From IMG/VR virus record IMGVR_UViG_3300025132_006978, positions 1 to 32,684 of that record: a stretch of 32,684 nucleotides of DNA; one strand, given 5' to 3'. Below, piece after piece: positions 1 to 32,684 of the stretch. The first letter of the stretch is position 1. The number at the start of each line of letters is the position of its first letter. Both the position numbers and the translations under genes were made by a program. The notes under the pieces were generated by a model. That model saw only the letters and a program-made list of their open reading frames with translations. It was not told the origin of the DNA and did no database searches. The stretch is from a virus.

Positions 1-1
1 A

Positions 2-484
2 CCGACTCAAGATCAGATTTTAAACACTACTAGAGTTGTTGAAGAGCATTCCATTCATCCATGTAACTTTGCTCTAGCTAGGGCGATGGTTGGGGATAAA
101 AGCGACAACATTGATGGACTACAAGGCGTAGGACTCAAGACAGTCGCAAAGGCTTTCCCCTTTTTGTCAGAGAATAAGGACTACTATCTGAGTGATCTAA
201 AAGAACATTCTGAGCGAGAAGAATCAAAACTTGCGATTTATAATAAAGTAATTGACGATTACGATAAGGTGTGTGATAATTACTCCATAATGCAGTTGAG
301 CACACCACTGATTTCCATTCAGTGTGCCAATTTTATTAATTCAACTTTTGAGGAATACAAACCCATGTTCAACAAGACCGAAATAAACAAGATGATGTCT
401 GTTGACGGCGCAACTTCCCTGAACATCGACTGTTTGAAGACTACTTTCAACTCTATGGTCGAGTCAGGAGTAAGTTACGACTAA
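2..484 (+). CDS. 5'-3' exonuclease / flap endonuclease (FEN family), C-terminal part
   Basis: The reading frame is open from base 2, so the gene starts left of the window; the ATG at 86 is internal. The visible 160 residues include the helix-3-turn-helix DNA-binding signature of T4 RNase H/T5 FEN-type nucleases (GDKSDNIDGLQGVGLKT, from base 92), where aspartates help bind the second metal and the GxGxKT turn contacts the DNA backbone. In this family the enzyme removes RNA primers and 5' flaps during lagging-strand synthesis. The N-terminal metal-binding half is outside the window. The stop overlaps the helicase start (TAATG), so the two are co-translated as part of a replication operon. It could instead be described as a PolA-type 5' nuclease domain, but no polymerase follows. 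Confidence 0.85.
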   Translation, partial: PTQDQILNTTRVVEEHSIHPCNFALARAMVGDKSDNIDGLQGVGLKTVAKAFPFLSENKDYYLSDLKEHSEREESKLAIYNKVIDDYDKVCDNYSIMQLSTPLISIQCANFINSTFEEYKPMFNKTEINKMMSVDGATSLNIDCLKTTFNSMVESGVSYD

Positions 485-1866
485 TGGATAAAACTAAACA
501 AGACTTCTCTAAGTTCGGAAAGAACTTTCAAGAAAATCTATGCCATTTAATTCTGGATGATCGACCATTTGCAGATCAGATCTTTGAAGTTTTAGATATA
601 AACTTTCTTGAGTTAACATATCTTAGAGTCTTTGTAAATAAAATCAAAAGTTACAAAAAGAAGTATGGAGTCCACCCAACTAGGAAGGTCATGACTAGTA
701 TTTTGCGCACAGGTATTGCTGAAGAGCAAGACTCCGTGCAAAAGATGCTCAGAGATTACTATGCAAGAGTTTTGTCTCAAGAGGTGGACCACTCAGAATC
801 TGGGTACATTAAAGACACTGCACTTGATTTTTGCAAAAAACAGAAGTTGCAGGAAGCGATGATTGAGTGTGTTCCACTACTCAAGAAATCGTCTTTTGAT
901 CAGGTTGCCAAAGTGATCAACAATGCTCTTAAGTTAGGAACGTCCAATGACCTTGGGTATGATTACATGAAGGACTTTGAAGCGAGGTTTGAAAAGAAGG
1001 CAAGAGATCCAGTCACTACTGGGTGGGATTCGTTGGATGATATTTCAAAAGGAGGACTCGGTAAAGGTGAGTTGGGTGTTGTTATCGCACCAACTGGCGC
1101 AGGTAAGTCTATGGTGTTGGTGCACCTTGGGTCAAAAGCGCTCCAAGAAGGAAAGAATGTAGTTCATTACACTCTTGAGTTGGCGGATGTTGTTGTTGCA
1201 AATAGGTACGATAGTTGTATCACGGGGTATCATCTTAATGATATAACTACATTTAAAGAACAAATTTATGATGAGTTGAAAGATCTCCCAGGCAAACTCA
1301 TTGTGAAGGAGTACCCAACGAGATCGGCAAACATTCAGACGATAAAGAACCACATTGAAAAAATGAAAAATCAAGATTTCACTCCAGATGTGATAATCGT
1401 TGACTATGCAGATTTGATCAAACCAGAGGGGTCCTCAAGAGAAGAGAAGAGGCACCAACTTGAGGCTATATATGAAGAATTGAGAGGTATTTCGCAAGAG
1501 GTGGGTTGTCCAATCTGGACCGCATCTCAGACTAATCGGTCTGGTCTCAATGCAGAGGTCATTACTATGGAATCAATATCTGAAGCGTTCAATAAGTGTT
1601 TCGTCGCAGATTTTATTTTCTCCGTTTCAAGAACTGTCGAAGACAAAAATACAAATGGCGGAAGAATATTTATCGCCAAAAACAGAAATGGTCCTGATGG
1701 ACTGATATATCCTATATTTATGGATACTGCAAACGTGAAGATCAAGGTCTTGCCGAAAGCATTGGAGCAGGAGGAATTAGATGACTTTGTCAAAAACGCA
1801 GCAAAAAGACAAAAAGAGGTGCTACAAGAAAAATACAACAAGTTTAAAGGAGGGTCGAAAAAGTGA
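484..1866 (+). CDS. Replicative DNA helicase, DnaB/gp41 family
   Basis: A 460-residue protein with an N-terminal helical region (about 1-150) and a RecA-type SF4 ATPase domain (about 175-430). Walker A is APTGAGKS at 202-209, the catalytic Glu is probably E232 in YTLEL, and Walker B is PDVIIVDYADLI ending around 312. The downstream ASQTNRSG segment matches the SF4 H3 motif region. The family forms hexamers that unwind the fork 5'-3' and recruit primase. The length matches DnaB and T4 gp41. No intein or primase fusion is visible, and no separate primase was found in the window. Its TGA overlaps the GTG start of the reductase gene, and a strong AAAGGAGGG site lies at 1846-1854. Confidence 0.93.
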   Translation: MDKTKQDFSKFGKNFQENLCHLILDDRPFADQIFEVLDINFLELTYLRVFVNKIKSYKKKYGVHPTRKVMTSILRTGIAEEQDSVQKMLRDYYARVLSQEVDHSESGYIKDTALDFCKKQKLQEAMIECVPLLKKSSFDQVAKVINNALKLGTSNDLGYDYMKDFEARFEKKARDPVTTGWDSLDDISKGGLGKGELGVVIAPTGAGKSMVLVHLGSKALQEGKNVVHYTLELADVVVANRYDSCITGYHLNDITTFKEQIYDELKDLPGKLIVKEYPTRSANIQTIKNHIEKMKNQDFTPDVIIVDYADLIKPEGSSREEKRHQLEAIYEELRGISQEVGCPIWTASQTNRSGLNAEVITMESISEAFNKCFVADFIFSVSRTVEDKNTNGGRIFIAKNRNGPDGLIYPIFMDTANVKIKVLPKALEQEELDDFVKNAAKRQKEVLQEKYNKFKGGSKK

Positions 1867-3725
1867 GTTTATCAAATGACATTTTGTCAGAAATAACTGT
1901 GCACATGAAATATGCCAAGTATGTGCCAGAGAACAACAGGAGAGAGACATGGCATGAGTTGGTTTCAAGAAATATGGAGATGCATTTAAAGAAATTTCCA
2001 GAATTAGAGTTACAAATCAGAAAAAACTATAAGTTAGTTTTTGATAAAAAGGTGCTGCCCTCAATGAGGTCCTTGCAATTTGGTGGTAAACCCATTGAAG
2101 TTGCTCCAAACAGGATTTTCAACTGTGCCTTTATGCCAATCGATGATTGGCGCTCATTTGGCGAGGCGATGTTCTTGCTGCTTGGTGGTACGGGTGTTGG
2201 ATATAGTGTTCAAAAACATCACGTCGAAAAACTACCAGAAATTACCAGACCAAACATGAATAGAACACGAAGGTTTTTGGTCAACGACTCCATTGAAGGT
2301 TGGGCAGATGCTGTAAAGGCACTAGTTCGTTCTTATTTCAATGGAGGATCTAGACTTAGATTTGATTATACAGACATCCGTCCAAAAGGTGCGGCCCTCG
2401 TAACATCGGGGGGCAAAGCACCTGGACCACAACCACTCAGAGAGTGTCTTGTGAAGTTGGAAGGTATGTTATCTGAAAAGGAGAATGGTGACAAACTTTC
2501 TTCTATTGAAGTCCACGATATGGTTTGCCATATCGCAGATGCTGTGCTTGCGGGAGGTATTCGCAGGGCAGCACTTATATCGTTATTCTCAGCAGATGAC
2601 GAGGAAATGATCTCTGCTAAGACTGGCAATTGGTGGGAGACCAACCCACAACGAGGCAGGGCAAACAACTCGGTTGTATTGTTGAGGCACAAGATTGATA
2701 AAGAATATTTTATGAACTTGTGGGACAGAGTAAAAGCATCAGGAGCAGGAGAGCCTGGGTTTTATTTTTCCAACGACAAGGACTGGGGCACTAACCCATG
2801 TTGTGAGATCGGTCTTCGACCGTATCAGTTTTGTAATTTGACCGAAGTCAATGTGTCTGATCTTGAGAGTCAGGAGGACCTCAATGATAGAGTCCGAGCG
2901 GCCACTTTTATCGGAACGCTTCAGGCGAGTTACACTGATTTTCATTATCTTAGAGACGTGTGGAGGAGAACCACAGAGAAGGATGCCCTCATTGGTGTAT
3001 CTATGACAGGTATCGCATCAGGTAAAGTTTTGTTGCTGGATATGAAAGAAGCAGCGCAAACAGTAAAGAAGGAGAATACCCGCGTTGCTGAGTTAATTGG
3101 TATTAAACCAGCAGCTAGAACAACTTGCGTCAAACCCGCAGGCACAACGAGTCTTGCGCTTGGTACTTCATCTGGTATCCACGCATGGCACAACGACTAT
3201 TACATTCGTCGCATTCGAGTTGGAAAGAACGAACCGATTTATTCTTACCTAGTGAACAATCATCCAGAACTGGTGGAAGACGAATACTTTAGTCCGCATA
3301 GCACAGCAGTTATTTCAATCCCTCAGCGCGCCCCAGAGGGTGCTATAATGAGAACGGAGTCTGCTCTCCAGTTGCTGAAGAGAGTAAAACAAGTAACTGA
3401 CGAATGGGTAAAACCAGGTTTCCGAAAGGGTCAGAATACTCATAACATCTCCGCAACCGTGTCAATCAAGGACGCTGAGTGGGTCGACGTCGGTGAATGG
3501 ATGTGGGAAAACAGAAACAGTTACAATGGATTATCAGTCCTTCCGTACGACGGCGGTACATATACCCAGGCACCATTTGAAGACTGCTCTAAAGAAACCT
3601 ATGAAGCGATGATGTCTTCGCTTACAAAGGTTGACCTTTCGAAGGTCGTTGAAGAGGAAGACAACACGGATCTCAAGGGCGAGGTTGCTTGTGCTGGTGG
3701 CGCATGTGAAGTGAGTTTTGTATAA
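1863..3725 (+). CDS. nrdJ: Adenosylcobalamin-dependent (class II) ribonucleotide reductase
   Basis: A 620-residue monomeric-type class II reductase that converts ribonucleotides to deoxyribonucleotides using a B12-generated thiyl radical. Visible landmarks are C88 (NCAFMP), the thiyl/active-site loop NPCCE with C313 and E315, C324 in FCNLTEV (C88 and C324 should be the redox pair), PAGTTS and GIH, and a C-terminal CxxxxC pair (C610, C615) for reduction by thioredoxin or glutaredoxin. Most relatives have NPCGE; here the Gly is a second Cys. The protein is shorter than the Lactobacillus enzyme (about 740 residues). The start is GTG, overlapping the helicase stop (GTGA) with AAAGGAGGG upstream. 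B12 must come from the host. A glutaredoxin at 22133 could act as reductant. Confidence 0.92.
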   Translation: MSLSNDILSEITVHMKYAKYVPENNRRETWHELVSRNMEMHLKKFPELELQIRKNYKLVFDKKVLPSMRSLQFGGKPIEVAPNRIFNCAFMPIDDWRSFGEAMFLLLGGTGVGYSVQKHHVEKLPEITRPNMNRTRRFLVNDSIEGWADAVKALVRSYFNGGSRLRFDYTDIRPKGAALVTSGGKAPGPQPLRECLVKLEGMLSEKENGDKLSSIEVHDMVCHIADAVLAGGIRRAALISLFSADDEEMISAKTGNWWETNPQRGRANNSVVLLRHKIDKEYFMNLWDRVKASGAGEPGFYFSNDKDWGTNPCCEIGLRPYQFCNLTEVNVSDLESQEDLNDRVRAATFIGTLQASYTDFHYLRDVWRRTTEKDALIGVSMTGIASGKVLLLDMKEAAQTVKKENTRVAELIGIKPAARTTCVKPAGTTSLALGTSSGIHAWHNDYYIRRIRVGKNEPIYSYLVNNHPELVEDEYFSPHSTAVISIPQRAPEGAIMRTESALQLLKRVKQVTDEWVKPGFRKGQNTHNISATVSIKDAEWVDVGEWMWENRNSYNGLSVLPYDGGTYTQAPFEDCSKETYEAMMSSLTKVDLSKVVEEEDNTDLKGEVACAGGACEVSFV

Positions 3726-4040
3726 ATGATAACTCTATCTGAATCCGCTGCGAAAAAGATGAAAGCAATGCTTGCAAGCAAAGAAGAGACAGGGGTACGC
3801 GCCGCCGTTCAGGGCGGCGGGTGCTCTGGTTTCACATACAGATTGCTGTTTGACGATAAGAACGAGGGTGACAAGGTGCTGGAGGATAAGGGAGTTGAGA
3901 TTTACGTTGATCGCAAGAGTTTCCTATATTTGATGGGTACAATGATCGACTTCGTAGACGAACTAAACCAGGCTGGGTTTAAGTTTGTTAATCCAAATGC
4001 CAAACGAACCTGCGGTTGCGGCGAGAGTTTTTCGATATAA
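3726..4040 (+). CDS. A-type iron-sulfur carrier protein (IscA/ErpA/HesB family)
   Basis: The 104 residues match the single-domain HesB/IscA fold. The three conserved cluster-binding cysteines are present: C33 in GGCSGFTYRL, and C96 and C98 in TCGCGESFSI at the C terminus. Family members receive or donate 2Fe-2S or 4Fe-4S clusters to client enzymes. The gene begins on the base after the nrdJ stop, so the two are probably co-translated. NrdJ itself has no Fe-S cluster, so the client is unknown; host reductases or a phage protein outside the window are possible. No other Isc or Suf component is visible. The family call is firm; the role in infection is inference. Confidence 0.93.
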   Translation: MITLSESAAKKMKAMLASKEETGVRAAVQGGGCSGFTYRLLFDDKNEGDKVLEDKGVEIYVDRKSFLYLMGTMIDFVDELNQAGFKFVNPNAKRTCGCGESFSI

Positions 4041-4095
4041 CCCACTTGTCTCAAACACTTCACACAAATGGCACAACAACATATCTAGCATAGGT

Positions 4096-4101
4096 TATAC
4101 T
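4096..4101 (+). promoter_or_regulatory. Possible -10 element before the phosphate permease
   Basis: The 88-base gap 4041-4128 contains TATACT, a good -10 hexamer 27 bases before the ATG, but no convincing -35 hexamer lies 16-18 bases upstream. The gap otherwise holds only the AAAAGGAG ribosome binding site (4112-4119). Confidence 0.25.
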
Positions 4102-4128
4102 TACCCCAGTTAAAAGGAGTTTATAGTA

Positions 4129-5064
4129 ATGTTAGAGATGATTTTTCCCCTTGTTGGTCTTACCCTCGCTGGAGCAGCCGTTATGAGTAACGATGCTGTT
4201 CAAACTTTAGGAACATTTATGGTGTCGAACAAGAAGACACCTTGGTGGAAACTGTGGGCCGCTGCCTCATCAGTGCTTGTTGCAACTGTTCTATACAGTT
4301 GGTTTGCATACGGGGGAGACATATCCTTCGGACGCCTAGAGAAGATACCCTTCGTCACAGTTGAATGGTACCACGCTCTGGCTCCAGGTGTCTTACTGTT
4401 GTTAACAAGGTATGGTATTCCAGTTTCTACAACATTCTTGGTGCTGTCTGCCTTTGCTAGTACTGTTGTTTTTGAAAAGATGTTACTGAAGAGCGTGATG
4501 GGATACGCCATTGCAGCAACAGTTGCTTATACATTTTGGATGATTCTGTCCAAATACTTGGACGAAAAGAAGAAGGTTAAACCAGATCATGAACGTGCCT
4601 GGCGCATCGCCCAGTGGGGTACAACGGGATTCTTATGGTTCACTTGGTTAAGTCATGACCTCGCGAACATAGCAGTGTTCGCACCAAGACAGATGAGCGT
4701 AGAGTTCTTGTCATGCGTGCTTGTGTTGTTGGTGTCCGTGTTAGGGTACGTCTTTTATACCAAGGGCGGCAAGATACAGCAGATAGTAATTGAGAAATCC
4801 TCTACGTCTTACGTGCGCTCGGCCACGATCATCGATGCGGTTTATGCATTTATCCTGCTGTACCTAAAGCAGATGAACAACATTCCCATGAGTACAACGT
4901 GGGTGTTTGTAGGGTTGCTCTGCGGTCGAGAACTTGCTATCGCAACGAGGATGGATAGAAAGGTGAAGAAGGTCTTTCCTCTTGTCGCTAAGGACTTCAT
5001 GAAGATGATGTTGGGACTGTCCGTTTCGATCATCATAGTGTTACTGGTTCAGGAGGTGTCGTGA
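4129..5064 (+). CDS. PiT/PHO4-family inorganic phosphate permease
   Basis: A 311-residue integral membrane protein with roughly nine hydrophobic segments. It carries the duplicated signature of PiT transporters: SNDAVQTLG (residues 20-28) and SHDLANIAVF in the second half, which replace the usual GANDxxN repeats, each followed by a serine-threonine loop (IPVSTTF and IPMSTTWVFVG). The family imports phosphate with protons or sodium at the inner membrane. It is shorter than typical bacterial PitA (about 500 residues). It is likely a host-derived gene that sustains phosphate supply during replication. The ATG has AAAAGGAG ten bases upstream. Transport direction and substrate are inferred from the family. 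Confidence 0.8.
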   Translation: MLEMIFPLVGLTLAGAAVMSNDAVQTLGTFMVSNKKTPWWKLWAAASSVLVATVLYSWFAYGGDISFGRLEKIPFVTVEWYHALAPGVLLLLTRYGIPVSTTFLVLSAFASTVVFEKMLLKSVMGYAIAATVAYTFWMILSKYLDEKKKVKPDHERAWRIAQWGTTGFLWFTWLSHDLANIAVFAPRQMSVEFLSCVLVLLVSVLGYVFYTKGGKIQQIVIEKSSTSYVRSATIIDAVYAFILLYLKQMNNIPMSTTWVFVGLLCGRELAIATRMDRKVKKVFPLVAKDFMKMMLGLSVSIIIVLLVQEVS

Positions 5065-5067
5065 ACG

Positions 5068-5139
5068 ATGGCAAGGTTACTGTTATTGCAAGCGGCTATC
5101 ATCTACGTATGGTATATGTTTCCGCCCCTTCAGTCTTAA
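5068..5139 (+). CDS. Possible 23-residue hydrophobic peptide
   Basis: An ATG frame of 23 codons starts three bases after the permease stop and encodes one hydrophobic stretch (core LLLLQAAIIYVWYMF). AGGAGG (5051-5056) inside the end of the permease gene is eleven bases upstream, slightly far. A competing frame from GTG 5061 is noted among the rejected items. Support is the hydrophobicity, the position, and several similar micro-genes elsewhere in the window. Function unknown. The rest of the 5065-5225 gap holds the promoter described next. Confidence 0.35.
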   Translation: MARLLLLQAAIIYVWYMFPPLQS

Positions 5140-5170
5140 ATAATTTTATTTCATTTTGTAGAAAAAACAC

Positions 5171-5199
5171 TTGCATTAGTTGATATAATTTAGTATTAT
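5171..5199 (+). promoter_or_regulatory. Sigma70-type promoter
   Basis: TTGCAT (5171-5176), a 17-base spacer, then TATTAT (5194-5199). Transcription would begin near 5206, giving a leader of about 20 bases containing the ribosome binding site before ATG 5226. It would drive the 5226-groES-like-thyX cluster. Confidence 0.6.
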
Positions 5200-5225
5200 T
5201 ATTCTACCAATGGAAAGGAGTTACT

Positions 5226-5498
5226 ATGTTTGGTGATAGAGAAGAAGATCATATGACAAAGGACGAGCACATCGTCAAATTTATTAAGGCATTTGTTGCC
5301 ATTGAAGAGGAGATGCAACCTCTCAAAGAGCATCTAAAAGACCTAAGAACCAGTTATGCTGAGAACGATTGGTTAACTAAAGAAGATATGCGCATGGCGG
5401 TCAAGGTGTATCGAATGTTGAAGCAAGGTGATGACCTTGAGATGATTACCGATTACTTCAACCACTTAAAGCAAAACTTCGGAGGCGCAAATGACTGA
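5226..5498 (+). CDS. Small helical protein, weakly GapR/DUF2312-like
   Basis: The 90 charged residues are predicted to be almost all alpha-helical. The order of a long helix (FIKAFVAIEEEMQPLKEHLK), a short turn (NDWLTKEDM), and a second helix (RMAVKVYRMLKQ) resembles GapR/DUF2312 nucleoid proteins, which clamp overtwisted DNA. That resemblance is pattern-level only. The gene has its own promoter and a GGAAAGGAG site, overlaps the GroES-like gene by 8 bases, and is therefore probably made early. An alternative is an unrelated coiled-coil protein. Confidence 0.75.
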   Translation: MFGDREEDHMTKDEHIVKFIKAFVAIEEEMQPLKEHLKDLRTSYAENDWLTKEDMRMAVKVYRMLKQGDDLEMITDYFNHLKQNFGGAND

Positions 5499-5811
5499 GG
5501 TGAAGAGGTTAAAGCCAGTCAATAGACACATCTCTATCGTCCCTCATTACAAGACTGAGAAGACTGATAGTGGAGTTATATTGCCTGACGACTTCAAGCA
5601 AGAAGAGGCTCGCTACATTAAGGCAACGGTTGTCGACATCGCTTCTGACTGTAAGAGGGATTTTCACGAACTCAGATACGGTACTGTGGGACCAAAGGAG
5701 ATCGTTGTCGATAAGTCCATGATAGAGTCTGTAGAGATCGGTGACAGCGTTCATTACATGATATTGGAAAATTACGTAGTTGGAATCTACAGGAGACCGA
5801 ATGAGAATTGA
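5491..5811 (+). CDS. GroES-like co-chaperonin (Cpn10/gp31 type)
   Basis: The 106 residues follow the Cpn10 plan: an N-terminal strand (LKPVNRHISIVP), the segment TDSGVILPDD matching the GroES start of the mobile loop region (xGGIILPD), KATVVDIASD matching the xGxVVAVG strand, and a C-terminal VEIGDSVHYMILENY matching VKVGDxVxF. In the family a heptamer caps GroEL and closes the folding chamber. With a GroEL gene at 19935, the phage appears to carry both partners, though they are 14 kb apart and under separate promoters. The pairing is inferred. The gene overlaps thyX by 11 bases. Confidence 0.8.
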   Translation: MTEVKRLKPVNRHISIVPHYKTEKTDSGVILPDDFKQEEARYIKATVVDIASDCKRDFHELRYGTVGPKEIVVDKSMIESVEIGDSVHYMILENYVVGIYRRPNEN

Positions 5812-6505
5812 TTTGTTTGGAGACGACATCGGTGCGGTTGAGTACATTTCGCATATGGGTTCGGATTTGTCAGTTGTCAATGCCGCAAGAGTTTCTTTTG
5901 GAACAGAAAAAGGCGAGGTAGGTGAGAAAGATATTAAACTTATTAACTACCTTATGGCGCACAACCATTCGTCCCCCTTTGAACACTGTGCTATTACTTT
6001 TCGTTTTACCGTGCCTTTGTTTATTCGCAGTCAGCACCACAGGCATCGTACTTGGGCTTATAATGAAATATCTCGCCGATATACTGACGTAGACATTGAA
6101 TTTTATGAACCTAGAGAATTTAGGACACAACACAAAAGCAATAGACAAGCGAGCAATTTGGAATTTATCAACCCCATTGTTGAGTATAACAGGTCAGGAT
6201 TCCCAGTCTCCGCGAATGCCTCTAGTTTGGTCGAGACTCACCATCAAGAGTGTTTGAAACTTTTTGAGGAACTTATAGGTTCTGGTGTCTGCCGAGAGCA
6301 GGCTAGGGGGGTGCTACCCCAGAACTTGTATACCAAATACTATGGCACTGTCAACCTTCACAATTTGTTGAAGTTTGTGCAACTAAGAACTCACGAAGGG
6401 GCGCAGTGGGAGATACAACAAGTTGCCGAAGCGTGCCTAGAGATTGCAGAGGAACATTTCCCCCACTCAGTCCACTCGTTCATACAAAAGAAGATGGAGA
6501 AGTAA
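5801..6505 (+). CDS. thyX: Flavin-dependent thymidylate synthase
   Basis: A 234-residue enzyme that methylates dUMP to dTMP using FAD, NADPH and methylenetetrahydrofolate. The diagnostic RHRX7S motif is intact (R81-H82-R83 to S91, in RHRTWAYNEIS). The C-terminal RTHEGAQWEIQ matches the conserved substrate-binding helix. The start is taken at ATG 5801 with AGGAGA at 5791-5796, because an upstream in-frame TTG (5780) would add residues not seen in the family. With the dUTPase at 14341, which makes dUMP, and NrdJ, it completes a phage route to dTTP. The stop overlaps the next start (TAATG). Confidence 0.95.
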   Translation: MRIDLFGDDIGAVEYISHMGSDLSVVNAARVSFGTEKGEVGEKDIKLINYLMAHNHSSPFEHCAITFRFTVPLFIRSQHHRHRTWAYNEISRRYTDVDIEFYEPREFRTQHKSNRQASNLEFINPIVEYNRSGFPVSANASSLVETHHQECLKLFEELIGSGVCREQARGVLPQNLYTKYYGTVNLHNLLKFVQLRTHEGAQWEIQQVAEACLEIAEEHFPHSVHSFIQKKMEK

Positions 6506-6981
6506 TGGCGTTTCTGTTCTCACTTTGCCTGTTGTCTAGCCAGTACTTGGAACTCACCGACTATCAGCACAGTAACATGTGTAAGTATGAGGATACAATA
6601 AGGTCAGAGGCAAAGCGCAACTCTCTAGATCCTGCACTGCTTGCAGCGGTTATATATGTTGAAAGTGGGTTTTACAAAAATGCGGTCAGTCCCGCTGGCG
6701 CTTGTGGGTTAACGCAGGTAGTGCCAAAGTGGACTGGAGGACCAGAAAGTATGTTTACAAAATATACTTGCAAACAACTAAAAGACCCAAATACATCAAT
6801 AAGAGTTGGAGCGGAGATACTGTCTTATCACATTAGAGTGTACGCTGTTGGCAATGTTGATAGGGGGTTGTGCTACTACAATGCAGGCACAAAATGCATC
6901 ACAAAGAAGGGATTTTATAAAAGGCTATATTATGTTAAAAAAGTTAAGCGCATATATCGTCTGCTTTCTGACGATTGTTAG
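6505..6981 (+). CDS. Lytic transglycosylase (SLT/GH23 domain)
   Basis: A 158-residue protein. After a short hydrophobic N terminus (FLFSLCLLSS) that could be an export signal or signal anchor, it has the SLT fold: IRSEAKRNSLDPALLAAVIYVESGF with catalytic E53, AVSPAGACGLTQVVP (the usual SxxGAxGLMQ block), and a C-terminal YNAG turn. The family cleaves the MurNAc-GlcNAc bond of peptidoglycan, forming 1,6-anhydro ends. Lacking K/R near the N terminus, the signal is atypical. The ATG at 6505 overlaps the thyX stop, and the gene's 3' end overlaps the next lipoprotein gene by 50 bases. It may assist lysis or DNA entry; which one cannot be told here. Confidence 0.85.
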   Translation: MAFLFSLCLLSSQYLELTDYQHSNMCKYEDTIRSEAKRNSLDPALLAAVIYVESGFYKNAVSPAGACGLTQVVPKWTGGPESMFTKYTCKQLKDPNTSIRVGAEILSYHIRVYAVGNVDRGLCYYNAGTKCITKKGFYKRLYYVKKVKRIYRLLSDDC

Positions 6982-9013
6982 TTGCAGCGATGAGATCACG
7001 GTCGGTCCATCCGACATGGAACAACCCAGAAGTCTTGTGTCGGATGCCAGGACTCAGGATGTCCAAGTTATTACAATACCAGACATTACTGTTGATGCGT
7101 GGGTAGACCCATGCGCGAATATATCAAATACACATGTTAGGTTTTGTGACTGCAATCCGACTTGTTGTCAGCAGCAAACCTGGTACTGTCCACCCCAAGG
7201 TGTAGAAGTTCAGGCAAGGTACGCAGTTCTGGATATTTGCGACGAAAATCTGACTCCCTGCGACAGGAACAGAGACCCCAACTGCCCTCCTGCAGAAATA
7301 ATCGAACAGACTGAGTGCCAGCATGCTTTTGACTGTCCACCTGGTATAAATGAGGACTTTACCATGTACTATGACTGTGAAATAGATGGTACTTCTGGTA
7401 CTCAACAGGTTAGGTGCGACAAAGGTCGCCTTTATTACGGCGAATGTGTTACCTGCTTCGAGGAAGAGGAGGTCTGCGACAGTATTGACAATGATTGTGA
7501 CGGACAGATTGACGAGAACCAACTTAATGCCTGCGGCGGATGCGGACAGGTGCCTGAAGATATTTGCGACGGATTAGATAACGACTGCGATACTTTTATC
7601 GATGAGCAACTGATAAGAGAGTGCACAACCATCTGTAATTCTGGACTTGAGATCTGCGGTAACGGCAACTGGGTGGGGTGTACTGCCCAGCGACCAGTCG
7701 ACGAAGAGTGTGATGGACAGGACAACGACTGTGATAACTTTGTTGATGAGGGGTTGAACTGTCAATGTCCACCCGAGTCAGTTGGGGCCCTGGTTCCCTG
7801 CATGGAACCACCACTGACTTGTGGTATGGGATTCAAGACTTGTGAGTGTGTGAATGAGGAGTGCCAAGTCACACAGATGACCGAGTGTTTTGCTCTGTGT
7901 CACTGGATCCCAGAACTCGAACAGGACGGACAAACCTGTGATCAGTTTACTGGCATCCCCACAAATCCAGAGTTGTGCAACAATTTTGACGAGGACTGTG
8001 ATGTCCTGGTGGACGAGCAGTTGACCCGACCATGCTATACGGGCCCAGAGGGCACGCTGAATATTGGTGTCTGCGCAGAAGGTCTCCAGGTTTGTGATGC
8101 AGGACAATGGTTTGGCCAAGATGCCGCTGGTAGACAGATATCTGATCTTTGCGGTGGCGAGACCTTACCAAGTGACGAGATATGTGACGGTGCAGATAAC
8201 GACTGCGACGGCATTGTTGACTATGGGGAGGAGATACCAGAGACGGACATTCTGTTTATCGTAGACTGGTCTGGTTCCATGGAAAACTATATAAACGCAG
8301 TAAGGATGGCAATGAATAGGTTTGCACAAGACTTCTCTGCAGAAGATAAACTGAAGTGGGGACTGATCGTGGGACCAAAACTCAGAATAACACCAACGGG
8401 CAATGAGGAGATTCTTATATTGCAATCTGATATCGCAAACTTTGAAGATTTTCTAGTATCTTTCTCTGGTGTAGGTCAGTTTGACAACCAGACAGGACAG
8501 GAAATGCTTAGAGATGCGATATTGTTATCCATCGCCAACATTACGGGTAACCTTGGGTATGACTTCACGCAGGCTCGATGGGCAAACCGCGTGGGGTCTC
8601 GACCTGAACTCAAGTTTTTCAAAGTCAACTGGAGATCTAATGCCGACAGGGTCATTGTGCTTTTTAGTGATGAGTATTCCCAGTCTTTCCTTGTTCCTAG
8701 AGTCCAGTCGGACACAGTTTGGGATGCCCTGGATGCAACCCCCAACCTGAAGTTCTATGCATTCGCAGAGCGTCGCTCTCGTGTTTGGGACAACTTTGCT
8801 TCTCATGGTAATGGTCGCGTGTTTGAGTTGTCATCCAATCAGCAGCAAATGTATGACGACTTGATGTCCATACTGGATGAAATATGTCTTCCACCACAGG
8901 GAGAGCAAGAAGCGTACAATGATGTGCTCGACGGATTCATGACAGTTAAGAGCGACCAGATTGATAGGACACGAGGATCGAGATACGACTACAGTTTAGG
9001 TCTCTGCTGGTGA
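6932..9013 (+). CDS. Large lipoprotein with MopE-type Cys/Asp repeats and a von Willebrand A domain
   Basis: A 693-residue protein. The start is ATG 6932 because it exposes a lipoprotein signal: two lysines, a hydrophobic run, and lipobox IVSC with Cys18; Ser at +2 predicts the outer membrane. Residues 40-170 are Cys-rich and unrecognised. Five repeats of the form CDGxDNDCDxxxDE start near residues 181, 211, 259, 348 and 418 and match the MopE-type metal-binding motif common on surfaces of Myxococcota-like bacteria. A VWA domain follows (about 438-655) with the MIDAS motif DWSGS (D445, S447, S449). It probably sits on the infected cell surface. Candidate roles are superinfection exclusion, adhesion or metal capture; none is shown. 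AAAGG at 6919-6923 supports the start. Confidence 0.8.
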   Translation: MLKKLSAYIVCFLTIVSCSDEITVGPSDMEQPRSLVSDARTQDVQVITIPDITVDAWVDPCANISNTHVRFCDCNPTCCQQQTWYCPPQGVEVQARYAVLDICDENLTPCDRNRDPNCPPAEIIEQTECQHAFDCPPGINEDFTMYYDCEIDGTSGTQQVRCDKGRLYYGECVTCFEEEEVCDSIDNDCDGQIDENQLNACGGCGQVPEDICDGLDNDCDTFIDEQLIRECTTICNSGLEICGNGNWVGCTAQRPVDEECDGQDNDCDNFVDEGLNCQCPPESVGALVPCMEPPLTCGMGFKTCECVNEECQVTQMTECFALCHWIPELEQDGQTCDQFTGIPTNPELCNNFDEDCDVLVDEQLTRPCYTGPEGTLNIGVCAEGLQVCDAGQWFGQDAAGRQISDLCGGETLPSDEICDGADNDCDGIVDYGEEIPETDILFIVDWSGSMENYINAVRMAMNRFAQDFSAEDKLKWGLIVGPKLRITPTGNEEILILQSDIANFEDFLVSFSGVGQFDNQTGQEMLRDAILLSIANITGNLGYDFTQARWANRVGSRPELKFFKVNWRSNADRVIVLFSDEYSQSFLVPRVQSDTVWDALDATPNLKFYAFAERRSRVWDNFASHGNGRVFELSSNQQQMYDDLMSILDEICLPPQGEQEAYNDVLDGFMTVKSDQIDRTRGSRYDYSLGLCW

Positions 9014-9783
9014 AGATAGAAGAAGTCGTTGTTGGTGGGTGCGTTTATGCTTTGATTAAGTCTTTCACCAACAATCTGCCAATTGTCTTGACCAGTACAT
9101 GCCAGCCTACAGTTGATTTAAAGTTTGAGTCAAAGATAAGGATAGATCAACTACAAACGCATAGGCACTCAGAAGCGTGGTCAATGTTAAAGTTTCTGTG
9201 CGGTATGGACGGCTTGATAATTAATTCAAATTGTCTAGACTATGTAAGAGTCACCGAAGACACAATTAATTACAGCACTATAGATGTTCAATTTTCAAAA
9301 TGTCACTTGTTTCCTGACCCGATTATTAACAATGAACTTGAAATTATGTCAGTTGAAAACGAGAACATGTACAAGATTCTTGATTTTATGAGGTTGAAAT
9401 TTTGTGATGCGTCTAATTTATCTCCGATTTTCCCAAGAGAAACTTTTATTTCAACTATCGAAGCATTGAGCAAAAAAGAGATGTATGCACTTTCTTACCT
9501 CACAAAAGAACAGTTGACGAACTTCGAATATTCTGATACTATCAGTAGGTTCATAGTGGAAAAAGAACTACAGCACAGGGTTGATTTGCACAGACCTTTG
9601 ATTACAAAAAGTGGAACTGCAAGGCGAAAACCAAAACTAGAAGTTACCGAAAGGTTTGTTTTGCCCATGCGTGAATTGATATATAAGAGCACTAAGAAGG
9701 TTAAGTACTATGGTAGAAAGAAACGAAACAACATTATCAAGACATATAGCAGGGATAATACCAGTTTCCAAAGTTCAGTCTGA
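9010..9783 (+). CDS. Conserved phage protein of unknown function
   Basis: The 257-residue protein begins with GTG overlapping the preceding stop (GTGA). The N terminus (IEEVVVGGCVYALIKSF, followed by PIVLTS) resembles the first beta-alpha-beta of a nucleotide-binding fold and a family I associate, from memory, with marine myoviruses, where it sits beside the nucleotidyltransferase-like gene that also follows here. The C terminus is basic (KSTKKVKYYGRKKR). No catalytic residues can be assigned. It overlaps the next gene by 74 bases, which is unusually long for this window. Confidence 0.8.
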   Translation: MKIEEVVVGGCVYALIKSFTNNLPIVLTSTCQPTVDLKFESKIRIDQLQTHRHSEAWSMLKFLCGMDGLIINSNCLDYVRVTEDTINYSTIDVQFSKCHLFPDPIINNELEIMSVENENMYKILDFMRLKFCDASNLSPIFPRETFISTIEALSKKEMYALSYLTKEQLTNFEYSDTISRFIVEKELQHRVDLHRPLITKSGTARRKPKLEVTERFVLPMRELIYKSTKKVKYYGRKKRNNIIKTYSRDNTSFQSSV

Positions 9784-10513
9784 CATTGATCTCGTCCTTC
9801 ACCCCAGCGTCATGCCTATAGCAAATAATTTTTATGCCATACAAAGAAGTATTGTAGAGTGTTCGTACGTTGGGTGTAAAACAATATGGATAGTGTGCGA
9901 TGAATCTATATCTCCACTCTTGAAGAAGATATGTGGGGATTTTGTTTTGAATTTGGCTCAACACGAGAGGTCTAAGTTTACAAATTTCCCAACTCAGAAC
10001 AGAACATCGATACCAATTTTTTACGTACCGATATCTTATAAGAATATGAACAAAAAGGGACTTGGCGTATCTGTTGTCGAAGGTGTGAACGCAAGCTTTA
10101 CCATAAGTGATAAAATGTCGAAATGGATTACCCCCTACAGGTACTACGTGTCTTCGCCTTATGGAATTTACGATCCTAAGATAACCCAAGCTAGATCTTT
10201 AGTTAAGTCATTCGAATCTTTCAGGTATACGTTTCAAGATAGTAGCGCACTCAGTGGGTGTAACATGGGGTTTAGTTTTAGTGCGAGGCAGTTCAAGCAT
10301 TGTTCCTATTTGTTCAAAAAAATAAATGTTAAAAGTCACTATAGTCTTGACATGGTCTTCAATAATGATATAATGTATGAAAACAATGAATCAATTGAGC
10401 TAGATAATTACAGAGACATTTCATCCTGGCAGGGGTATCAAGACATGATGCACCAACCTCTGGAGATAAAGTCAGACTGGAGATATTGTTTCTCTGCTGC
10501 GATGAAAAATTGA
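9710..10513 (+). CDS. Nucleotidyltransferase-like conserved phage protein
   Basis: The 267-residue protein opens with HIAGIIPV and continues with SVMPIANNFYAIQRSIVECSYVGCKTIWIVC, a pattern like sugar-nucleotidyltransferase (GT-A-like) folds, where an early strand-loop is followed by helix and a (T/K)IWIV strand. Later blocks are IPIFYVPI, a V-x-G-(V/A) segment near the middle, and YYVSSPYGIY. I recall homologues in marine myoviruses next to the same upstream partner. The classic GxGTRL nucleotide loop is absent, so activity is uncertain. ATG 9710 is the first available start covering the conserved N terminus and has AAGAAGG upstream; an alternative ATG at 9812 would delete the first strand. 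Confidence 0.75.
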   Translation: MVERNETTLSRHIAGIIPVSKVQSDIDLVLHPSVMPIANNFYAIQRSIVECSYVGCKTIWIVCDESISPLLKKICGDFVLNLAQHERSKFTNFPTQNRTSIPIFYVPISYKNMNKKGLGVSVVEGVNASFTISDKMSKWITPYRYYVSSPYGIYDPKITQARSLVKSFESFRYTFQDSSALSGCNMGFSFSARQFKHCSYLFKKINVKSHYSLDMVFNNDIMYENNESIELDNYRDISSWQGYQDMMHQPLEIKSDWRYCFSAAMKN

Positions 10514-10523
10514 AAGGATTAGA

Positions 10524-13500
10524 ATGAAAACAGAACCTAAAATACCCTTTGTTGGGTTGCATGCACATTCCGTTGCGGGATCTATATTTGATGCACTGGG
10601 GTATCCGCAACAACACATGGACTATGCGTATGAAAATGGAATGGATGCCTTGGCACTAACTGACCACGGAAATGCTAATGGATTGGCATATCAGGTTATT
10701 CATGCCAAGAAGATGATGAAAGAGGGTAAGCAGTTTAAACCAATATTTGGTTGTGAAGCATATTTCGTGCCAAGTGTTGCAAACTGGAAGAAGGACTACG
10801 AGAAGGCCAGGGAAGATGCTAAGAATAAAAAATCATTAGAATCTGCGAAGTCAGGCGCGACAGTTGAAAACGAGGCTTCAAAGAAGCAGATGAAGTCCAT
10901 CCTCAACAGGAGGAGTCACCTCATACTTGTTGCCCAAAATCAAGAAGGACTACAGAATATCTACAAGATGATATCAAAGTCGTACATGGGTGACAACTTC
11001 TACAGATATCCAAGAATTGATTATGCGATGTTAAAGAAACACAACAAGGGCGTAATCGCAGCGTCTGCTTGTCTCGGTGGTGTTTATGCTGGTGACTTTT
11101 GGCAGAATAGGGACTATGGCGAAGACGCCGTCTTAGACGCGATGCGCACTACTACACAAAAGATGCAGTCTATCTTTGGGGATCGATGGTATGGGGAGTT
11201 ACAGTGGAACAACGTACCCGAGCAACATATTCTTAATCAATTTATAATCCAGATGCACTACGAGTTTGGTATTGATTTAATTTCTACTGCTGACTCACAC
11301 TATTACTCACCAGACGCCTGGAAAGATAGGGAGTTATATAAACGTTTGGGTTTCCTCGGACGCAAGGTAGAGTGGTTGAGTGATGAGTTACCTATTGATG
11401 TTGATGAGATTGGGTATGAACTTTACCCCAAAAATGGTGATCAGATGTGGGAGAGTTACAAAAAATATTCATCATTGTGCAATGTAGAGTATGATGATAA
11501 CTTGGTGTTGAACTCGATCTCTAGAACCTATGATATCGCACACAATAGGATTGAATCTTTCTTACCAGACAACACTGTTAGGTTACCAGATTTTGTTGTA
11601 CCAGACGGTAAATCTGCTGGTCAGGCATTGGCTGTTTTGTGCGTTGCGGGTGCAAAAGAAAAGGGGTTCGCTGATAAGAGAGAGTACATCGAAAGACTTA
11701 AGTATGAAGTGAATGTAATTGACGAACGAGGTTTCAGTAAGTACTTCCTGACGATGAAGAAGATTGCAGAGGAGGCAACGAGGATGCAGTTAACAGGCGC
11801 AGGCAGAGGTTCTGCGGCGGGTTCTCTGGTTGCTTATGCCCTTGGTATCACTCAAGTAGATCCGATCCGCTATGGTCTACAATTTGAGCGTTTTTTGACA
11901 AAAGGTGGATCTGGATATCCAGACATTGATTATGATGTTTCTGATCCTATGGTTCTAAAGGAACATTTGATTGATGAATGGGGTGATGATGTTGTGGTAC
12001 CTATCACAAACTGGAACACACTACAGTTGAGATCGCTCGTTAAGGACATCTCTAAGTTTTACAAGATACCATTTACCGAGGTCAACGCCGTTACAAATAG
12101 GATGGTGTTCGAGGCTACGCCCTTAGCGAAGAAGGAGCACGGAATAACTGCTGGCGTTTACAACCCAACTTTTGAAGAGTTGATGAAGTATTCCGAATCA
12201 CTCCAGAAGTTTTTACAGAAATACCCAGAAGTAGAGACGCATGTCAACGCTCTTTATGGGCAAACACGCTCTGCATCTCGTCACGCTGGTGGCGTTGTGA
12301 TCGGAGAGAATTTGAATGAATGGATGCCACTAATAAACTCGGGTGGTGTTAGGCAGACACCATGGTCCGAGGGGCAGAATGTCAGGCACCTGGAAACTAT
12401 GGGATTCATTAAGTTTGATATTCTGGGTTTGGCATCGCTCCGTATGATGGAGGATGCGATAAGACACGTACTAGTTAGGTATGAAGGGGTAAAGGATCCT
12501 ACGTTTCAGGACATTAGCGCTTTTTACGAATCTAGACTGCACCCAGAGAAGATCGATTTGAGCGACGAGGAGGTATGGAATAATGTTTTTCACCAAGGGA
12601 AGTGGGCAGGAATATTCCAGTTTACAGAGAATGGCGCACAAGACTTCTGTAAGAATGGTCGTCCTAACAACATTACGGACCTTGCTGCCATTACTTCTAT
12701 TTATCGCCCTGGTCCGCTTTCTGCAGGTGTTGACAAAATGTATATCGGCGCTAAGGAAAACCCTGAAGATGTAGAGTATCTTAACAGTTACGTTAGGGAT
12801 GTAACTGAAGAGACTTATGGATTTCTTATTTTTCAGGAACAGATCGCGATGCTTGCTCACAAGTTGGGCAAAAACCTCTCTCTTGATGAGGGAAACAAGT
12901 TGCGCAAATTGTTAACGAAAAAAGGTACAGGCGCTGCTCAGGCAGAGATGGATAAAATTTACGACAAGTTCAAGCGTGGGTGCTTGGAGAAGGGAATGAA
13001 AGCACATGAAGCTAAAGAGTTATGGGGTAAGTTCGAGTATTTTTCTGGTTACGGTTTTAATAAATCTCACGCTGTCTCCTACTGCGTACTTTCTTTTCAA
13101 TGCGCTTATCTTCTACATTATTATCCTGAATGCTGGTTAGCAGCATTCCTGGACAAGGAACCTGATAAGCGCAAGGAGCGCGCTATCAATGTTGCTAAGT
13201 CGTATGGGTATAAAATTGAACCACTCAATATAAACACTTCTGGTGTTAGGTGGGAGATCAGTGAAGACGGTAAGACATTGATTCAACCACTCTCTTCAAT
13301 TAAAGGTCTTGGCATGACAGCCATAGAGCAGATAATTAACAATCGACCATTCAATAAGATTGAGGACTTTCTGTTTAACGAGAATGTGAAATACTCGAAA
13401 TTGAACAAGAAGGCTGTGTCAGCGTTGTGTCTCAGCCAGGCGCTAAATTCTTTGATGGATGAGAGGTTTACGGGACTTAAGCACTTTTGGTCAGCAGTGG

Positions 13501-13946
13501 CTGTGAACCGCCCACGGAAGCAGTCAGTTCTAGAAGAGAACATAAGAGACTACGCGCCAGAAGGTGATTTTTCAGAGGAGGAGAAGTTACAGTACCTTGT
13601 AGATCTGGTCGGCATCTTTCCAATGAGCACCGTCGTCACAGAGCAGTTGCAAGGTAGAATTGATGAGTTGATGATACCACCAATATCAGAGTTTGATGCA
13701 GAACTTCAGGTTTGTTGGTTTATTCCAAGAGAAGTCTTGCAAAAGAAGACAAAAAATGGTAAGTTGTTTTATGTGGTTAAGGTGATCGATTCTAATTCGG
13801 AGGAGAACACTATCAAATGTTGGGGTGTTGACCCGAACAAAGACAAGATTTACGTGAACAGGCCTTACATGGCGCGCCTTCACTGGGACGCACAGTGGGG
13901 ATTCAGTACTAGATCAGTTAGAAAAACTTTTAGAATGTTAGCATAG
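10524..13946 (+). CDS. dnaE: DNA polymerase III alpha subunit (DnaE-type replicative polymerase)
   Basis: A 1140-residue C-family polymerase. The PHP domain (1-270) keeps all nine usual metal ligands: H13, H15, D23, H48, E78, H132, C183, D257 and H259. The Pol3 core has the GRGS block (GAGRGSAAGSLVAYALGI, from 425), catalytic D467 and D469 in GYPDIDYD, and the third Asp D632 in KFDILGL. Tandem HhH/OB regions follow, and the last 120 residues look like an OB fold. The beta-binding motif was not identified. With an intact PHP site it may proofread without an epsilon subunit, as reported for some bacterial DnaE enzymes. A DnaE in a phage otherwise resembling T4-like viruses is unusual. GAAAGGA precedes the ATG. 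Confidence 0.96.
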   Translation: MKTEPKIPFVGLHAHSVAGSIFDALGYPQQHMDYAYENGMDALALTDHGNANGLAYQVIHAKKMMKEGKQFKPIFGCEAYFVPSVANWKKDYEKAREDAKNKKSLESAKSGATVENEASKKQMKSILNRRSHLILVAQNQEGLQNIYKMISKSYMGDNFYRYPRIDYAMLKKHNKGVIAASACLGGVYAGDFWQNRDYGEDAVLDAMRTTTQKMQSIFGDRWYGELQWNNVPEQHILNQFIIQMHYEFGIDLISTADSHYYSPDAWKDRELYKRLGFLGRKVEWLSDELPIDVDEIGYELYPKNGDQMWESYKKYSSLCNVEYDDNLVLNSISRTYDIAHNRIESFLPDNTVRLPDFVVPDGKSAGQALAVLCVAGAKEKGFADKREYIERLKYEVNVIDERGFSKYFLTMKKIAEEATRMQLTGAGRGSAAGSLVAYALGITQVDPIRYGLQFERFLTKGGSGYPDIDYDVSDPMVLKEHLIDEWGDDVVVPITNWNTLQLRSLVKDISKFYKIPFTEVNAVTNRMVFEATPLAKKEHGITAGVYNPTFEELMKYSESLQKFLQKYPEVETHVNALYGQTRSASRHAGGVVIGENLNEWMPLINSGGVRQTPWSEGQNVRHLETMGFIKFDILGLASLRMMEDAIRHVLVRYEGVKDPTFQDISAFYESRLHPEKIDLSDEEVWNNVFHQGKWAGIFQFTENGAQDFCKNGRPNNITDLAAITSIYRPGPLSAGVDKMYIGAKENPEDVEYLNSYVRDVTEETYGFLIFQEQIAMLAHKLGKNLSLDEGNKLRKLLTKKGTGAAQAEMDKIYDKFKRGCLEKGMKAHEAKELWGKFEYFSGYGFNKSHAVSYCVLSFQCAYLLHYYPECWLAAFLDKEPDKRKERAINVAKSYGYKIEPLNINTSGVRWEISEDGKTLIQPLSSIKGLGMTAIEQIINNRPFNKIEDFLFNENVKYSKLNKKAVSALCLSQALNSLMDERFTGLKHFWSAVAVNRPRKQSVLEENIRDYAPEGDFSEEEKLQYLVDLVGIFPMSTVVTEQLQGRIDELMIPPISEFDAELQVCWFIPREVLQKKTKNGKLFYVVKVIDSNSEENTIKCWGVDPNKDKIYVNRPYMARLHWDAQWGFSTRSVRKTFRMLA

Positions 13947-13954
13947 GAGAAAAG

Positions 13955-14341
13955 ATGCCCAGAGTAAAGAAAAACAGAACTGTCTTTTGTGACATAGACG
14001 GGACAATATTTAAGTATCGAAGGTTTAATTCATATAAAACCACTGCACCAGAATTAACCCCAGGAGCACTGGAAGAGATGAAGAGGTGGAAGCGCGATGG
14101 GTGCATGATTGTGCTTGTCACTGCTCGACCAGAGGAACTAAAGAATCTAACGGTTAGAGAACTCTTGGACAACAACGTGCCTTGGGACAGGTTGATCATG
14201 GGCGTTGAAAGAGGTCCCAGATACTTGATTAACGACATGGATCCTAGCAGACCAGGGTTACGAGCGATTGCATATAATTTAGATAGAGATGAGGGTATGA
14301 AAAATATCATTGTCGGTGAAACAGAGGAGTATATTAGATAA
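13955..14341 (+). CDS. HAD-superfamily phosphatase
   Basis: A 128-residue minimal HAD protein. Motif I is FCDIDGT with nucleophile D13 and acid/base D15; motif II is LVTARPE with T56; the acidic motif IV is INDMDP (D94, D96). No large cap domain is present. The family hydrolyses phosphomonoesters. A fit with the phosphatase half of T4 polynucleotide kinase (3'-phosphate removal) or with nucleotidases is possible but not demonstrable. AGGAGA precedes the ATG, and the stop overlaps the dUTPase start. Its position between polymerase and dUTPase suggests nucleic-acid or nucleotide work. Confidence 0.82.
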   Translation: MPRVKKNRTVFCDIDGTIFKYRRFNSYKTTAPELTPGALEEMKRWKRDGCMIVLVTARPEELKNLTVRELLDNNVPWDRLIMGVERGPRYLINDMDPSRPGLRAIAYNLDRDEGMKNIIVGETEEYIR

Positions 14342-14790
14342 TGAGACAAGTTAGAGTTTACAAGACAAGAGAGAGTGCAAAGGTGCCTGAAAGGGCGCAT
14401 GCTACTGACGCAGGTATGGATTTTTTCTTTGCCCCATCCGAGGGGGTGGCAGCAAGAGTGAAGCCATCGCAGAGTGTGCTGCTTGAGACTGGTGTGAAGA
14501 TTGAGGTACCTCCAGGTTGCATGCTTCAGATCATGAACAAGTCAGGTGTTGCCACCAGGACACAACTGATCACTGGCGCATGCGTCGTGGACGAGGGGTA
14601 CGACGGCGAAGTGTTTGTAAATCTCCAGAACATAGGGGAGGACATTCAGTATATCGAACCTGGTCAAAAAATCGCCCAGGGAGTTTTTGTGAGAATTGAA
14701 AAGCCAGAAATGCGAGAGATCAAGGATGATGCCGTCTACGGTGGCACAACTGCAAGAGGTCATGGCGGATTTGGGTCGACAGGCACATGA
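14341..14790 (+). CDS. dut: dUTP diphosphatase (dUTPase)
   Basis: A 149-residue trimeric-type dUTPase that converts dUTP to dUMP plus pyrophosphate, keeping uracil out of DNA and feeding ThyX. All five motifs are visible: I HATDAGMD (20-27), II NKSG (66-69), III GACVVDEGYDGE with catalytic D84, IV PGQKIAQ, and V RGHGGFGSTG at the C terminus, which closes over the triphosphate. Motif II is normally PRSG; the change to NKSG keeps the catalytic Ser and a basic residue. The gene is joined by overlaps to the HAD gene upstream and the zinc-ribbon gene downstream (ATGA). Confidence 0.95.
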   Translation: MRQVRVYKTRESAKVPERAHATDAGMDFFFAPSEGVAARVKPSQSVLLETGVKIEVPPGCMLQIMNKSGVATRTQLITGACVVDEGYDGEVFVNLQNIGEDIQYIEPGQKIAQGVFVRIEKPEMREIKDDAVYGGTTARGHGGFGSTGT

Positions 14791-15059
14791 GCGCCAAGAG
14801 GAAACTTATGAGATCTAAAAAGAAGCAAGCAGAGAAAGACATGGAGCGCAAGTTGGGTCTTTTCGACAAACTGCCAGATCATTGCTTGACTTGCTTCGCG
14901 CCCTATGATAAGATGAATAAAGAACAAGTAGAAACATGGAATGTTGTGGTCAGAGAGAAAGAAGGTCGAGTAAACCTTTATTGTCCAGATTGCTGGAGCA
15001 GAGCAACGAATCTCGTGAAGGAAATAGAAAAGGAAACAAATGAAAAGACAAACACATAG
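14787..15059 (+). CDS. Small zinc-ribbon protein
   Basis: The 90 residues start with a strongly basic helix (KRKLMRSKKKQAEKDMERK) followed by two CxxC knuckles, CLTC around 33-36 and CPDC around 66-69, separated by about 30 residues. This is the arrangement of a zinc ribbon. Function is unknown; nucleic-acid or RNA-polymerase binding is a guess from the basic tail and zinc site. It overlaps the dUTPase gene by 4 bases and the IMPDH-like gene by 20. Confidence 0.8.
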   Translation: MSAKRKLMRSKKKQAEKDMERKLGLFDKLPDHCLTCFAPYDKMNKEQVETWNVVVREKEGRVNLYCPDCWSRATNLVKEIEKETNEKTNT

Positions 15060-16038
15060 TTTTGATGACGTGTTACTGGTTCCACAGTACAGCGACATTG
15101 AATCTAGGTCCGAGGTAGACTTATCTCGACAGTTGGGTTCAAGTACTTATCGAATACCCATCATGTCGAGTCCTATGGATACAGTTACGGGTCTGAATAT
15201 GGCTTCCGTCTTCGGTGAAATGGGAGGCCTCGCCGTAACACACAGATACTGCGACATGGTTGAGCAATCGAAGATGACACCATTTAGTGCCGCAGCAGCG
15301 ATTGGAGTTACGGATGATTACATGGAAAGAATAGAATTCCTTAATAACGATTCGGGCGTGACCACGTTCTGTCTCGACGTTGCGCATGGGCATCATGCAT
15401 TAGTCGAGCGAGCGTTGAAGTCGATTAGGGACAAATACGGAAACGGACTTGACCTAATTGCAGGAAATGTCGCTACCCCAAGGGGATATGTGGCACTGTC
15501 CGAGTGGGGTGCTGATGCAGTGAGGGTTGGTATTGGTGGAGGATCGATATGCTCCACGAGGGTGCAGACGGGACATGGAGTGCCAACGTTTGAATCTGTT
15601 TTGACTTGTAGTTATGAAGACGGTGCAGTAATTATCGCTGACGGGGGAGTCAAGACTGCGGGCGACATCGTTAAGGCTCTCGCCGCAGGTGCAGACTTTG
15701 TTATGCTTGGTTCTATGCTGGCAGGCACGGACCAAAGTCCAGGACAAGTTTTTCAGTCTAGTGATGGAAAAAAATACAAAGTATATAGAGGAATGGCATC
15801 AGTTGAAGCACAGAGGGACTGGAGAGGAGAGGCAAGGTCTTTAGAGGGAATATCCACAACTATCCCGTATAAGGGTTGTGTTGTAGACATTGTGGAAGGA
15901 CTCCTGCAGAACATAAGATCTGGTTTGTCGTATTCTGGTGCCCGCAACATTACTCAACTTCAGGCAAAGTCGGAGTTCATCGCCCAGTCGTCTGCATCCC
16001 AAGTTGAAAGTAGTACGCATATCTTGAGGAGACTTTGA
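15040..16038 (+). CDS. IMP dehydrogenase / GMP reductase family protein
   Basis: A 332-residue TIM-barrel without CBS domains. The barrel start FDDVLLVPQYSDIESRSEVD, the PMDTV loop, and the catalytic loop GGGSICSTR with C171 and T173 are intact. YRGMASVEAQ and LEGISTTIPYKG (E269) follow. The flap between these is only about 20 residues, and the overall length is close to GMP reductases (about 345), which favours GMP-to-IMP reduction. However SSPMDTVT resembles IMP dehydrogenase, so the direction cannot be fixed from sequence. Either way it adjusts guanine nucleotide pools. It sits in the nucleotide cluster and is followed one base later by a micro-gene. Confidence 0.88.
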   Translation: MKRQTHSFDDVLLVPQYSDIESRSEVDLSRQLGSSTYRIPIMSSPMDTVTGLNMASVFGEMGGLAVTHRYCDMVEQSKMTPFSAAAAIGVTDDYMERIEFLNNDSGVTTFCLDVAHGHHALVERALKSIRDKYGNGLDLIAGNVATPRGYVALSEWGADAVRVGIGGGSICSTRVQTGHGVPTFESVLTCSYEDGAVIIADGGVKTAGDIVKALAAGADFVMLGSMLAGTDQSPGQVFQSSDGKKYKVYRGMASVEAQRDWRGEARSLEGISTTIPYKGCVVDIVEGLLQNIRSGLSYSGARNITQLQAKSEFIAQSSASQVESSTHILRRL

Positions 16039-16039
16039 C

Positions 16040-16144
16040 ATGATGGAAGCAGCGGCCGCAGCAATTGTATGGGCGGCAATAGTCGCAACACTGTTCTGTC
16101 TACAGGACTTCGTCAGATACATTAGGAATCGATATTTTCGATGA
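16040..16144 (+). CDS. 34-residue single-helix membrane protein
   Basis: ATG 16040 starts one base after the preceding stop, and the TGA overlaps the next ATG (ATGA), so the frame is locked into the operon on both sides. The peptide has one transmembrane helix (EAAAAAIVWAAIVATLFCL) and a basic C-terminal tail (RYIRNRYFR), predicting an N-out, C-in inner-membrane topology by the positive-inside rule. GAGGAGA lies upstream. No homologue is recognised. It is one of several such peptides in this window. Confidence 0.75.
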   Translation: MMEAAAAAIVWAAIVATLFCLQDFVRYIRNRYFR

Positions 16145-16476
16145 ATTACTACAGGTACGGCAAAGAGGAAAAGAAAATAACGTTCGCAGATACTGATAAG
16201 CGTCATGCTGAATTGAGGTTAAAACTAAGAAGAGACGGTATGAGTCAAGTTGACTTCTTCAAGTCGATGGTGACGGGATACATAAATAATGACCCAAATA
16301 TTGTTATGTACATTACAAAAATAAAACAAGAAAAAGGTAAAATTGGAAAAAAGAAAATTACTAAACAAAATGAAGACATCAAACAAGGAAATCAGACCCT
16401 TCAAGATCTCGGGATCACCAGTCAGGATATTGACTTTGTCTTTGATTTGATTGAAAGAGGAGACGATGAGATATAA
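16141..16476 (+). CDS. Unknown protein, possible ribbon-helix-helix
   Basis: A 111-residue basic protein. Residues about 13-50 (KITFADTDKRHAELRLKLRR, then a helix ending GYINNDP) look like a short strand followed by two helices, as in ribbon-helix-helix DNA-binding proteins. The middle is lysine-rich and the end is acidic (DFVFDLIERGDDE). It overlaps the genes on both sides (ATGA and TAATG). A DNA-binding or regulatory role next to the sigma-like gene is plausible but inferred. Confidence 0.75.
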   Translation: MNYYRYGKEEKKITFADTDKRHAELRLKLRRDGMSQVDFFKSMVTGYINNDPNIVMYITKIKQEKGKIGKKKITKQNEDIKQGNQTLQDLGITSQDIDFVFDLIERGDDEI

Positions 16477-16757
16477 TGAGTTGTTTACCAGAGTGCGCTA
16501 AGAAATGCAAGAAGCATGCTGTGTCTTGTCCGAATTCTGATTGTAGAATGTGGATGGACTACGAAGAGGACAACAATTGTTGCCTAATATCCATAGAGGA
16601 GAAAGGTAAGGACGGATCTGATAAGGGACTGACTTTGCATGAGGTTGCTGACAGATTACAACTAAATTATTTGAAGGTCAGGCAGATCGAATTGAACGCG
16701 CTAAGAAAACTATCAAATAAACCAAGCATCAAGGAACTAATAGGTGACATCACCTAA
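16476..16757 (+). CDS. Cys-rich protein with sigma70 region-4-like helix-turn-helix
   Basis: The 93 residues have two parts. Residues 1-36 hold seven cysteines (3, 7, 11, 18, 23, 35, 36) in a probable zinc-binding module that includes CPNSDCRMWMDYEEDNNC. Residues 52-80 (LTLHEVADRLQLNYLKVRQI and onward to ALRKL) closely follow the sigma70 region 4.2 consensus LTLEEVGxxLGxSRERVRQIExxALxKL. Region 4 contacts the -35 element or anti-sigma factors. No sigma region 2 is present, so it may act as a promoter-specificity or co-activator protein, in the manner of T4 gp55/gp33. It is the last gene of the operon, followed by a possible terminator. Confidence 0.8.
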   Translation: MSCLPECAKKCKKHAVSCPNSDCRMWMDYEEDNNCCLISIEEKGKDGSDKGLTLHEVADRLQLNYLKVRQIELNALRKLSNKPSIKELIGDIT

Positions 16758-16774
16758 TTTTAATATACTTTTTA
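16741..16774 (+). terminator. Possible intrinsic terminator
   Basis: TAGGTGA and TCACCTA form a perfect 7-bp inverted repeat with a 2-base centre (6 bp if a 4-base loop is required) at 16741-16756, followed by an A/T-rich stretch ending in TTTTT. It overlaps the end of the sigma-like gene. The stem is short, so termination may be weak. Confidence 0.35.
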
Positions 16775-16835
16775 AAACTTTAATATCTATTTATTACTGT
16801 TAACACAAAACTTATTTTTTCATAAGGAGAAAGAC

Positions 16836-17453
16836 ATGTCAAACGATAAGAAAAAAGCGTTACTAAACGAACAAACCACCAAGCGATTTTGGAAACTTGC
16901 AGGACTTAAGCCAATTCACGAAAAGGCATATATGTTCGAGGAAGATGAAGATCTCGAAGAAGGCATGGACCGCGCCAAAGAAGACGACGATAAGGACGTC
17001 AAGGAAGAAGGCATGGACCGCGCCAAAGAAGACGACGATAAGGACGTCAAGGAAGAGGTAGAAGAAATCGAAGAAACTGAAGAAGTTGATGAGATGGGCA
17101 TGGCTCCACCAATGGCTGATGAAGATGAACCTGAACCAGAGATGGATATGGGCGACGAAGGTCCAGAAGACGGACAGGACGTCGAGGTTGATGTACCAGA
17201 GGGCGACGTTGCTTCTTTGAAGACTGCCCGTGACATTCTTGATCAGATCTTATCTGCTGTTGACGGCGGCGGCGATGAAGACGAACCTGAGATGGGATTG
17301 GGCGACGAGGATGCTCTTGAGGAAGATTTTGACGATGACCTCAACGAGGTTGACCAAGAAGAACTTGAAGAAGTCGCAGAGAGAATTGCTGCCCGCGTTG
17401 CAAAAAGAATCCAGGAATCTTTTATCAATAAGAGCAACAAGAGCAAGAAGTAA
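16836..17453 (+). CDS. Very acidic protein, candidate virion or scaffold component
   Basis: A 205-residue protein dominated by Glu and Asp. The N terminus (LLNEQTTKRFWKLAGLKP) is basic-amphipathic and resembles the opening of a group of marine-phage proteins seen near head genes; I infer a scaffold or head-associated role by memory of that pattern. The middle is disordered and carries a perfect 16-residue duplication (EEGMDRAKEDDDKDVK). Residues 125-140 and 165-205 are predicted helices, the last basic. It stands alone, with an 80-base A/T-rich leader and AAGGAGA before the ATG. A DNA-mimic or core protein is an alternative. Confidence 0.8.
   Translation: MSNDKKKALLNEQTTKRFWKLAGLKPIHEKAYMFEEDEDLEEGMDRAKEDDDKDVKEEGMDRAKEDDDKDVKEEVEEIEETEEVDEMGMAPPMADEDEPEPEMDMGDEGPEDGQDVEVDVPEGDVASLKTARDILDQILSAVDGGGDEDEPEMGLGDEDALEEDFDDDLNEVDQEELEEVAERIAARVAKRIQESFINKSNKSKK
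16956..17051 (+). repeat. Perfect 2 x 48-bp tandem repeat inside the acidic protein gene
   Basis: Copies at 16956-17003 and 17004-17051 are identical base for base, each encoding 16 residues in frame. Identity without even synonymous changes points to a recent duplication. Confidence 0.95.
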
Positions 17454-17464
17454 TATATTTTTTA

Positions 17465-17494
17465 CTTGACCTCATAGAAAGGACATAGTAGTAT
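17465..17494 (+). promoter_or_regulatory. Sigma70-type promoter
   Basis: TTGACC (17465-17470), an 18-base spacer, and TAGTAT (17489-17494). The expected start of transcription is at or next to the A of ATG 17501, so the first mRNA may be leaderless. Confidence 0.55.
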
Positions 17495-17500
17495 TTAACT

Positions 17501-17857
17501 ATGGAAATAACCTACGCTTTATTTTGGTTTTTAACTGGAGCAGTGCTCAACAGAGCACTCTCCACTTTCTTCAACCAACGAGAACAGAGAAACGCTATAG
17601 TGTCTATCATGTCTCAGTTTTTATCAATATCATTACATTTCAAAGACCAGATGCAACTTGCTTTGGATATGAAGAAGAAGTTTCTCATGGAGTCGGAACT
17701 CGATTCAGATGAAGTCAATGCTGCGTGTCTTGAGGATCAGAAAATAGTCGATCAGTGGATGGTGGTTTGCACCACTGTGATATTGAAAGGAGCGCCTAAA
17801 AGTTATGTAAAATATTTTCAAAAAACAGATTTTAAAGATTTCAAAAGTAGTGAGTAA
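17501..17857 (+). CDS. Membrane-anchored conserved phage protein
   Basis: The 118 residues begin with a hydrophobic helix (TYALFWFLTGAVLNRALS) and continue as a cytoplasmic helical domain with an acidic patch (ESELDSDEV) and a C terminus rich in Lys and Phe. The layout of an N-terminal anchor followed by a helical tail is familiar from marine myovirus unknowns. There is no ribosome binding site immediately upstream, and a promoter -10 box lies seven bases before the ATG, suggesting leaderless translation. Function unknown. Confidence 0.78.
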   Translation: MEITYALFWFLTGAVLNRALSTFFNQREQRNAIVSIMSQFLSISLHFKDQMQLALDMKKKFLMESELDSDEVNAACLEDQKIVDQWMVVCTTVILKGAPKSYVKYFQKTDFKDFKSSE

Positions 17858-17867
17858 AGGAGTGACA

Positions 17868-18161
17868 ATGGATATTGTTGGGTGGCGAGAAAGCAAGAAT
17901 GATGACAAGACTGTTATTTGCAGGATTCAATTAAAATACAAGGACGGCCGTAAAGTAAGGTCCTTATTAAATCAGTTAAATGAATGGGCTCAGTGTTCAG
18001 AAGGGTTTAGTCCCAAAAACAAAGAATCTATTCTAATTTTACAAAAGAAATTTCAAAGTGATAATAAGTGGAAATCTTTCTTGAGAACGTTTCCGTTTAG
18101 GATTGTTGAGAAGACTCCAACTAACAAGGAGAGAGTTTACAATGCCAAAAAAATTATCTAA
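17868..18161 (+). CDS. Small basic protein of unknown function
   Basis: A 97-residue protein. ATG 17868 is preferred over an in-frame GTG at 17850 because AAAGGAG (17856-17862) fits it. The N-terminal half reads as beta strands (VGWRESKN, TVICRIQLKYKDGRKV), and the C-terminal half is helical and basic. It overlaps the ClpP-like gene by 20 bases. No family recognised. Confidence 0.75.
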   Translation: MDIVGWRESKNDDKTVICRIQLKYKDGRKVRSLLNQLNEWAQCSEGFSPKNKESILILQKKFQSDNKWKSFLRTFPFRIVEKTPTNKERVYNAKKII

Positions 18162-18885
18162 ACACAGGTTTGGAGAGTTCGTGGTTCCGCGAGAGTATTC
18201 TAAGAAGAAGAAAAAGAAAGAGAAACAGGGGGAAACTCTTGAGGAATTGGCACAAGACTTCGCAGATGAAGTCGTCGACTCCGCAAAACAACCCATCTAC
18301 ATCATCAATAACATCGCAGGCAAGGATGATAAAGATGATATAAGGGCGATCAACTGCTATGGAGACATAACAGAGCGCATGGCCGCCGAAGTCGTTCAGG
18401 CGATGCTCTATTTCAATCACACCAAGACTGATGTGGTGGAGGCGGATGATGGCAGCGTTATGGAGGTCAAGAGGCCGTTCAAAATGTATGTTTCCACCCA
18501 CGGTGGAATTGTATCAGATATGTTTTCCATTATTGATATTATGGGAATGGTCAAGCAGGACTGCGACATTGAGACCATTGGCATCGGAAAAGTGATGTCT
18601 GCTGGCGTGTTAATTCTTGCGAGCGGTACCAAGGGCAGTAGGAAGATCGGACGCAATTGTAGGGTTATGCTCCATAGTGTGATCAGTGGCCACCACGGAT
18701 CATTCCCCAATATTGAGAACGAGATGAAGGAGACAAAAGAACTTCAGGACATGTACTTCAATTACCTCTGCTCGTGTACAAAGTTGACCAGGAGTAAGAT
18801 TAAAAAGTTACTTTTAAACAATGTTGACGCCTATTTATCTGCAGAGGAAGCGATCAAATACGGGATCGCAGACGATTATCTATGA
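18142..18885 (+). CDS. ClpP-like serine protease (S14 family)
   Basis: A 247-residue protein. The catalytic triad of ClpP is visible: S153 in GKVMSAGVLILASG, H178 in RVMLHSV, and D229 in VDAYLSAEEAIKYGIAD, which aligns with DRFLSAxEAxxYGLID. The oligomer-forming STHGG loop (118-122) corresponds to the SPGG of ClpP. A lysine-rich N-terminal extension (KKKKKKEK, 21-28) precedes the domain. No Clp ATPase is seen, so it would use host ClpX/ClpA, act alone, or serve as a prohead protease; some phage head proteases have this fold. ATG 18142 with AAGGAGAG upstream is the best start. The stop overlaps the next gene (ATGA). Confidence 0.88.
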   Translation: MPKKLSKHRFGEFVVPREYSKKKKKKEKQGETLEELAQDFADEVVDSAKQPIYIINNIAGKDDKDDIRAINCYGDITERMAAEVVQAMLYFNHTKTDVVEADDGSVMEVKRPFKMYVSTHGGIVSDMFSIIDIMGMVKQDCDIETIGIGKVMSAGVLILASGTKGSRKIGRNCRVMLHSVISGHHGSFPNIENEMKETKELQDMYFNYLCSCTKLTRSKIKKLLLNNVDAYLSAEEAIKYGIADDYL

Positions 18886-19874
18886 ACGATTTAGACCTTT
18901 TAGTTGAGATGTTCGCCAAAGCAGGGAAACCTGTGCTGGAGAAAAAGTCTACTAGTGAGAGACCAACCATAACTTATGAACCAATTGTTTTAGATTTAAA
19001 TTGGATGAATGACTACAAGGAGGCAACTGCTCCTGAGTCTAGAAAAAGACTCATGAAAGCTGTAAGCAACATGGGTGTCGGAAACATACTGCAGTTGGAC
19101 CAATTCATAAATAGTATGAACGACCTCCTGAAGCAGCCAATAAACATAGAGAATCACGTAGAGACGATTGCGAAAGTAGATGTTCTTAGAACACTGCACA
19201 ATCTTATTGCAACTAAGCAAGGAGCATCAGGCAAAGGATTTCAGTTTGAAATTTTTATTGCTGATGTTTTTGGTGGTAAGGTAAAGACTTCAACTGCTAC
19301 GAACATTGCAGATGTAGAGTTTGAGGGATCTGGTGCCCAAGTTTCGTTAAAGTTCATCGCTAAAGGTTCAAAGGTTTCTGGATCTTACGAGAACCTAATA
19401 AGTGCACTCCAAAAACACGGGCAAATCATATATATCATCGGAGAGAAGGACGAAAAGTCAATACACTTTTATCAGTTTGTGATGAATGAAGATGTCATTG
19501 CAAGGTTTGAATCCTTTATGGCAAAGCGGATTAGGAGTAGATTGGTCAAAGGTAGGAAGAATGTAGAAGGTGCGACAGGCGGCACTTTTGTTTTGAAGAA
19601 GGAAGAGGAAATTGAAGCAAACAAGGATGTCTACCAGTATAAAGAACTTGGCGTAATAAGCATGGAAGGTGCCGTTGCAAAAACGCAAGAGATGTTTCAG
19701 GCTCTGGATGCTAAATTTCAAAACATTTTCTCTACATTGCAAGAACTTAACGAAGCAGCGCAAAGATTTAAGACAGACGCTAAAGCAACAAAAGATGCTG
19801 AAGCAACCAAAGCAACTGCAAAAGCAACCGCTAAAAAGGCAGATGCTACAAAAGCAGCAGCAGAAAAAATCTAA
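18882..19874 (+). CDS. Possible nuclease-fold protein with histone-H1-like tail
   Basis: A 330-residue protein in three parts. Residues 1-105 are helical. Residues 110-200 contain GKGFQFEIFIADVFGG, a strand with NIADVEF, and VSLKFIA; the G-FE-D-xxK order is reminiscent of PD-(D/E)xK nucleases, although the (D/E)xK acid is replaced by Ser in SLK, so activity is doubtful. The last 35 residues are almost only Ala, Lys, Thr and Asp (ATKATAKATAKKADATKAAA), like bacterial histone-H1 tails that bind DNA. It ends nine bases before the -35 box of the groEL promoter. Role unknown; a DNA-organising or packaging function is inference. Confidence 0.78.
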   Translation: MNDLDLLVEMFAKAGKPVLEKKSTSERPTITYEPIVLDLNWMNDYKEATAPESRKRLMKAVSNMGVGNILQLDQFINSMNDLLKQPINIENHVETIAKVDVLRTLHNLIATKQGASGKGFQFEIFIADVFGGKVKTSTATNIADVEFEGSGAQVSLKFIAKGSKVSGSYENLISALQKHGQIIYIIGEKDEKSIHFYQFVMNEDVIARFESFMAKRIRSRLVKGRKNVEGATGGTFVLKKEEEIEANKDVYQYKELGVISMEGAVAKTQEMFQALDAKFQNIFSTLQELNEAAQRFKTDAKATKDAEATKATAKATAKKADATKAAAEKI

Positions 19875-19882
19875 CAAACCAC

Positions 19883-19911
19883 TTGACATATAGTGTATAC
19901 TTGATTATAAT
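19883..19911 (+). promoter_or_regulatory. Consensus sigma70 promoter of groEL
   Basis: A perfect TTGACA (19883-19888), a 17-base spacer and a perfect TATAAT (19906-19911). Transcription should begin near 19918, giving a leader of about 17 bases before ATG 19935. No CIRCE-like inverted repeat is present. Expect strong early expression by host RNA polymerase. Confidence 0.85.
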
Positions 19912-19934
19912 ATAACCATACAAAGTGAGGTAAA

Positions 19935-21512
19935 ATGAAACAATATTCTGATGGTAAGGATCTCCACAAGTTGATGCTTGGCGGAGTTAACACCCTTGCC
20001 GACAACGTAGCGTCAACATATGGACCCAAGGGTCGTAATGTTATTTTAAGGAAAAAAGATGGAAGACCAGTTATTACAAAAGACGGAGTCACTGTTGCGC
20101 GATTTGTCAATCTTGAAGATCCGTTCCAGAATGCGGCAGTTGAAATTGTCAAGCAGGCGTCGGAAAGAACAAACTCAGATGCAGGAGACGGAACTACAAC
20201 GTCCACAATTCTAGCAAGAGCGGTGTTTTCCAAGTCTTTAGAACTTATTGAAAAGGGGCTAAGTCCTGTCGAGGTGAAGAGAGGTCTAGACAAAGTTTGT
20301 GACCTGGTCTGCGATAAGATCACTGATGCATCAAGACCGATAACAAGCGTTGAGGACGTTGCTTTTGTAGCAAAGATATCCGCTAATAACGATCAAGTGA
20401 TAGGCGATCTTATTGCGACCGCAGTTGATAAAGTTGGCAAAGGAGGGTCAGTAACTATTGAGGATGGCCGTTCCACTGATACCACCTTGGATCTTGTAGA
20501 AGGATTTAGGTTTAGATCAGGATACCTATCTAATTATTTTGTAACCGATGAGAGAAGAAATGTTTGTAGATATGAGAGCCCTTTACTTTTCTTGTGTGAC
20601 GCCCAGGTTGACCAAGTACAACTTATTCTACCAGTTTTGGAGATTGCCGCAAGAGAACAAAAACCGTTAATCTTTATATGTGACGATGTCGAGGGTCAAG
20701 CGCTGTCGGCACTAATAATGAACTCAGTACGTGGGTCCATGAAAGTCGCAGCAGTCAAGTCACCAAAATATGGCGAAGAGAGAAAATCTCTGATGGAAGA
20801 CCTGGCTGTCGCAACAGGTGGCAAGTATTTTAAAACCATGTTAGGCGAGGAAGTAAAGGGGGTCACGATTAACGACCTTGGAACTTGCAAGACTATAGAG
20901 ATATCGAAGTATGGCACCATTGTTGTCGGCGGCGGCGGTGATCACTTAAGCTTGTTATCTAGGGTTGAAGACCTAAAAGAACAAGTTAAAGATGCTGAGA
21001 CTCTCGTAGATGCAGAGCAGATTCAAGAAAGAATAACAAGGTTGTCAAGCGGGGTTGCTGTCATTAGGGTTGGTGCTCCAACTGAAGTTGAAATGATTGA
21101 AAAGAAGCATCGCATCGAGGATGCACTTGAAGCTGTTCGATCTGCCCAAGAGGGCGGTGTGGTTTGCGGCGGCGGACTGGCACTGTATAGAATATCTCAA
21201 AGCATAATGGAGGACATCAAAGAACTAGATTTGACCGAAGACCAAATGTTTGCAGCAGACATATTTTTAAATGTGTTGCAGTCCCCCATTGCTACTATGG
21301 CTGATAACGCAGGTTTTGATTATGACACGATCCAAAGCCAAATTGAGAGTGAATCTTCAAATGTGGGATTTAATTTTCTTAACGGGGAAGTTGTAGATAT
21401 GTTCGAGTCTGGAATCATAGATCCAGCAAAGGTAACTATTAACGCATTAAAAAACGCAGTCTCGGCAGCAGGAACCTTACTGACCACCAATTATGCAATT
21501 ATAGAAGAATGA
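19935..21512 (+). CDS. groEL: GroEL/Cpn60 chaperonin
   Basis: A full-length 525-residue group I chaperonin. ATP-site landmarks are TYGPKGRNV (28-36), ITKDGVTVA with D50, and GDGTTT (84-89); a conserved D lies in IEDALEAVRSAQEGGVVCGGG. The apical domain (about 185-370) keeps the GYLSNYF and DVEGQALSALI substrate/GroES-binding helices. The usual GGM-repeat C-terminal tail is absent; the protein ends TNYAIIEE. It folds proteins inside a double-ring cavity, probably with the phage's own GroES-like protein at 5491, perhaps to fold the capsid protein. It is driven by a near-perfect promoter. Phage GroEL genes are known but uncommon. Confidence 0.97.
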   Translation: MKQYSDGKDLHKLMLGGVNTLADNVASTYGPKGRNVILRKKDGRPVITKDGVTVARFVNLEDPFQNAAVEIVKQASERTNSDAGDGTTTSTILARAVFSKSLELIEKGLSPVEVKRGLDKVCDLVCDKITDASRPITSVEDVAFVAKISANNDQVIGDLIATAVDKVGKGGSVTIEDGRSTDTTLDLVEGFRFRSGYLSNYFVTDERRNVCRYESPLLFLCDAQVDQVQLILPVLEIAAREQKPLIFICDDVEGQALSALIMNSVRGSMKVAAVKSPKYGEERKSLMEDLAVATGGKYFKTMLGEEVKGVTINDLGTCKTIEISKYGTIVVGGGGDHLSLLSRVEDLKEQVKDAETLVDAEQIQERITRLSSGVAVIRVGAPTEVEMIEKKHRIEDALEAVRSAQEGGVVCGGGLALYRISQSIMEDIKELDLTEDQMFAADIFLNVLQSPIATMADNAGFDYDTIQSQIESESSNVGFNFLNGEVVDMFESGIIDPAKVTINALKNAVSAAGTLLTTNYAIIEE

Positions 21513-21541
21513 TTGACATTTAAGGTACTATTTATTACAGC
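21513..21541 (+). promoter_or_regulatory. Weak promoter candidate
   Basis: A perfect TTGACA (21513-21518) follows the groEL stop, but the hexamer at 17 bases is TACAGC (21536-21541), a poor -10. The intergenic spacer also contains CTATTTATTAC (21528-21538), shared exactly with 16787-16797. Confidence 0.25.
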
Positions 21542-21563
21542 GTTGCTTTTGGAGGGTTCATAA

Positions 21564-21833
21564 ATGTCGGATGGTTTAAATAACGACTTGATTCTTGAGT
21601 TAACTAGAAAGTTAGATAGGTTGTGTTTGTCGATCGATACGGTAAGAGACAGGCAAGATGAAATGATAGAAAATGTTGCCAAGATCAAAGAGGCCGTCTA
21701 CAACCCTGATGAGGGACTCTACGCCAGAATTCGCGCCCTAGAAGCGTGGAAAGACACCTCTTCTAAAGTTATTTGGACACTCTTCACTGCTGTGATTGCA
21801 CTTTCAAGCGCACTAGTAATTAAACTTTTTTGA
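21564..21833 (+). CDS. Holin-like protein: coiled coil plus C-terminal membrane helix
   Basis: An 89-residue protein. Residues 8-45 form a heptad-rich coiled coil (LELTRKLDRLCLSIDTVRDR), followed by LYARIRALEAWK and one transmembrane helix near the C terminus (VIWTLFTAVIALSSALVI). This order is that of XhlA-type haemolysin/holin accessory proteins and many phage holin-like genes. GGAGGG lies upstream. Holins set lysis timing by opening the inner membrane; that role here is inferred from architecture only. No lysin is adjacent; the nearest is at 25438. Confidence 0.7.
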   Translation: MSDGLNNDLILELTRKLDRLCLSIDTVRDRQDEMIENVAKIKEAVYNPDEGLYARIRALEAWKDTSSKVIWTLFTAVIALSSALVIKLF

Positions 21834-21852
21834 TAAACAAAGGGGATAATAA

Positions 21853-22140
21853 ATGATGATAACACTGCAATGTGTTTCTAGGCAATCTAACTTCAAAAGG
21901 GGACTTGTCAGGGAGACATTTGTGACAAGTCCAATATCTATAAACACAAATTCAATTATATCAGTTACACCATCCGCGACTCAAGACATTAGAGAAGTTA
22001 ACGGTAAAACGTCTGACAATTATCACTTTACAGAAGTGGTATACTCGATTGGCCAGTCTGTTGCGAGAATAATCGTACTTGGAGAATATACACAAGTGGT
22101 TAAATCAGTTAGTGACACAAGGGTCTTGCTCAATGGATAA
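21853..22140 (+). CDS. Small beta-rich protein of unknown function
   Basis: A 95-residue protein predicted to be mostly beta strands (ETFVTSPISINTNSIISVTP; SVARIIVLGEYTQVV). AAAGGGG precedes a double ATG (21853 and 21856). The stop overlaps the glutaredoxin start by 8 bases. The pattern of alternating hydrophobic residues ending VRVLL-like is seen in small phage regulatory or structural proteins, but no family is recognised. Confidence 0.72.
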   Translation: MMITLQCVSRQSNFKRGLVRETFVTSPISINTNSIISVTPSATQDIREVNGKTSDNYHFTEVVYSIGQSVARIIVLGEYTQVVKSVSDTRVLLNG

Positions 22141-22384
22141 TTATCTTATTTATGGAAGATCCTCGTGCCCCTACTGTACCCAGTCCACAAAACTGCTTGA
22201 CACTCGTAATCTTAAGTACAGTTTTTTTGACCTTGAGTTTGACAGGGATTTTTTGAATGAAGCAAAGGCATTTTATAATCATCGAACGGTGCCTATTGTC
22301 TTGAAGATTGACGGAAAATCTGGTATTGTAAAGTTCATAGGTGGATGCGATGATTTGAAAGGCGAATTGAATGATCAGTTGTGA
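22133..22384 (+). CDS. Glutaredoxin
   Basis: The 83 residues have the glutaredoxin fold signature: YLIYGRSSCPYCTQ with redox pair C12/C15, the cis-proline strand TVPIVL, and FIGGCDDL, which binds glutathione. ATG 22133 is chosen because it starts right before the first strand; an upstream in-frame ATG (22079) lies inside the preceding gene. The enzyme can regenerate ribonucleotide reductases, so it may recycle NrdJ at 1863, although the two genes are 20 kb apart. It overlaps its neighbours on both sides. Confidence 0.93.
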   Translation: MDNYLIYGRSSCPYCTQSTKLLDTRNLKYSFFDLEFDRDFLNEAKAFYNHRTVPIVLKIDGKSGIVKFIGGCDDLKGELNDQL

Positions 22385-22772
22385 TTTGATGTCGATATAT
22401 GAGCATGAGGGCATTAGTAAATTTTCAAAGGGCAAAACAAAAAAGGGTAGATATCACGGCAGCATGTTCTGGAACTTACCAGGATTCGCAAGCAAGAAGT
22501 GGGTCGTTGCCGCTAGGATACAGATCAGCGACCACGTTCCCGCGTCAATAGACGACCAGGATTTGATTGAAGGGTGTATGGAGTATCTAAACACTCCGCC
22601 GCCAAGAAAGAAGTTTCAAAGAAGGACTAAGAAACCAAAGTACGGCAATCTTGAACTACATAGAGGTAAAGTGGTTCGCAATAAGCATGGATTATATATC
22701 AGCGCACTGCTCATAACTGAGGAAAGAAACAGCAAGCACTTTTGGGGTAAGGGTTTTGTCGGAGGAAGATAA
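22371..22772 (+). CDS. Basic protein of unknown function
   Basis: A 133-residue protein rich in Lys and Arg (PPPRKKFQRRTKKPKYG around residues 75-91). The N-terminal half includes GSMFWNLPGFASKKWVVAARI, and the C-terminal half GLYISALLITEE reads as strands. ATG 22371 overlaps the glutaredoxin stop and has AAAGG upstream; ATG 22389 is an alternative. RNA or DNA binding is possible from its charge. No family recognised. Confidence 0.72.
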   Translation: MISCDLMSIYEHEGISKFSKGKTKKGRYHGSMFWNLPGFASKKWVVAARIQISDHVPASIDDQDLIEGCMEYLNTPPPRKKFQRRTKKPKYGNLELHRGKVVRNKHGLYISALLITEERNSKHFWGKGFVGGR

Positions 22773-23106
22773 GAGCATCAAGTTTAAATTTCAACCTGAT
22801 GCGTTAGTAGATTGGAAAGAGTTGGCAGTACAGTACTTAGGATACAGTAATGAATTAATTAGATCCCACCTTTGTGATGACATGAAGGTTACAGAGGTGA
22901 CAGCACATGAGTTGTATAAACTATCTGTCAATTCACTAATTTTCAGAGATTTTTTAAATGAATTGCAAGAGGTCGTGACCATTGATGAGCACGGTGCTCT
23001 GCACCTCACCGAGGAGGACATTGCAAATGTATGGAAGTGTTTGCTATCTTTGAGTGAGTCAAAAAAGTTTCTCTTGGATACGTCTCTAAGTTTGGAGAAG
23101 CACTGA
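22756..23106 (+). CDS. Helical protein of unknown function
   Basis: A 116-residue protein starting with TTG (22756), with GGGGTAAGGG upstream and a 17-base overlap with the preceding gene. It is acidic and mainly helical (WKELAVQYLGYSNELIRSHL; FRDFLNELQEVVTI; ANVWKCLLSLSESKKFLLD). Its stop overlaps the next start (TGATG). No family recognised. Confidence 0.72.
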   Translation: MSEEDKSIKFKFQPDALVDWKELAVQYLGYSNELIRSHLCDDMKVTEVTAHELYKLSVNSLIFRDFLNELQEVVTIDEHGALHLTEEDIANVWKCLLSLSESKKFLLDTSLSLEKH

Positions 23107-23447
23107 TGAAATACTTTGTTATTGGGACCACTCTTTTCTTTGTGGGGCAAATTTTAGGGTGGTTTCAGTTGAATGCTCAAAATATGTCAGAGTGGTGGAA
23201 AGATAAGGCAATTTTTTCTGCGGTTGTTTTGGGTGTTCCAACCTCTGTGTTGTTTTGGTATGGTTGGAAATACGTGATGCTTCACACTGAATCAGCGTGG
23301 TCCGCTAGGTTTCTTGCTTCTGCTGCTGGTCTTATAGTCTTTCCTGTTTTAACTTGGGTCTTTCTTGGAGAAACGATGTTTACATTTAAAACTATGTCTT
23401 GTCTCTTTTTGACAATAGTGATAATTTTTATTCAAATTTACTATTGA
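23106..23447 (+). CDS. Conserved phage membrane protein, four helices
   Basis: The 113 residues contain four hydrophobic helices, near 3-20 (VIGTTLFFVGQILGWFQL), 36-55, 68-86 and 92-112. The sequence features GQILGWFQLNAQ, WWKDK, VPTSVLFWYGWK, FPVLTWVFLGE and FTFKTMSC, a set I associate with a membrane protein widespread in marine myoviruses. Function is unknown; a small multidrug-transporter-like topology is visible but no transport motif. The -35 box of the hsp20 promoter includes this gene's stop codon. Confidence 0.8.
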   Translation: MKYFVIGTTLFFVGQILGWFQLNAQNMSEWWKDKAIFSAVVLGVPTSVLFWYGWKYVMLHTESAWSARFLASAAGLIVFPVLTWVFLGETMFTFKTMSCLFLTIVIIFIQIYY

Positions 23448-23472
23448 CACTGCCCGCTTTTGTGTTTATAGT
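23444..23472 (+). promoter_or_regulatory. Sigma70 promoter of hsp20
   Basis: TTGACA (23444-23449), a 17-base spacer, and TATAGT (23467-23472). The expected start, about 23479, coincides with the base of a stem-loop. Confidence 0.75.
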
Positions 23473-23478
23473 ATTAAT

Positions 23479-23507
23479 ATGGTTGAGTTGCTTCGGGATT
23501 TAACCAT
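23479..23507 (+). promoter_or_regulatory. Stem-loop at the predicted 5' end of the hsp20 mRNA
   Basis: ATGGTTGAGTT pairs with the downstream GATTTAACCAT (11 pairs, three of them G-U) around the loop GCTTCGG. It does not cover the GAGGAGG ribosome binding site at 23527-23533, so an mRNA-stabilising role is more likely than a classic thermosensor. Confidence 0.5.
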
Positions 23508-23540
23508 AAAATGTAACTTGCTTAATGAGGAGGAAATAAA

Positions 23541-23978
23541 ATGACACACGCAATTACTACATATAGACCTGGCCTTTTAGGCCACCAAGTTATCAACGAA
23601 GTGTTTGATAACTTTTTCAACGATGGGGATTTGTTCTCAAACGTTCTCAAGCAATCCACGAAGGGTTATCCAGTTGCCGACATTTATCGAGACGACGATG
23701 GTTCTACAGTTTTGGAGTTTGCTTTAGCGGGGTTCAAGAAGAAAGAACTCTCTATTGACATACAGCCTGGGAAGAGAACAATCACCATCACGGGACAAGT
23801 CGACGAGAAGAACGAGAAGCGGCAGCGAATTGCCAGGCGGAACTTTACTAGAACGTACGTGAACTACGACGACAATCTCGACTTGGCTGAGGCAGAGGCA
23901 CAGTTCGAAAACGGATTACTCACCGTTAGAGTCCCGCCGCGCCCAGAAGCGCGACCCTTGTCTATTGCAATAAAATAG
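23541..23978 (+). CDS. Small heat-shock protein (Hsp20/alpha-crystallin)
   Basis: The 145 residues carry an alpha-crystallin domain from about 40 to 135. It starts at YPVADIYRDDDGSTVLEFAL and includes AGFKKKELSIDI, RTITITGQ, RRNFTRTYV and the C-terminal GLLTVRVP. The final ARPLSIAIK contains an I-x-I motif, which links subunits into oligomers. The N terminus (VFDNFFN) resembles bacterial IbpA. It holds unfolding proteins for refolding by other chaperones. It is transcribed alone, from its own promoter to a strong terminator, with an excellent GAGGAGG site, so it should be abundant. Hsp20 genes are common in cyanophages and related marine myoviruses. Confidence 0.95.
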   Translation: MTHAITTYRPGLLGHQVINEVFDNFFNDGDLFSNVLKQSTKGYPVADIYRDDDGSTVLEFALAGFKKKELSIDIQPGKRTITITGQVDEKNEKRQRIARRNFTRTYVNYDDNLDLAEAEAQFENGLLTVRVPPRPEARPLSIAIK

Positions 23979-23985
23979 ACAAACT

Positions 23986-24014
23986 GGGGGGGTTTTTGCC
24001 CCCCCTTCTCTTTG
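23986..24014 (+). terminator. Rho-independent terminator
   Basis: GGGGGGG (23986-23992), a TTTTTG loop and CCCCCCC (23999-24005), followed by TTCTCTTTGT. It lies eight bases after the hsp20 stop and ends its transcription unit. Confidence 0.88.
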
Positions 24015-24045
24015 TAAACTACTACTTACTATAAACGGTGGTGAC

Positions 24046-24429
24046 ATGAAAGAAATTCAACAATACTTCGATTCTAAAATTCAAGAGAGAGATACGCGCT
24101 CAAGACAAGCAGGTATATATCAATTTTATATGATGCTTGGATACAAGGCCGAATCGGCGGGACAGAGTGGTTATCGAGGACTGGAAGATATCGTTGCTGA
24201 CATTAGAGCAATTCCGAGCGTAACCGTTGTTACGATTATGGTAAAAAATCAAAAAATTTCAGAAACAGATTACATAGCAGGACTAAAGATTAAGTTCATA
24301 CCTAGTCTACCAGGAGTGCTGCGATCACCAGAAGACGCCAAACTTAAAATTCTTAGAATGATAAAGCAAACCAAGGGCGTTCGTAAAATTTTTAAAATAT
24401 CACAAGGATTTGAAAAGACTACAGTATGA
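24046..24429 (+). CDS. Conserved phage protein of unknown function
   Basis: A 127-residue protein. Its centre and C terminus have a distinctive block: YRGLEDIVADIRAIPSVTVV, ETDYIAGLKIKFIPSLPGVL and GVRKIFKISQGFE, which looks like an alternating alpha/beta ferredoxin-like domain. I recall close relatives in marine myoviruses without an assigned role. GGTGG lies upstream of the ATG. Its stop overlaps the next gene (ATGA). Confidence 0.8.
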   Translation: MKEIQQYFDSKIQERDTRSRQAGIYQFYMMLGYKAESAGQSGYRGLEDIVADIRAIPSVTVVTIMVKNQKISETDYIAGLKIKFIPSLPGVLRSPEDAKLKILRMIKQTKGVRKIFKISQGFEKTTV

Positions 24430-24983
24430 ACAGAGATCTTATTTTGCAGTACTTCGTAGAGTACCTAAAGGAAAAGGTTGCTTTAACTTTGGTATCTTTG
24501 AATCTGATGGAAAACCCAGAGGAAACAAAATTAACACTTTGCATAAATGATGGAGTCGAAAATAACAGTTTCGAGGGACGAGGCGTCGGGATTGTAGACG
24601 CAGGTTTTAATGCACTGCTAACGCACTACGGCAAAGAATACAAATCGCTAAATACCATAGAGTTGAGTGACCTGTATTTCCAGGTAGACCACTCCGACAG
24701 AAGGAACATCTCTTTAAAGTCCAAGACACTGATGAAACTGGAATTTAGAAATGACTCAAAAGATAGGACCTGCTTTAGTGAGAGGACGAACTCAATGAGT
24801 TTTACGGGAGTTAGTGTGCTGGTGAAGGCGGTTGAGTTTTACGTAAATTGCGAACTTTTGTTTAAAAGATTGAAGTTCTTGATAAGAGATGCTGAAAGTC
24901 GAGGCAGGGCAGACGTCGCATCAAGGTACAAGTATGCACTCTCCAAAGTGGTGGAGGTAACCAGTTATCAATCTATCGCCTAA
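24426..24983 (+). CDS. Protein resembling the LeuA regulatory (dimer) domain
   Basis: A 185-residue protein. GRGVGIVDAGFNALLTHYGKEY resembles GxGPVDAxxxAL at the start of the C-terminal allosteric domain of 2-isopropylmalate synthase, and SFTGVSVLVKAVEFYVNCEL resembles GxGxDxDIVxASxxAYLxALN at its second half. No catalytic HMGL barrel is present. A free-standing regulatory domain could bind leucine-like effectors or pair with a host enzyme. This is a pattern-level match, moderate at best. An N-terminal helix of about 20 residues and a 45-residue helical C-terminal extension flank it. Confidence 0.72.
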   Translation: MNRDLILQYFVEYLKEKVALTLVSLNLMENPEETKLTLCINDGVENNSFEGRGVGIVDAGFNALLTHYGKEYKSLNTIELSDLYFQVDHSDRRNISLKSKTLMKLEFRNDSKDRTCFSERTNSMSFTGVSVLVKAVEFYVNCELLFKRLKFLIRDAESRGRADVASRYKYALSKVVEVTSYQSIA

Positions 24984-24987
24984 GTTT

Positions 24988-25107
24988 TTGGAAAAAACGT
25001 CCCTGATATTGTGGTCATTAATTTTGACATCAGCAGTAATTTTCTACAAAGATTACACACAAGGAAACGAAAAACAACAATCAGACTGTTCTTGCGCTAG
25101 AGACTAA
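24988..25107 (+). CDS. Possible 39-residue single-helix membrane protein
   Basis: A TTG-initiated frame encodes a hydrophobic helix (LILWSLILTSAVIFY) and a polar tail with two cysteines (SDCSCARD). No ATG is available in this open frame (24961-25107), and no ribosome binding site is well placed, though GGAGG occurs 33 bases upstream. It fills an otherwise empty 130-base gap and fits the pattern of micro-membrane genes in this window. Confidence 0.35.
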   Translation: MEKTSLILWSLILTSAVIFYKDYTQGNEKQQSDCSCARD

Positions 25108-25115
25108 TTACTTAT

Positions 25116-25406
25116 GTGGTAAGATCTACTAAAAGGGAGCCTAGAGTTGGAGACCTGGTACATCACTGGATTTTCCCCAGACATGAATGGACGGCAATAC
25201 TCCTAAAGATAGAGCACAAAGAGGACAGTTATGACGACAAAGCATTAGTCAAAATGGTCCCAGGGGTTAAGTACGAAGAATACTTTACCACACTGAGAAG
25301 ATCCAGCAACGGCCGCGGATGGGTTCACAAGAAGTGGTTGTGGGTATACGATAATACAAGGACAGATGCTGAAATCATTGAAGCATTTTTCCACAGAAAG
25401 CAATAG
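25116..25406 (+). CDS. Small SH3-like protein
   Basis: A 96-residue protein with GTG as its likely start, since ATG 25114 is out of frame and stops at once; the ribosome binding site is unclear. RVGDLVHHWIFP opens the domain, and AILLKIEHKE, VKMVP and WVHKKWLWVYD follow, the order of strands seen in KOW/SH3-like barrels. Similar small barrels occur at 27724, 29192, 29633 and 31082. Role unknown; such folds often bind RNA, ribosomes or RNA polymerase. Confidence 0.68.
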   Translation: MVRSTKREPRVGDLVHHWIFPRHEWTAILLKIEHKEDSYDDKALVKMVPGVKYEEYFTTLRRSSNGRGWVHKKWLWVYDNTRTDAEIIEAFFHRKQ

Positions 25407-25437
25407 AGTCGACTAAGTATATTGGGAGGTCATCGTT

Positions 25438-26352
25438 ATGATATTAAAAATAGGGTCGAATGGCGACGACGTAAAAGAACTGCAATTGGCACTGCGAGAG
25501 TTGGGATACAACTGCGGAGACATCGATGGAGATTTTGGAAGGGCAACTCGCCTTCAGGTGGAAAGGTACCAAGAGGATAACGAACTGCTGCCTGACGGCA
25601 TAGTCGGTAGTGGCACTCTGTCTGAGATAAGTAGGGACTTAGACAAGGCTGGTGCGGGAACATTTAAGTTTGAAATAGGTGACCACCCTGACCCAGAGGA
25701 ACCGTCAGACAAGATGGACTGGGTTCGAGTCGAGGCAGACCAGGTTGATAGAAGTCAGGGATACAACAGGTTCTACCTGAGACAAGATGCTGCAGAATCA
25801 TATAACGCCGCTAGGGAAGAAATACTATCTCTTGGTGGAGTCATCACTAGTTCTGGCGCGAAGAGGCCCCTCTCTGATTCAAAAAAAATGAAGTCTAGAA
25901 GCGTCAAGTCTCTGCACTATACTGGACTTGCTCTTGATTTGGCTCTCGACTCGGGGATGAATGATCCCAAAAGAGAAAGATACGTGATTGAAGAGGCTGG
26001 CGATAGAAGGTGGAACGTTTGGTGCAAGACAGACAACGAAGAAGTACCAGTTAGAGAAGTGATCGCTTACACATACCACCACACCAGGGTGCCAGTCAAG
26101 GCAAGAATGTTCTCTTTAACTGAAGTCTTCGAGAGACACGGATTTAAACCGATCAGGTCCAGAAGATACTTTATAGCAGGTGGTAACTACCTTGGTGCAG
26201 AGTGGTGGCACTTCCAGTATGAGAAGGCACTAACACCAGGCGTCTCTACTTTCGGTGGTGAACTGCTAAAAATTTACTCAATCGAGAAGTGTAGAAAGTT
26301 TGCGCCATGGGAAGATACAAAACATTGTATTTGGAAGGAATCTTGGTGGTAA
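25438..26352 (+). CDS. Endolysin: peptidoglycan-binding domain plus M15 peptidase
   Basis: A 304-residue enzyme. Residues 3-65 form a PG_binding_1 domain (GSNGDDVKELQLALRELGY, DGDFGRATRLQVERYQ). Residues about 100-262 carry VanY/M15 zinc-peptidase features: SLHYTGLALD with H160 and D167, and EWWHFQY with E255 as catalytic base and H258 as the third zinc ligand. The family cuts D-Ala- or L-Ala-containing cross-links or stems. No signal peptide is present, so it needs a holin, perhaps the 21564 product. A 40-residue C-terminal extension includes cysteines near the end. GGGAGG precedes the ATG. Confidence 0.88.
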   Translation: MILKIGSNGDDVKELQLALRELGYNCGDIDGDFGRATRLQVERYQEDNELLPDGIVGSGTLSEISRDLDKAGAGTFKFEIGDHPDPEEPSDKMDWVRVEADQVDRSQGYNRFYLRQDAAESYNAAREEILSLGGVITSSGAKRPLSDSKKMKSRSVKSLHYTGLALDLALDSGMNDPKRERYVIEEAGDRRWNVWCKTDNEEVPVREVIAYTYHHTRVPVKARMFSLTEVFERHGFKPIRSRRYFIAGGNYLGAEWWHFQYEKALTPGVSTFGGELLKIYSIEKCRKFAPWEDTKHCIWKESWW

Positions 26353-26358
26353 AAACTG

Positions 26359-26387
26359 TTGACATTAAACAAAACTTAGGTTATATT
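26359..26387 (+). promoter_or_regulatory. Sigma70 promoter of uvsE
   Basis: TTGACA (26359-26364), a 17-base spacer and TATATT (26382-26387). The expected start is near 26394, leaving a leader of about 23 bases. Confidence 0.78.
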
Positions 26388-26416
26388 GTATAGACAATAA
26401 GATGAAAGGTTATATT

Positions 26417-27373
26417 ATGAATCTTGGATATGCATGCATCAACATGAATCTGTCCACACTTCCGAAGTCAAAGCGAGTTACGACTAATCGCTCTATGATT
26501 AAAAAGACTTTCCAAGAGAAGGGAATCGCGTACGCATCGGAGTTGGGACTGCAGAATTGCCAGGACCTTCTCGCCATCCTGCAGTGGAACGAGGCGAACG
26601 GAATCAAGTTCTTTCGTCTCTCTTCTGACCTATTTCCTTGGTCTTCAGAATATAGATTAAAGGACCTGCCAGACTACGAGGACATCGCATGGTGGCTAGA
26701 CCAAGCAGGATTGTATGCATGGAAGCATGGTCATCGCATCACTACACATCCAGGACCATTCAACGTCCTTGGATCTCCGAGACAGGGTGTTGTTGAGAAG
26801 ACTATTAAAGAACTAGAGACTCACTCAGAAGTTTTTGACCTGATGGGACTTCCAGATACTCCATACGCAAAGATCAATATTCATGTCGGCGGAACATATG
26901 GCGGCGATTTCTCAGGTACTGCCGACCGATGGTGTCGCAACTTCCTACGGTTGTCTCCCAATTGTCAAAACAGGATCACAGTAGAGAATGATGATAAGGC
27001 GTCCATGTGGTCGACTCGTCACTTATACGACTATGTACACAAGGTAATTCGTATCCCTATTGTATTTGACTATCATCATCACAGGTTCTGTACTGGCGAC
27101 CAGACCGAAGGCGAAGCACTGCAACTCGCAGCGTCCACTTGGCACGGGGTCACGCCCGTTGTTCACCTGTCGGAATCAAGAAGAAAAGAACAGCAAGATA
27201 GCAAAATTAAAGAACAAGCACACTCAGACTATATTTACAATCCTGTTGATAATTACGGTGTGAATTATGATATGATGCTTGAGTGTAAGAAGAAAGAGTT
27301 GGCACTATTGAAGTACAGAGACATACTAAACATTGGAGAAGAGAATGGTACAGAAGAAGAGGCATGTTGCTAA
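26417..27373 (+). CDS. uvsE: UV-damage DNA endonuclease (UvsE/UVDE family)
   Basis: A 318-residue TIM-barrel nuclease that nicks 5' of UV photoproducts and abasic sites to start excision repair. Family blocks visible are the N terminus NLGYACINMNLS, FFRLSSDLFPW, RITTHPGPFNVLGSP, KINIHVGGTYG, ITVENDDKASMWS and IPIVFDYHHH, supplying the His, Glu and Asp metal ligands. ATG 26417 starts exactly at the family N terminus with AAAGG (26405-26409) upstream, so the in-frame ATG 26402 is less likely. The gene has its own promoter. UvsE is rare in phages; it would suit sunlit surface waters. Confidence 0.94.
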   Translation: MNLGYACINMNLSTLPKSKRVTTNRSMIKKTFQEKGIAYASELGLQNCQDLLAILQWNEANGIKFFRLSSDLFPWSSEYRLKDLPDYEDIAWWLDQAGLYAWKHGHRITTHPGPFNVLGSPRQGVVEKTIKELETHSEVFDLMGLPDTPYAKINIHVGGTYGGDFSGTADRWCRNFLRLSPNCQNRITVENDDKASMWSTRHLYDYVHKVIRIPIVFDYHHHRFCTGDQTEGEALQLAASTWHGVTPVVHLSESRRKEQQDSKIKEQAHSDYIYNPVDNYGVNYDMMLECKKKELALLKYRDILNIGEENGTEEEACC

Positions 27374-27548
27374 GGCGTTGACGTGGAGAATTGTTGGTAC
27401 ACTTGACACCTTTTTGTTGGCTTGGTTACTAACGGGAAGTATTGAGTTTGGCGCAGCGTTTAGTGGCATAGAGATACTCACCAAAACGGCGTTATATTAT
27501 TTACACGAAAGAGTTTGGTACAGAACAAGGTGGGGAGTTGACAAATAG
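27345..27548 (+). CDS. DUF2061 membrane protein
   Basis: The 67 residues match the DUF2061 pattern: basic N terminus, ALTWRIVGTLDTFLLAWLLTG (first membrane helix), AAFSGIEILTKTALYYLHERVW (second). Family function is unknown. The start is ATG 27345 with GGAGAAGAG upstream, inside the last 29 bases of uvsE; a TTG at 27333 is an alternative. Overlap with uvsE suggests translational coupling and the same promoter. Confidence 0.85.
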   Translation: MVQKKRHVAKALTWRIVGTLDTFLLAWLLTGSIEFGAAFSGIEILTKTALYYLHERVWYRTRWGVDK

Positions 27549-27559
27549 TTGTTGGTGGA

Positions 27560-27742
27560 TTGTATAGATTGCATGAGTTGGCAGTAACCACAGACATGAG
27601 TATTGTCGGAGAAAGGTTGCTGGGAACTTGTGTTGTCCTTGATATTGAAAAAGAAAGACTAAAACTGTTGATAGGCGACGTGGTATACTGGCACAGCAAA
27701 AGTATGGTGAGATTAGAGAAGATATGTGGAAAGGTCGATTAG
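27560..27742 (+). CDS. Small protein, possibly SH3-like
   Basis: The 60 residues start with TTG (27560); the open frame extends back to GTT codons (VVGG) but no better start exists. Strand-like segments GTCVVLDIEKERLKLLIGDV and YWHSKSMVRLEKI fit a small beta barrel. GGTGG upstream is a weak ribosome site. It overlaps the next gene by 19 bases. No family recognised. Confidence 0.6.
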   Translation: MYRLHELAVTTDMSIVGERLLGTCVVLDIEKERLKLLIGDVVYWHSKSMVRLEKICGKVD

Positions 27743-27918
27743 TAAAATATGTGCACTGGCATAGTGACCCACTACTTTCGCCAAAAATTAAGTTCGGTAT
27801 TGCCTTGACAGATCCAAACGAAGTTGGTAACATGCAGGTGGCCTTTGGGACTCAAAAAATGTGGATTTGGTCTAAAGATTTGGAGTTTGTAAGTGAGTGT
27901 AATGGACAGCCCGATTGA
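27724..27918 (+). CDS. Small SH3-like protein
   Basis: A 64-residue protein: KGRLVKYVHW opens, FGIALTDPNEVGNMQVAFG forms a hairpin, and MWIWSKDLEFV closes. The closing MWIWxxxLEFV mirrors VWIWQLIKR in the protein at 29633. Overlaps both neighbours. Function unknown. Confidence 0.68.
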   Translation: MWKGRLVKYVHWHSDPLLSPKIKFGIALTDPNEVGNMQVAFGTQKMWIWSKDLEFVSECNGQPD

Positions 27919-28018
27919 CTGGAAACAAATTGTTACGATGGAGAACAAAGAGATTTTCATACTCTGCGTAGTGTGTCTTGGAATTTTACAATGCTACCTA
28001 CTCTGGAAAACGAAATAA
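27902..28018 (+). CDS. 38-residue single-helix membrane protein
   Basis: ATG 27902 lies inside the end of the preceding gene. The peptide has a polar N terminus, one transmembrane helix (IFILCVVCLGILQCYLLW) and a KTK tail. The next ATG comes one base after the stop. A shorter form from ATG 27938 is possible. No family recognised. Confidence 0.6.
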   Translation: MDSPIDWKQIVTMENKEIFILCVVCLGILQCYLLWKTK

Positions 28019-28019
28019 G

Positions 28020-28454
28020 ATGCTGAAGAGATACAATGTAAAGCCAGGCGATATGATTGTAACAGATGTTGGATCTGGTATTATAACAAAAGAAACGAGA
28101 GCCTACTGGTTCTACCTGTTTAAGAATAGAATCAATAGAATCAAAAAAACACACTTTTGGCAAATGGTAGATTGTGGCACGGCCAGAATAGAATATGCAG
28201 AAAATAAAAAGTATAGGAGAGAACAAAGGAAATATAGAACTTTAGATGTAAGAGGTATTAACAGAAATGATTTGTCAGTTTGTTTGGGTGATTTTTTAGA
28301 TTTTGTGTCAATGCCATCTAGTGTGGTTTTCGATAAAAATGATTTCACAAAAGTGAATTTTGTCAAAAATAAACTAACAGAATTAGGTTATAATCATTAT
28401 GAGGACACTGTGTATGGGATAGACAGCACCAGAGTCTTGAGGATAGTAAATTAG
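28020..28454 (+). CDS. Basic protein of unknown function
   Basis: A 144-residue protein starting at ATG 28020, one base after the micro-gene; an in-frame TTG at 27978 lies inside that gene and is rejected. The N terminus (VKPGDMIVTDVGSGIITKE) again resembles an SH3-like opening. The middle is rich in Lys, Arg, Asn and Tyr (IEYAENKKYRREQRKY). The C-terminal third is helix-strand (FTKVNFVKNKLTELGYNHYE). Function unknown. Confidence 0.72.
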   Translation: MLKRYNVKPGDMIVTDVGSGIITKETRAYWFYLFKNRINRIKKTHFWQMVDCGTARIEYAENKKYRREQRKYRTLDVRGINRNDLSVCLGDFLDFVSMPSSVVFDKNDFTKVNFVKNKLTELGYNHYEDTVYGIDSTRVLRIVN

Positions 28455-28700
28455 ATGATTGAAGCAACGGTATATATATTAGGTCCAGATGGCATAACAG
28501 ACAGGACATCTGCATTTAACTGCAAGTCAAGTAATTTTGAAAACTACTTGACTTCCTTGTACGGTAGTGATAACATGGAGAACATTGAGTGGGACATTTG
28601 GGAACCACCAGAAGAAGAAGGTCTCGAAGAACTAGAGACTGACATTGAAAATGATATGTGCAAATTTTTAAAGCGCAAAGCAAAAAGAAACCATAAATAA
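28455..28700 (+). CDS. Small acidic protein
   Basis: The 81 residues start on the base after the previous stop. An N-terminal beta segment (ATVYILGPDGITDR) is followed by an acidic middle (WEPPEEEGLEELETDIEND) and a basic tail (KFLKRKAKRNHK). No family recognised. A charge-segregated tail of this sort is frequent in host-takeover proteins, but that is only suggestive. Confidence 0.68.
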   Translation: MIEATVYILGPDGITDRTSAFNCKSSNFENYLTSLYGSDNMENIEWDIWEPPEEEGLEELETDIENDMCKFLKRKAKRNHK

Positions 28701-28713
28701 TAAAGGAGAAAAA

Positions 28714-29151
28714 ATGGGTAAGAAAACAATTGCAAAACAGGGTCGAGAGGTAAAGGTACACTACAAGGGTAGTTTTAAAGACGGAACGATCTTCGATAAT
28801 TCATATGACAGGGGGGAAGTGCTTAGTTTTACGGTGGGCGCAGGCGAAATGATTCCTGGTTTTGATTCCGCTGTAAACGGCATGAAGGTTGGAGAAACCA
28901 AGACTGTGACCATTGAGCCAACTGAGGCATATGGCGAGCATAATCCCGAAGGAGTCAGGGCGATTGACAAGCAGAACTTTCCAAATGATTTTGATTTTAG
29001 TCCTGGTGTTATGATTGAGGGCCAAGTTGGCGACCGCCCAGTGAGGGGTATCATTCAAGAGGTCGAAGGCGAATCTGTCGTCGTAGATTTTAATCACCCA
29101 ATGGCTGGAAAGAACCTCAACTTTGACATTGAGTTGATCGAGGTTAATTAA
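28714..29151 (+). CDS. FKBP-type peptidyl-prolyl isomerase, SlyD-like
   Basis: The 145 residues match SlyD: FKBP strands (REVKVHYKGSFKDGTIFDNS, FTVGAGEMIPGFDSAVNGM, GETKTVTIEPTEAYGE), an inserted-flap chaperone domain (about 75-125), and the closing VDFNHPMAGKNLNFDIELIEV. It speeds cis-trans proline isomerisation and binds unfolded chains. The histidine-rich metal-binding tail of E. coli SlyD is missing. TAATAAAGGAG precedes the ATG. With GroEL, Hsp20 and ClpP-like genes it adds to a phage proteostasis set. Confidence 0.93.
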   Translation: MGKKTIAKQGREVKVHYKGSFKDGTIFDNSYDRGEVLSFTVGAGEMIPGFDSAVNGMKVGETKTVTIEPTEAYGEHNPEGVRAIDKQNFPNDFDFSPGVMIEGQVGDRPVRGIIQEVEGESVVVDFNHPMAGKNLNFDIELIEVN

Positions 29152-29191
29152 AATAAACTTTCTAGACCATATCAATACTATTTACTATGAT

Positions 29192-29425
29192 ATGGAAAGG
29201 GAATTTGAAAGGGGAGAGGAAGTCTTTATCCGAGATTTCCCACTGGGTAAGGCGCTCAACATCCAAGGGAAGATAGTTGGGTTCCTACCTGGTGATTATT
29301 ATAACGTTTTATTGATGACTGGTTTGAACGAGGGAAAAATTCACAAGTTTAAATCATGGAGTTTGGTTAGGGAGAAAGATGTCGAAAGAATGGAGAACGG
29401 GTCCAGGTTATCGCTGGAAGGATGA
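29192..29425 (+). CDS. Small SH3-like protein
   Basis: A 77-residue protein: RGEEVFIRDFP, QGKIVGFLPGDYYNVLLMTG, and HKFKSWSLV form the strand-turn-strand order of a small barrel. No ribosome site lies directly upstream; instead the A/T-rich CTATTTACTATGAT ends two bases before the ATG, so translation may be leaderless. It overlaps the next gene by 47 bases. Function unknown. Confidence 0.66.
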   Translation: MEREFERGEEVFIRDFPLGKALNIQGKIVGFLPGDYYNVLLMTGLNEGKIHKFKSWSLVREKDVERMENGSRLSLEG

Positions 29426-29636
29426 AAAAACTTCTGGGTATGCTATTGATAACTTAGACACCAAGCAACTCTCGGAACTCAAACAAAACTGCGACTTGTT
29501 CGAGAGGTTATTCATTTTAACCAGGGAGGCACTGCAATCCTATGAAGAACTTGATCGCGGATTTAAAGGTGATAGTCTTGATGTTTGTCATCATATCAGT
29601 CGTTACATTACACAAAATCGTAAGCACATTCAATGA
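29379..29636 (+). CDS. Small helical protein of unknown function
   Basis: The 85 residues read as an N-terminal RTGPGYRWKDEKTSGYAI segment followed by two helices (LSELKQNCDLFERLFILTRE, LDVCHHISRYITQNRK). GGGAGAAAG supports ATG 29379. It overlaps both neighbours (47 bases, and ATGA). No family recognised. Confidence 0.68.
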   Translation: MSKEWRTGPGYRWKDEKTSGYAIDNLDTKQLSELKQNCDLFERLFILTREALQSYEELDRGFKGDSLDVCHHISRYITQNRKHIQ

Positions 29637-29845
29637 GAAAAAGACTTAAACCAAAAGAGGTATACCCAGGCATGCTCGTTGGCATAGACGCAAGGATATT
29701 TTCCAAGTTTCTCGGAGAAGATATCTCGTCTAAGGTAGGTGTAATTGTCAAGACCATTACGAAGAAGCAGTACCGCGTAGCTTGGACCACGGGGGAGCAG
29801 GAGGATGTGTGGATTTGGCAACTCATAAAGCGCTCAGAGCAATAG
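29633..29845 (+). CDS. Small SH3-like protein
   Basis: A 70-residue basic protein: VYPGMLVGIDARIF, KVGVIVKTITKKQYRVAWTTG, and VWIWQLIKR give a clear small beta-barrel pattern, shared with 27724 and 31082. The ATG overlaps the previous stop. A role in RNA, ribosome or polymerase binding is conjecture. Confidence 0.7.
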   Translation: MRKRLKPKEVYPGMLVGIDARIFSKFLGEDISSKVGVIVKTITKKQYRVAWTTGEQEDVWIWQLIKRSEQ

Positions 29846-29850
29846 GGCAA

Positions 29851-29943
29851 ATGCTCTTGCAAGATGGATACGGTTTCAAACTATTTTTTATATTGATATT
29901 GTTTTTTTGTTGTGCTATTGTTAGTTATGGTTACAGGGACTGA
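29851..29943 (+). CDS. 30-residue single-helix membrane protein
   Basis: ATG 29851 to TGA 29943 fills the gap between two genes almost exactly (5 and 3 bases left over). The peptide is one long hydrophobic helix (FKLFFILILFFCCAIVSY) with short polar ends. AATAGGG is a weak ribosome site. Function unknown. Confidence 0.55.
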   Translation: MLLQDGYGFKLFFILILFFCCAIVSYGYRD

Positions 29944-29946
29944 AAA

Positions 29947-30207
29947 ATGACTGAGATTAAACAAGGTGAAGCATTGCTTTTTACAGGAGACTATGATCTC
30001 TTTGGGACTAATTGTAATGGTCTTGAAGGAATGTTTTATAAAGAAGTTTATGGCGACAAGTGTCTTGTATTTGTTCCCACTGTTGATGAGTGGGCGGAAC
30101 CAAGCTGGTCAATTATTGAGAGAAAGAGGGAAGGGTACGTTCCAAAGAGGTATAAAGAGTTGTGCAAGCGAATCTCAGAGTTGAGGATTACTTTTGGAAC
30201 GGGATAA
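29947..30207 (+). CDS. Small protein, possibly SH3-like
   Basis: An 86-residue protein: KQGEALLFTGDYDLFG, LEGMFYKEVYGDKCLVFVP and WSIIERK suggest a barrel, and the C-terminal 30 residues form a basic helix (YVPKRYKELCKRISELRI). AGGGA lies upstream. Function unknown. Confidence 0.66.
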   Translation: MTEIKQGEALLFTGDYDLFGTNCNGLEGMFYKEVYGDKCLVFVPTVDEWAEPSWSIIERKREGYVPKRYKELCKRISELRITFGTG

Positions 30208-30232
30208 TAGAAATCTACTGTGCCTCGATACC

Positions 30233-30340
30233 ATGCTATTGGCAGCACCGCTTATCGTAGGAACTTTGTTTTACGGTGGTCTTATCGTCACAGAAATCGG
30301 TTTGAAATCAGTGAGGACTTTAATATGGGGAAAGAAATGA
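30233..30340 (+). CDS. 35-residue membrane protein coupled to a lipoprotein
   Basis: ATG 30233 opens a frame whose TGA (30338-30340) overlaps the ATG of the next lipoprotein gene (ATGA). The peptide has a hydrophobic N-terminal stretch (LLAAPLIVGTLFYGGLIV) and a short basic C terminus (WGKK). The translational coupling is good evidence that it is real. It is far shorter than a typical i-spanin. Confidence 0.6.
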   Translation: MLLAAPLIVGTLFYGGLIVTEIGLKSVRTLIWGKK

Positions 30341-30555
30341 AATTGTTACTGTCACTTTTATCTAGTTTGTTGTTGTCCGGCTGTTTGCTTATACTGGATA
30401 ACGATTGTGACACAGATGACCCAGATTATTCTCACACCGAGTATGACTGTTATCATGCTACACGAGCAGTTGAAGTCTGCGACGGCCGTTATTGTTGGGA
30501 AGAGTGGCGAGAATCTAGAGTCTGTGACGAGCATCACATTTGTTTTCAGAGATAG
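30337..30555 (+). CDS. Small Cys-rich lipoprotein
   Basis: A 72-residue protein with a textbook lipoprotein signal: K2, a hydrophobic run, and lipobox LSGC (Cys16). The mature part has six further cysteines and begins near LDNDCDTDD, echoing LDNDCDTFIDE in the large MopE/VWA lipoprotein at 6932. The rest is acidic with Trp, Tyr and His. It probably sits in the outer membrane or faces the periplasm with disulfides. ATG 30337 has GGGGAAAG upstream and is coupled to the membrane micro-gene. Candidate roles: superinfection exclusion, o-spanin-like function, metal binding. Confidence 0.75.
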   Translation: MKLLLSLLSSLLLSGCLLILDNDCDTDDPDYSHTEYDCYHATRAVEVCDGRYCWEEWRESRVCDEHHICFQR

Positions 30556-31070
30556 AGTTTACAGTGACTAATTTAAAAGACAGCAGGATTATAAAAAGTA
30601 TCTCATTTTTGCATGGAGAAGAGCGGGCGATTGTTGAGGCGGATAAGAATGGCACGTTCAGGGTTCCAGTTACCAAAGTTGTTGAGGGGCGAGTGAAGAC
30701 CCAGTATAAGAACCTTTCCGCGTCAGAGATAATCGCACACCCATCTATCATGCATGCAGATCCAGTACTAACTTTGAAAAGTGGGGAAAAAATTAGAGTG
30801 TTCGACGGTGGAGATGCATCGTATCTGCCTGCCATGTCTCAAGGCATAATCGAAAGGCATGATAAGTTTGAAATGCTCCGACGTAAGTTTGAGAAAAAGA
30901 AAAAGGCGCTGAAAGAAAAGCAAGCGAAGTCGACAAGAAATTCAAAAAAGACTCCAATTATCCCTCCTTTCTCGCCGTACATTGCTGGCACGACTCAAAG
31001 AGACCCCAGCGATACGGATGAACATGACAACCCTTTTTACTGGGATGATGACAACGATGGGCTCCATTAA
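30540..31070 (+). CDS. Unknown protein with basic coiled middle and acidic tail
   Basis: A 176-residue protein from TTG 30540 (GTG 30564 is equally possible; neither has a strong ribosome site). Residues 1-95 look beta-rich (FRVPVTKVVEGRVKTQY; LTLKSGEKIRVF), residues 105-135 are a very basic helix (KFEMLRRKFEKKKKALKEKQ), and the tail is acidic (WDDDNDG). It overlaps the lipoprotein gene by 16 bases. No family recognised. Confidence 0.7.
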   Translation: MFSEIEFTVTNLKDSRIIKSISFLHGEERAIVEADKNGTFRVPVTKVVEGRVKTQYKNLSASEIIAHPSIMHADPVLTLKSGEKIRVFDGGDASYLPAMSQGIIERHDKFEMLRRKFEKKKKALKEKQAKSTRNSKKTPIIPPFSPYIAGTTQRDPSDTDEHDNPFYWDDDNDGLH

Positions 31071-31081
31071 CGGTGGCGTGT

Positions 31082-31318
31082 ATGCATAGACAAGAATTCG
31101 ATATTGGAGATATTGTTAAAATTTCAGAACCGACTAAGGACAATGGTCAACTCGGACTTGTAACTCAAAAAAAGAGAATACACGACTTACCTAGTGTTAC
31201 TGAAGATTATTTTTGGCATAGGGATGAATATCGGTGCCAAGTGCAGATGACTAGTGGAGAGACTGAGTGGATACGCGCCAAGTTCTTAAAAATCATATCA
31301 AGGGCAGAAAGTTCTTGA
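31082..31318 (+). CDS. Small SH3-like protein
   Basis: A 78-residue protein starting at ATG 31082 with GGTGG six bases upstream (GTG 31073 is an in-frame alternative). FDIGDIVKISEP, LGLVTQKKR, YRCQVQMTSGETEWIRAKFLKII follow the order of a KOW/SH3-like barrel. Its stop codon lies inside the -35 box of the next promoter. Function unknown. Confidence 0.7.
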   Translation: MHRQEFDIGDIVKISEPTKDNGQLGLVTQKKRIHDLPSVTEDYFWHRDEYRCQVQMTSGETEWIRAKFLKIISRAESS

Positions 31319-31343
31319 CTTTCTACAATATGTTTGATAGTAT
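31315..31343 (+). promoter_or_regulatory. Sigma70-type promoter
   Basis: TTGACT (31315-31320), a 17-base spacer and TAGTAT (31338-31343, within GATAGTATAA). Expected start near 31350, just before the GAAAGGA ribosome site of a 30-codon gene; the tRNA gene is in the same unit. Confidence 0.65.
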
Positions 31344-31366
31344 AAACACATAACGAAAGGACAAAC

Positions 31367-31459
31367 ATGCTTGAAGTAATTGGAGAGATCGTTGTTCTCG
31401 CTGCCGCAATTTTTATTGGAAGCGCTGCTTTCGATGCTTGGCGCAGAAGAGATCACTAA
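31367..31459 (+). CDS. 30-residue single-helix membrane protein with its own promoter
   Basis: ATG 31367 follows GAAAGGA (31354-31360) and a promoter, so despite 30 codons it is well supported. The peptide has an acidic N terminus, one helix (IGEIVVLAAAIFIGSAAF) and a basic end (WRRRDH), predicting a C-terminus-in topology. The tRNA-Arg gene follows eight bases later. Function unknown. Confidence 0.75.
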   Translation: MLEVIGEIVVLAAAIFIGSAAFDAWRRRDH

Positions 31460-31466
31460 ACATTAA

Positions 31467-31540
31467 GCCCTGGTAGCTCAGTTGGATAGAGCAACAGACT
31501 TCTAATCTGTGGGTCATAGGTTCGAATCCTATCCAGGGTG
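31467..31540 (+). tRNA. tRNA-Arg (anticodon UCU)
   Basis: A 74-base cloverleaf: acceptor GCCCTGG pairs with CCAGGGT (G-U at the first pair), D arm GCTC/GAGC, anticodon stem ACAGA/TCTGT with loop CTTCTAA, T arm ATAGG-TTCGAAT-CCTAT, discriminator G. The CCA end is not encoded. It reads AGA (and AGG by wobble), codons used very often by the phage genes here. A T7 run (31542-31548) follows and may help transcription end. Confidence 0.96.
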
Positions 31541-31559
31541 CTTTTTTTAAGGGATAAAT

Positions 31560-31784
31560 ATGAAGACGTACAAAGTAGAGTTCTTGAAGATCGACAAGCG
31601 ATACAAAAGCGTGCTTGTAAATGCTGAAAGTAGAAAGGCAGCAATCGCCATGGCGAGAGACATGCGAGACGAGGACTTTGATGAGACAGAGACAGTGCAG
31701 GCAACGGAGTGCAAGACTAGAAAGATCTGGAGATTCTGGGACCTGTTTATGAAATCGACAAAAGAAGGAGAAAATATATGTTGA
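31560..31784 (+). CDS. Small protein of unknown function
   Basis: A 74-residue protein: KTYKVEFLKIDKRYKSVLVNAESRKAAIAMARD suggests two strands and a helix, similar to small phage proteins that handle modified residues or bind other proteins. Acidic in the middle (RDEDFDETE), basic near WRFWDLF at the end. No obvious ribosome site besides AAGGGA. It overlaps the mini-lipoprotein gene by 7 bases. Confidence 0.68.
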   Translation: MKTYKVEFLKIDKRYKSVLVNAESRKAAIAMARDMRDEDFDETETVQATECKTRKIWRFWDLFMKSTKEGENIC

Positions 31785-31852
31785 AGAGAATTTTAATTTG
31801 TGCCCTCGGGCTTTTGATCACTGTGCCGTTTACGGGTTGTCCGCAAGCATAA
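31778..31852 (+). CDS. 24-residue mini-lipoprotein
   Basis: ATG 31778 has AAGGAG seven bases upstream. The peptide is a near-complete lipoprotein signal: KR near the N terminus, hydrophobic ILICALGLLITVPF, and lipobox FTGC, with the mature part only Cys-Pro-Gln-Ala. After processing a four-residue lipopeptide would remain. Colicin lysis proteins and entericidins are short lipoproteins too, but longer than this. The Dam gene follows with its own AAGGAG. The Phe at -3 departs slightly from the consensus. Confidence 0.65.
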   Translation: MLKRILICALGLLITVPFTGCPQA

Positions 31853-31865
31853 GGAGTACATGCAA

Positions 31866-32684
31866 ATGTCATTGAAGACACCATTACGTTACCCAGGTGG
31901 TAAGTCGAGAGCAATCAAAAAACTAAGTCCAGACTTGCCGAAGAACTTCAGCGAGTTCAGGGAACCATTCCTCGGAGGTGGTTCAATGGCACTGCACGTC
32001 ACACAGACACGACCAGATACAAAGGTCTGGGTCAACGATGCGTACTACAATTTGTATAACTTTTGGGTGCAACTAAGGGATAAAGGACCAGCACTACATC
32101 AAGAGTTGGCACGTATCAAGAAACCCATTGAGTATGTGACCAAACCCTTGAGAAAGAATAAGATCGACAAGTCTCAATGGGACAAGTCTATCCATGAAAA
32201 CATTGGAAAGCACAGAGCATTGTTCAACAAGGCAAAGGCAGACATCGCAAGTGTGGATGACTTTACCAAAGCCGTATACTTTTTCATACTAAACAAGTGT
32301 AGTTTCTCAGGGCTTGGTGAGAGTAGTTCTTTCTCGGAACAAGCATCAGAGCAGAACTTTAGCATGACTGGTATTGACAAACTGCCAGCATATTCAAAGT
32401 TAATAAAGAGGTGGACGATCACCAACTTTGACTATGACTTCTTACTGAAGGCAAAAGGTGAGGATGACTGCTTTGTATTTCTTGATCCACCTTACGACAT
32501 CAAGGACGACCTGTATGGGAAGAACGGAAACATGCACTCGGGATTTGATCACATGAAATTCTACGAGGACGTCACTGTTTGTAAGCATGATTGGATGATC
32601 ACATACAATTCAAATGAAGTTTTAAGAAAACGATTTTCAGATTATTATTTTAATGATTGGGACTTGACATATACAATGCGTTCT
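31866..32684 (+). CDS. DNA adenine methylase (Dam, D12 class), C terminus cut off by the window
   Basis: The frame is open to the last base (273 residues visible), so the stop lies outside. RYPGGKSR (8-15) and EPFLGGGS (33-40) form the S-adenosylmethionine site, and DPPY (207-210) is the catalytic motif IV of N6-adenine methylases of the alpha/D12 group. T4 Dam and E. coli Dam methylate GATC; specificity here is not readable. AAGGAG (31851-31856) fits ATG 31866 better than ATG 31860. No cognate endonuclease is in the window, so an orphan protective or regulatory role is likely. Confidence 0.9.
   Translation, partial: MSLKTPLRYPGGKSRAIKKLSPDLPKNFSEFREPFLGGGSMALHVTQTRPDTKVWVNDAYYNLYNFWVQLRDKGPALHQELARIKKPIEYVTKPLRKNKIDKSQWDKSIHENIGKHRALFNKAKADIASVDDFTKAVYFFILNKCSFSGLGESSSFSEQASEQNFSMTGIDKLPAYSKLIKRWTITNFDYDFLLKAKGEDDCFVFLDPPYDIKDDLYGKNGNMHSGFDHMKFYEDVTVCKHDWMITYNSNEVLRKRFSDYYFNDWDLTYTMRS

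What the first reader, a model, noticed from the sequence alone, without database searches (positions are those of the whole stretch)
6932..9013. Phage-encoded MopE-repeat and von Willebrand A lipoprotein
A 693-residue lipoprotein combining five Cys/Asp MopE-type repeats with a VWA domain and intact MIDAS is a cell-surface architecture typical of Myxococcota-like bacteria, not of phages. It overlaps a lytic transglycosylase gene. It may alter the infected cell's surface or exclude rival phages, and may point to the host lineage.
Basis: partly seen in the sequence, partly recalled or inferred. Interest (0 to 1): 0.72.

Follow-up and report, generated by a model that had tools for sequence, protein, structure and literature searches.

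The report
Phage surface lipoprotein, MopE-VWA, viral core
A group of large ocean phages carries, beside its DNA-copying genes, a gene for a lipid-anchored, disulfide-rich protein with an integrin-like binding head; the phages appear to swap versions of it, and it probably changes the surface of the infected cell, but no function has been tested.

Summary
ORF 6932-9013 encodes a 693-residue lipoprotein: signal peptide with lipobox Cys18, a new Cys-rich N-domain, five MopE-type repeats and a C-terminal VWA domain. The lipobox Cys is invariant in 46 aligned relatives. The MIDAS is nearly canonical: D445, S447, S449 and D580 are invariant, the loop-2 Thr is not.

It is not a stray bacterial gene. 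The same search found 77 viral loci and, among about 85,000 prokaryote genomes, only one full relative, on what looks like a chimeric MAG contig. The carriers are uncultured marine far-T4 myoviruses. In the window's clade the gene is core: 33/33 DnaE-anchored contigs have it, against 0/28 in the sister group at that site.

New features: (i) the gene's genealogy is uncoupled from the phage backbone (Mantel r 0.02 with DnaE, lowest of 35 near-universal genes), so alleles are exchanged; (ii) a second, highly divergent version sits at the same site, sometimes in tandem; (iii) the folded core has an even Cys count in 45/46, and a disordered tail adds exactly one Cys in 45/46, usually the penultimate residue.

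Best reading: a surface lipoprotein made with replication genes, probably an exclusion or surface-remodelling factor. Function and host remain untested.

The parts
6932..9013 (+). Whole gene: MopE-VWA lipoprotein, 693 aa ('LIPO' in the report)
   Evidence: 46 aligned relatives, 43-90% identity
6932..6985 (+). Signal peptide 1-17 and lipobox Cys18 (...LTIVS|C)
   Evidence: Cys18 46/46; residue +2 is not Asp in 44/46
6986..7099 (+). Acidic, disordered tether, residues 19-56
   Evidence: pLDDT < 50 for 19-55; poorly conserved
7100..7462 (+). Cys-rich N-domain, residues 57-177, no Pfam family
   Evidence: A3 alignment; no Pfam hit
7475..8224 (+). MopE-type repeat stalk; five repeats at residues 182-195, 212-225, 260-273, 349-362, 418-431
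   Evidence: PF11617; 4-8 repeats in aligned relatives, mostly 5 or 6; 1 in a short relative
8228..8896 (+). VWA domain, residues 433-655; MIDAS D445-x-S447-x-S449 and D580
   Evidence: Invariant columns; fold match to integrin beta I-like domains
8897..9010 (+). Disordered C-terminal tail with one Cys (C692, penultimate)
   Evidence: Exactly one tail Cys in 45/46; penultimate in 42/46, versus 57/2530 for all predicted ORFs
6505..6981 (+). Lytic transglycosylase (SLT), overlaps the lipoprotein start by 50 bp
   Evidence: PF01464 E 9e-19; adjacent in other genomic contexts too
5780..6505 (+). ThyX, upstream neighbour
   Evidence: PF02511 E 3e-50
9010..9783 (+). Unknown ORF (o9010), its start overlaps the lipoprotein stop by 4 bp; follows the lipoprotein in the main context only
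   Evidence: no family
10524..13946 (+). DnaE DNA polymerase, used to anchor the presence/absence survey
   Evidence: PF07733, phrog_405

Best explanation
It is a phage-lineage outer-surface lipoprotein. Shown by sequence: signal peptide with invariant lipobox; disordered tether; disulfide-rich stalk with MopE repeats; a VWA head with a nearly canonical metal site; a tail with one spare Cys; core presence in one clade of marine far-T4 phages; position inside a tightly packed run of replication and nucleotide genes; exchange of alleles between phages independently of the backbone. Inferred: it is made early or mid-infection, exported and lipidated by the host, carried to the outer membrane (no Asp at +2), and the stalk holds the VWA head away from the membrane. 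The head binds a surface ligand through its metal site, and the single tail Cys makes a disulfide between molecules (a dimer or a covalent partner). The most likely job is to change the surface of the infected cell so that competing phages cannot adsorb or inject (superinfection exclusion).
For: Lipobox Cys 46/46. Purifying selection. Found in 33/33 clade contigs with at least 4 kb upstream of DnaE, 0/28 in the sister group. Packed among ThyX, DnaE, DnaB and RNR rather than with structural genes. Lowest correlation with DnaE of 35 near-universal genes, median of the others 0.89; DnaE tree rejected for LIPO and the reverse; 5/6-repeat type changes at least 6 times on the DnaE tree, 3-4 times on a VWA tree and once on an N-domain tree. 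A divergent version (VWA about 20% identity, hhalign E 1.6e-5) at the same site, tandem copies, and a hybrid gene. Weak co-variation with a hypervariable tail-fibre-like protein (r 0.33-0.42, p about 0.005; partial p 0.011). Precedent: T5 Llp is a phage lipoprotein that blocks the receptor, and exclusion proteins are made early (PMC9586334).
Against: No functional data. The metal-site loops are conserved, not hypervariable, so allele differences need not be binding specificities. Known exclusion lipoproteins are much smaller, and Llp acts from the periplasm. Several metabolic genes of these phages (IMPDH, ThyX) are also freely exchanged, so exchange alone is not specific, and IMPDH co-varies with LIPO better than the fibre does. 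The fibre correlation would not survive strict correction over 75 families. Surface (outward) exposure is not shown, and early expression is inferred from position only.
Confidence: 0.42

Rival explanations
1. Adhesin: the VWA head sticks infected cells to other cells or particles, so that progeny meet new hosts. Same export and anchoring, different purpose.
For: Best fold matches are adhesive VWA/I-like domains: integrins, and lower down a mussel byssus matrix protein (PTMP1) and pilus adhesin SpaC. Conserved metal site suggests one conserved ligand.
Against: Fold likeness of VWA domains says little about the ligand; no ligand is known. The gene sits with replication genes, not late genes.
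Confidence: 0.22
2. Envelope or lysis helper: together with the transglycosylase it weakens or remodels the outer envelope.
For: The SLT gene lies directly upstream and overlaps in the window; the SLT-lipoprotein pair is kept together in a different genomic context (L026, L036, L037).
Against: SLT was found next to the gene in only 24 of about 77 loci; many clade members have no SLT there. A VWA head on a long stalk is not a spanin-like design. A separate peptidoglycan-binding, VanY-like protein is at 25438-26352.
Confidence: 0.12
3. Virion component or capture device: the lipoprotein ends up on or near particles.
For: Weak co-variation with a tail-fibre-like protein.
Against: A conserved lipobox is unexpected in a virion protein; the gene is not in the structural module.
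Confidence: 0.07
4. A host gene recently captured by this phage, marking the host lineage.
For: MopE repeats are abundant in one large marine 'Deltaproteobacteria' MAG: 360 matches to the family profile, the listed ones mostly repeat-sized; that MAG has proteins with both VWA and MopE.
Against: 77 viral loci but no genuine bacterial orthologue in the same scan; core and syntenic in the clade; reverse domain order in that bacterium.
Confidence: 0.05
5. Metal scavenging: MopE repeats bind Ca or Cu for the infected cell.
For: Name of PF11617; the repeats are Asp-rich.
Against: The copper site of MopE itself is two His and a kynurenine (PMC3423442); the match here covers only the short Asp/Cys motif. 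A VWA head is not needed for scavenging.
Confidence: 0.04

Closest known systems
PF11617 (Cu-binding_MopE, 'putative metal-binding motif')
   Same: Five repeats match; profile over cut-off for the whole protein.
   Different: Only the short repeat motif is shared; no evidence of the MopE copper site.
VWA / integrin I-like domains (PF00092; integrin beta headpieces in PDB)
   Same: Fold and four of five MIDAS ligands.
   Different: 12-16% identity; loop-2 Thr not conserved; lipid-anchored on a MopE stalk.
T5 Llp and other phage exclusion lipoproteins (T1 Cor; Ltp of Streptococcus thermophilus phage TP-J34)
   Same: Phage-encoded lipoprotein that would act at the host envelope (PMC9586334, PMC3952083).
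   Different: Those are small; no MopE or VWA; Llp is periplasmic.
Bacterial MopE + VWA proteins (seen in MAG NP119, G016)
   Same: Both domain types in one protein.
   Different: VWA lies before the MopE repeats; no match of the phage VWA or N-domain profile in that genome or four relatives.
Unnamed BFVD entry A0A516KYY5 (266 aa)
   Same: Best viral structural match, E 6.9e-18, 26% identity.
   Different: Shorter; no annotation at hand.

Membership tests
Bacterial-type lipoprotein | Signal peptide ending in a lipobox Cys | tested here: met
   46/46 relatives
Bacterial-type lipoprotein | Lipidation and outer-membrane or surface location | not testable with these tools
   No Asp at +2 in 44/46 is compatible with outer-membrane sorting by the E. 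coli rule (background knowledge)
PF11617 MopE repeat | Profile score over the curated cut-off | tested here: met
   36.2 bits against 27; 46/46 relatives match at E <= 0.01
MopE copper-binding protein | His/kynurenine copper site | not tested
   Not examined; only the repeat motif was matched
VWA domain | Pfam score over cut-off | tested here: not met
   21.0 bits against 23.8 for the window protein
VWA domain | VWA fold | tested here: met
   Confident model, PDB matches E 4.5e-8, TM about 0.6
VWA domain with MIDAS | DxSxS ... T ... D | tested here: inconclusive
   DxSxS and D invariant; Thr in 28/46 only
Superinfection-exclusion lipoprotein | Blocks adsorption or injection of related phages | not testable with these tools
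   Needs an experiment
Known anti-phage defence systems (PADLOC) | Profile match | tested here: not met
   No match
Far-T4 phages (carriers) | gp23/gp20/terminase closest to far-T4 phages, contractile tail | tested here: met
   On relatives' contigs: tail sheath, gp20-type portal, gp23-type head protein, TerL; RM378 among the top MCP and portal hits, with Flavobacterium phage immuto and Microcystis phage Mel-JY01 nearer. The window itself holds none of these genes

The most novel reading that the evidence does not exclude
A phage-encoded, allele-swapping, integrin-like surface receptor that is covalently linked through one conserved C-terminal Cys and decides which phages can enter an already infected marine bacterium: a viral self/non-self or exclusion locus built from a MopE stalk and a VWA head, kept as a core gene by a whole phage clade.
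Probability: 0.2. Interest if true: 0.85.

Novelty: new variant of a known kind. Interest (0 to 1): 0.6.

Why it matters
Phage surface lipoproteins known to act in exclusion are small. Here a widespread uncultured marine phage clade keeps a large, disulfide-rich, integrin-like lipoprotein as a core gene and exchanges its versions between genomes. If it controls entry of competing phages, it gives a genetic handle on who can co-infect whom in the ocean. The single spare Cys and the two divergent versions make clear bench predictions. No paper holding the terms MopE, von Willebrand and phage together was found in the library searched.

Tried and rejected
Recent host capture: rejected by the viral versus genomic scan; the one genomic hit L082 looks like a chimeric contig, GC falling from about 0.65 to 0.35-0.45 where the phage-like sequence begins. 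TTG start at 6806: not conserved. Recoding in distant relatives: in-frame stops listed lie beyond the ORF end in L379; L380 and L377 were read in a wrong frame, and L380 was then found as an open 709-residue frame on the other strand. Late-promoter scan (TATAAATA): no site in the window and few elsewhere, uninformative. Host inference: SD motifs precede 56-70% of ATG starts against 6-12% at control positions, which speaks weakly against a Bacteroidota host; other far-T4 clades have been tentatively linked to Bacteroidetes/Flavobacteriales (PMC7198788, PMC13037479). Phylum-wide bacterial search reached only five genomes, so distant bacterial relatives in other phyla are not excluded. INPHARED phages: no match. 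NCBIfam and PADLOC: none. PHROGs: none.

Full report
What is there. The window is a 32,684-bp viral record. ORF 6932-9013 encodes 693 residues. From N to C: signal peptide ending in lipobox Cys18; a disordered acidic tether (19-56); a Cys-rich domain of its own kind (57-177); five MopE-type repeats; a VWA domain (433-655); and a disordered tail (656-693). PF11617 is over its cut-off; VWA is just below its cut-off by sequence but clear by fold. The gene starts 50 bp inside the end of a lytic transglycosylase gene, and its stop overlaps the start of the next ORF by 4 bp.

Who has it. One peptide-pattern scan found 77 viral loci, down to about 41% identity, all but a few in the same neighbourhood ThyX-(SLT)-lipoprotein-o9010-o9710-DnaE. 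The same scan over genome contigs found two loci: a short MopE match (L083), and L082, whose GC falls from about 0.65 to 0.35-0.45 where the phage-like part begins, so most likely a chimeric assembly. No match in 50,697 phage records. On a relative's 193-kb contig (G009) the structural genes are tail sheath, gp20-type portal, gp23-type head protein and terminase, nearest to Flavobacterium phage immuto, Microcystis phage Mel-JY01 and Rhodothermus phage RM378: far-T4 myoviruses. To avoid choosing genomes by the gene itself, loci were also collected by DnaE. With at least 4 kb upstream, 33 of 33 contigs with DnaE at 73% identity or more carry the lipoprotein there and 0 of 28 below 73% do. Some of the latter carry a relative elsewhere in the genome.

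How it is conserved. In 46 aligned relatives (43-90% identity) Cys18 is invariant, as are D445, S447, S449, D580 and E581; the loop-2 Thr is not. Synonymous sites are near saturation; where it could be computed, dN/dS is 0.03-0.12 for whole genes and 0.004-0.016 for the N-domain and VWA of the closest pair to the window. The exception is the tail, which changes fast. Yet exactly one Cys lies in the tail in 45/46, it is the penultimate residue in 42/46 (usually followed by Tyr or Phe), and the core has an even number of Cys (46, 52 or 54) in 45/46. Penultimate Cys occurs in 57 of 2,530 predicted ORFs of these genomes. Four relatives from the outgroup phages lack the tail Cys and have even totals. 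The simplest reading is that all core Cys pair and the tail offers one for a bond to another molecule. That is an inference from counting; no disulfide was observed.

Alleles move. Pairs of phages with DnaE 94-97% identical can have lipoproteins 45-49% identical, and pairs with lipoproteins 83% identical can have DnaE 74%. Over 14 large genomes the identity pattern of the lipoprotein is uncorrelated with DnaE (r 0.02) or TerL (0.09), while DnaE and TerL correlate at 0.98. Among 35 near-universal genes it is the lowest with DnaE; the median of the others is 0.89. AU tests reject each gene's tree for the other (only 1,000 resamplings, fewer than the program advises). The 5- or 6-repeat type changes at least 6 times on the DnaE tree, 3-4 times on a VWA tree, once on an N-domain tree, so parts within the gene are exchanged too. 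A second version with the same layout but a VWA of about 20% identity sits at the same site in other clade members; G006 (L045) has both in tandem; G032 has a second-version gene followed by a short one-repeat gene; L081/L251 is a hybrid. The genes that co-vary most with the lipoprotein include IMPDH, UvdE, ThyX and a hypervariable tail-fibre-like protein; these are weak (partial p 0.002-0.02 among 75 families) and need more genomes.

What it probably does. The gene sits with replication and nucleotide genes rather than structural ones, so early or middle expression is likely but not shown. A lipid-anchored stalk with a metal-site binding head points to the host envelope. Superinfection exclusion by phage lipoproteins has precedents (T5 Llp, PMC9586334; Ltp, PMC3952083), and exchanged alleles at a fixed core site would fit. 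An adhesin role is the main rival; a lysis role with the transglycosylase is less likely because that gene is often absent. The function remains untested.

Limits. Bacterial relatives were searched widely only by close peptide patterns; the profile search reached only five genomes of one small phylum. Reverse domain order was read from matched coordinates in one genome (G016). Orientation of the protein outward, lipidation, disulfides, expression time and host are all untested. 'Marine' rests on the contigs' metagenome origins as recalled and on the far-T4 literature, not on a tool result. ORFs were called mechanically.

Noticed in passing
30220-30555 (+): A second small Cys-rich putative lipoprotein (lipobox ...LLLSGC, then a Cys-rich stretch) far from the finding.
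   Followed up: no
L023 9667-9963; L025 around 9253-9510; L073 around 9761-10006: A small Cys-rich lipoprotein family directly upstream of the MopE-VWA gene in two different genomic contexts; weaker relatives elsewhere in G002.
   Followed up: partly
5491-5811, 18103-18885, 19935-21512, 23541-23978, 28714-29151: A set of protein-folding and turnover genes in one phage fragment: GroES-like, ClpP, GroEL-like, Hsp20 and FKBP (ClpP, Hsp20 and FKBP by Pfam; the GroE names are from reading the sequence).
   Followed up: no
15040-16038: IMPDH/GMP-reductase-like gene, also exchanged between genomes and the best co-variant of the lipoprotein.
   Followed up: partly
G009 66080-70153 (L087 6080-10153): Hypervariable repetitive tail-fibre-like protein (weak endosialidase tail-spike match), low correlation with DnaE among near-universal genes.
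   Followed up: partly
26402-27373 and 25438-26352: UvdE UV-endonuclease, and a peptidoglycan-binding protein with a VanY-like C-terminal part by reading.
   Followed up: no
31467-31541: tRNA-Arg (TCT), found by ARAGORN and Rfam.
   Followed up: no
L082 about 4950: Halieaceae MAG contig that appears chimeric with phage sequence at its end.
   Followed up: yes
G016 (MAG NP119): A 10.8-Mb bacterial genome with 360 matches to the A1 profile, the listed ones mostly in MopE-repeat positions, and many VWA proteins.
   Followed up: partly
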